A DNA stretch of 64,000 bases from Hordeum vulgare subsp. vulgare (taxonomy: Eukaryota > Streptophyta > Magnoliopsida > Poales > Poaceae): contig NC_058518.1 of the NCBI RefSeq assembly GCF_904849725.1, positions 322,422,581 through 322,486,580 of the forward strand. Direction: 5' to 3'. Shown one piece after another: positions 1-64,000 of this stretch. Under the pieces are notes generated by a model. That model made no database searches and was not told where the DNA came from. It saw only the letters and a list, made by a program, of their open reading frames with translations. Each line of letters starts with the position of its first letter. The first letter of the stretch is position 1. A program made the position numbers and the translations under genes.

Positions 1-1
1 T

Positions 2-3000
2 CCAACATTTTGCCAGAATTACCAACCTCAGCAAGTCAGCGTCAAGCCAGCAAGCACTCTGCCAAACAACGGTGGGAGCAAGACCAACCTTCCAGCGCAA
101 GTTACCTGTTTTGGGAGTGGACAACCAGGGCACTATTCTAGGCAGTGCACCAATAAGAAACCTGATGCTCCGCGCCCCAATGCGCCAAATCCAGGCCAAG
201 GAGCACCAGGTAGGAACCAGGCTCCCCGCAATCAGCAGTATCACAGCAAGGGGCGGATTAATCATATTTCTGCAGAAGAGGCACAGGAAGACCCGGACTG
301 CATTCTGGGTACGTTCCTCGTCAACTCTACCCCAGCAACAGTATTGTTTGATTGTGGTGCTTTGCATTCCTTTGTTACGCAAAAGTTTGTGGAAAAGTGT
401 GGACTAGAACCTACCTTGCTTCGTGGGCATATGGCAATTCAAACCCCGGGAGCAGTTTTGAGGACCAACCTAGGGTGTAGAAAGGTTGGGATAGTTATCA
501 ATGGGACGAGCTTCTCAGCGAATCTCATTGTGCTTAAGTCGCAAGGCCTAGAAGTAATACTCGGTATGGACTGGTTGGCCAAGCATCAGAGTATATTGGA
601 CTGTGCTAACAGGGCCATTACCATGACAAGTGACCAAGGGGTCAAAGTCAAGTATGTCTCTCAGCCAGTACCCTCTCGAGTGCCAAGAATTAACAGCCTA
701 TCAGAGGAAGGACTCGACCGAGTGCCAATAGTCTGTGAGTACCCGGATGTATTTCCTGACGAGCTACCAGGGATGCCTCGTGATCGAGACATCGAGTTTA
801 TCATCGAACTCATGCCCGGATCAAGGCCTATCTATAAGAAGCCTTACAGGATGGGATCCGAAGAGCGAGCGGAGTTGAAGAAGCAACTGGATGAGCAACT
901 CAGGAAAGGGTTGATTTGTCCAAGTGTGTCACCTTGGGGATCGCCTGTTCTCTTCATGTCCAAGAAGGATGGGACAATTCAACTTTGCGTCGATTACCGT
1001 TCACTCAATGAGGTCACGAATAAGAACAAGTATCCACTCCCCAAGATTGAAGACTTCTTCGACCAGCTTAATGGAGCAAAGGTATTCTCCAAGATCGACC
1101 TCCGATCTGGATATTACCAACTAAAGATTCGACCTGAAGACATTCCGAAGACGGCATTTGTGACCCAGTAAGGTCTGTACGAATGCACTCTCATGTCCTT
1201 CGGATTGACGAATGCCCCAGCTTACTTCATGTACCTCATGAATAAGGTCTTCATGGAATACCTGGACAAGTTTGTCGTCGTATTCATTGACGACATATTA
1301 ATCTTTTCCAAGTCTGAAGAAGAGCATGAGAAACACTTGAGGTTAGTATTGGAAAAGCTTCGAGAGCACCAAATGTATGCCAAGTTCAGCAAGTCCCAGT
1401 TTTGGCTGAACGAAGTTGGATTCCTAGGTCATACCATGACAGCAAGTGGATTGGCAGTTGATCCCTCTAAGATTACCACGGTAACCAAGTGGGAATCGCC
1501 AATCGACGTGAAGGAAGTCAGGAGCTTCCTCAGACTCGCAGGATACTACTGCAAGTTCGTAGAAGGATTCTCCCACATCGCGCGACCTATGACTCAGCTC
1601 TTGAAGAAAGGCAAGAAGTTCGAATGGACGCCGGAGTGTGAGGCAAGCTTCCAAGAGTTGAAGAAGAGGCTAACCACTGCCCCGGTATTGGCCACTCCAG
1701 ATATCAGCAAGGAGTTCGTGATATATTGTGATGCCTCCAGGACCGGGCTAGGTGGTGTTCTAATGCGGGATGGCAGGGTCATGGCATACTTGTCACGGCA
1801 ACTGCGCCCGCATGAGGAAAATTATGCCACCCATGATCTCGAGTTGGCAGCAGTAGTGCATGCCCTGAAGACATGGCGACATTACCTTCTGGGGAAGCGA
1901 TGTGAAATATACACTGACCACAAGAGTCTGAAGTATATTTTCACCCCAAAGGGAATTGAATATGAGGCAATGGAGATGGTTGGAGTTAATCAAAGACTAC
2001 GACCTCAGCATTCAATATCACCCCGGTAAGGCAAATGTAGTGGCCGACGCCTTGAGTCGGAAGACCAGCACCTTAAACATCATGCTTATGGAAAGGCAGC
2101 CCGCCTTATACCAAGAATTGGAGAACTTCGGATTGGAACTGGTGGAACCAGGATTCCTAGATAATCTCGAAGTCAAACCAATGCTGGAAGACGACATCAA
2201 GGAGGCCCAGAAGGGTCACAAGAGCATCAAAGGTATCAAGAAGAAGATTCTAGAAGGCAAGGCCCCAGGATTCTTGGAGGATGATCAAGGAGTGGTGTGG
2301 TTTGAAAAACGTTTATGCGTACCCAACAAGGCCGAGCTCAAGGAACTCATCCTACGGGAAGGTCATGATACACCCTACTCCATTCACCCCGGTGGTACCA
2401 AGATGTATCAAGATCTCCGAGAAAGATTTTGGTGGCATGGCATGAAGAGGGAAATTGCGTCATATGTGGCCAAGTGTGTTGTGTGTTAGCAAGTTAAGGC
2501 TGAGCATCAGCGACCCGCAGGACTGCTACAACCTCTCCAGGTGCCGGAATGGAAGTGGGACAAGGTAGGGATGGATTTCATTACCGGTCTACCAAGGTCT
2601 AGCAAGGGCCATAACTCGATATGGGTTGTTGTCGACCATTTGACCAAAGTGGCCCATTTCATCCCTGTCAACACCACTTATGACGGGAACAAGTTGGCTA
2701 GTCTCTATATCGAGCGCATAGTAAGCCTTCATGGAGTTCCCAAGGAGATTGTATCTGACCGAGGCACGCAGTTCACCTCAAGGTTTTGGAGGAAACTTCA
2801 GGAAGCCCTTGGCACCAAGCTCTCTTTCAGCACTGCCTTCCACCCGTAGACGGGAGGACAGACAGAAAGGGTGAATCAGATACTCGAAGATATGCTCCGC
2901 GCATGCGTCCTAGCGCACGGAGCCAAATGCAAAGATTGTCTGTCATTCATTGAGTTTTCATACAACAACAGCTACCAGTCTAGTCTCCAGATGGCCCGTT

Positions 3001-3658
3001 CGAAGTGCTATACGAACGGAAATGCTGCACCCTGCTCAACTGGTCAGAAACCCGAGACGGGCTGATTTTCGGACCAAAAGTTTTGCACCGGGCAGAAGAG
3101 AAGGTGCAACTAGTTCAAGAAAATCTGAAGGCAGCCAAGTCGCGAGAAAAGAGTTATGCGGACTCTCTCCGCAGGAATGTGGAGTTCATTCCCGGAGATC
3201 TAGTGTACCTCCGTGTTACGCCTCTCAAGGGAACCAAGTGTTTCCACGTTAAGGGGAAACTCGCTCCAAGGTTCATTGGGCCATTCAAGATCACGGCAAG
3301 GCGTGGATAGGTCGCTTATTAGTTAGAGTTACCTCCGGAACTTTTGGGTGTGCACAACGTTTTCCACGTGTCACAGCTTCGGAAGTGTCTCCAGACGCCA
3401 AGTCGTTCCGATCCTTATAAGGACATTGATCACCAGGCCATTGACCTTCAGTCTGATCTCACCTACCGCGAGAGACCAATCCGCATTCTGGATGAAGCAG
3501 AGCGATGCACCAGAAGCCGCACCATCAAGTATTTCAAAGTTCAATGCAGCAAGCACACCGAAGCGAAGCTACATGGAAGCGTGAAGACTATCTCCGATCT
3601 GAGTTTCCAGACCTTTTTAGCACCTAACTTAGGAATCTCGAGGACGAGATTCTTGTAA
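2..3658 (+). pseudogene. Broken gag-pol of chromovirus A
   Basis: The frame is open from base 2 to 1168. The gag zinc knuckle (107-148) keeps C, H and C, but its second Cys codon reads Ser (AGT, 116-118). The protease site at about 347-360 reads Asp-Cys-Gly where Asp-Ser/Thr-Gly is expected. RT follows, with a stop at 1169-1171, and the F-I-D-D catalytic motif is at 1283-1294. RNase H follows to about 1940, where a frameshift occurs. The integrase HHCC region ends at a TAG (2487-2489); the integrase core has another TAG (2847-2849) and a frameshift near 3000. A chromodomain-like end (about 3455-3600) is itself frameshifted near 3562 and has Cys where an aromatic Trp is usual. The product would be a polyprotein for reverse transcription and integration; it cannot be made from this copy without suppression of several lesions. 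Confidence 0.9.
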
Positions 3659-3670
3659 GGGGGATAGGTC
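3655..3670 (+). promoter_or_regulatory. Polypurine tract of element A
   Basis: A purine-rich stretch (GTAAGGGGGATAGG) follows the end of the pol frame and abuts the TGTGACACCG start of the 3' LTR. This is the expected plus-strand priming site. Confidence 0.7.
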
Positions 3671-5303
3671 TGTGACACCGTGTTTTTGCTATCATTATCT
3701 GTATTGTAAAATTCTGAGCTTGTTAAAACTTTTTCAAAACTAATGTTGTGAGTGCCATGATTGACATTGTATGCTTGTATGCTTGATCATGTGAGGATTT
3801 AAAACCCTAAATTCCTTTGGTATTATACGGATTTCCAAAAAAACCTTTGACAACCAAAGTGAAACCACCTTGAGTTGCACTACATGCCCTTGATAGCAAG
3901 AAATGGTACTACTCATATTTGGTAATCTGATTTTTTTCCTATCTTTATATTTCAAAACCACAGAAATAATTATTTTTGTGATTATTTTCCTAATTAAATA
4001 ACATGTCCATTTCTAAGGTCAGAATTGGTATTCCAACATGGAAAAATACTTTTCTGCCTTGGAAAATTTTGATTAAATTTAGGAATGATCAGAAGGACAT
4101 ATATTTTCCATACATAGTATTTTAAACCCCATTTTATATTAAAATTATTGATTAAAACTATGAAAGCTATTTATGTCTCTTTTGGCATTTTGAAATATTT
4201 CCAAAAGAAATATTCTCAATAAATTCTTAGAAAATTCCAGTGGTGTCCCTAAGCCTTGCTTGGTGTCCACATAAAGATTCACCTTGATCAAGGGTGGATA
4301 AGGACCCCAAATAACCCAAAAACCCTGTCTGTCCAGAATCAAGTTAGAGCAACTCTACATAGCAAAGCTTGTCCAATGAGGCTAAAACTTTGCAGGAGTG
4401 CCTAATACCTCAAATGAGGGTTCTCCACCAAAAATGGGATTTGTGGGACTTAGTTTGCCCACACTCCCTTTGGAAGGAATAGATCTGGTCATATTGGAGT
4501 GATTTCAAGTTTACAAAGCTAAACTTGTCCTTTGGAGCTCAAATTTGGTGGAACTCCATGGTTTACCACCAAAACCAAACATGTTAAGTCTCAGCACCAG
4601 TGGTGGGGTGCAAACCCCTGTATCCACTGTCTAAGACCTTCTGACCGATAGGAAAAAGCCACCTTAGCCACAGCTAAACCTAACTCATTTGCTTCAAACT
4701 CTTAGATTAAGTAGCCAGCACTTGTATCTAACCCAGTCAACTGGCCCCTCACTGGTTCAAAGTGGAAAGGCCAGAAACCCCAATTTGGACCACAGTTCAT
4801 GACTGGCAGCACCAGTATTTCTTGCCTCCTTTGACCAGCCGAGGCTCCCACTAAAACCAAATGGCTAGCCACACCCCCAGCAAGTGCCATGACATGCTAG
4901 GCATGTCCAAAGTGCCTCAGAGCGCACCAGCATGCCGTGGCATGCCAAAACTGCTCTCTGGCGCGCTACAGGGAGTCACCGAGGTGGGGGCGACGCCCTC
5001 GTCCAGTTCCAGCCTCCCTCGAGATGTCCAACCTCTTGCTCGACAACCCCTGTGCGTCGGGCAAGCCTCAAGGCCCCTTCTCTCTCGCGCTAGAGCTCGC
5101 GTGACGTGTGCCCGTGTGCTCCAGAACCGGCCAAGCTTGCACGGCCATGAATGCTCGCCTTCTCTCCCTCTCTCTGCTGCAAACGGTTCGGGTGGTCCAA
5201 TACCACGTCTTGAGACCGTGGTTTCAACCCCGACCTCTCTCTGCACCCCCATGCGCGCCACGGTCAGTCACCGGCGCTCCCGAAGCTGCTCACCGTCGCA
5301 GGC

Positions 5304-5313
5304 CTATAAATAG
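5304..5313 (+). promoter_or_regulatory. TATA box in LTR A
   Basis: CTATAAATAG lies in the GC-rich part of the LTR and is followed about 25-35 bp downstream by a C/A-rich stretch suited to transcription initiation. It is the probable retrotransposon promoter (U3/R boundary). Confidence 0.6.
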
Positions 5314-7175
5314 CCCTCACCCTCGCTCCAGCACCCCTCAGATAGCTTCGCCACATCAACTAGCACCTCCCTAGCCATCCAAGCAAACCAGCAGAGCCCC
5401 GGTGCTCGAGATCGACCGAGGCCCCTCCGCCTCGGAGCTACGGTCGATCTCCGGCTACACGACAGCTCCTGCGCCCCTCCACCCACCAAACTGACCCCCT
5501 TGATCCCAGGAAGCTTTCCCCTAACTCGCCTGAGCTTTTCCATGTCTCTAGCCACTCCCTCGACCACCTCCCGAAACTCCTCCGCCACGGCCTCCTCGTC
5601 GCCAGCGAACCCCTGCCTCCCCGTCGTTGTTTCTACCACCAACAGGTAGGCGACGATCAGGCGGACCCATTCTCGTGTTCATTGGAGCATGAGCGCGTGG
5701 GCAACCTCGTCGGCATCCTCCTCCTCCTCTCTGGCTGGAGGTAGGAGACGACCCCGACAGGTGTGCCCCACCTGTCGGTGGCCCAGCCTCCACCCCGCGC
5801 TGGCCTCGGTTACTGACCACAGGGCCCCGCGCATCAGGTTCAAACCTGACAGCACGCGCGCATGGGCAGGCCGTCGGCTCGCCATGGGCCAGGCCAGGAG
5901 CTGGTATGTTTTCTTTTTATTTTAAAACCTGGATTTCTAAGATTTTTATAAAAACATTTAACCAGTGTAAAAATATAATTCTACCACTTTTATTTTTCTA
6001 AAAATGTATAGTATTTAATGATATGCCTAGATGAATTTTTCCAGCAACTATTCTATTTTATAACATTAAAAAGGGCTAAAATGGAATAGTTTTGCTTTTG
6101 CTTGGTTGTTTTCAAAAATATTTCTTCAAGGAAAACTAATGCAAATATTTTTTAACTGATATCTTAGATTTACCAGAAATAGGGAACATTTTGAAAATGA
6201 CTTTGTGGACTGTTTTGTGTGAGCAACTTCTTATTTATTGTTTTATCGACGATAGAAAATCCGTGTGATGAGGGAATCGGAGCGGAAGACCTCGAAGACC
6301 CCGGATACTTAGCTGACCAAGGCAAGCAGCCCTTTGACCATGACTGAGTATATGTTATTTTGCATGTTGAGATAACAAGTATTCCCGTTGCATATGATCA
6401 TAAGTGTCGGTAATCATTTGACATGATTTCACCGAAGGCTCCTCCGGAGCATTTGCATTGAGCTTGACTCTACCCCCTTGAGGGTCATGCTAATACCATG
6501 TTGACAAGTAAAGATAGCATTAGCATTACCATGAGCATGATGTTGTCAAAAAGCAAGAGTTTATGAAAACTCCGTCGGGTGCCACTAATGCCCGAGGGTG
6601 ATGATGAGTTAGGTGGTCACTTTTGGTGGAGTGATGCACCCGGTATTTGTGTGAGTAAGGTTTCGGAAATGGGATTAGATTTATGATGTGTCGACCGTCC
6701 CAACCTTACCAGTACGACCACGTTACCACTTATGGGACGGGGCTATGTTAATTACTCTGGTCGGTGCTAGCAAAGAGCCACATTACTAGTGGCGGGAGTG
6801 ATATGTGGTCACTCTTGTGATGTGGTCGTGCCGGGTAGGACGACTATGTCATTTTTATGAGTTCCAGTCACACCATTAGTCCCCGCATGGTCGGTACTGT
6901 CTAGAGTTGGTGCTCGTAAGACGTACGACATGTGGTCTGGGTACCAATCGAGTGGACCTCTTTGTCTAGTATTGTCAGGGGAAAGGAATCGATCGGGTAC
7001 TTACCTCGGGTATGTGATATACCGCGAGTCGTGCATGACACGGAAGTTTCCCAGATCTCGTGGGTCCAGCGTACCACCTCTGCATAGTGTAAACTATTCG
7101 AATAGCCGTGTCCACGGTCAAGGACAGTTGGGTAATCCTGCTTAAACTACGTCCTGATATTTCCGCATAAACCAA

Positions 7176-7198
7176 GTGTGTGAGTGTGTGTGTGTGTG
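7176..7198 (+). repeat. GT microsatellite in LTR A
   Basis: A run of GT dinucleotides with one interruption. A matching shorter run is at 11307-11322 in the older LTR copy, so the repeat is a family feature that varies in length. Confidence 0.8.
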
Positions 7199-7801
7199 GT
7201 GATAAGAAAAGTGTTTCTATGATAGCAATGTTATCACCAAGTTTGGTGACTTGGCATATAGGGTGAAGCCGGATGGTTCAACCCTTAACAGATATGTTGA
7301 TATCTGTAACCTTTTCTTCAAGAGTAATTCTTTAACTTGATGCATACTCACGATCATTCCACCCAGATGAGTTACACTAAAGATGCATGATATTGTTATC
7401 CTTCACTTTCATTGTTCATATCATGGATTGTTTGCGAGTACATTCAAAGTACTCATTGGCTTGCCACTGGTTATGTCATTGACCAGACATGGAAGGACCG
7501 GAGTTTGGAGATGAGTATGTCTTCGGCGACACCCCTGCGAACTAGGAAGCTTCCGAGTCAGAATGTCTATCGGTGTAGGCTTGATGGCATGGGCACCCGC
7601 TTAGCCCTATGTTTTCCGCTATTAGTGTATTCGTGTGATTTGGCCTTAGGCCCTGTCTTGGGAACTTGACCCTTCGGTCACGTGTTGTAATAATCGGTAC
7701 TTGGATGTAAGACTCTTTATTCAGTATCTGTGTTTGGTGAGCATTGATCTATGGGATCACTGAGCACGGCGATTCTCGACTAGTAAGTCGGGGTCCCCAC
7801 A

Positions 7802-8127
7802 CCAAGGAAGGGCTGCTGGAAGAAACTAAGGGCAAAACTAAGGAGGAGAATCCGGCGTCGGACGAAGGGCAATTTGTGCTCAACAAGGAAGAAGCAGAGG
7901 AAGAGGATTTTCTTCGACCCTACCTCCACCTTTTACCTCCATCCTTGATCGAACTCTTGAGGTTATGTGAAATAACTCGTGTTCGTAATACTTATCTGAC
8001 CCGTGAAGTTGTTTTGCTGGAGAAACATATGACAGAGCTCCAAAGTATAAATCGAAGATTGATGGCCCTCTTGGAATCAAAAGACAGGACAACTCCACCA
8101 CCATCACCTTCTAGGGAAGACAATTAA
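7802..8127 (+). pseudogene. C-terminal ORF remnant of the Athila element
   Basis: The open frame enters from LTR A and continues after the junction at 7802 to a stop at 8127. It encodes an acidic stretch rich in Lys and Glu, then a Leu-rich segment and a short heptad-like region ending in Pro/Ser. I do not recognise a named domain. It matches in position the ORF that lies downstream of pol in Athila elements. Its start is lost at the insertion of element A. Confidence 0.5.
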
Positions 8128-9654
8128 GCACATGTATGGGCACTCCCCTTGGCTCGTGCCAAGCTTGAGGGAGTTGCCCCGGTATCGTAGCACCATCACA
8201 TATTTTGCCTTTACCTTTTTCTTACTTCGATCCTTTTTGATTTTATCTTTTTCTAGTAGAATAAAGTTCTTAGTATGATCTAGGCTTGAGTTTTGCTTTG
8301 TGTCACCCCAATGTAATCGAGTTTGTGAGTCATGTAATAAAGAGTGTTTTAGTTAAGGGCCTTGCCTCATGCCATGATCTAAAGAAAAGAATAATAAAAG
8401 AACAAAATCATGAAAGATCAAGTAATGATCTTATGGGAAGTGATGACTTCACCTATAAAAAGAATGTTGATTGAATCTTGTTGTGGGTGGACAAACTGAG
8501 ACCTTGGTCATTGTTGCAATTAATAGGAAGTAATAAATAAAGAGAGGTTCACATATAAATATATCATCTTGGGCACCATCTATGATTGTGAACACTCATT
8601 AAACTATTACATGCTTAGAAGTAGACGTTGGACAAGGAAGACAACATAATGAATTATGTTTGCTTGGTTCCGAACAATGTTATATGACTAGAGATCCCTT
8701 AGCATGTGACGCTTGCTTCCACCTCATATCAGCCAAAGTTTCCGCACTAAGTAGAGATACTACTTGTGCATCCGTAGACCCCCAACCCAGTTTCTCCATG
8801 GGAGTCCACCATACCTACCTATGGATTGAATAAGATCCCTCAAGTAAGTTGTCATCGGTGCAAGCAATAAAAATTGCTTCCTAAATATGTATGATCTATT
8901 AGTGTGTGGAAAACAAGCTTTGTACGACCCTGTGATGAGGAAGACATAAAAGCGACAGAGTGCATAATAAAGTTCTTTATCACAGGAGGCAATATAAAGT
9001 GATGTTCCTCCACACTAAGAGATCACACATCCAAACCTCAAAAGCGCATGACAACCTCTGCTTCCCTCTACGAAGGGCATATCTTGTACCTTTACTTTTA
9101 TCCTTAAAAGTGTCATGGCGATCGACACCAATTCCTTATTTCGCCTTTATCTTGGCTAACGTCATGTTCTAGGGAATGATCTATATTCATATGTCAACTT
9201 GGAAGTAAGTACTCATGAATTATTATTGTTGACATTACCCTTGAGGTAAGTAGTTGGGAGGCGAAACTATAAGCCCCTATCTTTCTCTGTGTCCAACTGA
9301 AACTTTGATCTCATGAGTACTACGTGAGTTTTAGCAATTGTAGAAGACAAAACGATGATTGAGTATGTGGATTTGCTTTACAAGCTCTTATTTGACTCTT
9401 TTCGATGTTATGTTAAATTGCAATTGCTTCAATGATTAAAGGCTCTTGGTTATTAATTCTCAATAAGGTTCTTGATCCATACTTTACTTTGTGAAGGAAT
9501 TGTCACTTTAGCATAAGAGATTATATGACGATATTGATGTTCTAATTATGATCATGATGCCTGCATGTCCGTATTTTGTTTTATCGACACCTTTATCTCT
9601 AAACATGTGGGCATAGTTATTGATCTCGGCTTTCGCTTGAGGACAAGCGAGGTC

Positions 9655-9668
9655 TAAGCTTGGGGGAG
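9655..9668 (+). promoter_or_regulatory. Polypurine tract of the Athila element
   Basis: AAGCTTGGGGGAG immediately precedes the LTR start. This motif is characteristic of Triticeae Athila-like elements. Confidence 0.75.
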
Positions 9669-11191
9669 TCATACGTCCATTCTGCATCATGCTTTTATGT
9701 TAATATTTATCACTTTATGGGCTGTTATTACACTTTACGGTACATTACTTATGCATTTTCTCTCTTATTTTATAAGGTTTACCTGAAGAGGGAGAATGTC
9801 GGTAGCTGGAATTCTGGTCTGAAAAAGGAGCAAGTTTGAGATACCTATTCTGCGCAACTCCAAAAGCCATGAAAATCAACGAGGAATTATTTTGGCTTTT
9901 ATAAAAAATACTGGGCGGAAGAAGTATCAGAGGGGAGCCACCAGGAGGCCACAAGCCTGCCAGGCCTGGCCTACCCCCCTCGCCGGGCCTGGGTGGCTTG
10001 TGGGCCCCCTTTTGCCCCTCCGGCTCCCATATTTTTCTATTAGGAGGGTTTCGTCCCAAAAAAATGAGGACGAGGCTTTCGGGAAGAGACGCCGCCTCCA
10101 CGAGGCGGAACTTGAGCAGAACCAATCTAGAGCTCCGGCAGGGCCGTCTTGCCGGGGAAACTTCCCTCCCGGAGGGGGAAATCCTTGCCAACGTCGTCAC
10201 CAACACTCCTCTCATCGAAGGGGACTATCTCCATCAACATCTTCATCAACACCATCTCATCTCCAAACCCTAGTTCATCTCTTGTAACCAATCTGCGTCT
10301 CGCGACTCCGATTGGTACTTGTAAGGTTGCTAGTAGTGTTAATTACTCTTTGTAGTTGATGCTAGTTGGATTACTCGGTGGAAGATCATATGTTCAAATC
10401 CTTAATGCTATTCAATACCTCTCTCGTCATGAACATAATTATGCTTTGTGAGTAGTCACTTTTGTTCCTGGGGACATGGGATAAATCTTGCTATAAGTAG
10501 TCATGTGAATTTCGTATTCGTTCGATATTTTGATGTGTTGTATGTTGTCTTTCCTCTACTGGTGTTATGTGAACGTAGACTACATAACACTTCACCATTA
10601 TTTGGGCCTAGAGGAGGGAATTGGGAAGTTATAAGTAGATGATGGGTTGCTAGAGTGACAGAAGCTTAAACCCTAGTTTATGCGTTGCTTCGTAAGGGGC
10701 TGATTTGGATCCACTAGTTTAATGCTATGGTTAGACTTAGTCTTAATTATTCTTTCGTAGTTGCGGATGCTTGTGAGAGGGGTCAATCATAAGTGGGATG
10801 TTTGTCCAAGTAAGGTCAGCACCCAAGCACCGGTCCACCCACATATCAAACTATCAAAGTAGCAAACGTGAACCATATGAACATGATGAAAACTAGCTTG
10901 ACAGAAATCCCCATGTGTCCTCGGGAGCGCATTACCTCATGTAAGAGTTCATCTAGGATTGTCCCTTGCTACAAAAGGGGTCGGGCCATCTTTTTGCACC
11001 TTTGTTACTATTGTTACTTGCTACTCGCTACGAATTATCTTATCACACAACTATCTGTTACCGATAATTCCAGTGCTTGCAGAGAATACCTTGCTGAAAA
11101 CCACTTGTTAGTTCCTTCTGCTCCTCGTTGGGTTCGACACTCCTACTTATCGAAAGGACTATGATAGATCCCCTACACTTGTGGGTCATCA
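9669..11191 (+). repeat. Athila 3' LTR (about 1.5 kb)
   Basis: The LTR begins TCATACGTCCATTC (TG decayed to TC) and ends ACTTGTGGGTCATCA. Start and end match the TGATACGTC...TCA pattern of Triticeae Athila LTRs. The ORFs at 9745-10355 on both strands lie in its GC-richer leader and are not genes. Confidence 0.8.
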
Positions 11192-11526
11192 GGGTACAGC
11201 GTGCAACCTCTACATAGTGTAAAACTATTAGAATAGTCGTGTGCATAGTCAAGGACAGTTCGGTGGTGTTGTTTAGACTACGTCCAGATGTTTTCGCATT
11301 AACCAAGTGTGTGTGTGTGTGACAAAGATGGTTGTGTGTGAGAGATGATACATGAGCTAAGTCAAATGACTTGACATGACTAATGAACGAGGGACGTTCA
11401 GCCCCTGCTTATGATGATATCTATAACTTGTTCATGTAGATATCCGCAACACGTTGATGCATGCTTTTACAAGATCGATCATGCAACTGCACTCAAAATT
11501 AGCTTTCTGCAAATTAGCTACTTAGT
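11192..11526 (+). repeat. Fragment of an older chromovirus LTR (left piece)
   Basis: Aligns by eye with 7069-7400 of the LTR of element A, including the CTACATAGTGTAAA, CAAGGACAGTT and GT-repeat landmarks. It is interrupted on the left by the Athila LTR and on the right by element B. The same LTR resumes at 37317 after element B. Confidence 0.75.
11522..11526. repeat. Target-site duplication of element B (left copy)
   Basis: TTAGT directly before the LTR, identical to 37317-37321 directly after the other LTR. Confidence 0.9.
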
Positions 11527-14500
11527 TGTAATGCCTAAGATGCGATCCTATCCTTATTTTTGCATGAAGGCCTTGACAGGGATAGAAGCGCATCTTGTCG
11601 TTTTGCAAAAATGGATATCGTTACAAGTAGATGTACTGAAGAGATGAGTATATGGAATTGACTTACACTCGCCACTAGCTACATCTTGTTCACATCAATA
11701 CAACAATAGAGTATCATTATGAAGAAGAGCAGGGTCCAACTACGGACAAAAACAAACGATAAAAGAACGACGTCCATCCTTGCTATCCCAGGCTGCCGCC
11801 CTGGAACCCATCCTAGATCGATGATGAAGAAGAAGAAAACTCCAAACAGCACAGTCATCACACTCACGTCTTAATATCACTTTTCCGGTACCTACAACTA
11901 GGGTTGTAGTAATTTGTGAGCCACAGGGGACTCGTCAATCTCATTTACAAAGGTATCAAGACTAGCAATGCTTAATGGGTGAGGTATGGTTAAGTGGTGA
12001 GGCTGCAGCAAGCGACTAAGCATTTATTTGAGGTGGCTAACTTACGAGTACAATAATAAAAGAGGGGGAGATCTACGCATAGAGGACGTGTACTACTTAT
12101 GATCAAATGAATGATCCTGAACACCTACTTACGTAAGACATAACCCCACCGTTTCCTCGATCGGAGAAGGAGCTCATGAAAGAGACAGTCATGGTTACGC
12201 ATTCAGTTGGCAAGTTTCAATTAAGTTTACTTCAAGTTATCTAGAACCGGATGTTAAACAAAGTTTCCAAGTTAGCCACATAACTGCGGGCATGGCTTTC
12301 CAAAATATTTAACCCTGCAGGGGTGCTCCAAATAGTCTATCACAAACTACCACACACTGCACCGGAATGACCTCGATGAGGGAAAACCCGTGATCTCCTC
12401 GGGTTCCTATTGGGAAACCTCAACCTCGAGAAGTATCCTTGGAATCTAGTTCAGCAAGGCCGCCTGGCATGTCGACAATCCTGATAGGAGCCACGTATCT
12501 AATTCTCAGGACATGACGGATAAGTGAAGTGTACGGTGGCCTGATAGACATCTCCCGAATTGTCGTGGGTTGGCCCCGCACGTTGCTCTGTTTTGGACCA
12601 GCACCAGCAGCACTGGCCCGGATGTATTATGTTGAATTACTCCTCGGGTTCATGACGCCCTATGTCTTTTAGTATTATTATGTTGGGTAAATATAGTACC
12701 AATGTTGGGCCTTGCCAGACGAGTTTTATCCCAAAACAAAAATCTAGGGGGTCCCCATAACAAATCCAAGCATGTTAGGACCGCTCATTTATGGAACATA
12801 ACACCAGTAGCCGAAACTAAGGCGGCAAAGGTGGAACAAAACACCATGCTAGAAGGCCAATCCTTCCAGCTTTTACCAAGTATATAGGTCCATTAAACTA
12901 AATAGCAATTATGTGGTGATATAACAAGGAACCCATGTTTGCACATGGAAGCTACTGCACCTGCAACTAGCAACACTAACAAAAGGCTGAGCAAGCGGTA
13001 ACATAGCCAAACAGTGGTTTGTTGGGTTGTGCAAAGGTTAGAGGTTTTTCATGGCAATGTTGGGAGGCTGATATTTAACACGTGGTAGGCGGCGACAAAT
13101 AGTGAAATAAACGAGACGACTAGCATGGCATTGATAGTAATGGTATCTAGGGAAATGATAATATTGATTGTGATCCTGCTTGGAAGAAGAACCAATCATT
13201 GAAGCAGACGAACCAACATAGTCGAACGGATCCTCACATTCCGAAGTGCCTCAAAACTCTATCGAGAAGAAGCAAACCAGAAACAAGTATCAACACACGA
13301 TATTCACCACACACACGCGTGATGTGATGCACAATCTAATATGATGCATGTCCATTTCAATTATGCAATGCATGGCATGGCAGCTCACAACAATCAAACA
13401 CTACACACTAAGTGAAGCTCAATATGCAACGAGTTGCATATTGACGAAACTCCACATATGAATTAATTAGTTCACTCCTGTTTAGGTACACGGCAATATT
13501 AAATGTTGTTTAAACAGGGCAAGAAGTGAAGCATGTGATTCTACACGTCATTCTAGTCGGTTTACACATATAGCTCATCTCCAACGGAGTTACGGTTAAC
13601 TAGCTACGAATTAAACCATTTCAGCATCGCATCATGCAAAACGAGGCAAACAACAAAGTTAACAGTTTTAAATATGCATGAGTATTGGAAAATATGAATC
13701 TACACGACATTCTACACTTTTTACATATGTATCTTATTTCGATCTGACGCAAGGTTTAAAAGTTATGGACGTTTCAAAATCAATGGTTTTTTCTGAAATC
13801 CCCCGTAATTAGCTAAATCGCACAACGAAAAAATAACAATGCATGGGCCGAATCTGGTGCATTGGATACTATAGGACGCACATGGCGGGGGATAGAGGGG
13901 TGTGCATGGGGCTCATCTCGGGCCCATCAGAGTTGGGCCGGCTCGGGTTGGAGAGGTGGAGACTGGTGAAGGGAGCTGGGTTGGCCGACTCCGGAGGAGG
14001 CCGGGGCTGGGCCACTTGCGGTAGCTGCTGGGTCGGCGCTGGTGGACTTGGGACACAGCGCTCGGGGCGGCTCGAGCTGGCCAACGAGTGGTGATGCTGG
14101 CGCTCGTCCTTCGTGCTCCTCTCGCAGCAAGAGGCGGTGCTGTAGCAAGGTCGACAGGCGACACACGGCGGTCCCAGTGAGGTAGACGGCAATGGGGGGC
14201 ATGCTGAGGCCGGAAACGGGCTCCCCCAGTCCAGATCTGGCCAGATCTCGCTGGCTCGGGCGGCGGCAGCGGCGAGGCACATTGGGGCAGACATAGTGCT
14301 CAGGTCCTGTAGAAAAGAGGGGAGAGGGGTGAGGGAGAGCAAGCAGCAGCAAGGAAAGGAGAGAGGGAGGAGGAGGTCCGGCGGGGTGGGGCCTTATCTG
14401 CTTCGTTGAGCTGCTCTTGTGGGGTCGGGCTCTGACGACCGATGCGGGACGAGGGGCGGATCGAGGACTCGGGAGGAGCTTGGTCTTGGGGAGGGAGTTG

Positions 14501-15231
14501 CGTCTCGTGCTCGCAGCTGCTAAGGCCCGGGCGAGCCGGCTTCGGTACTGGCGGGCCCCGGCGGCTCGACGTGGGTGGAGGAGCTGGTTGCGGCTGCTAG
14601 GGTTTGCATGGGTATCGAGGTGGGAGGCTGGCTGTCCGAATTAGGCAGGAGGTGTTTAAATAGTAATGGGGGCTAGGGTTAGGGGATTTCCGCCTAATTT
14701 AACCCGTTCGATCGCAATCCGATGGCTCCGATCGAAGGGGCTTTGCTAGGTGGGTTAGTGGGCTGTGTAGAGGGGTTGTGGGATGAGAAGAGAGGGAGGT
14801 GACAACCCGTGACACGAGATTTTTAAACACCAACAAACGTTCGATGATAAATCGATGATTGTGCCGCTACGGTTGACCCTTCGCGTATCAAACAAACTCC
14901 GATTGTGACGAAATTTGGCAAGTGGTCTACCTACAATAAAATAAGACCGCACACCAATTTTCAATCAAATCCAAGAATATTTTATACACACTTTTAAAAA
15001 CAAGATGTTAACGATGTCGTGGGCGCGTGCGTGTGTGGTTGGTCTCGAAACTGTCAATGGCAAAACGGAGAGAACCGACAACTAATAACGGATGCAAGTT
15101 TGAAAACTGACGGCAATGGAGGGTCGATGCAATGCGCATGATGCGACGATGAATGCGACAAACAATCTAATGACATGGCGACAGTGGAATAAAAGGGGAA
15201 TCTTCTGGAGCGTCGGTCTCGGGGTGTTATA
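11527..15231 (-). repeat. 3' LTR of element B
   Basis: Plus-strand sequence starts TGTAATGCCTAA and ends GGGGTGTTATA; read on the minus strand it begins TATAACACC, one step decayed from TGTAATAGC in the partner LTR. GC-rich block 13840-14640 and the TATA-like site at 14651-14663 are shared with the partner at 35950-36738. The many overlapping ORFs at 13843-14644 are chance frames in the GC-rich block. Confidence 0.9.
14651..14663 (-). promoter_or_regulatory. TATA-like box in the LTR of element B
   Basis: Minus strand reads CTATTTAAACACC. The same motif is kept at 36726-36738 in the partner LTR, upstream (in element orientation) of the GC-rich leader block. It is the likely retrotransposon promoter. 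Confidence 0.45.
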
Positions 15232-15245
15232 ACTCTCCTACACTA
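15232..15245 (-). promoter_or_regulatory. Polypurine tract of element B
   Basis: Minus strand TAGTGTAGGAGAGT abuts the LTR and is preceded by GGGGCGAGATCTCTTGT, the usual end of Tekay-type pol frames. Confidence 0.65.
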
Positions 15246-16240
15246 ACAAGAGATCTCGCCCCGAGATCTCAGAATGAAGAGGGTAAGAGGAGAAGAAAGA
15301 GCAAGACGTAAAACTTAGTCGCTTCGTTGACCAACGAGTGAAACCAACAAATCTTGGACATTGCACAGAGATGAAGAATGATATGATAAACAAGCAAGAA
15401 TTCAAACAAAATTTTGGCAACACTTCGGTAGGAAAGAGGGCAAAATTGGATAAGATGGGAAGATCTTGACAAGATTCACAACAACCCAACTAAATTGAAA
15501 AGAAAGGGAAGAACTTAGAGGGGCACAACACTCTGGTTACATGGACAAGCAAGGAAAGAACATGATCTTGGTAAAACAAGATGATAGATTGAAGAGAGCA
15601 ACATCACAACAACTCCAGAACAATAGAATAAAAAATAGATCATTGGAAAGAAAAGAACGGATTAGAAAATGACAACTTCCAGCACATTTGAACTTGAAGA
15701 GAATCCTACAAAGAAGGATTTAATGGAGTTGTTAGAAAATCAACAACGAAAAGAACAACCTTGTAGTGGGCTTATAGAGACCATCTCAAATAATGAGTTG
15801 ACAACCAACCATTAAATGAAACAAATTAATGCTTGGAAGCAACAAGATATGAAAACTTCTTTCACCAACAAGATATATTGAGAACTTGGATCAATGATAA
15901 TCACCATAATAGCAACAATCCTAAGGAAAAGCTTTAGCTGAAATCCAATCCAAGATAAGGTCAATGAAGAAACAATGGGTTGAAAATATCCCATGATCAA
16001 AGAATTGGTGGGTTTAAATATCTCATTCTTGAAACAATTCTCTTCAAGACTCCTCCACTAACAAGAATGCTATAACACCACCTCAAAGAATGATGGAGGA
16101 AGAATTGCACTTTGAAATGCAAGAGAAGAAATACTTGAGGTTCTCCAACAAGAATCTTGAAGAACACTTGAGAATCAATTGAAACCTTGAAGAACCACCA
16201 TGAAGAACCCACTACACCACAACACCAATGCAATGGCATG
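15246..16240 (-). pseudogene. Degenerate 3' interior of element B
   Basis: The minus-strand frame ending at 15238 finishes with a Ser-Gly-Arg-Asp-Leu-Leu-Leu stretch like the C-termini of chromovirus polyproteins just before the polypurine tract. Upstream of it only AT-rich, TCTT-rich sequence with no conserved pol domain is seen. The remnant stops near 16240, where a different sequence begins. Confidence 0.5.
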
Positions 16241-19200
16241 TAAACTGTCGGGAGAAAGCACTTTAAATGGCAGGCTATCTGCCGGCACGGTGTTTCTCCT
16301 CGCAGATAGAACCGCCACGCGAATGGCTGTTGGGGATTACTTGTCTCGGCACATACAATATTCCAGGTAGTTCATATGCCCTAGCGCATTTATATGTCGG
16401 CAGTCTACGTTCTCCCGGCATATTAGTCTGGACACATGAAACTTCAATTACCGACAGTTCTACTGTCTGCATAAGCTTGTTTACCCGGGATTATTTTTAC
16501 CACTACGTAGATTTCACTCCAAATTGTTCTAGATATCCCTATGTATACCCATTCAGTATGTTCAAACAATCAGGACAAATCACACAATTTATAGACTTCA
16601 AACAAAGTAACATATGTCTCATTCATACACTTCAATCAAAGTAACATTAGGCCTCATCCAAAACCTTTAAGCTTCATTCGATAATCACATATATATGTCA
16701 CAACCATATGTATATAAGGTGGTTGTGCCACAAAAGCTACAATACATATATGTTTTAAAGTGTGCCACACAACAGACATGAAATAGTGCCACAAAACATA
16801 TGACATAACCACTCCACCAACATAATTGTAGGTCTTCCGAATCTTTAGGAGCTTGAAACTCTTCCAAACATCCATCGACTTGTGTACCTTTCGGAAACCT
16901 ACAACAGATAGGATACTCAAAATGGAGCTCTTGTTTCAGAATTCAAAATTAACAAATTAAAGTTGGCATGCTAGAGTTTAACTCATGGAATATGTACAAA
17001 GACCTGGCAGAGTAGTCATCTTTTCCATCTCAAGCAATAATATGACAGAGGTACAAAAGAATACACTAGACTACAAAGTGACAATTTGACAAACCAAACT
17101 ATGTGCCTATGCCTCCATCTAGAATAGAGAACACAAATATTGCAAGAGTATCACCCAAGAATTGGACTAGCATTTAAGAACAAATGAAGACCTGTGTCAA
17201 ACTAAATACACTTGTCAATGGAAAGATATTTACATATTCACGCTAAAAAGGGCATCAGAACAAGAAGGCCAAGCTTCCACTAATTATATGCAAGAACATG
17301 CATACACATGACATGCAAGAACACCATCATGCATTAAAAGTATAATCGGTCTAGTTACATGGATCAAGCAATTAACCAAGCAGTAACTTAACATCGCACA
17401 CATAGCACCCAATAGAAACATCCATATTACGTCACACAGACCAGCCAACATGGAAAAATGAGGAAAATTTTCTTACAGAACCTCACACGGACCATCCAAA
17501 AAAATCTTCTCAAGGACTTTTGAAGAAGTTTCGCCAAATGTTAACTCTCCCAACTATATTAAATATATAAATATGTTCTGCAGAAAAATAGAATTATATA
17601 GTTAGTAAGATTTTCAAAAATATAAAATCATGCGAACATATAACATTCAGATGTTTACAAACAACCATAAATTGAGTTGCACACTACATTTTCAAATACA
17701 TGTCATAATTATTGAAGGCAGAGACGACAATATGATGTATATATAATCATGTCATTCTACCAAATAGGTAAACAAACATCATATCATGAGTTGCTAGCAT
17801 TTTCTTAAGGTCATAACCATGTAGTTTCTTGGGACTCATTCTGTATTATCCAAGTGTAATCACTGGAAGGTGGTTGGTACTATGTACATGTACGTACTCA
17901 GGTTACTTCCTACTTTCATAGTAAGCAACACACTGTCCGGTGGAAAATCTGGACCTTTTACAGGGAATCACCTATGTTTGATGGATGATAACGATCATGT
18001 TTACAAGGTTGAGAGAAACATGATTACAACAGGAGAAGATGAATTGGAGCATACCTCTTTTTCAGGTTTATGCAGGGCTTGATGGTACATTAATGGCGCG
18101 CCCATGGCTCGGAGAACAAATGATACAGCGAGGCGGAGGATTAGGAAGAGCGTCGGTACGGACTCTAGATGAAGCACGTCGGGACAGGCGGCGAAATGAA
18201 GGAGGATTTTTGCATCAACATAAGAGACAAGGCCAATAGTAAAAAGACAGAGCATGGATTGGATAATGGTTTTTGCAAACTAAATTTAAACAAATCTGCA
18301 TTCAGTATATAAGCAAGAAATCAGTGAAACGCTTTTGAAACAGAAGAATAATGGTAGGCTAATAGGAACTCCCTCCAAGATTTTTTTACCAAATAGAAGA
18401 TCCAACAACTTTGTGGAATTGTCAAGAGTCATGGCTCCTTTAGTATGCTAGATCAAGATTCAAAAAAAATAAGTATCCACATTAGACAAAGAACTCGAGC
18501 ACCTTTTGGTCAAGAAGGAAACATGCTACATTTAAGTTAATTCAACACATCCAAAAGGAATATTTCACATGTTATTCTGCTAAAAGTTAACTTTGAAGCA
18601 TCTGTTCTATCCACATATCATATTTCACAAAACACAAACAAAGATGGTACTACTTTGGGGCATCAACTAAACAAACAAAGACTTAAACTAATTAGATTTC
18701 TTTCATCATAAATTAAAATGAATTCCAAAGCTCAACTAAGCAACTTATTTAGGTGTCAAATGTGAATAATCTAATTTTATTTTCAAACCTGTCTAGCTCA
18801 TGGTCTTTTCGCTGTTATCAGATCAGAGCACTTAAAAATGATAATTTATTCTAACTGTCGGCCTGTATCACACCTACGCATTGCGTAGCTGCACAATAAG
18901 AATAAAAAAGGCATAGAAATTGCAACAAAATCTCACCTGTCAAATGAATTGCAGGAGGCAATGATGTCCAAGGAAAGTTGTTGAGGATGCACAATTGCTC
19001 GCTGGAGAGGACGGTCGGTGGTCTGCTGCTTCAGGGGCGTGTGCAGGGGGTGGACCCGCCGCTTGGTGCTCGGTGAATCTTGCGGGGAGGCCTGCTTGAG
19101 GAGAAAGCGTGCGAGTAGGTTACTGGTGAGGAAGTCGTTCCAGGAGGATGGTGGCCGCTGGTGGAATGACTCAGCGACGAAGGTTGTACTCCCTGTCAAA

Positions 19201-19282
19201 TGGGTGCTCGATGGTGCCGCTCTTTAGTGGGGCAACGACGACAGTGGTCAGCGCCAGTGGAGTGATTGTTGGTGCTGCAAGG
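16241..19282. mobile_element. Unclassified DNA-transposon-like remnant
   Basis: The left 250 bases carry repeated CTGTCGG, TGCCGGCAC and CCCGGCAT motifs in both orientations, like the subterminal repeats of some CACTA elements. Minus-strand segments could be exons of a decayed gene: 19199-18935 ends at a CAG/GTGAGA donor, a piece near 18255-18052 ends at GAG/GTATGC, and one near 16900-16654 follows a TTGTAG acceptor. None matches a family I know. The right end is cut by the Copia LTR at 19283. No terminal repeat pair or TSD was found, so the class is only a suggestion. Confidence 0.35.
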
Positions 19283-19440
19283 TGTTGGGAAACATTGCAT
19301 GGGAAACAAAAAAAAATCCTACGCACACGAAGACCTATCATTGTGATGTTCATCTACAAGAGGGAGATTAGATCCACATACCCTTGTATATCGCTAAGCG
19401 GAAGCGTTATAAAACGCGGTTGATGTAGTGGTACATCTTC

Positions 19441-19500
19441 ATGATCCGTCCCACGAACCATCCCACGAACCGTCTCGCGATCCGTCCCACGATCCGTCCT
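19441..19500 (-). repeat. GATCCGTCCCAC minisatellite in the Copia LTR
   Basis: About five degenerate copies of a 10-12 bp unit (GATCCGTCCCAC / GAACCGTCTCGC). A related run is at 54776-54830 in the other Angela LTR, so it is an LTR feature; the Asp-Gly-Ser-Trp repeats read from it are not protein. Confidence 0.7.
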
Positions 19501-19864
19501 GATCAAGTGTCAAACGGACAGCACCTCCGCGTCCCACACACGTACATCTCGATGACGATCTGTGCCTTCTTGATCCAGCAAGAAGGGCGGGGAAGTAGAT
19601 GTGTTCTCCGGCAGCGCGACGGCGCGCTCGTGATGGTGATGATCTATTCCTGCAGGGCCCCGCCCGAGCTCCGGACAAAACCGATCTAGAGGAAGAACTA
19701 CGATCTAGAGGAGAGGGCAACACGTGGCAAAGTTGTGTCTCAAAATCCCTAAACCTCTAGTATATATAGGAGGAGGGGAGGGGCTAACCTTGGCGCTCCA
19801 AGGAAGGCCTCCTTGGGTCGGTCGAAGTGGGGAAGGGAGTAGTCCTCCTCCAATCACTAGTAGA

Positions 19865-20160
19865 AAAAGGGTCTTTCGGCCGAGGGCCGAAAGACCATTA
19901 GTCCCGGTTCAAACCAAAACCGGGACCAATACCAGGCATTGGTCCCGGTTCGGTTTGTCGGGGAATTGGTCCTAGTTCGGTTCATCTCATTAGTCCCGGT
20001 TCGGGGCAAAAACCGGGACTAACGATCCAGCGACAGCCACATGGCATGTCGCGGAACCACATGGCGTGCCGCGGATCAATAGTCCCGGTTTGTGGCACGA
20101 ACCGGGACTAAAGGATGAGCTATTAGTCCCAGTTTTAGATAAAAACCGGGACTAAAGTGT
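19865..20160. repeat. Left subterminal repeats of the CACTA
   Basis: About nine copies of TTAGTCCCGGTT or its complement AACCGGGACTAA, often in head-to-head pairs, plus a small GGTCTTTCGGCC/GGCCGAAAGACC palindrome at 19869-19893. These are the usual binding sites for CACTA-encoded proteins. Confidence 0.85.
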
Positions 20161-20162
20161 TG

Positions 20163-20174
20163 CCTATATAAACC
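20163..20174 (+). promoter_or_regulatory. TATA box after the left subterminal repeats
   Basis: CCTATATAAACC lies directly after the last subterminal repeat and about 110 bp before the first ATG-led frame (20275), which runs into the 146-bp array and reaches a CAG/GTGAGG donor. A transcript starting here would cross both arrays. Confidence 0.55.
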
Positions 20175-20284
20175 CTCGCCCCTTCCCACCCTCTCCTTTG
20201 TTTTTGGGAGTTCAGGTGTGAGAATGCATGCCATGCTCTTGCCATTCTAGTTCATGCACATGAGGTGTTCGATGAAATGCCCGA

Positions 20285-21940
20285 GCCACCATATATGAGA
20301 GAAGAAGAATTCCAACGGTTGTTGTGGGGGGCGCTTCTCCTTCTTCTCCTTGTGCTAGATATTTGTTATGCACTAGGGGAAGAAGGAGTAGCGACCATCA
20401 TCAACGGTCGAAAAATCAGGTGAGGGAGTGTCCACCATATATGAGAGAATAAGAATGTCGACTGTTGTTGTGGGGGTCGCTTCTCCTTCTTCTCCTTGTG
20501 TAGATATTTGTTATGCACTAGGGGAAGAAGGAGTAGCGACCATCATCGACGGTCGAAAAATCAGGTGAAGGAGTGTCCACCATATATAAGAGAAGAAGAG
20601 TGCCGACTGTTGTTGTGGGGGTCGCTTCTCCTTCTTCTCTTTGTGCTAGCTATTTGTTATGCACTAGGGGAAGAAGGAGTAGCGACCATCATCAATGGTC
20701 GAAAAATCAGGTGAGGGAGTGTCCATCATATATGAGAGAAGAAGAATGCCGAGTGTTGTTGTGGGGGTCGCTTCTCCTTCTTCTCTTTGTGCTAGATATT
20801 CATTATGCACTAGGGGAAGAAGGAGTAGCGACCATCATCGATTGTCGAAAAATCAGGTGATGGAGTGTCCACCATATATGAGAGAAGAAGAATGCTAACT
20901 GTTGTTGTGGGGGTCGCTTCTCCTTCTTCTCTTTGTTCTAGATATTTGTTATGCACTAGGGGAAGCAGAAGTAGCGACCATCATCGACGGTTGAAAAATC
21001 AGGTGAGGGAGTGTCCACCATATATGAGAGAAGAAGAATGCCGACTCTTGTTGTGGGAGTCGCTTCTCCTTCTTCTCTTTGTGCTAGATATTTGTTATGC
21101 ACTAGGGGAAGAAGGAGTAGCGACCACCATCGACAGTCGAAAAATCAGGTGAGGGAGTGTCCATCATATATGACAGAAGAAGAATGTCGACTGTTGTTGT
21201 GGGGGTCGCTCTTCCTTCTTCTCCTTGTGCTAGATATTCATTATGCACTTGGGGAAGAAGGAATAGCGGCCATCATCGACGGTTGAAAAATCAGGTGAGG
21301 GAGTGTCCACCATATATGAGAGAAGAAGAATATCGATTGTTGTTGTGGGGGTCGCTTCTCCTTCTTATCTTGTGCTAGATATTTGTTATGCACTAGGGGA
21401 AGTAGGAGTAGTGACCATCATCGATGGTCAAAAATCAGATGAGGGAGTGTCCACCATATATGAGAGAAGAAGAATGTCGACTGTTGTTGTGGGGGTCGTT
21501 TCTCCTTCTTCTCCTTGTGCTAGATATTTGTTATGCACTAGGGGAAGAAGGAGTAGCGACCATCATCGACGGTCGAAAAATCAGGTGAGGGAGTGTCCAC
21601 CATATATGAGAGAAGCAGAATACCAATTATTGTTGTGGGGGTCGCTTCTCCTTCTTCTCTTTGTGCTAGATATTTGTTATGCACTAGGGGAAGAAGGAGT
21701 AGCAACCATCATCGACGGTCGAGAAATCAAGTGAGGGAGTGTCCACTATATATGAGAGAAAAAGAATGCCGACTGTTGTTGTGGGGTCGCTCTTCCTTCT
21801 TCTCCTTGTGCTAAATATTTGTTATGCGCTAGGGGAAGAAGGAATAGCGACCATCATCGACGGTTGAAAATTCAGGTGAGGAAGTGTCCACCATATATGA
21901 GAGAAGAAGAATGTCGACTGTTGTTATGATCTGCCTTTGA
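20285..21940 (+). repeat. 146-bp tandem array (about 11 copies)
   Basis: The landmark GTGTCCACCATATATGAGAG recurs at about 20428, 20574, 20720, 20866, 21012, 21158, 21304, 21449, 21594, 21740 and 21886, a period of 146 bp with one-base drifts. Units are highly alike. Each contains GAAGAAGGAGTAGCGACCAT and ends AAAAATCAGGTGAGGG, so each carries a good 5' splice-site consensus (CAG/GTGAGG). Because 146 is not a multiple of three, successive units are read in different frames, and the repeated peptides seen in the ORFs here are frame artefacts rather than a repeat protein. Confidence 0.9.
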
Positions 21941-24560
21941 ATGGTGCATTTTCAACACACAAAAAGTGTGGAGTTCAAATAAGTTCAAAAAAAGAAATCC
22001 CTTTGTAACAGATGAGTTCTCGTTCGAAACCCTAATACTTCGAGAGAGATTGTCCATTTTCTACACAAAGTGCATCTAGTTTTTGTCGTAACCCTCTCAA
22101 CTTTTTAGCACATGCTATGTGCGTGAAATAATGATACCATGCCAACATTCAACATTTTGACAGTTCATTTGTGGTGCTTTTCAATTTCAGGGTCAACTAG
22201 CTTAAAAACATAAAGTTAATGCACGAAAAATATCAAAGGAAGTCAGAAATTGTTGAAAATTTGTGATGTGCCTTTCAATGGTGCATTTTGAACACACAAA
22301 AAGTATGGAGTTCAAATAAGTTCAAAAAAATAAAATCCCTTTGTGACACATGAGTTCTCATTCAAAACTCTGATACTTCGAGAGAGATTGTCCGTTTTGT
22401 ACATGAAGTACATCCAGTTTTTGTCGTAACCCTCTCAACTTTTTAGCACATGTTATGTGGGTGAAATGATGATACCATGCCAACTTTCAACATTTTCAGA
22501 GTTCATTTGTAGTTCTTTTCAATTTTAGGGTCAACTAGCTCAAAAAAATAAAGTAAATGCACGAAAAATACCAAATGAAGTCAGAAATTGTTGAAATTTT
22601 TTGATGTGCCTTTATATGGTGCATTTTGAACACACAAAAAGTATGGAGTTCAAATAAGTTCAAAAAATGAAATCCCTTTGTAACACATGAGTTCTCGTTC
22701 GAAACTCTCATACCTCAAGAGAGATTGTTCGTTTTGTACACGAAGTGCATCCATTTTTTGTCGTAACCCTCTCAACTTTTTAGCATATGCTATGTGGGTG
22801 AAATTATGATACCATGCTAGTTTTCAACATTTTCAGAGTTCATTTGTAGTGATTTTCAATTTCAGGGTCAACTAGCTCAAAAAAATAAAGTAAATGCACG
22901 ACAAATACCAAATGAAGTCAGAAATTGTTGAAAAATTGCGATGTGCCTTTGAATGGTGCATTTTAAATACACAAAAATTATGGAGTTCAAGTAAGTTCAA
23001 AAAATGAAATCCCTTTGTAACACATAAGTTCTCGTTTGAAACCCTCATACTTCGAGAGATATTGTCCGTTTTGTACACGAAGTGCATCCATTTTTTGTCG
23101 TAACCCTCCCAACTTTTTAGCACATGATATGTGGGTGAAATGATGATACCATGCCAACTTTCAACATTTTTAGAGTTCATTTGTAGTGCTTTTCAATTTC
23201 AGGGTCAACTAGCTCAAACAATAAAGTAAATGCACGAAAAATACCGTCAGGAATTGTTGAAAATTTGTGATGTGCCTTTGAATGGTGCATTTTGAACACA
23301 CACAAAATATGGAGTTCAAATAAGTTCAAAAATATGAAATCCCTTCGTAACACATGAATTCTCGTTCGAAACCTTGATACTTCAAGAGAGATTGTCCGTT
23401 TTGTACACGAAGTGCATCCAGTTTTTGTCCTAACCCTCTCAACTTTTTAGCACATGCTATGTGGGTGAAATGATGATACCGTGCGGACTTTCAACATTTT
23501 CAGAGTTCATTTCTAGCACTTTTCAATTTCAGGGTCAACTAGCTCAAAAAAATAAAGTAAATGCACGAAAAATACCAAATGAAGTCAGAAATTGTTGAAA
23601 TTTTTTGATGTGCCTTTTAATGGTGCATTTTGAACACACAAAAAGTATGGAGTTCAAATAAGTTCAAAAAAATGAAATCCCTTTGTAACACATGAGTTCT
23701 TGTTCGAAACCTTGATACTTCGAGAGAGATTTTCCGTTTTGTACGCGAAGTGCATCCAGTTTTTGTTGTAACCCTCTCAACTTTTTAGCACATGCTATGT
23801 GGGTGAAATGATGGTACCATGCCACATTTCAACATTTTCAGAGTTCATTTGTAGTGCTTTTCAATTTCAGGGTCAACTAGCTCAAAAAAATAAAGTAAAT
23901 ACACGAAAAACACCAAATGAAGTCAGAAATTGTTGAAAATTGGTGATGTGCCTTTGAATGGTGCAGTTTGAACACACAAAACGTATGGAGTTCAAATAAG
24001 TTCAAAAAATGAAATCCCTTTGTAACACACGAGTTCTCGTTCGAAACCCTCATACTTCAAGAGAGATTGTCCATTTTGTACACGAAGTGCATCCAGTTTT
24101 TGTCGTAACCCTGTCAACTTTTTAGCACATGCTATGTGGGTGAAATGATGATACCATGCCAACTTTCAACATTTTCAGAGTTCATTTGTAGTGCTATTCA
24201 ATTTCAGGGTCAACTAGCTCAAAAAAATTAAGTAAATGCACGAAAAATACCAAATGAAGTCAGAAATTGTTGAAAATTTGTGAGGTGCCTTTGAATGGTG
24301 CATTTTGAACACACAAAAAGTATGGACTTCAAATAAGTGCAAAAAACGAAATCCTTTGTAACACATGAGTTCTCGTTTGAAACCCTCATACTTCGAGAGA
24401 GATTGTCCGTTTTGTACACGAAGTGCATCCAGTTTTTGTCGTAACCCTCTTAACTTTTTAGCACATGCTATGTGGGTGAAATGATGATACCATGCTAACT
24501 TTCAACATTTTTAGAGTTCATTTGTAGTGCTTTTCAATTTCAGGGTGAACTAGCTCAAAA
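21930..24560 (+). repeat. 338-bp tandem array (8 copies)
   Basis: The landmark GCCTTTGAATGGTGCATTTT recurs at about 21933, 22270, 22608, 22946, 23274, 23612, 23950 and 24286, a period of 328-338 bp. Each unit is AT-rich and non-coding. It includes TTCGAGAGAGATTGTCCGTTT and a pyrimidine-rich TTTTCAATTTCAG/GGTCAACTAGCTC segment that resembles a 3' splice site. The array directly follows the 146-bp array with no gap. Confidence 0.9.
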
Positions 24561-24877
24561 ACTTTTAGTAAATGCATGAAAAAATAATCAACTAAAATTA
24601 TCAAAGTGCTTATTTGTTAAAAAGAATAAAGTAAAACATTAACTAAAAACAAACAAAAAAATCAACTAAAAAGAATTTTCAAAAAGTTTTTTGGTTAAAA
24701 TCTTTAATAGAAAACTGAAATAGAACAGAAATAAATGAAAGTAAAGTTATTCACAAATTTTAAAGAATTCAAATTTGAAAACTAAATATTTAGCTGTAAG
24801 TAGAAAAAAATAAAAATAAAGCAAAGAATAAAACAAAAATAATGGAAAAAATTGAAACTATATGAGAATTTATAGAG

Positions 24878-24947
24878 AAAATTCAACCTAAATTCAAAGT
24901 GACATCACTTTCCAAAGTGACCTCACTTTGAATTTAGGTTGAATTTT
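24878..24947. repeat. Compound perfect hairpin
   Basis: Two perfect 25-base arms (24878-24902 and 24923-24947) enclose 20 bases that themselves contain a 7-bp palindrome, TCACTTT-CC-AAAGTGA (24905-24920). The outer arms also end in AAAGTGA/TCACTTT. It sits in the AT-rich stretch 24560-24960 right of the 338-bp array; nothing else is recognisable in that stretch. Confidence 0.9.
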
Positions 24948-25099
24948 GTCCATATGTTCAAATATATTTTCAATTTTTAAATTTACAGTGCATTTAGGCC
25001 TGTAAGCCTGCTTTAGAGAGGAGCTCGACACGGTTGGGACAGCGGGGCTTATAAACCAGTCGCGGCTCCTCTCGACAAGCGAGGTGGGACTAAACTTTG

Positions 25100-25320
25100 G
25101 AATGCCGCCAGCCCAGGCCTTTAGTACCGGTTCGTGGCACGAACCGTGACTAAAGACCCCCTTTAGTCCCGGGTCGAGCCACGACCCGGGACTAAAGACC
25201 CTCGTTTCCCGCCACTCCGCCTGCCGAAAAGGGGTCTTTAGTCCCGGGTCGTGGCTCGACCAGGGACTAAAGGGTGTTTTTAGTCACGGTTCGTGCCACG
25301 AACCGGGACCAAAGCTCCAC
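25100..25320. repeat. Internal block of CACTA terminal-type repeats
   Basis: Inverted pairs such as AGTACCGGTTCGTGGCACGAACCGTGACT and AGTCCCGGGTCG..CGACCCGGGACT occur deep inside the element, 4 kb from the nearest end, in the style of the outer subterminal repeats. They stop just before a TATA-like box at 25321. Confidence 0.8.
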
Positions 25321-25328
25321 CTATATGG
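25321..25328 (+). promoter_or_regulatory. TATA-like box upstream of the B3-like gene
   Basis: CTATATGG follows directly after the internal terminal-type repeats, as CTATATAAACC does at the left end. It is followed by a GC-rich segment (25390-25745) that looks like a 5' untranslated exon. The likely promoter of the three-exon gene at 26218. Confidence 0.45.
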
Positions 25329-25539
25329 GCGGTAGTTGGAAATTTTTTATGTCCAAATCGCGGTTTCATCTTCTTCCTCCTCTCGCGCGCGACCCGGACG
25401 AACCCTCGATCGACGCTGACTCTTCCCCGACGCGCCGTCGCCGTCTCCGCGCTCCTCCTCGTCGCCGCCTCCCTCGCCTTCAATGTCATTGTTGTCGCTG
25501 CCGCCTCCCTCGCTGTCGCCGCCGCCCCCCTCCCCTCCC

Positions 25540-25745
25540 GCAGTAAGCCCCCTTGCCCTCTCCGGCTCCGGTAAGCCGGTCGGCCCCACGCTCCGGTAAG
25601 CCCACTCCCTCCAGTCGCCGCCGCCCCCTCCCCTCCCACGGTAAGCCCCCTCCCCCTCTCCGGCTCCGGTAAGCCGGTCGGACCCCTCGCTCCGGTAAGC
25701 CCACTCCCTCCAGTCGCCACCGCCCCCCTCCCCTCCCACTCTAGC
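25540..25745 (+). repeat. GC-rich duplication with many GGTAAG donors
   Basis: A roughly 104-bp unit occurs twice. Each holds CGGTAAGCC(GG) and CGGTAAGCCCAC, and copies of CAGTAAGCC or ACGGTAAGCC precede them, giving about six possible 5' splice sites in 200 bp. The next strong acceptor downstream is ACAG/GAAATG at 26214/26215, three bases before the start codon of the B3-like gene. Confidence 0.7.
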
Positions 25746-26217
25746 ACCCCAAGGCTGCTGCCATGTAGATTTGTGCCATCGGTTCAAGCTACTAGAACAA
25801 ATTGAAATAATGGAAATTGAGATGCATATGTTAATAAGAAAATCAAGATATGTATGTTTGTTGAAGATCTTTTGATGGGCTAACTAGAAAGAAGGAAAAA
25901 ATAATGTTTGTAAATCTCATGTAAGTAGGCACACATTAGGTTTGAATTAGACAACCAATGGTTTATTTAAACTTTGGAGAGGAAAAAGGCACATACATAT
26001 TTCACCAACTTACAAATATCATCCTTTTGTTGGTGTTAATATAATGCATAAAACAGTAGTTAGTTTCTCACTTTTGCTTGCTAAATTGTGCTAAGTTTTG
26101 TCAGAATGTCCGAGTGGCCTAGCTAACTATGTTTATATATATATAGATGTTCAATTCTTTCGATATATATAGTGTCACGATTGTTGTTTACACACATTTA
26201 CCACATTAAAACAGGAA

Positions 26218-28545
26218 ATGTTTGACGATGGATATTGGGAGTGTGAGTATTGCGGCGACTGTCGGGGTATCTGCTACACGTCTCACCTGCGAGACAATAG
26301 GTTCTTCAGCATGAAGCTTGACGAGAATATTGATATGTACCTCCCTTTCCATGCAGGAGGATATGTGTTGGAGAGGCTCGGTTTCGAAGACCACGAGAGA
26401 ATTGAGACAAGGAGCGCTAACTTGAGGACCATACATGGTCACACATTTGATATCCAAGTATTTAATTCAGTTTTTCAAACAGAATTTGGGTGCCCAAAGT
26501 GGGAAGATTTTTGCAAGGCATATGGATTTCAGGAGGGTATGGAAATCACCTTCGATCTTCGTCCTGAAGATAATATGCCAGACAACATCGACATTTGGGT
26601 GGTTGTCGATGATATGCTTGTTGTTTTACCTCCATGTGAGTTTTGATCTCAACCATATTTGTCAAGTAATTTGCATTTATATTTAGAAATAGTTGGTGTC
26701 AACCTGTTTTTCTCTCTATTTATTTCCCAATTGAATTTTAAGTTTTTAGCAAGTTATACACATATCTTCTGAATATTGTAAAAAATTATAAGAATATTTA
26801 GGAACACTAAAATTTTAATTTTATCCAGTGGTATCGGCATAACACCTTAACACCGGTATCACTAAATATTCTTTGCAAAAGTTGATCTAATTGTTTGATC
26901 CTGAAAATAACTACACGTAGAGGTTTAGATTTCTCACGAGAATTGTATTCTGTAGTAAGAGAGTCCTCTCGCAATTTACATGTCATGTGGTGTTCATCGT
27001 CTATTAAAAGATTTGTTTGGTGCTCAATATTTAATGAAACGGCTGGGAAGTTGAGTTGTACTACCGGTCCAAATATATACTTCCAATAAGAAATGACCAT
27101 TAATTCCACCGAATAACGAGTGATATGCCCTGAAAATTGAACAATTGAAAACTTTGGCCACATGTTGCAGGTTCATAGTTATTGGGCCATAGTTACTACT
27201 GTACTAAATAATTGTCTCATGTTACATGTTGTACAACAACAATAACACATTGTGCTTAGGGACGTGGAAACGTCAAGATGCTATTATAGACCAGCAGCTC
27301 ACCATCGTAATATGAAGAAACTCCCTATATAGGTCGATGAAAAGGGATGCTCTAACTTCTTAGTTTGGACACCGGCTTGAGTGGCGGAGGATGTCATCAC
27401 TCGTCGGGATGCAACCTACTAACTAGAGTAACAGATGACAAGATGATTGAAAATCGTCATGGACTTGTCACTAAAAAGGAAGATAAATAGGTGGTACAAA
27501 CGTTTTAGACTAGGATTGTACTGGATGCGTACGCAACATCCAGTCATGTTTAATACCATAATTAAGTTTGCAGGTGTATGGACTCTTAGGCTGAAGAGAA
27601 TAATTAGTTGCCGGACCGATAGTGAATCATTAAATTGTCCTTTGAATGATCGTAGCACATGTGTGGTCATTTTGAATGGTTTATATAATGCCTACATTGT
27701 GTGGAACTGTTTAGAGCTCAAGGTGTACTATTAGAAAATTGAATTTGATGTTTTAACAAGTTATACTCATATCTTGTGGACATTTACAAAATTTCTAAGT
27801 ATTTTTGAAACATTAAATTATTACAAAATTTGGGTGATTGTCGATGATATGCTTCGTGTTTTACCTCCATGTGAGTTTGTCAACCATATTTGTCAAGTAA
27901 TTTGCATTTATATTTAGAAATAGTTGGTGTTCATACATATACTAAATTTGTTAAATTATAATTTACAGCTTATTTCGTTGCTTCGACTGCATTACGAAAG
28001 TTAATTGACACGACACACTACACGTATGGATCAAATCTAACTTGGGAGGAGAAGGATGTTCTTCTCCACTTTCTTGTTGCTCGTGTTCTGGCTTCTAGGG
28101 ATACCTTCCCATGTCATTTTGGAATTGGCCAAAATTATTCATTTTACATGCCACTAGTGCATAGGTTGAGGCCGGATGACATTCGCCGAAATGTCTTGGT
28201 AAGAGTTTCCTAATTAAGTACGCTCTACTATTGCATAAATGGTGTTGATTACATTGCTAACTAGGTTATTATTATGTTCTTCAACAGCAACTGACACATG
28301 ATGTAGTGCCTCTGTTGATGCACCCAGAAAGTCAAATAAAAATTAGAAGCTCGCTGAGGGCTGAGTTCGATGCTCCATACTCGAGAAACCTCAAATCAAG
28401 ATCAAAAAGGCTCCAAATTGAGGCATGGAGAGAAATAAAGAAAGTTTGCAACCCACAAGCTGGAGACCATTGGATCTCTGTGATTCATCAAGGAGACATA
28501 GGTGTTATTCTGTTTTATGACATTATATCTAAGAGCGAGGACTAG
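26218..28545 (+). CDS. CACTA-borne three-exon gene, Cys-cluster / B3-like protein, 301 aa
   Basis: Coding exons are 26218-26635, 27969-28198 and 28288-28545 (906 nt, stop included). Junctions are canonical: acceptor ACAG at 26214, donor CAT/GTGAGT at 26636, acceptor TTTACAG/CT at 27968, donor TTG/GTAAGA at 28199, acceptor TTCAACAG/CAA at 28287. Phases agree throughout and no stop interrupts. Residues 9-23 form a C-x2-C-x2-C-x3-C-x3-H cluster, a possible metal site. Residues 29-135 have the spacing of a plant B3 DNA-binding domain: FF..L, L-P at 42-43, W95-x2-F98, E-G at 106-107 and F112. Residues about 190-295 suggest a second, weaker B3-like half with W..I and A-G-D. The B3 assignment is inferred from motif spacing only. 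The protein could be a captured host gene or the element's own TNPA-like DNA-binding factor. The gene lies between the internal promoter-like block and the right subterminal repeats. Confidence 0.7.
27735..27945 (+). repeat. Duplicated exon end and intron start within intron 1 of the B3-like gene
   Basis: 27836-27945 repeats 26597-26700 nearly base for base: the last 40 bases of the first coding exon, its CCTCCAT/GTGAGTTT donor, and the first 65 intron bases. The adjacent 27738-27830 repeats 26735-26820. About 0.9 kb of unrelated sequence (26820-27735) lies between the copies. The second exon copy lacks its upstream part and would need a new acceptor to be used. Confidence 0.75.
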
Positions 28546-29155
28546 GTCTTATGAGAGACAAGTTATTCTGGTTTATATTATTACTTGACATGATCGATTA
28601 GGATGCATGCATATATGCATGATGACTATATATATATTATGATGTTTCTCTCTTTTATTTTATGTGTATCATATGATAACTTGGTATATGATTAAGATGA
28701 TGATGAGTTGTTAGATGATCAATTAGAATACTATTGCCACGGAAATGATATGAAATGATATAGTGCAAAAAAGATGCATATATGTGCATGTAACTCGTGT
28801 CTACATTTTGTAAATATATTCGACAAAGCACGACGGATGAGATGGTGTAATATATTCGTGACGATGAGCAATATATATGTAGCAAATAAATGGGAAAATA
28901 GGGGGCAGAAAAATAGCCCATCCAATTAAGTGCAAAACCCTAAACCCAAAAATTGCTCAAAAAACAACGAAGAAATAGCCCCGGTTCGTAATACGAACCG
29001 GGACTAATACCCCTCCCCCCTCGCTCCCAGACCCGCCACGTGGAAGGCCATTAGCCCCGGTTCGAGGCCGAATCGGGGCTAGCAATAGTCCCGGTTGATT
29101 AGTCCCGGTTCGCGAACCGGGACTAATGGTCCAACCGAACCGGGGCTAAATGCCC
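28546..29155. repeat. 3' flank and right subterminal repeats of the CACTA
   Basis: 28546-28975 is AT-rich with many TATATA runs and probably holds the 3' untranslated region of the B3-like gene; nothing else is visible there. From 28976 on, AGCCCCGGTTCG / CGAACCGGGACT repeats in both orientations lead to the terminal repeat. The GTTCGCGAACCGGGACT palindrome at 29106-29124 is the clearest pair. Confidence 0.8.
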
Positions 29156-29631
29156 TTTTTCTACTAGTAAATCCCAATTGGATTAGGACTCCTTCCTTAT
29201 TTTCCCACCTCTTTTGGATTTTCCACTTTTTTCTCATGGGTTTTCCTTGGATGAATTTCTCAGCCCATTATACCTTATTGCACATCCAATAAACCCATGT
29301 GGACCCCTTGGGGCGTGGTGGGCCCACCCAGTGGGCCCCCGAAACCCATTCGTCACTCCCGATACACTACCGACAATGACCGGAAACCTTCCGGAATCCA
29401 AATACCAACTTCCTATTTATCAATCTTCGTTTCCGGACCATTCCTAAAACCCTCGTGACGTCCGGGATCTCGTCCGGGACTCCGAACAAAACTTCGGTCA
29501 CCAACACATATAACTAACCTATACCGAAACGTCACTGAACCTTAAGTGTGCAGACCCTACGGGTTCGAGAACTATGCACACATGACCTGAGACACTCTCT
29601 GGTCAATAACCAACAGCGGGACCTGGATGTC

Positions 29632-31075
29632 TGATACGTCTCCGTCGTATCTACTTTTCCAAAGTCTTTTGCCCTTTTTTTGGAATCTAATTTGCATGAT
29701 TTCAATGGAACTAACCCGAACTAACGTTGTTTTCAGCAGAATTGCCATGGTGTTGTTTTTGCGCAGAAATAAAAGTTCTCGGAATGACCTGGAAATTTAC
29801 GGGGATTTTTTGTGGAATATATAAAAAATACTGGCGCCAGAATCAACCGGAGGGGTGGAGCTGAGAGCCCACAAGCCCACTAGGCGCGGGGCCCCCCCTG
29901 GCCGCGCCTGGCAGGCTTGTGGGGCCCACGAAGCTCCACCGCCTCCGATCTCAGCTCTATTTAGTCCCTTTCGTCCGGAAAAAAATCAAGGAGAAGAGTT
30001 CATCGCGTTTTACAATACGGAGGCGCCGCCAACTCCTGTTCTTCCTGTGGAGGGCAGATCTGGAGTCCGTTCTGGGCTCCAGAGAGGGGAGATCATCGCC
30101 ATCGTCATCACCAACCTTCCTTCATCGCCAATTCCATGATGCTCTTCACCGTTCGTGAGTAATCTCATCGTAGGCTTGCTGGACGGTGATGGGTTGGATG
30201 AGATCTATCATGTAATCGAGTTAGTTTTGACGGGGATTGATCCCTAGTATCCACTGTGTTTTGAGATTGATGTTGCTACTACTTTGCCATGCTTAATGCT
30301 TGTCACTAGGGCCCGATTGCCATGATTTTAGATCTAAACCTATTATGTTGTCGCCAATATATGTGTGTTCTTGATCCTATCTTGCAAGTTGTAGTCACCA
30401 ACTATGTGTTATGTCCCGGCAACCCCGGAGTGACAATAGCCGGAACCACTCCCGGAGATGACCATACTATGAGGAGTTCATGTATTCACCAAGTGTTAAC
30501 GCGTTGGTCTGGTTCTTTATTGAAAGGAGAACCTTAATATTCCGTAGTTTCCATTAGGACCCCGCTGCCACGGGAGGGATGGACAATAGATGTCATGCAA
30601 GTTCTTTTCCCTAAGCACGTATGACTACATACGGAATACATGCCTACGTTACATTGACGAACTGGAGCTAGTTACATATCTCTCCGTGTTATAACTGTTA
30701 CATGATGAATAGCATCCGGCATAATCATCCATCACCGATCCAATGCCTACAAGTTTTTCCTACTAGTCCCTGCTACGTTACTTTGCCGCTACTGTTGTCA
30801 CTCCTGCTACTGTTACTCTGTTGCTACTTCTATTACTTTGCTGCTACTGGTGTCACTTTGTTGCTACTGGTTACCGTTGCTACTGTTGCTACCACACTAC
30901 TCTGCTACTGATACTTTGCTGCAGATACTAAGTCTTTCAGGTGTGGTTGAATTGACAACTCAACTGCTAATACTTGAGAATATTCTTTGGCTTCCCCTTG
31001 TGTCGAATCAATAAATTTGGGTTGAATACTCTACCCTCGAGAACTGTTGCGATCCCCTATACTTGTGGGTTAGCA
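29632..31075 (+). repeat. 5' LTR of the WHAM-like element
   Basis: Starts TGATACGTCTCC and ends TACTTGTGGGTTAGCA (expected TATCA). Length 1444 bp. It includes a stretch rich in GCTACT/TTGCTACTG at 30765-30925. Confidence 0.85.
30765..30925 (+). repeat. Degenerate GCTACTGTT simple repeat in the LTR
   Basis: Short-period CTACTG/TTGCTAC tract. The Leu-rich peptides it yields in one frame are not a gene. Confidence 0.7.
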
Positions 31076-31084
31076 AGACCTTTT

Positions 31085-31104
31085 TCTGCCGTCGTTGCCG
31101 GGGA
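31085..31104 (+). promoter_or_regulatory. tRNA primer-binding site of the WHAM-like element
   Basis: TCTGCCGTCGTTGCCGGGGA sits 9 bases after the LTR end. It differs by a few bases from the TGGCGCCGTTGCCGGGGA site (tRNA-Asp type) usual in Athila elements. Confidence 0.7.
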
Positions 31105-31154
31105 GGCATAGCTATATTCTCTGAGTCACTTGGGATTTACGTGTGCTGGTCACT

Positions 31155-32150
31155 ATGAGGAATGCGAAAGATCCAAGAACTAAAGTCTTGCCCTCAACTA
31201 CGAGGACAGGTAAGGAACTGCCATCTAGCTCTGCACTTGATTCACCTTCAGTTATGAGTAAGTTTGCGACACCACCTCCTGCTAGAAATTTTGATGAGTC
31301 GCCTGTGCTTGATGATGCTACTTCTGTTATCCATGATAATTGTGATGATGCTATGCTTGATACTGCTTTGCCACTAGGTGCATTCCTTGATGCACAAATT
31401 GCTGGAGTTGCTGCTAGATGTGATGATACTTCTGAAACTGCTCAGATTATTGAAGTAGAACCTGCTATTTTGCCTGTTAGAACTAGCTCTCCTCGATATG
31501 AATTGCCTGATATGCCTGAGGGTTATGTTATGGAGGGAGAGATAGCTGAGGAATTTCTTGTTTGTAAGGATAGCTATGATGTTGAGAAATTGTTGCGCAA
31601 GTGGAAAGAAAAATCTTTGAACGCTAGGATGAAATACGACCCGAAGTTTGCTACTTCGCCTATCTTTGTGACCGATAAGGATTATGAATTCTCTGTCGAC
31701 CCTGAGTTAATCACTCTGGTTGAATATGATCCTTTTCACGGTTATGATTCTGAAATGGTTGTAGCACATCTTACCAAACTGCACGATATAGCCACCCTAT
31801 TCACAAGTGAGGAAAAGATCCGCCACTACTATATCCTCAAGCTGTTTCCTTTCTTGCTAAAGGATGATGCTAAGACCTGGTTCACTTCTCTTGCTCCTGG
31901 TTGTGTGCGTAGCCCCCAGGATATGATCTACTAGTTCTCTGAAAAATATTTCCCTGCCCATAAGAAGCAAGTTGCCTTGTAGGAAATATATAACTTTGCG
32001 CAAGTTGAAGAAGAGAGTCTCCCACAAGCTTGGGGAGGCTCGTCCAGCTACTGAATGCTTTGCCTGTCCTCTTGAGAAGAATGAAATACTTGATATCTTC
32101 TATAATGGACCAACCGATGCTTCTAAGGACCACCTAGATAGTTGTGTCGG
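31155..32150 (+). pseudogene. gag fragment of the WHAM-like element
   Basis: The ATG at 31155 (ATGAGGAATGCG) opens a frame to a TAG at 31932-31934, about 259 codons. It has the Athila gag layout: an acidic Asp/Glu-rich N-terminal part, then the helical region with W-x-E-K and the L-L-K-D-D-A-K-T-W-F segment near its end. After the stop the homologous frame continues with further stops to about 32150. Gag would build the virus-like particle. No gag zinc knuckle is reached. Confidence 0.75.
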
Positions 32151-32180
32151 TTATGTTTTTAGGGAACGAACTATAGAACA

Positions 32181-32410
32181 CAGGGCCGGGCCAGCAAAAT
32201 TGAAGGCCGTGTGCAAAACTCTAAAATGAGGCCTGTCTCCTACAAAAAATTATTTATCGCTTAACAAATCTAATAACAAATACTTCGGTTTATTTGCCGG
32301 TACTAATAGAACTTAGTTGAATTTTATAAAATAGGCTGCTACTTGTTTAGAAAAAAAGGCTGCTACAGACTTACCTATATGAAGTAAGACTGAGAGATAC
32401 TTCTAAGAAA
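32181..32410 (+). mobile_element. hAT-like transposon end (fragment)
   Basis: CAGGGCCGGGCC followed by AATTGAAGGCCGTGTGCAAAAC resembles the terminal repeats of plant hAT elements. The 8 bases before it (ATAGAACA, 32173-32180) could be one TSD copy, but no matching right end was found, so only one terminus is supported and the right limit is arbitrary. Confidence 0.4.
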
Positions 32411-32413
32411 GTA

Positions 32414-32496
32414 CTTCCTCCGTATCGAAGTACTTGTAGTTGAAAGAGCTTGTGCTAGCTTTTCTAGTTACAAGTATTTCGGTACAACGGTGGTAC
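32414..32496. mobile_element. Stowaway-like MITE, 83 bp
   Basis: Left CTTCCTCCGTATCGAAGTACTTGTA and right complement GTACCACCGTTGTACCGAAATACTTGTA are inverted copies, with TA on both sides (32412-32413, 32497-32498). Size and TIR type fit the Tc1/mariner-derived Stowaway MITEs. Confidence 0.6.
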
Positions 32497-33099
32497 TATT
32501 GTGTACACCACATTTCTTTAATTGCGTGGAAATGAAATCATTAGTGAAATCGACTAGTACATTAGGCAACAATCAAAGTAAATGGGCGTGATGTGTACAA
32601 TAAAAATGATGGGATGTAGTTTCTATCGGAGAATACTGCTAGAGACTTAAAATTGATCGACTTTGTTACAACAATGTACTGCAGTTTCTACAAAATTAGA
32701 TGAGGAGGATGTGCCAAAACTTGATGTACTTGTAAAAGCTCCGACACAGAATTGATAATGTGTGCTTGAGATTATCATTGACCAGGCGGCGACTTGCCGG
32801 AAGAGCTACAGACAGCAGCGAACGTGGTGCTGGTAGCACCGACGCTGGCCATGTGACCTTCTCCCAGTGATGGAAAATGTTGACTTCAAGGTTGTGTGGA
32901 GCCCAGCTTTCGACAAACTGGCAGTACAATGGATCCTCGGTTGGCGACCACCATGGCCTATAGCTTGCAGACGGAGAAGGATTTCCGTTGATAGGTGAAT
33001 AGACGCGGCGGCGGCGCAGCGCTGGACCGAGTCTTTGTTGACGCGTAGAAACAAACGAATCCACTAGATGTCGAACCCCAACCTCACATCATGCATCTG
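32497..33099 (-). other. Unassigned sequence with a 122-codon minus-strand frame
   Basis: The frame 33064-32696 encodes a Trp/Pro-rich peptide with an R-P-W-W-S-P-T-E-D-P-L-Y-C-Q core. I do not recognise it. It is GC-richer (32770-33060) than its surroundings, which could mean a captured exon or a transposon leader. No splice sites or partner exons are evident, and the rest of the stretch holds nothing recognisable. Confidence 0.25.
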
Positions 33100-33745
33100 T
33101 TGGAAGATTTTTCCTATAAGTAACTACTTGAATTCCCACCTAAGAACTCCCGAAATTTTCTAGTCATGCAATCGGGTCCACGGATACAAGGAGTAAAATC
33201 CATCACTCAACTCCTAGAAATAAAACTCCTCGCCCAGTGTATCACATCCGTTAACACATAACCAGAGATCTTGGAAACTCGTCTATCTCACACCCTCGAA
33301 AACACAACGATACTAAGTATGGAAGTACATTCGAACTCTCTCCACCGGTACTGGGGATGTCGGACTCCTCTCGCCACTACTAGTATTTAAGAAATTTTGA
33401 ACATCCTCCATCCAGAGATACTAAGAAATCTGAATGATAGTGATGTGTTCAAGAATCCCCTGGTGCTCAACTCCCCAGAGGAAATGAAGTCAGACACGAG
33501 GCACCAAGACAGAACTCCGTCACATTGACATCATATAGATTTCAAAAATATCCGCGTGATCCTAAAAAAAATTGAGTGAGAAGAGGAGTATAATTAGAAT
33601 ACTTACGTCAAGATTCCTCGCCGGAGCATAGAAGAGGAGAAAAAAGAATCCTACTCTCCGATATATAACTAGACTCAAAGTAGTTTTTGACTAGACTCGA
33701 CTCGGCCAAGTTCGATCAATCAAGGGGGCTCCTAGGTCGGTACTT
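33100..33745 (-). other. Untranslated leader region of element B
   Basis: Lies between the primer site and the inserted material. On the minus strand it has the CT/AG-rich composition of chromovirus leaders. No gag frame is left. Confidence 0.5.
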
Positions 33746-33756
33746 CTCTGATACCA
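33746..33756 (-). promoter_or_regulatory. Primer-binding site of element B (initiator Met tRNA)
   Basis: Minus strand TGGTATCAGAG, three bases after the LTR end, complementary to the 3' end of initiator Met tRNA. This fixes 33760-37316 as the 5' LTR. Confidence 0.85.
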
Positions 33757-33759
33757 ACT

Positions 33760-36700
33760 TGTAACGCCTAATATGGGATCCTATCCTTATTTTGGCACGA
33801 GGGCCTCGACAGGGATAGAAGCGCATCTCGTCGTTTTGCAAGAATGGATATCGTTACAAGTACACGTACTGAAGAGATGAGTATATGGAATTGGCCTACA
33901 CTCGCCACAAGCTACATCAAGTTCACATCAATACAACAATATACATTCATCATGAAGAAGAGCAGGGTCCGAGTACGGACGAAAACAAACGATAAAAGAA
34001 CGACATCATCCTTGCTATCCCAGGCTGTCGGCCTGGAACCCGTCGTGGTGAGTCTGCAGCAAGCGATTAAGCATTTATTTGAGGTGGCTAACTTACGAGT
34101 ACAAGAATAAAAGAGGGGGAAAGTATACGCATAGCGGACGTGAACTACTTATGATCAAATGAATGATCCTGAACACCTACTTACGTCAGACATAACCCCA
34201 TCGTATCCTCGATCAGAGAAGGATCTCGCGAAAGAGACAGTCATGGTTACGCACTGAGTTGGCAAGTTTTAATTAAGTTTACATCAAGTTATCTAGAACC
34301 GGATGTTAACCAAAGTTTCCAAGTTTGCAACATAACCGTGGGCACGGCTTTCCGAAAGATTTAACCCTGCAGGGGTGCTCCAACTCGTACATCACAAACT
34401 ACCATACGCCGCGCTAGAATGACCTCGATGAGGGAAAACCCGTGATCTCCTCGGGTTCCTATTGGGAAACCTCAACCTCGAGAAGTATCCTCGGAATCAC
34501 ATGCACGAGACACTCGAGAAAGGTAAAACAAGTCCAGCAAGGCTGCCCCGCGTGTCGACGATCCCAATAGGATCCGCGTATCTCGTTCTCAGGACATGAC
34601 GAAAAAGCGAAGCGTACGGTGGCCTGATAGACATCTCCCGAGTTGCCCCAGGTTGGCCCCGCACGATGTTTTGTTTTGGACCAACACCAGCAGCACTGGC
34701 CCCCTGATTATGTTGAGTTACTCCTCGGGTTCATGATGCCCTATGTTTTCAGTATTATTATGTTGGGAAAATATAGTACCAATGTTGGGCCTTGCCAGAC
34801 GAGTTTTACACCAAAACAAAAATCTAGGGGGTCCCCATAACAACCCCAAGCATGTTAAGAGCGCTCATTTATGGAACATAACACCGGTAGCTGAAACTAA
34901 GGCGACAAAGGTGGAACAAAACACCAGGCTAGAAGGACAAGCCTTCCACCTTTTACCAAGTATATAGGTGCATTAAATTAAATAGCGATTATGTGGTGAT
35001 ATAACAAGGAACCCATGTTTGCACATGGAAGCAACTGCACCTGCAACTACAACGCTAACAAAAGGATGAGCAAGCGGTAACATAGCCAAAGAGTGGTTTG
35101 CTAGGTTATTGAAAGGGTAGAGGTTTTTCATGGCAATGTTGGGAAGCTGACATTTAACAAGTGGTAGGCAGCGAGACATAGCGAAAGAAAATAGAAAAAT
35201 GGCATGGCATTGATAGTAATTGTATCTAGGGAAATGATCATCTTGCATGTGACCCCGCTTGGAAGAAGAACAAATCCGTGAAGTAGACGAACCAACGCAG
35301 TCGAACGGATCCTCACATTCCGAAGCGGATCGGAACTCTATCGAGAAGAAACAAACTAGAAACAAGAATCAACACACGATATTCACCACGCACATGCACG
35401 ATATGATGCACAATCTAATATGATGCATGTCCATTTCAATTATGCAAGGCATGGCATGTCAACTCACAACAATCAAACACTACAAATTAAGTGAAGCTCA
35501 ATATGCAATGAGTTGCGTATTGACGACACTCCACATATGAATTATTTAGTTCACTCCCGTTTTGGTACACGGCAATATTAAACGTTGTTTAAACATGAAA
35601 ATAGGTGAAGCATGTGATTCTACACGTCATTCTAGTCGATTTAAACATATAGCTCATCTCCAACGGAGCTACGAATTAAACCATTTTAGCATGACATCAT
35701 GCAAAACGAGGCAAACAACAAGGTTGACAGTTTTAAATATGCATGAGAGTTGGAAAATATTAATCTACACGACATTCTACATGTTTTACATATCTAACTT
35801 ATTTCGATCCGACGCGCGGTTTAAAAGTTATGGACGTTTTAAAATCAATGTTTTTTCTGAAATCCCCCATAATTAGCTAAATCGCAGAACGAAAAAAAAA
35901 CAATGCATGGGTCGAATCTGGTGCGTTGTATACTATAGGACGCACATGACGGGGGGGTAGAGGGGTCTGCAGGGGGCTCACCTCAGGCCCATCGGAGTTG
36001 GGCTCGCTCGGGCTAGAGAGGTGGAGACAGGTCGGAGGGAGCTGGGCTCGCCAGCTCGGGAGGAGGCCGGGGCTGGGCCACTTGCGGCACCTGCTGGGCC
36101 CACGCTGGTGGACTTGGGCCGGGGCGCTGGGGACGGCTCGAGCTGGGCCAAGATCAGCGATGCTGGCGCTCGTCCTTCGTTCTCCTCGCGCACTAGCACG
36201 CGGCGGCGCAGCAAGTTCAACGGGTGACGCACGATGGTCCCGACGAGGTGGACGGTGATGGCGGGGCGAGCTGAGGCCGGAAACGGGCTCCCCCGGTCCA
36301 GATCTGGCTGGATCCGACTGGCTGGGGTGGCGATGGTGGCGAGGCACATCGGGGCAGCCATGGCGGTCGGGTCCTGCAGAGAAGAGGGGAGAGAGGTGAG
36401 GGAGAGTAAGCAGCAGCAAGGAAAGGAGAGAGGGAGTAGGAGGTCCGGCAGGCTGGGGCCTGCTCTACTTCAGCGGGCTGCTCTGGCGGGGTTGGGCTCC
36501 GGTGACCGGCGCGGGCATGCGTGGGACGAGTGGCATCGGGGGCTCGGGAGGAGCTCGGGCTTGGGGAGGGAGCTGCATCTCGCGCTCAAAGTGGCTCGGG
36601 CCCGGGCGGGACGGCTTCGGGGCTGTAGGGCCCTGGCGGCCGGAGGTGGGTGGAGGAGCTGGTTGCGGTGGCTAGGGTTTGCACGGGTTTTGAGGTGGGA

Positions 36701-37316
36701 GGCTGGTTGTCCAAATTATCCAGGGGGTGTTTAAATAGGAATGGGGGCTAGGGTTAGGGGATTTAAGCCCGATTCGAGCCGTTCGATCGCAATCCGACGG
36801 CTCCGATCGGAGGGTGTTTGCTAGGTGGGTTAGTGGGCTGCATAGAGGGGTTGTGGGCTGCGAAGAGAGGGAAGTGGCAGCCCGTGACACAAGATTTTTA
36901 AACACCGACAAACGTCCGACGATAAACCGATGACGGTGCTGCTACGGTCGACCGTTCGGGTATCAAACGAACTCCGATTGCGACGACATTTGGCAGGCGG
37001 TCTACCTACATTAAAATAAGACCGCGTGTCAACTTTCAACCCAATCCGAGAATATTTTATATACACTTTTAAAAAACAAGATTTTAACGATGTCGCGGGC
37101 GCATGCGTCTATGGTTGGTCTCGAAACGGACAACGGCAAAACGAAGAGAACCGACAACTAATAACAGATGCAAGTTTGAAAACTGACGGCAACGGAGTGT
37201 CGATGCAATGCGGATGGTGTGCATGATGCGACGATGAATGCGACAAACAATCTAATCACACAGCGGCAACGGAATAAAAGGGGAATCTTCTGAAGCGTCG
37301 GTCCCGGGCTATTACA
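33760..37316 (-). repeat. 5' LTR of element B
   Basis: Plus-strand ends are TGTAACGCC and GGGCTATTACA, so the minus-strand LTR is TGTAATAGCCC...GGCGTTACA. It aligns with 11527-15231 over its full length with substitutions and small indels (for example extra bases around 34500-34535). GC-rich ORFs at 35877-36734 are chance frames. Confidence 0.92.
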
Positions 37317-37718
37317 TTAGTGCTATACCATGCATTATTATTGCCTTGTTCCAAATATGGGTTGCTTGCGAGTACATTCAAAGTACTCATTGGCTTGTCA
37401 CTGGTTATTTTATTGGTCGGGCATGAGAGAAGAGGAGATGATGAAGAATACATTGGTGATGTACGTGCGAGCTAGGACGCTTCCCAGTGAGAATGCTTGT
37501 AGGGTTAAGTGAGATGGCACGGTTTCACGCTATCGATCAAGATTTTCCGCTATAATATGTATGAAGACTTGGTCATGAAGGCCATAATCATGTAAAACAG
37601 TACGTAATGGATGTAGGTCTCGTGTTATACAGTTTCTACGTGTTCAATGAGCATTGATCTCCGGGATCACATTGCACGTACATTCGGTGATCACGACTTA
37701 TGAGTCGGGGTACCCACA
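37317..37718 (+). repeat. Older chromovirus LTR, right piece to its end
   Basis: Continues 11526 after element B. It matches the last 380 bases of the LTR of element A, including GCGAGTACATTCAAAGTACT and the end GAGTCGGGGTACCCACA. It marks the edge of the left TE nest. Confidence 0.75.
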
Positions 37719-37925
37719 ATAATATTAACATTTTACCTTATGTGTAATTTAAAATTATGTATAATATGTGATATATGAGTCAAATTCAGAAAATACAATG
37801 GGTTTTGTAGACTGGCGCGGGCTACGAAATACACTGTTTTATAGTTCCGCGATGCATGGTCTGTTCTACCGCAGCCCGCACTAGCCCGCAAAACGCGTTT
37901 TCCGCGAACTGTATTCGTGATATAA
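37719..37925. other. Unassigned spacer
   Basis: Low-complexity AT-rich start, then a short GC-rich stretch with GCGGGCTACGAAATACA and CCGCAGCCCGCACTAGCCCGC. No gene or recognisable element. Confidence 0.5.
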
Positions 37926-38714
37926 GAGCATCTCTAGCAGAACCCTTAAACTGATCAAACCTGTAAAAAATGAGGTGTTTACAGTTTCCGTGAGAAAAAC
38001 GACGCGAAGCAGAACCCGTAAAACTACCTTTAAACTTTTTAAGGGGCACGGTAAATCCATCCGCGAAAACCTTATATGTACAGTTTCGAATGCAATATAC
38101 GGTTCAACTCGTAAACCGGTCAAACCTCGTCGGAGCAGACGGGTCGCCACGGAACTGGTCAAAATGTACGTGGAAATCATCGGAATCCGTCGCCGCACGT
38201 CGGAAGAAGCCGCTACACGCAGGAAATTGTTGCCGCCGGTCCGAATTGCGCCTAGTTCGACCTTCACTGCTGAGGCGAGGCCGTCCACGGGCAGTTTGGA
38301 GCAGGCCACTAGCGGCCTGAATCAGGACGGGGCGGCACCGGAGAAGAGCGAGGCACGGGTGGGGGAGCTCAGGCGGCCACGACAGGGAACGCGCGCGTGG
38401 CGGCGGGAGATGCGAAGCTCAAATCGGGGATGGGCGAGCGGGCCAGGCAGCGCGTGGTCGGGACAGGCGACGCAGGGCTCCTCCACTTCATGCGTGGCCC
38501 GAAATGGGCGGCGACAAGACAAGGCGGGGGCTAGGCGGTCGGCATCGGGGGGCGAGGCACGCCGTGGCCGGAGACGGCTCATCGGTACGGGAAGAAAAAA
38601 GAAAAAAAAATGAACTATAGAGGAATATAATTCCATTTACGGGTCTACTCGGTTTGTAACAATGCTTATTATACGCGCTTTTAAGGGTTGATTATTACGA
38701 AGTGCTAGAGATGC
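37926..38714. mobile_element. Non-autonomous PIF/Harbinger-like element, about 790 bp
   Basis: Terminal GAGCATCTCTAGCA (37926) and TGCTAGAGATGCT (to about 38714) are inverted repeats, and the inner AACCCTTAAA is mirrored by TTTTAAGGGTT. TAA/TTA triplets flank both ends, as in Harbinger insertions. The 212-codon plus-strand frame inside (37975-38613) is Arg-rich, ends in a poly-A run, and has no homology I know; I treat it as non-coding. Confidence 0.65.
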
Positions 38715-38718
38715 TTAA

Positions 38719-38950
38719 AAGCAACTCCAACGCGACGACTTATTTCATTCGCCAACGTCTATTTGGGTGGCCGCAGACAAAAATGACAGGCTAACGCGCA
38801 GATCCATTTCTAAAACGTGTCCACTCGGCATATGCGGGCATCCATTTCTGACCCAAATTTACTAGAGTTGATCTAACAACAGCTCATTAAAAAGACCGCT
38901 AGAGTTGCTCTAACAACATTCCATTAAAAGGTCTAGTGGAGTTGCTCTAA
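38719..38950. mobile_element. Harbinger-type MITE with repeated right termini
   Basis: Starts AGCAACTCCAACGCGACG. GAGTTGATCTAACAAC (38865) and two copies of GAGTTGCTCTAACAAC (near 38903 and 38940) could each serve as the right end followed by TAA. The ends are the same type as those of the Harbinger element at 44071-46102. The three right ends are spaced about 37-38 bp apart. Confidence 0.55.
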
Positions 38951-39601
38951 CAACAGCCCACCGTTCCCGTCAAGAATTCCCTCCACAAAATTCACGGATG
39001 GCTCCACGTACTTGCAGCTAGGAATCATCATGGCTTGAGTCTCCACGTACTTGCAGCTAGGAATTATCATGGCTTGAGTCTTGCCGATGACCTTTCCACT
39101 TGTCACGAGTACCCAATAATGCTAGACTTAGGAAGATTTATAAAGGTTTACTTAACCTTACAAATTAATTTTTCTCTTCCCTTGATTTTTAGTGGGGATA
39201 GGATCCCTCACCCTTCAATTATCAATCACAATTCTACACATCAGTTTCTACGTAAAAGTTTTAAGTAAGCTTTTATATTCGACCGAGGTTTGAAAACGAC
39301 TTTTCATTCGATGGGTTCACGGTCTTCTCACGCGCTGCTGCAAGCCTGCAAACCGGCGGCCATGGCTCGCAGGATACGGCTCGACACCGGCGAGTGGTTT
39401 CGCAGGCAGAAACTATGGCCCTGTCCACCGCTTCAGCACCTCTCGGTCCCCAAAAATTCCGGCCGGTCGCACAAGCCGCTCCAGGCCTCCAAGCTTTTCC
39501 ACGCCCCAAGAGAAGAGATACTACTGTCAAAAGGAGAAAACTTCAGGAGGAAATCCAGGGGCGTGTGAAGGTTTTCGTTTTTGCTGTGCTGCCAGTCAGC
39601 C
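38951..39601. repeat. Spacer with a 39-bp tandem duplication at 39002-39079
   Basis: CTCCACGTACTTGCAGCTAG begins at 39002 and again at 39041, and the units differ by one base. The rest of the spacer is ordinary; it may hold the promoter of the small ORF at 39602, but no clear element was found. Confidence 0.6.
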
Positions 39602-39841
39602 ATGGGCGTGTACATTTCGGAGGAGTACGTAATCCAGCGGCGCGCTGAGAAGAGGGCGGCGGCTCGGAGTGCGGCCACGGCCGACGGCGTCAAGGAGACG
39701 GCGGGGAGGAGCCGGTGGACGGCGTCGTGGGCAGACGCCGAGCAGAAGAAGGGCAATGCAGACGCCAACGCCATTGCCAATGCAGCTGAGTGGAGCTCGA
39801 GGGGCGGCAATGAGGTCATCCTTGCCTATTTATCAGCGTAG
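39602..39841 (+). CDS. Possible small plant protein, 79 aa
   Basis: The ATG at 39602 is in a good context (CAGCCATGGGCG). The frame encodes a hydrophilic, Ala/Arg/Lys-rich peptide that starts M-G-V-Y-I-S-E-E-Y and ends with a short hydrophobic E-V-I-L-A-Y-L-S-A tail. Its composition (GC-rich third positions, few rare codons) is gene-like compared with the surrounding spacer, and I recall short plant proteins of this layout, but no domain is recognisable. It is convergent with the cytochrome b561 gene. It could equally be a remnant exon. Confidence 0.4.
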   Translation: MGVYISEEYVIQRRAEKRAAARSAATADGVKETAGRSRWTASWADAEQKKGNADANAIANAAEWSSRGGNEVILAYLSA

Positions 39842-39956
39842 GTGTTGCCGTCCGGTTGCTTCTGTTGCCAATGGCCAAAATGGTCCATGAGTAGGTACAC
39901 CAGTAGATCACTAGATTTTTTTTTTTAAACAATGAGTAAATCACTAGTACATTTTG

Positions 39957-42360
39957 TGCTCAGCACTTGCTAAATCGGCAATTTTGCCTGGTTGTAATTT
40001 GCTGACCCATTTGTATATTGTATGACTGACCCATTTGTATATTGTATGACTGGGCAAAAGGTTCAGTTCACTTCAGGATGAAATTATTTGCAGTCATTTC
40101 TCAAAGAGCGTCGAAGGATCTTCTTCTCATCCGGTTGTCTGTGTTGCCAATGACCAAATGGTCCATGGGTAGGTACATCAGTACTTCACTAGATTTTGTA
40201 GTCAGCACTTGCCGAATTGACTGCTTTTTTTTTTAACTTGCATAACAGGTGCTCTGCCGATTTCATTAAAAGGGAAAAGAAATACAGAATGGCCCGATTT
40301 ATGAGGAAAACCAGGCCCAAAACCATTGAACTAAAAAGAAAAGAAAGAAAAAAAAACAACCACCGATGCAACACGAACAAACCACCTCCACAAATCACAA
40401 CCTCTGTCCGAAATGATATTGAGCAAGGTCTTCAAAGACGCCTTCAAGAAGGAAAGCATCATCAATTGACACAGTCGTCGTCTTCGGCATCGACCTCCGT
40501 CGATCACAAAGCTTTCACCCAGATCCGTACAAGACCACTCCACCAAACCCTGAGAATGGTCCGACCTAGCCAACAACCCCAGTGCCGCTTCCAAACCTAA
40601 CCAGCCAGGACTCAGTGATGAGAGGCAGCTCTTCGACAATGCCTCCAAGGAAGAAAAGGACGTCCACAAGCGCCAACATTGCCGGCATCGACCCCCGTCG
40701 AAGAAACAAGCTTTCGCCCAGAGCCTAAAATCTCACCACCTCTATAGACTCCGGGGAGGGAGCCAAGCCAAAACGAACCTGCAAACCGAGCCTCGACTCC
40801 GCTTGTATTCAACAATGACGAGACCAGACCAATTGGATCGGAAGGGCTCCACGGCGTACACATAACCATGGTGGATTGCTCGTGTTGAGACCGGCACCAC
40901 CGCGTACACGAGCATACCACCGGAACGACCTCAGAGCCGCCACCTCCACCACAACCACGCTGACCACCATAGCAATAGCCCCAAAAGCCCAGTCGGACCA
41001 AGAGAGGAGCCATAACCACAGTCAAGCCTAGGATCCACCTCCAAAGCCGAAGCTCTCGCACGAAGCGCAGATCGGGCATGCCAACTCCAGTGCGCCTCCG
41101 CGCCGAACCACCAGCCGTCGCACCGCCTTTTCCCAGCTCAGCTCCTTGCACGCCGCCGTGCAGAGCACCCAAGCAGCCACACCCGTGGAACAGGGCACCC
41201 GAGCAGCAGCGCTGCAAGCCTGCACTCGACCACCGAAGACGCCCGGGGCCGAACTCCCTCCCGTCTGGACCACGACCACGCCCTGGCGCCCACGCAGCAT
41301 GGCCTCGCTGCCATGCCCCATCCCGCTCCACTCCACGTGCCCTCGCAGATCTCACCGATGCCTATTCCACCCACGCGCCCTCGCGGACGGGCGCGACGCC
41401 CCGCCGCACGCAGATCCAGCTCGAAGCGTGCCTGGCCCGCCCTTGCACAGCCTCGCCGCGCCGCCTCGAGCCAGCGTAGCCGCCGGCCGAGCTCCCGCCG
41501 AAGAGGAACGGCCCGCGCCACGCCGCCCCGAGCGGAAGGAGGAGACGGCCCCGCCGCCGCCGAGCCGCACGGGCTTTGCCCGGCGACGCCGTCCGGCGGC
41601 GGCGAGGGGAGGCGTGGTTGGTGGGTGCGGCGCTGCTGACGGCTAGGGTTCGCTTCCGGCCGCCCGCGGGAGCGACCAGGAAGCGGGGGAAGGCTTGTTT
41701 TATTGGACTGGTTTCCCTTGCATGTAATTAGCTGAGCCATTCGTACATGTTTTATTGGACAAAAGGTTCAGTTCACTTCAGGGTGAGCTTCTCTGCAGTC
41801 ATTTCTTGGAGAGCGTCGAAGAATCTTCTGCTCATCCTGTCATCCAACACACATCTATCTAAAGATTTCAAATATCCTAGTTCCGAATCTGAACTACTAG
41901 ATTGCAGGGATTCAAATAACTCCTGGAAAACAAGACAGCAAATATTTGCATTCTGTGGTTATCAATCTGAACTAGATTGCAGCAAATAGTGCAAAAGAAG
42001 TGGATAAGTTGAGCAATGGCCAAATGGTCCATCAGTAGGTTTTGTGGTCAGCACTCAGCACTTGCTGAATCGGCAGATTTGCCTACCTGTAAATTAGCTG
42101 AACCCCTTCGTACATTCTTTGATTGGGCAAAAGGTTCGATTCAGGGTGAAAGTCTCTGCAGTCATTTTCCAGAGAGCGTCAAAGAAGGATTTCTCATCTT
42201 GTGACTATCCAGCACATAGGTCTATCTATTTGTCACCAAAAGGGCAAAAATTCACTTTTCGTGGTTCTGAACCTGAACTTGATTGCAACAACTCAAGAAA
42301 ATCTACTGGTAAACAAGACGGCCAAATTTTACATTCTGTTGTTCTGAATCGGCACTCGAT
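39957..42360 (+). repeat. Triplicated segment downstream of the cytochrome b561 gene
   Basis: Three related units run AGCACTTGC..AAT..GGCA, then TAATT(A/T)GCTGA, then GGCAAAAGGTTCAGTTCACTTCAGG, then GCAGTCATTT and AGAGCGTC(G/A)AAG: about 39957-40195, 40196-40223 plus 41704-42050 (split by a retroposon), and 42051-42360. Units 2 and 3 extend further, with TGAACTAGATTGCA repeats. Unit 1 has an internal 24-bp duplication at 40002-40049. No coding function is seen; part may belong to the 3' untranslated region of the gene on the minus strand. Confidence 0.7.
40224..41703 (-). mobile_element. Putative non-autonomous retroposon (LINE-like), minus strand
   Basis: A T-run at 40225-40234 (poly-A tail on the minus strand) is followed by CTCTGCCGATTTCATTAAAA, a sequence like the 3' ends of grass LINEs. 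The insert interrupts unit 2 of the triplication. ATTGACTGCTTTT on the left and ATTGGACTGGTTT on the right may be an imperfect TSD. The interior becomes GC-rich toward 41650 with overlapping chance ORFs on both strands and no RT or endonuclease domain. Confidence 0.55.
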
Positions 42361-42451
42361 TGCAGACAACTGTGTAAAACAAGATGAAATGTTAGTGTCT
42401 GTACTTCAAACATACAAACGATGGGACAAAACCGAGCAGGCGGGTGAGGAG

Positions 42452-45400
42452 TCAGGACTTGCGCACTGCTGAATACCCAAGCCTGTGCTCACTCTGTGCA
42501 GGAGCGGTGACATACAGCACGACAGATGCGCCCAGTAGTAACACAACAAGGGCAGTGAAGTTTACCAGCAGGGCTTCCGAGCTGTATTTGCCCAGACCCG
42601 CGACCTGAAGGAAAGTGAGCTTCTCCAGGAACCCCAGCTCAGCCGCGAGCAGCGCCAGCACGTAGACCACGAGCCCAGCACGAATGTGCCACGGAAGCAC
42701 GGCACGTCGCAGTGTCGGCGAAGCGCCGGGAAAGAAGAAGGTCAGAAAGCCAGATACCCACTGAAAGATGGCATCACAACATTAAGGTTTCAGGTAATAC
42801 ACAAACAAAGCTGAAAGAAGTTATGTTCAAACAGTTATCTTGATTATATACGTCAAGTATACCACCATTTCTGAAGAATAGACACAAGAAATTTGAACAA
42901 AATGAGGACATGTATGCTAATTTTTTTATTTATTGATGCTACAGAATGATTGCATCTTTTATGAGCAAATCACGCCTGACACATTTAACACATATCGTCA
43001 ATCTAGAGGTCTGACGACACTTAGCTGGCTGACGGATAGAAGTAAGACAATCTACCTCCATAATTGATACTGCAATGCCACTAATAGGGATTCACCTTGT
43101 CGGCAGATGGCTCGAAGAGACAGAATACATATGAGGAATTTTAGCATGAATTGCCCTAAGATCCTCCATTAGTTGGAAAGTATCCTTTATCATGTCAAAC
43201 ACCATGAGATCTCTGTTCTAGTGCTTATTGCTTTGGTTATCTCCTGAAAAAATATTCTCTTTTTTTAATGGAAAGAAAATGTTCCCTCTACAGCTGGAGC
43301 AAAACATAACAGATTTCAAAGCTTAAAATTCACCGAGCAATTCGGTGTATCCCATGGTGCCAGCTCCTAGTGGAGAACTCCTAGGAGCACTAACACTACT
43401 GTGTTGCTAGAATTTACAAATGCAACAAATAATTGCTTTGTTCGGGAACAATCCAAATAACTATGTTTATTTAAATTCCAAGATTCACAGAATATGCTTG
43501 GAATCACCAAATGGTAATGGTTTATGCGGCTTACCTGTAAACCATACAAAATGATAGCGCCAAGTCCAACCCAGGAGTGCAAGCTGTATAGATTAGCGAT
43601 TCCACTTTCATTGTGAAACTTGAAGGCAGCATATATCCCGAACGATCCCAGAAAAAGCGCAACAGCATGAAGAATCAAATGGACCATCTTATTTGTGTCA
43701 TGGCTCCATGGCAATGTTTTGTAGCTCATAATGGCTGCAGAAAAACTACAAGTAGCTTGATCAGACATATTCAAACCTCCTCATCACGGAAAAACCATCA
43801 AGGAAGAGAAGAGAACCTAACCTTCACTCCCTATGATGATGAATCCGATCAGCATAAGGACAGGATGAACCTGCATAGTAGTGAGCATATGACGTTATGA
43901 ATTTTGATGTAAACAACAATATGAATTTGAGCATAACCAAAGTTCCCTTGACTGAGCTTATAACATTAGCCATTAGGTAACAATAAAAAAAATAGCCATT
44001 AGGTATTTGGTTTAGCTCAAAATAGGGGACTCTGCCAATCCCAATCCACCTTTTATGGGCATAGCCCTTAGAGGAACTCCAACCGTCTGACCCATTTCGT
44101 CCGCGCGTGTCCGTTTGGGTCATCATGAACAAAAAACTCGGCCCAACGCATCGTCCCAAACAGAAGCGCGTCCGTTTTTTGTCTGCCCGTGACCCACTCC
44201 AGGCCCAAATTTGGGCCGCATTTGCGTCGTCGCAGACACGGGACGGAAGCCCGCGACGCCAGCCTTTCTCTTTCCCCTGGCCCGCCAGTCGGTGGCACGC
44301 AGGCCACTCTCCTCTTCCTTCCTTCTCCCCCGACTCACCCGGGCGCCACACCTCCTGCCACTGCTGCTCACTTCCGCCGACGACGCCAACCATCCGTCCA
44401 TAGATAGGTCACCCTCCCGGCCGCCTCATCTCCCGTCGCCGCCGCAGAGCTCCGACCCCTGTGTCCTGAGGCTCTTCACTAGACGGCTTGTTCCACGACG
44501 CCCGCAAGCTGTTCGACAGTTTGCCCGCAAGGTACCAATGGACTCCGATGATGAGTTTTTTTTCTATGACGTTCTTTGTGATTCGGATGATTCTTCATCC
44601 GATGATGAGGAGATCGTGGTAGCTGCGTTGGTCGTACATGACCACATAAGTATGGAGCGGCCGCTGTTTAGGGGCTCCCTATCGGGGCACACGCCGGCAC
44701 TGAATCGCAACCGGGAGAGTGGTCATTTCCTACTCCGGAAGGACTACTTCGAGACCCCAAACCCGCTTTTCAAACATCACATGTTTCGACGCCTTTTTCG
44801 TATGGCTAGGCATGTGTTCAACCCTATTCGGGAGGGGTGATGGAGTACGATAACTATTTCGAGTACAAGACAGATGCCCTTGGAAAAATTGGCTTCTCCT
44901 CTTATCAAAGATGCATTGCTGCCATTTGGATGCTTGCATACGGAGTTTTCGGTGATCTCATTGATGAGTATGTCCGGATGAGTGAGTCCACATGCCTTGA
45001 GTCCATGTATAGATTCTGCAGGGCTGTCATAGCTGTGCTTGGGCCAGAGTATTTGAGAGAGCCAATTGTTGCTGATACAGCATATGTCAGCAGGGGGTTC
45101 CCGCCTTCCCAGGGATGCTTGGTACCATAGATTGTATACGCTGGAAGTGGACAAGCTGCCCTTCTGCTTGGCAGGGGCAATATAAGGGCCATGTCCGAGC
45201 TTGCACTGTCATACTTGAGGCCGTTGATTCCCAAGATCTCTAGATTTGGCACTCTTTCTTCGGCATGGACGGCTATCACAATGATATCAATGTGCTCCAG
45301 GGCTCTCCAGTGTTTGCTAGGATGGCAAAAGACAATTGCCCAGAGGTAAATGTTGAGATCAATGGCCACCACTATAACAAAGTATACTATCTAGCTGACG

Positions 45401-46754
45401 GTATCTATCCACAGTGAACTACTCTTGTCAAGACAATCCCCAACCCTGTAGGAGAGAAGAGAAAGAGATTTGCCCAGAGCAAGAGAGTGCTAGGAAGGAT
45501 GTTGAGCGTGCCTTTGGTGTTCCGCAATCTCGATGGGGCACTGTTCGGTATCCTGCAAGAACTTGAAGCACCCAGAAGCTTTGGGAGGTGATGACTGCTT
45601 GTGTGATCATGCACAACATGATCATAGAGGATGAGCGCCCGGAACGTCTCTATGATCAAGAATTTCAGTTTCGGGGTGATAATGTTGTGCCTAAGCATGG
45701 AGGAACGACAACGTTTGCATAGTTCATCGAGTTTCATCATTAGATGCGTGATTGAGAAACTCACATGCAGCTGCAAAATGATTTGGTTGAGCATACATGG
45801 ATTCATGTTGGCAACCAATAAATGTATTGGCAACCTTTTCTTTCAAATGTATTTGAGACAATTTAATATTAGTTTGGCTTGTAAACTATGAGATATTTAT
45901 ATGGTTCTTGAACTATGCAATGCTTTATATTTTTATTGAATTTTATTAATCTAGGATCAAAAAATGGCTGCAAGCCTGCAACGAGGACGAAAAACGGGTC
46001 GGCGCGTTAGACAAACAGCCGACCCAAACAAAAAATGGGACGGACAGGCCGACCCAAACGGACAGAACGCGCGTTCATTTGATCGCGTGGTTGGAGTTGC
46101 TCTTAGAATGCACTCCCTCTGTTTCAAAATAAGTGTCGTGGTTTTAGCAAATTTGAACCAAAAGAACGACACTTATTTTGAAATGGAGGGGGTACTTTTG
46201 TTCCAGGATTACATTTTTACATGGGATTAAGCTTAAAAAATGACCTTCAGCAAAAATCTTCCAGGAAAAATTGGAGCCTTCATACATGTGGTCTTCCTTC
46301 CAACAGTAGATGCATATGATTTACTTTTCCATATGGAAAAAAAAGGCAAGCATTGGATCATCAAGTTTCATGATCAGATCCAGCTAAGACGAGAACAGGC
46401 TAGCACACTACAGTCTTGCGACCAAAAGCAGAGGACGCCACTATTAACCGCCACGCATGTGCCATTAAACAGGCTCAAGCAGTGCCTACGCAGGCGAAGA
46501 CATGAATTTGACAGCAATTAAAGATACTACCTAACCAAGGACCGGATGTAATGCCACATCCACGATCTACCAACTAAGAGATAGGGAGAAGACGAGGCTG
46601 TTGGTTAGTTTTTACGTACGTTGAAGATGAGCCCCTTGTTGGTGGGGGAGCTGAGGGCGAGGCCACCGCGAAAGTGTACGCACCACAGCAGCACGAGCGC
46701 CGCCGCCGTGGCCGCGAGCGCGCGCGCCGCCTTGGCCGGCGCCGGCACGGCCAT
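42452..46754 (-). CDS. CYB561: Cytochrome b561 (transmembrane ascorbate ferrireductase type), four exons, 230 aa
   Basis: Coding exons on the minus strand: 46754-46620, 43870-43822, 43734-43535, 42760-42452 (693 nt with stop). Junctions are canonical: AAC/GTACGT, TGCAG/GTTCAT, GAAG/GTTAGG, CTGCAG/CCATT, ACAG/GTAAGC, TTCAG/TGGG. The protein has six hydrophobic segments (about residues 11-28, 46-63, 77-98, 112-136, 151-172, 188-210). Histidines 47, 80, 114 and 153 have the 33/34/39 spacing of the two-haem b561 core; S-L-H-S-W (112-116) and L-P-W-H (150-153) are typical. Family role: electron transfer from ascorbate across a membrane to monodehydroascorbate or ferric chelates. Length is normal for plant b561 and no lesion is visible. 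Intron 1 (2.7 kb) carries a Harbinger element and a Stowaway MITE. A LINE lies about 107 bp upstream of the ATG, so only a short 5' region is native. Confidence 0.92.
44071..46102 (+). mobile_element. PIF/Harbinger DNA transposon in intron 1 of the b561 gene
   Basis: Terminal inverted repeats GAGGAACTCCAACC (44071) and GGTTGGAGTTGCTC (to 46102), extended by GTCCGTTTGGGTC (left, near 44109) and GACCCAAACGGAC (right, near 46050), are flanked by TTA (44068-44070 and 46103-46105), the Harbinger target duplication. Length is 2032 bp. It contains a decayed transposase gene but no visible MYB-like second ORF, so it is probably immobile on its own. Confidence 0.9.
44538..45720 (+). pseudogene. HARBI1-like transposase, multiply frameshifted
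   Basis: The ATG at 44538 opens an acidic Asp/Ser-rich N-terminus. A 1-base shift near 44836 leads into the frame 44837-45130 ([18 protein letters not shown]), which is typical of the PIF/Harbinger helical region. A small insertion near 45105 (CCTTCCCA) breaks the frame just before the first catalytic Asp (T-I-D-C). The second Asp region (H-N-D-I-N-V-L) is at about 45277-45297 and H-N-M-I-I-E-D at about 45611-45631, with stops between. The DDE nuclease cannot be produced as one chain. Confidence 0.85.
46113..46192. mobile_element. Stowaway MITE, 80 bp
   Basis: CTCCCTCTGTTTCAAAATAAG and its complement CTTATTTTGAAATGGAGGG form almost the whole element as a hairpin. TA follows at 46193-46194; the left TA has become CA. 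It sits 8 bp from the Harbinger TSD in intron 1 of the b561 gene. Confidence 0.9.
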
Positions 46755-46894
46755 CTCGTCAGGCGACGGGGAGGAATCAGAGTCTTCACTTTGTAAAGTC
46801 AAACTCCTTGCCTGTCCAGTCCATGAGCGTGCTGAGGAAGAGGGCACATTGGGTCCATGGTCTTTTTTTTTTTAACTGGGAACATTTCATTTCA

Positions 46895-49800
46895 TTAATC
46901 GCCACGCCAGCCATAGTCGACGGCAACGAGACCTTGGGCAAAGGTAGAAGCAAGACCCGCAAGACCCGACCATACGGCTTGGGGTGCAAGCACCATCTTC
47001 GACCCATGCATCGCAAGAGCGTCTACAACCTTATTACAAGCCCGTGGGCAATGAACAATGTCGAAAGAAATAAAGTTTAAAGAAGCAAAAGCTTTAATCT
47101 TTTGAAACAAATTGCCATTTGAAGCCAGATCATATCTTGATGTCTTGATCGCTGAGACCAAAGTGGAGGCATCTGTTTCCATCACCATGTTGCCAATGCC
47201 TAACTCATGTGCCTTGTAGATAGCACGGATGCAAGCTTCAACTTCAGCTTGTAGTGCGTCGTGGACGTGATGTAGCCTCCCCGCAGCAGTGACCACGACA
47301 TCCCCTTCATGATCCCTGATAATGTAGCCCCATCCTCCTGTCAAAGTATCCTTATTGTAACTCCCGTCAGAGTTTATTTTCAGAATGCCAACTTCAGGTT
47401 TTGTCCATCCTGTGACCGTTCTTTCCTGGCTCTGTTTCCTCCCACCAAAGAACTCAATGTACTCGTCAGTTGTACGTCGTGTCTGCCAGCCCAGCGCTTG
47501 TGTATTGATCTGTGTCTGCTCCACTCTGAATTTGTTATGGGCATTCCACCAGGTCCATAACAGTGCAATGATGGTCGTCGTTTGTGCAAGGGAACCAGCT
47601 AGCAGCACCTGTACCACCTCCTTCGGATCATGTAACAACATGCATGCTCGCCTCATTCCTCTAACCCGAGATTCCGCCACAGCTGCTTAGAGCCCTTACA
47701 CTGGAAGAAAAGGTGACTCACATCTTCATCGCGTCGCTTACATACTGGGCAACGGGTATCTACCTCAATGCCCCTCCTTTGTAGATTGACTCTTACCAGT
47801 AGGTTGTTATTAGCGATTCTCCAAAGGAATTGTTGGATTTTCAACGGGCATGGTGCTCTCCGGATCGCTACCCAGTTGAAACTGTCGCCATCCAGCTCAG
47901 CGTTGCCCATCTCTCCTGCATCCACCTCTTGCATTTTCTTGCAGAATTTGTAGGCCGATTTGACCGAAAAAGCGCCTCGGTGGTCAGGGTGCCAAGCCCA
48001 AAAGTCCTGCACGTCCTCCTGAACAGGGATCGTCATGATCAGTTGCGCATCGGGAGCCCAGAAGATGGAGGTAACAAGCTGCTCATCCCAGGTGGACGTA
48101 TACGGATCCATTAGCTCTGCTGCAGTTGAGATGATCGTATGGCCCCATGGGGTGAAAGGACGCCTATCCCAGTTGCGTGGAATCCATGGATCCTCCCAGA
48201 TTTTGACAGTAGTGTCGTCGCCAACTCGTTTGATCAGCCTCTTCTTAAGCACCTCCACTCCTTGCAGTATACTGCGCCATGCATATGATATCCCTTCTTT
48301 GGCTTCGGCGTTGAGGATGTCCGTAGCTGGGTAATATCGTGCTTTCATTACACGTGCACATAGCGATTCGGGGTTTTCCAACAGGCGCCAAGCTTGCTTA
48401 GCTAGCATTGCTAGGTTGAAAGTGTGCAGATCCTTGAAACCCAAGCCTCCCTCTTTCTTTGATCTTGTCAGTTTTTCCGCAGAAAGCCAATGAATCTTCT
48501 AGTCATCCTCCTACTGTGCCCAAAAAAACCGACACATCATTGACGTCATTTTCTCGCATAGACCCTTTGTGAGATCAAAGACCGACATTGCAAAGACTGG
48601 AATAGCTTGGGCACAAGCTTTAATCAGGATCTCCTTCCCTGCTTTTGTCAGCAATTTTTCCAGCCAACCCTGAATGCATTGCCACATTCTGTCTTTTAGG
48701 TATGCAAACGCTTTGGTCCTCGACTGGCCAATAAACACATGCAGCCCCAAGTATCTCTCATTCCATGTTTCTCCTGTTAATCCCAACAGATCTAGCAGCT
48801 TCCTCCGGGTATCCCGCTTGGTATTCTTACTAAACATTATGGCTGATTTGTCAACATTTATAGTTTGTCCCGAACATTCCTCATACAGTTTCAGGATGTT
48901 TTGCAAATGAAGTATAGCATCTTCTGTAGCCTTCAGAAGAATCAACGAGTCATCTGCAAACAGTAGGTGATTAAAGCTCGGGGCATTGCGGCATATTTGA
49001 ACTCCCTCAAGTCTCCCTTCTTGTTCAGCGTTGTTGAGTAGAGATGAGAAGGCTTCCGCGCAGAACAGAAATAAGTAAGGTGATATTGGATCCCCCTGTC
49101 GTAGCCCCCTCCCCGGCAAAAGCTTCTCCGTGATAGTATCATTGAATCTGAAGGTATACTTTACTGTAGTGCAGCACTTCATAACTAGCTGTACCCATGC
49201 ATCCGCAAAGCCCATTTTGTGCATCATCGTTTCCAGGAATTCCCATTCAACTCTATCATATGCTTTGCTCATATCGAGTTTTAGAGCCGCATACCCCCCT
49301 CTCGAGATCTTTTATTCTGCATAAAATGGGTGACTTCATAGGCGAGCAAGATATTATCTGTGATCAAACGGCCTGGGATAAAGGCACTCTGATTTGGAGC
49401 TATCACCTCCGGCAGGATCTGTTTTAGCCTGTTCGCAACAACCTTCGAGATAAGCTTGTAGATCACGTTACACAAACTGATAGGTCGTAGATCCTTCATC
49501 CTTTTAGGGTTGGGTACTTTAGGGATCAATACCACACATGTGTCATTCCATGCTTCCGGCATCACTCCTCCATGCAGTACGCTCAAAACCTCCTCCACTA
49601 CTTTCTCCCCAATTGTCTCCCAATACTTTTTATAAAAGCTCGTCGGCATACCATCAAGACCAGGGGCTTTAAGATCACCGATGCTCTGTAGTGCAGCCCG
49701 GACTTCTTCAGCAGTGTAGTTTTTTGTGAGCATCTCATTCATAGGCGGAGTGATTCTTGCCATCACATGCACGAGTAGTTCCTCCATCCTGGTAGTGGTC

Positions 49801-50971
49801 GTCGGGGTGAACAGCTTCCCGAAATATTCCATGATCACCACCTCCTTTTCTTCCTCCTCTTCCGCACACCCTCCATCATCTCTCCTGAGTCTCTTTATTC
49901 TGTTCTTCTTTCTACGAGCCGAAGCGAACCTCTGGAAGTATGCCGTGTTTCGATCTCCTTTCTGTAACCATGTAACATGTGCACGTTGCTTATAATACAT
50001 CTCCATCTGGTCATCGAGTCGTTCCAGCTTGTATCTCAGTATCCTTTCCCTGTTCACCGTGTCCTGTGTGAGAGTGTGTTGCCTGCAAACCTCCACCTCT
50101 TTCTTCAGTTTTGCGATCCTTCTCTCCATGTCCCCAAGTGATGTGCGACTCCAATGCTGAAGGTCATCTGCCACACCTTGTAGTGCATGTACCACTGTGC
50201 CCCCTCTGGCTGCCATTTCTCTCTTCCAAGCATTCTCAATGACAGCACCACAAGCATTCTCAATGACAGCACCACAAGCATACTATGATCGGCCGGTGAT
50301 CGGAGTGTCTAGGGTTGCCGTGCACTACCCGGTACTCAGGAAAACGGCTGCACCATTCGGGAGTCGCCACTTCTCGGTCCAGTCTCTCGCGAATGTAATG
50401 TTGTGCATCATGGTTGTTATTGCGCCAGGTATATGGGTCCCCAACAAACCCAAGATCATGGAGGTGACAGTGTTCTAGGGCTTGTTTAAAGCGGTCCATG
50501 TAAATTTGAGGTCTCGCCACACCCCCTTCCTTTTCACCCTGCATTAGAACCTCATTGAAATCCCCCACACATATCCATGATTTGTCACTGTGATGTTTTA
50601 TATTACGCAGTAGTCGCCAGGTTGTTTCCCTAGCTTCCATTTTGGGTTCCCCATATATTCTTGTGAATCGCCAAACGAAACTGTCATCCTCTGTGATCTC
50701 AGTATCAATATGGTACCGTGATTTCATGCCCGGGTTAACCTTCAGTGAGCTTTTCCAGAACATAGCTAAACCCCCTCCCTTCCCTTCACAGTCCTTCACC
50801 ACCAGGCCAGTCATTCCCAACTTCCACTTCCACCACTCAATCCTCATAGCATCCAGCTTCGTCTTCGATAAGAATAGCATGTCAGGGTCCTCCTTTCTTC
50901 TGGAGATCCAGAAGGCTACGAATTGCCGGGCCGTTCCCCAACCCACGGCAGTTCCAAGTGATCAGCTTCAT
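46895..50971 (-). pseudogene. LINE ORF2: endonuclease, RT, zinc finger, RNase H (broken)
   Basis: The start is ATG at 50971, opening M-K-L-I-T-W-N-C-R-G, the AP-endonuclease signature. A frameshift near 50885 moves to the frame 50946-50260, which keeps G-D-F-N-E and S-D-H-R-P. A duplicated 24-bp unit (50230-50277) and a frame change follow. RT runs 50216-49281 and 49272-48511, with another shift at about 49276; F-A-D-D is at 48960-48949 and G-L-R-Q-G-D-P near 49100. After stops near 48500 the zf-RVT region (48444-47653) and the RNase H (47680-46895, with N-S-D-G-S and M-E-T-D-A) follow, slightly overlapping. The original product would nick DNA and copy its own RNA; this copy is inactive. Confidence 0.9.
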
Positions 50972-51740
50972 TGGGGGTTGCAGGACTGCCCCGGCAGCCC
51001 CGCATACATTTGGTTGTTTTGGTTCATCTCCGTTCCCTCTGTAGCATCCACCATTCTCCCCTTCCTTTGCTCCTGTTGCGACCACGTCTCCATCTCCTCC
51101 CCAACCCGCTTCCCAATCACGATACCAATGTGTTCCTGACCCTCCTTGCTCGGTTCGCGTGTTCTTCTTTTAAACTTCCTTCCACTCTTCCCTCCTGCAG
51201 CGGCCTCTATCTTTGTGCTCTCATGTTCCTCCTTGTCCCTACCCATAGGGTGTGGCTGGTGGTTCTGCAACTCATTGTGTTCTGCACTAGGAGGCACTAT
51301 TATGGTCTCTCCTTCAACCTCCTGTCTGTTTACCACCTCTCTTTATCTTCAAAGCTTAACTGTTTCGTTGTACCCCTGGAGCCACCACCATCATCCTTGG
51401 CTGTAGCTTTGAGTGGGCTAGTCACCTCCCTCTCCTCCTCCTGGCTATTACGACCACTGCTACGTGAAGCTGTACCGTCTTTACGCCACGAGAGGGCTGC
51501 ACTACCTCTGCCCACACCTCCACGTCCCAGCTGATACATACGCCGGTCGGTACCACTCTATTTATATCCCACCGCCCCCATGCTTTCTTCACTCGATTTG
51601 TTGCTCCCCCCTTTTCCTCTTCCTCCCTCCGCACATTTCTTGTTTTCCTCCTCAACTCTCATCCATGGACCGAATTGCGGTGCTTCATTCTTTGCCGACT
51701 TCAGTTTACATTCCTTCTCCCTGTGTCCAATAATCCCGCA
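50968..51740 (-). pseudogene. LINE ORF1 (gag-like) C-terminal part
   Basis: Right at the cut edge (51740-51710, minus strand) is C-G-I-I-G-H-R-E-K-E-C, the end of a CCHC zinc knuckle, followed by F-G-P-W-M-R-V, as in plant LINE ORF1 proteins. A charged Lys/Glu-rich tail continues through frame changes to about 51336-50968. ORF1 binds LINE RNA; its N-terminal RNA-binding part is outside the window. Confidence 0.75.
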
Positions 51741-52813
51741 TGTCGGGGGGATAACCCTGGGGTAGGCTCATCAAGCCTGCTCCTTCATTTCCGACCCAAT
51801 GGACATGAAGATATGGAGATTCCCAAGGCCCAAGTCTTCTGACCGGCTAGGCCTCGCTTGCCGGCTGGACGACAAGGCGGCCACCTTTCTGGCCGGCCAG
51901 GCATCCCTTGCCGGCTAGAATGCAGGCGGCCTCCCCTTCAGAGCCGGCCTGGTCTCGCCAGCCGGACTGGGGAGGAGGCGGCCACCCACGAGCCGGCTAG
52001 CCAAGCAGGCTAGCCGGCCGAGGATCACCAGTCACATCAGATCATAGGTGAGGAAAGGACCTCACGATTAAAGGTAGCTACGCGTCAGCAAAGGTACTAG
52101 ATCGGGGCAGCCGGCAGGTACGAGCGTCGGCGGCCACGTCGCTGACCTACCCCGGCTCTGATCCATCACCTAGCCTGATGTCGAACCGTCACACTCCCAC
52201 TCCATTACTGCACTCGGCGTGGGGAACAGTGGAGGCGGTCGTACAGCCTGCCCATGAAGAATCTCGCGGGGCGACGCTTGACGTACAACGCGTGCTCAAC
52301 GTCAACCTTACGCGGGAGCCCCATTGGCCAGTCGGCGGGTCCCACAGGTAAACGAGACCATGCGGACGGCGGGCCCCTCATCGACAAGACAAGACCCTCG
52401 TGGGCCCCTGGCCAGCCGGTGAAGCGGCCAGCCGGGTCCCACGCTTGTACCCTTTATCCATATTGTAGGGTTCATCTATAAAACCCCCCGGTTGCCCCCC
52501 ATGCAGAGGGGCCGATCACTTACCAGTCATTCAACACTACACTCCCACCAACCAACAGAGAGCGAGGTAGAGACGAGCCGGCTGCTCCCCTCTTCCTCCT
52601 CCCAACACAGCTCCAGGAGCAACATTGTACTCTGTTCCCATACATCAAACACACAAGTAGGATTAGGGGTATTATCTCTACGGAGAGCCCTGAACCTGGG
52701 TACATCGTGCGTCCCATGCATGTACCAACCTCGTTCCCAGCGCCCACCTTTGTCCCTTCGGTTCTCACCAACTTTAGCCTACCTATGGCATATGTTGTGA
52801 GTATTCACCGACA
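51741..52813 (+). repeat. 5' LTR of the Tat element
   Basis: Begins TGTCGGGGGGATAACCC and ends TATTCACCGACA; TGTCGG/CCGACA are inverted ends. Rich in GCCGGCTAG/GCCGGCC motifs at 51845-52020. Length 1073 bp. The 5 bp before it are CCGCA. Confidence 0.85.
52476..52485 (+). promoter_or_regulatory. TATA box of the Tat LTR
   Basis: CTATAAAACC in the LTR, with a C-rich stretch right after it and a likely start near 52505-52515. Confidence 0.6.
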
Positions 52814-52835
52814 TTTGGCGCCCACCGTGGGGCCG
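52814..52835 (+). promoter_or_regulatory. Primer-binding region of the Tat element
   Basis: TTTGGCGCCCACCGTGGGGC directly follows the LTR, the motif seen at this place in RIRE2/Retand-type elements. I cannot name the tRNA with certainty. Confidence 0.65.
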
Positions 52836-52916
52836 ATTGCGGCATCGGCTGGCTTCACGCGCTGGGTGGGGCCCCGCACCTACACCACCGGATGCATCGC
52901 GTCCGGATCGGTTTGC

Positions 52917-55900
52917 ATGCCCGTGGAGCTCGCTTTCGAGGAGGCGACGCCCATGATGATCGACGTCCCCGTCCGCCATGCGGATTCGGACGAAGATTCT
53001 AACGACGAGGCGCTTCCTAGCGTCGTCGTCGCAGCCATGGAGAACCTGAGCGTTCTCTTCAGCGACCTTCGCCTCAACGACGGCGCATGCTACTCCGGCG
53101 AGGACTACGACGTTGAGGCGCTCTGCGCCAGCTTCAGCAGGCTCTCAATCGCTGAGACGCCTGCCCACGACGTTTATGTTGGAATTATGCCCCAGAGGCA
53201 ATAATAAATATAGTTATTATTATAATTCCTGTATCAAGATAATCGTTTATTATCCATGCTATAATTGTATTGAATGAAGACTCATTTACATGTGTGGATA
53301 CATAGACAAAACACCATCCCTAGCAAGCCTCTAGTTGGCTAGCCAGTTGATCAAAGATAGTCAGTGTCTTCTGATTATGAACAAGGTGTTGTTGCTTGAT
53401 AACTGGATCACGTCATTAGGAGAATCACGTGATGGACTAGACCCAAACTAATAGACGTAGCATGTTGATCGTGTCATTTTGTTGCTACTGTTTTCTGCGT
53501 GTCAAGTATTTATTCCTATGACCATGAGATCATATAACTCACTGACACCGGAGGAATGCTTTGTGTGTATCAAACGTCGCAACGTAACTGGGTGACTATA
53601 AAGATGCTCTACAGGTATCTCCGAAGGTGTTAGTTGAGTTAGTGTGGATCAAGACTGGGATTTGTCACTCCGTGTGAACGGAGAGGTATCTCGGGGCCCA
53701 CTCGGTAATACAACATCACACACAAGCCTTGCAAGCAATGTAACTTAGTGTAAGTTGCGGGATCTTGTATTACGGAACGAGTAAAGAGACTTGCTGGTAA
53801 ACGAGATTGAAATAGGTATGCGGATACTGACGATCGAATCTCGGGCAAGTAACATACCGAAGGACAAAGGGAATGACATACGGGATTATATGAATCCTTG
53901 GCACTGAGGTTCAAACGATAAGATCTTCGTAGAATATGTAGGATCCAATATGGGCATCCAGGTCCCGCTATTGGATATTGACCGAGGAGTCTCTCGGGTC
54001 ATGTCTACATAGTTCTCGAACCCGCAGGGTCTGCACACTTAAGGTTCGACGTTGTTTTATGCGTATTTGAGTTATATGGTTGGTTACCGAATGTTGTTCG
54101 GAGTCCCGGATGAGATCACGGACGTCACGAGGGTTTCCGGAATGGTCCGGAAACGAAGATTGATATATAGGATGACCTCATTTGATTACCGGAAGGTTTT
54201 CGGAGTTACCGGGAATGACGAATGGGTTCCGGGAGTTCACCGGGGGGGGCAACCCACCCCGGGGAAGCCCATAGGCCTTGAGGGTGGCACACCAGCCCTT
54301 AGTGGGCTGGTGGGACAGCCCAAAAGGGCCCTATGCGCCAAGGAGAAGAAAATCAAGAGGAAAAAAAAGGAGGAGGTGGGAAGGAAGGGGGACTCCCTCC
54401 CACCAAACCAAGTCCAACTCGGTTTGGGGGGGGAGTCCTCCCCCCTTGGACTCGGCCGACCCCCTTGGGGCTCCTTGAACCCCAAGGCAAGGTCCCCTCC
54501 CTCCCACCTATATATACGGAGGTTTTAGGGCTGATTTGAGATGACTTTTCCACGGCAGCCCGACCACATACCTCCACAGTTTTTCCTCTAGATCGCGTTT
54601 CTGCGGAGCTCGGGCGGAGCCCTGCTGAGACAAGGTCATCACCAACCTCCGGAGCGCCGTCACGCTGCCGGAGAACTCTTCTACTTCTCCATCTCTCTTG
54701 CTGGATCAAGAAGGCCGAGATCATCGTCGAGCTGTACGTGTGCTGAACGCGGAGGTGCCGTCCGTTCGGTACTAGATCGTGGGACTGATCGCGGGATTGT
54801 TCGCGGGGTGGATCGAGGGACGTGAGGACGTTCCACTACATCAACCGCGTTCTCTAACGCTTCTGTTGTACGATCTACAAGGGTACGTATATCACTCATC
54901 CCCTCTCGTAGATGGACATCACCATGATAGGTCTTCGTGCGCGTAGGAAATTTTTTGTTTCCCATGCGACGTTCCCCAACAGTTTACCCCAGTAATGTCC
55001 TCATCTTCGATGGCCCTCCACCGTCGGTGGGGTTCTTCCCCCATACCACGTCGCTGTCGTTTCCAACACCGTGGAGGTGATGGTTATCGGCGCCGGCACC
55101 AGCACGGCTCCCGGCAAGGCCTCCGCAGGCGCTCGCGAGCCCGCTGCGGCCACCGCCGACACTCTTCGGGACGCCATCGCCGGCCTGAAGACACCGGTCA
55201 CCGCTTCCGCTGACCAGGCAGACGCTCGGGCCTCACTGGAGGAGGCTCGCAAGCGCATCTTGGAGGAGGGCATCGCTGTGGCCTCGGCGAAACGTCGGTT
55301 GGAGGCTACACGTCGTGAGTACAACTCCGCATACGGTCTTACTCCGATTTCTGAGGCCCCCAATCGGCTTGGATTGGTCCGCAGCCGCGGACGGTTCGTC
55401 GCCGAGGTTCTAGGCGGGGACCTGCCCACCTACGAGACTCCTGCGGCCAACATGCGGGCGACGCAGGCGGCCATGGAGGAGATGGCCAGCCTGGAAGGCG
55501 AGGAGCGCACCTTCGTGGAGAAGTGCGTCAAGGATCTCCTTGACGCCGCTAACCAGCAACACGCTCGGTTCGACCCCGGCCATGCTCATTCAGAGTCCCC
55601 GGGGCGAACTCGGGGACTCGCCGCGACCCTAGTGGCCAGCACCACGCCGAAGGATCTTCCTCGGATCGCCCTTCCGGCTGGAGGGGCGAGGGAGGCCAAG
55701 GCCGGCGCTTGCAGCACCAGAGTGAGCACACTTCGGGCCTACGTCGCGGAGGCGACGAGGGCGACTCGGAGTACGGGGATCTTCCCCCACGAAGAACTCA
55801 TGCATCCGGCTCCCGAGGAGCCTCCCCTCTCGCCACCAGGGCTGGCGCCCCCGCCTCCCAGGACGAGCGGGACGCCCGCTGGCGTATCGTCGCCCTGGCC

Positions 55901-56740
55901 CATTCGGCCCTCCTAGAGGAAGACGGACCCATCGGTCCGGCATGCTTCGGCCCCCGGATCCGAGGGGAGCCGTTCCTCCGAGGCTTCACCCTACCTCGGG
56001 ATACGCCGAAATATAACGGCACGACCAAGCCAAAAGACTGGCTGATCGACTACACCACGGTCGTAGGCATCGCTAGGGGCAACAAGCGCGTAGCGGTTTG
56101 CTACGTGCCACTCATGCTAGCCGGCTCGGCCCAGACGTGGCTTAACAGCCTCCCGGCCGGCAGCGTCAACTCCTGGGTGGATTTCGAGGAGGCGTCCGTC
56201 CGCAACTTCACCGGCACCTACAAGCGCCCTGGTCGGCCTCGCGAGCTGGCCATGTGCGTCCAGAAGGCCGACGAACCCCTCCGCGACTACGTCACCCGGT
56301 GGACTGAGCTCCGCAACTCCTGTGAGGGGGTGCATGAGGTACAAGACATACAGTACTTCATCGACGGATGCCGAGACGGCACCCTCCTCAAGCACAAGCT
56401 CATGTGCGCCGAGCCCACCTCCTTGGCGGTGCTCATGGCCAAGGCGGACAAGTACGCCATGGCCGACTCCGCAATGCGCATCAAGGTGACCGCCTCGGAC
56501 AAGGTCGTGTCTGCGCCGGCTGCTCCCAAGCCGGCTGGGGACAACCGAGGCGGCCAGAACAACTACAAGCGCAAGGCGGATCAGATGGCCAACAACAAGC
56601 TAGTGGCCAACGTGGAGGGCGAGACGTCGGCTTCCCAAGCCGCCCCCCCACAAAAGCGTCGCAATCAGGGCAACCCCAACTGGCAGCCCAGGCAGTCTCT
56701 CGAGCAACTGCTCGACGCCCCTGCAAGATACATTCGGGGG
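52917..56740 (+). pseudogene. Tat gag, interrupted by a solo LTR and frameshifts
   Basis: The N-terminal part runs 52917-53176 (first internal ATG used as a guide; the frame is open further upstream). The solo LTR 53177-54981 and one TSD copy follow, and the frame resumes at 54987 exactly in register. A 1-base shift occurs between 54988 and about 55070, and another near 55700. The conserved gag core is at about 55950-56480 (R-G-F-T-L-P, W-L-N-S-L-P, F-I-D-G-C-R-D). The zinc-binding tail near 56715-56800 is scrambled by a further shift. Gag would form the particle shell. Confidence 0.8.
53177..54981 (+). repeat. Angela/BARE-type Copia solo LTR
   Basis: TGTTGGAATTATGCCCCAGAGG to CATGCGACGTTCCCCAACA, 1805 bp, with GTTTA directly on both sides (53172-53176 and 54982-54986). 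There is no primer site or polypurine tract, and the gag frame resumes on each side, so it is a solo LTR left by LTR-LTR recombination. TATA box CTATATATACGG is at 54508-54519. It is in good condition compared with the copy at 19283-29631. Confidence 0.95.
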
Positions 56741-57747
56741 CGGCGCCGTCTACCTATACCCTTCGACAGTGCAGCATTGCACGCCGGCTGTCGCAAGGGG
56801 AGGGCCTGCCGGCTCCTCTGGGTGCGCAGGCGGTGCCCCGCGCACCGGCTCCCCATCACGCTCCGCTTCCGCCGCCGCCACCTTGCGACGACGGCCCACA
56901 CCCTGACGACTACCCGCATCAAGACGGAGCGTTTGTCGTCTTCACCAGTGAAGGCGACGACAAGCACAGCCTGCGCCAAAGGCGGCGCGAGGTAAACACC
57001 ACTGTCCCCCCGGTTCCCCAATACATGCATTGGCCCGACAAACCAATTACATGGAGCCGGGTGGACCACCCTGCGGTGATGCCCAACCCGGGGTCATACG
57101 CACTCGTCCTCGACCCCACCTTTGCCTCCAAGAGGCTCACCTGCCGATTCTCCCGGGTGCTGGTCGATGGCGGCAGCAGCATCAATATCCTCTACCTCGA
57201 CACTCTCCGCAAGCTCGGGCTCAAGGAGACGGACGTCCTGCCAACCAACACTGTCTTCCACGACATCGTGCCTGGGCAGTCGTGCTCGCCCATCGGCAAG
57301 ATCCAGCTGGACGCCCTCTTCGGCGACAAGGCCCACTTCCGTCACGAGTCCATATGGTTCGAGGTGGTGGACCTCAGTAGCCCGTATCACGCGCTGCTGG
57401 GGAGACCGGCTCTGGCCAAATTCATGGCTATTCCGCATTACGCCTACCTGAAGATGAAGATGCCGGGTCCCAAGGGCATCATCACTGTTGTTGGCGACTA
57501 CAAGAAGTCGCTCGAGTGCGCCCAAGATAGCAGCCGCCTCGCCGACGCCTTGGTGATTGTCGAGGAGAAGCGGCAGATCGACCGGCTCGTGGCCCAGGCT
57601 ACCGAGCAGCCGACGATTCCTTCTCCTCCGTCCCAATCGGCCGGCGAGGGATCTTTCAAGCCGGCTAAAGAGACCAAGCAGGTCCCACTCAACCCTGCCA
57701 ACCCGAAGCAGTGCATCACCATCGGGGCTGGCCTCAGCCCCAAATAG
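56740..57747 (+). pseudogene. Tat protease region
   Basis: The frame up to 57747 contains L-V-D-G-G-S-S-I-N-I-L (Asp codon 57166-57168), the aspartic protease site of Tat elements, and L-G-R-P-A-L downstream. It ends at a TAG (57745-57747) where the family has Gln, just before the RT region. The protease would release gag and pol proteins. Confidence 0.8.
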
Positions 57748-59006
57748 GAAGGCGAGCTCGTCGACTTCCTCCATGAGAATCGGGACATCTTTCCATGGTC
57801 CCCCAAGGACATGCCGGATGTTTCGAGGAAGTACACCGAGCACAAACTTCACGTGCGACCAGATGCAAAGCCGGTGAAACAACCTTTGCGCCGCTTCGCC
57901 GAGGGGACGCGACGCACAATCGGAGAAGAGATCACCCGTCTCCTTGCAGCCGGCTTCATCATGGAGGTTTTCCACCCGGACTGGCTGGCGAACCCAGTCC
58001 TGGTGCTGAAGAAGAACAACACATGGGAATGTGCATCGACTACACTAGCCTGAATAAGGCATGTCCGAAAGACCCTTTCGCGTTGCCTAGGATAGATCAA
58101 GTGATCGACTCCACTGCAGGCTACGAACTGCTGTCATTTCTGGATGCTTATTCAGGCTACCATCAAATCAAGCTGGATCCAGCTGATCGCCTGAAGACAT
58201 CCTTCATCACGCCCTTCGGGGCCTACTGCTACACCACCATGACGTTCGGTCTAAAGAACGCATGTGCGACATTCCAACGCTGCATGGAGCAGTGCCTACT
58301 GCCACAGATTGGTAGAAACATCCACGTCTATGTGGATGACATCGTCGTCAAGACAAAGCAGCACTTCAGCCTCCTCGACGACCTGCGAGAGACATTCGCC
58401 AATCTATGTGAATACAAGAACCGACTCAATCCGGAGAAGTGCGTCTTCGGGGTCCCAGGCGGCAAACTCTTGGGGTTGTTCGTATCCGCCCGCGGCATCG
58501 AAGCGAACCCTGAGAAAATTAGCACCATCGAGCGGATGGTGCGGCCGGCTCGGATCCTCGACGTCCAGAAGTTCGCCGACTGCTTGGCATCCCTCAGCCG
58601 GTTCGTCATCCGGCTTGGCGAGAAGGCCCTTCCACTCTACCAACTCATGAATAAGACGACGAAGTTTGAGTGGAACAACCAGGCGGACGAAGCCTTCCGC
58701 GACCTCAAGCGGGTAATCTCGAGCCTGCCAATCTTGGCAGCCCTGTCTGAAAGGGAACCCATACTCATATACATCGCGGCGACCACTCGCGTGGTCAACG
58801 TAGTGTTGGTAGCTCAGCGCAAAGAGGAAGGCAAGGCCCTGCCAGTGCAGCGCCCTGTCTACTACCTTAGTGAGGTCTTGTCCGCCTCTAAGCAGAACTA
58901 CCCTCATTATCAAAAAATGTGTTATGGTGTTTACCTTGCTGCAAAGAAATTAAAACAATACTTCCAAGAGCATGCCATCACTATGCTGAGCACGGCTCCA
59001 CTCTGA
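57748..59006 (+). pseudogene. Tat reverse transcriptase and first RNase H
   Basis: From the TAG the same frame continues to 58053 and then shifts near 58025 into the frame ending at 59006. Y-V-D-D is at 58329-58340, with M-C-I-D-Y and S-G-Y-H-Q-I before it. The first RNase H-like domain (about 58690-59006) has A-A-T at the place of the usual catalytic Asp, and so looks like a degenerate connection domain, as described for lineages that acquired a second RNase H. Confidence 0.85.
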
Positions 59007-59012
59007 TAGATC

Positions 59013-61147
59013 ATGGGCAACCGTGATGCCACGGGCAGAATCGCCAAATGGTCCATCGCCATGGCGTACCATGACATTCGGTACGAGCCTCGCACCGCCA
59101 TCAAATCACAGGTGGTGGCCGACTTCTTAGTCGACTGGGCCGAGACCCAGTTCGAGCCACCGCCTCCAAACTCCACGCATTGGCGGATGCACTTCGACGG
59201 ATCGAAGATGCGGACGGGACTGGGAGCCGACATCATCTTGACGTCCGCAAAAGGGGACCAGCTCAAGTACGCTCTCCAGATCCACTTCGCCGCCTCCAAC
59301 AACGTCGCCGAGTACGAAGCACTAGCTCACGGCCTCTGGCTGGCCAAGGAGATTGGCATCCGACGGCTCATATGCTTCCGCGATTCGGACATGGTGGTGC
59401 AGCAGGTCTCTGGCGAATGGGACGCCAGGGACGCCAACATGGCAAGCTACCACTTCTTCATCCAACAGCTCAGCGGCCCCTTCGAGGGTTTTGAGTTCCA
59501 CCATGTTCCCAGGGTGGAAAATGAGGCGGCAGATACGCTGGCAAAGATTGGCTCCACAAGGCAGGCCATCCCAGCCGGCGTCTCCCTCGAGCAACTCCAC
59601 AATCCGTCTATCAAGCCGTCTCCGGAGTCGGCATCAATCTTCGTACCGGCCGACTCGACGATACAAGCTTCGTCGGCTCCGCCAGTTATGTCAGCTGCGG
59701 ACCCCACGCCGGCTGCACTGACGGCACCGGCTCCAAATACGACACAGACTGAGTCTGCGGTGCAAGCGCCGTCGGCTCCACCAACTACGCAGGCTTCGGA
59801 TCCTAATCCAGCTCCATTGGTCCACCCGACTCCAACAACGACAACCACGGCTCTGCCCGGGCTCGAATCCTCCCAGTGGGTGGACATCATGGAGATAGAC
59901 GATGAGCCGGCTGCAGCAATAGCACCGGAGACGCCATCAGGCTCGGGGGCTGCAGAAGCCCCCAATAGTCAAGATGAAGCGGAGGCGACCCTTGTGTCGG
60001 CTCCATCATGGGATCAGGCCATTCTGGTCTTCCTTCTTCACGGCGAACTTCCTCAGAATGAGGCGGAGGCGAGACAGACCCAGCGCAGGTCCGCCGCCTA
60101 CACCATCATTAATCGCGAGCTAGTGCGACGCAGCACGACCGGCGTGTTCCAACGCTGCGTCGAATCAGAAAAAGGGCTGGAGATCCTCAGAGACATCCAC
60201 CAGGGGGAGTGCGGGTATCATGCCGCCTCCAGAACCCTGGTGGCCAAAGCATTCCACCATGGATTCTACTCGCCCATGGCCCTCGAGGAGGCTGTGGCTC
60301 TCGTGGACAAATGTGAAGGCTGCCAACGCTTTAGTGCACAAAGCCATATGCCACCTTCAGCGCTGAAAACCATTCCCTTATCATGGCCATTCGCTGTCTG
60401 GGGACTGGACATGGTTGGGCCCTTCAAGACGGCTCGCGGAGGGATGACGCATCTTCTAGTAGCCGTCGACAAGTTCACCAAGTGGATCGAAGCCAGGCCT
60501 ATCAAGAAACTTGACGCCCCACGGCTGTCAGGTTTATCACAGACATCTCTGTCCGATATGGCGTTCCCCACAGCATCATCACCGACAATGGCACCAACTT
60601 CGCCAAGGGTGCCCTGGCGCTCTACTGTTCCAAGGTAGGCATCCGGCTCGACCTGGCCTCAGTGGCACACCGCCAGTCAAATGGCCAAGCGGAGAGGGCC
60701 AACGGCCTGATCCTAGCCGGCATCAAGCCAAGGCTGGTGGCACCACTGGTCAGGTCAGCCGCCTGCTGGATCGAAGAACTGTCGGCTGTACTATGGAGCC
60801 TCCGCACCACGCCCAGCCGGTCGACCGGCTTCACTCCATTCTTTCTGGTATACGGGTCTGAGGCTATCATCCCCACGGATGTCGAACTCGACTCACCTCG
60901 GGTCACCCTATACACAGAAACAGAGGCGAAGGAGGCCAGAGAAGACGGTGTGGATCTCCTCGAGGAAGCAAGGGACTTGGCTTTGAGCCGGACGGCCATC
61001 TACCAACAGAAGCTGAGATACTACCACAACAAAAGGATCAGACCCCTCTCTTTCAGGGAGGGAGACTTGGTCCTCAGAAGAATCCAGCGCACTGCCGGCC
61101 AGCACAAGCTCTCACCCCCCCTGGGAGGGACCCTTCATCATCAGTAG
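59013..61147 (+). pseudogene. Tat archaeal-type RNase H, low-complexity linker and integrase
   Basis: One open frame 59013-60638 begins with the additional RNase H (H-F-D-G-S near 59190, N-V-A-E-Y-E-A-L near 59305, D-S-D near 59385, E-A-A-D near 59525). A Pro/Ala/Ser/Thr-rich linker with S-A-P-P repeats follows (about 59620-59950), then the integrase zinc region (G-Y-H, C-x2-C, 60210-60325) and the core start G-L-D-M-V-G. A frameshift near 60520 breaks the core; the rest (H-R-Q-S-N-G-Q-A-E-R) is in the frame 60662-61147. The RNase H would be catalytically complete, the integrase is not. Confidence 0.85.
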
Positions 61148-61350
61148 GGCGTTACACAACAACGCTTACTACCTGATTGACGCCCAAAAGCCAAGGAAAC
61201 GCAAGAGGGACGACTCTGGCCAAGAAAGGGAGCGCCCATGGAACGCGGCGTTGCTTCGCCCGTTCTATTGCTAAAAGGCGGAAGACAAGCAAAGGGAAGA
61301 GCATACACACGTATCTTCCTCCCTCTTCAGGGAACAAAGAAGGCAATAAA

Positions 61351-62143
61351 AAGGACATGCTCCATGTTTCTTTTTGTCAAAAGTTCTCACTCACGTGTAC
61401 GGGCTACATAGCGTACCACCTCTTGCCGGCTTGCTTAAGCTCGGAGGATACGCAGCGAAGCCCCTTGCTAGCTTTAAACAAGCTCGGTAGCTCGCCAGCC
61501 GCTCGGATAGTCAAATCCTTGTAGTCGGGCACATAGTGTACCGGCTGAATCCCGGTCCATCGCTTGAACCTGCGGGCTGGCTCCGGTCGCTCGGTTCGCG
61601 ATGAGACGTCGGGTCAGGTCGAATACATGCACAGTCCGGCTATACTTGGAACGACCGGCTCGGGCCGGCTCGATCGTATATACGATCTCCTTCAAGACTC
61701 AAGATGGCCTCTGACTGCTGGGAACAACTAATATGGCAAAAAAGCAGGCTCCATGCTTTCTCTTGCTAAAAGAGTTTTCACACAGTGTACGGGCTACACC
61801 GCGTACCACCTCTTGCTGGCTTGCTTAAGCTCGGAGGCTACGGAGAAAAAAGCAGGCTCCATGCTTTCTCTTGCTAAAAGAGTTTTCACTCAGTGTAGGG
61901 GCTACACCGCGTACCACCTCTTGCTAGCTTGCTTAAGCCCGGAGGCTACGCCGCGCGGCCCCTTGCTAGCTTCAAACAAGCTCGGGGGCTCGCCAGCCGC
62001 TCGGACGGTCAATCCTTGTAGTCGGGCACATAGTGTACCGGCTGAATCCCGGTCCATCGCTTGAACCTGCGGGCAGGCTCCGGTCGCTCAGTTCGCGGTG
62101 TGACGCCGGTTCAGGTCGAATACATGCACAGTCCGGCTATACT
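61351..62143 (+). repeat. Imperfect tandem repeats in the Tat 3' region
   Basis: A 300-bp module (61351-61651) recurs at 61849-62143, including CGGGCTACA..GCGTACCACCTC and TTGTAGTCGGGCACATAGTG. A partial copy of its first 100 bases lies at 61740-61848. The 61148-62386 stretch has no coding domain. Confidence 0.8.
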
Positions 62144-62386
62144 AGTGAGGACCAGGCTCGAGTTGGTTCATTCTAGCCGGCCTCTGATTGGCTTATGTCT
62201 TGTTCTTTACGTCTTGATGGCTTCGGATAAGAGAAGTCAACCAGGAATCAAAAGACGGGATCATAAGACAACACGCTTGGTGACGAATATAATGTTGAAT
62301 ATATACATTCATAAAAAGCATTGGCCCACGGCCCACGTTCGTTACATCCCTCCGGGGGTAGAACAAAAAACACAAAGGGACGCCAG

Positions 62387-64000
62387 TTACGGGACAACGG
62401 CCTCAGGGGTCGTCTCGGTTGCCGCTCCTGATGTGGTAGCATCGCCGCCTCCGGCTCCTCCCGAGGTAGATGCGCCATCTCCCCTGTTGCGGCCCCCGGC
62501 TCCGCTGATCCCGGAGTCGGCATACGCCCCACTGCTGGAAGCGGCTGCAGATTCCGTAGCCCAGGCCGCCTCGTCGGCGCTGCCATCGACGTCATAGGGC
62601 TGAAGGCCGTGCAGATCCTCAGCGATCACGCCGCCGTTCTCGCCTTGCTCCAAGACGAAGTCATCCCAGGCGGCGTACTCGGCGATGGCGCTGGCTCTCA
62701 CCCGAAGCTCCTCCTCCAGGCCTTGTAGCTCCGCCTCTGAGCCGTCGCGTTGGGCAGCCAGCTTGCCCAAGTTCAGCTTACGATACCATGACTTGGCCAA
62801 GCACAGGGCCATGTAAGCCCCAGACCGCGCTGCGGAGGCTCGCCAGGCGTCCAGGCGCTCTCCACCCGCTGCGAGCCAGCGGGCAAGCCGACTCATGGTC
62901 GTCGGCTCCACGCCCTCCGGCCACAGGGCCGCCACCATCGACAAACCTGCAACCTGGAGCTGAGTCACAGACTCGCTCTGGACGTGCAGGCGGGCCCGAA
63001 GGCCCACGCCGATCTCCTCTACGCTCCAGCCGGAGGTAGTATCCACCTCCTGCCCGGCCGCGTGGCGCTCCTCACGGATCACCTCAACGGCGGTGTCGGC
63101 TGCGACCTGGGTCTCGGAGAAGAGATCTGGGGGAAAGACAGTCGGGACGTAAGAACACAACAAGAGGAGGAGACAGCGAAAAAACCAAGCGCAAAACAAG
63201 GAAAGGAAACCCACGCTGGAAGGCGCCATCGGTCTCGTGAAAGACCTCGAGGACCTCACGCTCCCGCACCTCACTCGCATGGGTGAGGCGGGCGATTTCC
63301 TACTGGAGGGTCGCGGCGGACTCCAGCGCCTTACCCAGCTGCGTTTGCTTCTGGGTGAGGGCTTCGTCCTTCGCCCTCAAGGCGGCGTCCTTGAGGTTCG
63401 CCTCCTCAAGATGAAGCGACGCGAGGCGGTCCATGTCTGCAGAGTAGGAGGCCTCCTTCTCCTGCAGCGTGGCCCGCAGCCGCTCCAACTCGACCCGGCC
63501 GGCCGCCTCGAGCTCCTTCTTCTCCGCCTGAAGAAGGTCCAGCTGCTCATGGAGCCGGCCGCCGACTTCGCACAAGGCATCGCGCTCCGCGGCAGCCTTG
63601 CCTAGCCGGACTTCAAGCTCGGCGATCCGGCCATCAGCCCCGAGGTGCTGGTCCCGAAGCTCGTTGTACGCCTGTACTTGAGCATCGTAAAGCGCCTGCC
63701 AAAGGGGAGAGAAAGGGAACATGATTAAGATTCGACCTGGTTAAAAGCATAACCAGCCCGATTCTCGGGGGCTACACCCAGTGGGTGCGCTTGCGCGCCC
63801 CCACTGAAGAAAAATATGCAGAAGAAAAAGACCTCCAAGAGATTTGGACTGGTTGGCAATCAACCCGCCTAATTCTCGCGGGCTACACCCAGTGGGTGCG
63901 TTGTCGCGCCCCCACTGACGTGAAAAGAAGAGAAAAAAGCGCAATAAAAAACTAAAGAAGGCAAGGCCTACCTGGGTGCGGGCTTCCAGGCGCTCCATGT
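62387..64000 (-). pseudogene. Antisense spliced ORF of the Tat element (coiled-coil protein)
   Basis: Minus-strand exons: from 63998 (ATG, if this is the start) to 63972, 63695-63215, and 63126-62387. Splice sites CCAG/GTAGGC, GGCAG/GCGC, CAGC/GTGGGT and CCCCAG/ATCTC are canonical and phases agree, giving about 415 codons. One in-frame TAG (63302-63300) replaces an expected Gln. Exon 2 is a long Ala/Leu/Glu/Lys/Arg heptad-like coiled coil. Exon 3 is helical, then acidic, ending in a Gly/Ala/Ser/Thr-rich tail. Extra antisense ORFs downstream of pol are known in the Tat lineage; their function is unknown. The upstream part may continue beyond 64000. Confidence 0.65.
63755..63925 (+). repeat. 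Direct repeat inside the antisense intron
   Basis: GATTCTCGGGGGCTACACCCAGTGGGTGCG with CGCGCCCCCACTGA occurs at about 63760 and again at about 63872 (with a few changes), about 112 bp apart, in the intron between the first two antisense exons. Confidence 0.75.

What the first reader, a model, noticed from the sequence alone, without database searches (positions are those of the whole stretch)
26218..28545. Intact spliced gene for a B3-like, Cys-cluster protein carried by a CACTA transposon
In a window where almost every TE gene is broken, this 301-codon gene has three exons, five canonical splice sites in matching phase and no lesion. It lies inside a CACTA element with clear ends and TSD but no visible transposase. 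The protein has an N-terminal C-x2-C-x2-C-x3-C-x3-H cluster and B3-like spacing in two halves. It is either a captured host DNA-binding gene kept intact, or a TNPA-like factor that binds the subterminal repeats. Intactness is seen in the sequence; the B3 assignment and role are inference.
Basis: partly seen in the sequence, partly recalled or inferred. Interest (0 to 1): 0.78.

Follow-up and report, generated by a model that had tools for sequence, protein, structure and literature searches.

The report
Transposon-borne plant B3-domain gene family
A cereal jumping gene of the CACTA type carries an intact-looking gene for a plant B3-type DNA-binding protein; it belongs to a large repeated gene family of the wheat group and may be the transposon's own helper protein rather than a one-off stolen gene.

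Summary

New here: the protein is one of a high-copy family (337 clusters, 120 seen). Named full-length members are Triticum and Aegilops hypothetical proteins that align end to end across both splice junctions. The gene sits behind a private repeat block and TATA-like box. That favours an element-encoded, TNPA-like binder of the subterminal repeats over a one-off captured host gene, but binding, expression and the setting of other copies are untested. This copy has lost conserved residues (C44, R47, R48), so intactness does not show that it works.

The parts
19855..29169 (.). CACTA (DTC) element, 9,315 bp, non-autonomous
   Evidence: TIR 16 of 17 identical, TSD AAT at 19852-19854 and 29170-29172; paralogous empty site
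19900..20153 (.). left subterminal repeat block: 7 AGTCCCGGTTCG-like units; TATA-like box (TATATA) at 20165
20286..21925 (.). tandem array, 146 bp x 11.3, 91% matches
21927..24583 (.). tandem array, 337 bp x 7.9, 91% matches
25118..25318 (.). internal subterminal-type block: 8 AGTCCCGGTTCG-like units in an inverted repeat with 83-bp arms, 94% complementary
25321..25328 (+). TATA-like box (CTATATGG) directly behind the internal block, facing the gene; one facing the other way (CTTATAAA on the + strand) at 25048
   Evidence: promoter role is inference
25350..26214 (+). putative 5' UTR (G+C-rich, 98-bp repeat with several GGTAAG donor-like sites) and 5' UTR intron ending in CAG at 26212-26214
   Evidence: transcript not tested
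26218..26635 (+). exon 1: C-x2-C-x6-C segment and B3 domain (residues 1-139)
26636..27968 (+). intron 1, 1,333 bp; carries a second copy (27828-27930) of the exon-1 end and donor region (26593-26699), 92.5% identical
27969..28198 (+). exon 2: linker
   Evidence: collinear relatives
28199..28287 (+). intron 2
28288..28545 (+). exon 3 with stop: C-terminal all-beta domain (from a relative's model), fold not assigned
28977..29147 (.). right subterminal repeat block: 8 units

Best explanation
The gene is the resident second gene (ORF2 position) of a Triticeae CACTA lineage, not a recent single capture. It encodes a protein with an N-terminal Cys segment, one plant-type B3 DNA-binding domain and a C-terminal all-beta domain. 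It would be transcribed from the TATA-like box behind the internal subterminal-type block and spliced. The proposal is that the B3 domain then binds the near-palindromic AGTCCCGGTTCG repeats at both ends and before its own promoter, doing what TNPA does for En/Spm: helping excision with a transposase supplied from elsewhere and regulating its own promoter. Shown: the gene, the element, the B3 fold (predicted), the high-copy family, the repeat blocks. Inferred: transcription, binding, and the role in transposition.
Against: No DNA of any relative could be fetched, so it is not known whether other copies lie in CACTA elements. No transposase in this element. No Pfam link to TNPA-type families (one search lists only B3, E=0.073). 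TNPA of En/Spm comes from alternative splicing with the transposase; nothing like that is seen here. This copy has changed C44, R47 and R48, conserved in 26, 28 and 23 of 30 relatives, so it may bind poorly. The non-coding DNA shared with relatives is short.
Confidence: 0.42

Rival explanations
1. Passenger: a host B3 gene was captured by a CACTA ancestor long ago and has been multiplied as cargo, with no role in transposition.
For: B3 is a plant host transcription-factor fold. CACTA gene capture is reported to be common in wheat: 140 events with 145 genes on chromosome 3B, most of them fragments, 26% transcribed, 13% transcribed and under purifying selection (PMC4290129, passages). No transposase here.
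Against: Family is old (full-length members 32-43% identical to this one) yet keeps length, domain order and splice-junction collinearity. Substitutions in a 93-aa exon are uneven across sites (variance/mean 2.85 over 85 sites, 73 sequences), though the word-based search favours conserved stretches. Cargo without use should decay.
Confidence: 0.28
2. A host multigene family: the Triticeae B3 family consists of ordinary dispersed host genes, and this CACTA caught one copy.
For: Full-length members are annotated as chromosomal hypothetical proteins. B3 genes are reported as expanded in barley, mainly by tandem duplication, one orthogroup having 41 genes with low expression (PMC10171312, passage); whether these are this family I could not tell.
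Against: 337 clusters; many exon-only ORFs with up to 677 member sequences (the count mixes copies and assemblies). Two close relatives share some of this copy's non-coding DNA. Internal repeat block with TATA-like box in front of the gene.
Confidence: 0.15
3. This copy is a recently inserted but already dying pseudogene; intactness reflects youth, whatever the family does (not exclusive of the other readings).
For: 14 of 139 exon-1 residues are unlike all compared close relatives (2 to 5 per site), among them C44F, R47G, R48G. Expected stops under neutrality about 1.7, chance of none about 0.18. Terminal base of the 3' end changed. Intron 1 of 1,333 bp with a duplicated donor.
Against: No frameshift and no broken splice site in 906 coding bases. 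The B3 fold is still predicted from its own exon, with relatives in the alignment.
Confidence: 0.5

Closest known systems
Plant B3 superfamily (VAL1, NGA1, ARF, TEM1, FUS3, RAV1, VRN1 B3 domains)
   Different: Pfam B3 scores stay below the gathering cut-off (13.4 bits here, best relative 24.1, cut-off 30.1); the Cys segment and C-terminal domain are not part of any B3 architecture that I recall
TNPA of En/Spm, TNP1 of Tam1, putative Tgmt* binding protein (CACTA accessory DNA-binding proteins)
   Same: Position in a CACTA element with palindromic subterminal repeats; likely DNA-binding protein; such proteins are known to differ between families (PMC2613891, passages)
   Different: No Pfam family in common (TNPA itself was not compared directly); B3 fold; own promoter-like block instead of alternative splicing of a transposase transcript; binding not shown
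CACTA-captured genes of wheat chromosome 3B
   Same: Spliced gene in a CACTA element (PMC4290129, passages)
   Different: Those are 145 genes of 121 families, most of them fragments; here one large repeated family with constant architecture

Membership tests
CACTA (DTC) superfamily | CACTA terminal inverted repeats | tested here: met
   16 of 17 identical; 5' end CACTAG, 3' end base G changed to A
CACTA (DTC) superfamily | 3-bp target site duplication | tested here: met
   AAT, with paralogous empty site
CACTA (DTC) superfamily | subterminal repeats | tested here: met
   23 of 24 window hits inside, three blocks
CACTA (DTC) superfamily | TNP2-type transposase (autonomous members only) | tested here: not met
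   0 of 26 ORFs of 80 aa or more match a transposase family at E<=0.1; so non-autonomous
B3 DNA-binding domain | B3 fold (open beta-barrel with two helices) | tested here: met
   AF2 of exon 1 and of P0024, both matched to B3 chains; the exon-1 model has six strands of 3 or more residues and two helices
B3 DNA-binding domain | Pfam PF02362 gathering score | tested here: not met
   13.4 bits in the window protein (15.3 for the exon-1 ORF), 24.1 / 20.5 / 19.4 in three of nine relatives, no B3 match listed in the other six; cut-off 30.1
B3 DNA-binding domain | second B3 copy in the C-terminal half | tested here: inconclusive
TNPA-like CACTA accessory protein | binds the element's subterminal repeats | not testable with these tools
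   needs a binding assay
TNPA-like CACTA accessory protein | sequence relation to a known accessory/transposase family | tested here: not met
   Pfam at E<=10 lists only B3; accessory proteins are known to be dissimilar, so this weighs little
TNPA-like CACTA accessory protein | encoded by most members of the element family | not tested
   no plant genome DNA could be reached

The most novel reading that the evidence does not exclude
A Triticeae CACTA lineage has taken a plant B3 domain as its own subterminal-repeat-binding protein: a TNPA-equivalent of host transcription-factor fold, with its own repeat-block-and-TATA promoter module, that has multiplied to hundreds of copies and diversified together with the repeats.
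Probability: 0.35. Interest if true: 0.75.

Novelty: new variant of a known kind. Interest (0 to 1): 0.5.

Why it matters
CACTA elements make up 16% of the TE fraction of wheat chromosome 3B (PMC4290129, passage), and their second gene is described as a protein of unknown function, with a role in excision and transposition determined only in specific families (PMC4158355, passage). If a B3 protein does this work, it would show how one transposon lineage took its repeat-binding protein from a host fold, give a defined protein-repeat pair for testing co-evolution, and suggest that such hypothetical proteins in wheat annotations are transposon genes. Searches for CACTA or transposase together with B3 listed no paper that I could recognise as reporting a B3 protein in a CACTA element: 5 of 5 papers listed; 15 of 164; 20 of 80; I judged by titles and abstract beginnings and did not open those holding both words. 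The 2003 paper on Triticeae CACTA elements is not held, and TREP could not be searched.

Tried and rejected
Second B3 domain: hhalign of residues 28-140 against 196-309 over 12 full-length sequences scored 10.3, below the best of 60 column shuffles (20.7) and the reversed control (18.0), so no internal duplication was detected; the alignments are shallow (Neff about 2), so a distant one could be missed. The order of strands and helices in the second half of the model resembles the first (my reading), which is not evidence enough.

Relatives in DNA collections: none among viral contigs or prokaryote genome contigs, as expected for a plant gene. The genome tool did not complete. Hence no Ka/Ks and no test of CACTA ends around relatives. 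Sequence search of solved structures found nothing that I trust (mitochondrial NADH dehydrogenase subunit B7 rows at E 0.08 and above; one capsid row at E 0.66). A weak zf-4CXXC_R1 row at E 0.026, below its cut-off, appears for the exon-1 ORF; PIRC1_2 rows at E 0.017 and 0.16 appear for two relatives; I make nothing of them. Rfam: nothing at gathering scores in 19000-30000. Intactness as proof of selection: rejected, since stops alone give a chance of about 0.18 of being intact under neutrality. Site-rate test: a first run used the motif FEDHE as a filter and so fixed five sites (55 sequences, variance/mean 3.99); redone without that filter (73 sequences) it gave 2.85. Columns with 20% gaps or more and the start Met were dropped. 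The sequences were found by shared short words, which favours conserved stretches.

Full report
WHAT IS THERE. The window is taken as plant DNA of the wheat group: the named relatives among the 120 listed are Triticum, Aegilops or Hordeum, apart from one Trichinella record that I take as contamination (217 further hits were not shown). Between 19855 and 29169 lies a CACTA element of 9,315 bp: terminal repeats identical at 16 of 17 positions, the 3' terminal base being A instead of G, and a 3-bp duplication AAT. The repeat into which it inserted has a second copy at 53955-54981 on the minus strand; with the element and one AAT removed, the two flanks align to it without a gap at the junction. 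Inside are, from the left, a subterminal repeat block (7 units), a TATA-like box, two tandem arrays (146 bp x 11.3 and 337 bp x 7.9), an internal block of 8 units built as a large inverted repeat (25118-25318), a TATA-like box at 25321 facing the gene and one at 25048 facing away, a G+C-rich stretch, the gene, and the right block of 8 units. Of 24 hits of the 12-mer AGTCCCGGTTCG with up to two mismatches in 64 kb, 23 lie in the element, in these three blocks. None of the 26 ORFs of 80 aa or more matches a transposase family at E<=0.1.

THE GENE. Three exons (26218-26635, 27969-28198, 28288-28545) give 301 residues without a stop or frameshift, with GT-AG introns. The second donor is open between three in-frame GT sites; the one at 28199 (GTAAGA) looks best to me. 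Intron 1 is 1,333 bp and contains a second copy of the end of exon 1 with its donor (92.5% over 107 bp). In relatives P0032, P0038 and P0040 the same intron seems to be short and read through (my reading), so it probably grew in this lineage; P0002 shares parts of the long form.

THE FAMILY. A search with the protein found 3 relatives, a search with their profile 23 at E<=10 of which 22 are strong, and a third with full-length members 337 clusters at E<=0.1, of which the best 120 were listed. Full-length members of 307-319 aa are hypothetical or uncharacterized proteins of Triticum and Aegilops; a Hordeum one has 288 aa. The 11 longest that I aligned (288-319 aa) run over nearly the whole length and are 32-43% identical to the window protein. 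Closer relatives (82-88%; P0001, P0002, P0004, P0012) are fragments on contigs of about 1 kb. 73 of the 127 fetched proteins are ORFs of 90-97 aa, in the main one exon, with up to 677 member sequences. That number mixes genome copies and repeated assemblies, but together with 10 different longest-contig lengths among 13 clusters with T. aestivum VPH35 names it suggests that the family is dispersed and in many copies. P0001 matches the window from 36 bp before the ATG, and P0002 matches pieces of intron 1: similarity goes a little beyond the coding sequence.

THE CYS CLUSTER.

IS THIS COPY FUNCTIONAL? In exon 1, 14 of 139 residues are unlike all close relatives compared at that site (2 to 5 per site; at 4 of the 14 the relatives also differ among themselves). 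Four hit well-conserved family positions: D20 (20 of 21), C44 (26 of 30), R47 (28 of 30) and R48 (23 of 30). Taking the 14 changes as neutral, about 42 substitutions over 906 bases and 1.7 stops would be expected (fractions at transition weight 2), so the chance of no stop is about 0.18. Indels would lower it, but I have no rate to use. Intactness is therefore weak evidence of present selection. Uneven substitution across sites in the family exon (85 sites, 73 of 127 fetched sequences, variance/mean 2.85, 5 sites with at most one change against 0.4 expected) agrees with past protein-level constraint, but mutational unevenness and the word-based search are not excluded as causes.

HOW IT PROBABLY WORKS. 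En/Spm needs a transposase and TNPA, which recognises the subterminal repeats and also regulates its own activity; TNPA and TNP1 of different CACTA families are dissimilar, and diversity of these proteins is thought to follow diversity of the repeats (PMC2613891, passages). Here a DNA-binding fold is encoded next to palindromic repeats, behind a block of the same repeats and a TATA-like box. I take the gene as this lineage's ORF2 and its protein as the repeat binder and self-regulator (0.42). Passenger cargo (0.28) and capture from a host multigene family (0.15) remain. Independently of these, this copy may be a fresh pseudogene (0.5). A reported expansion of B3 genes in barley, mainly by tandem duplication, with one orthogroup of 41 poorly expressed genes (PMC10171312, passage) may or may not concern this family; if it does, it would speak for the host-family rival or for mis-annotated transposon genes.

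NOVELTY. Searches for CACTA or transposase with B3 (listings only, 5 of 5, 15 of 164 and 20 of 80 papers seen) showed no such report that I could recognise. The primary paper on Triticeae CACTA elements is not held, and I could not consult TREP, so the gene may already stand there as a hypothetical protein. I rate it a new variant of a known kind.

Noticed in passing
26593-26699 and 27828-27930: The end of exon 1 with its splice donor is present twice, 1.2 kb apart (92.5% identical); two possible donors for one acceptor.
   Followed up: partly
P0018, P0019, P0020, P0023, P0054 against window 26218-26635: Relatives seem to have an extra intron just before the IPCHARRYV motif (my reading); the window copy and its close relatives read straight through and are two residues shorter, which suggests a precise intron loss.
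   Followed up: partly
25048 and 25321: TATA-like boxes face away from each other on both sides of the internal inverted-repeat block, as in a divergent promoter; what the left one would drive is now tandem array.
   Followed up: no
11526-15229 and 33759-37314: Two long copies of one repeat, 86-90% identical, in the same orientation.
   Followed up: no
46895-50961 (-): Long ORFs that look like a broken LINE: endonuclease, reverse transcriptase and RNase H pieces (recognised by eye, not searched).
   Followed up: no
54996-61147 (+): Long ORFs that look like a Gypsy-type retrotransposon broken into several frames (recognised by eye, not searched).
   Followed up: no
P0046: A member of this cereal family is filed under Trichinella patagoniensis; probably plant contamination of that assembly.
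   Followed up: no
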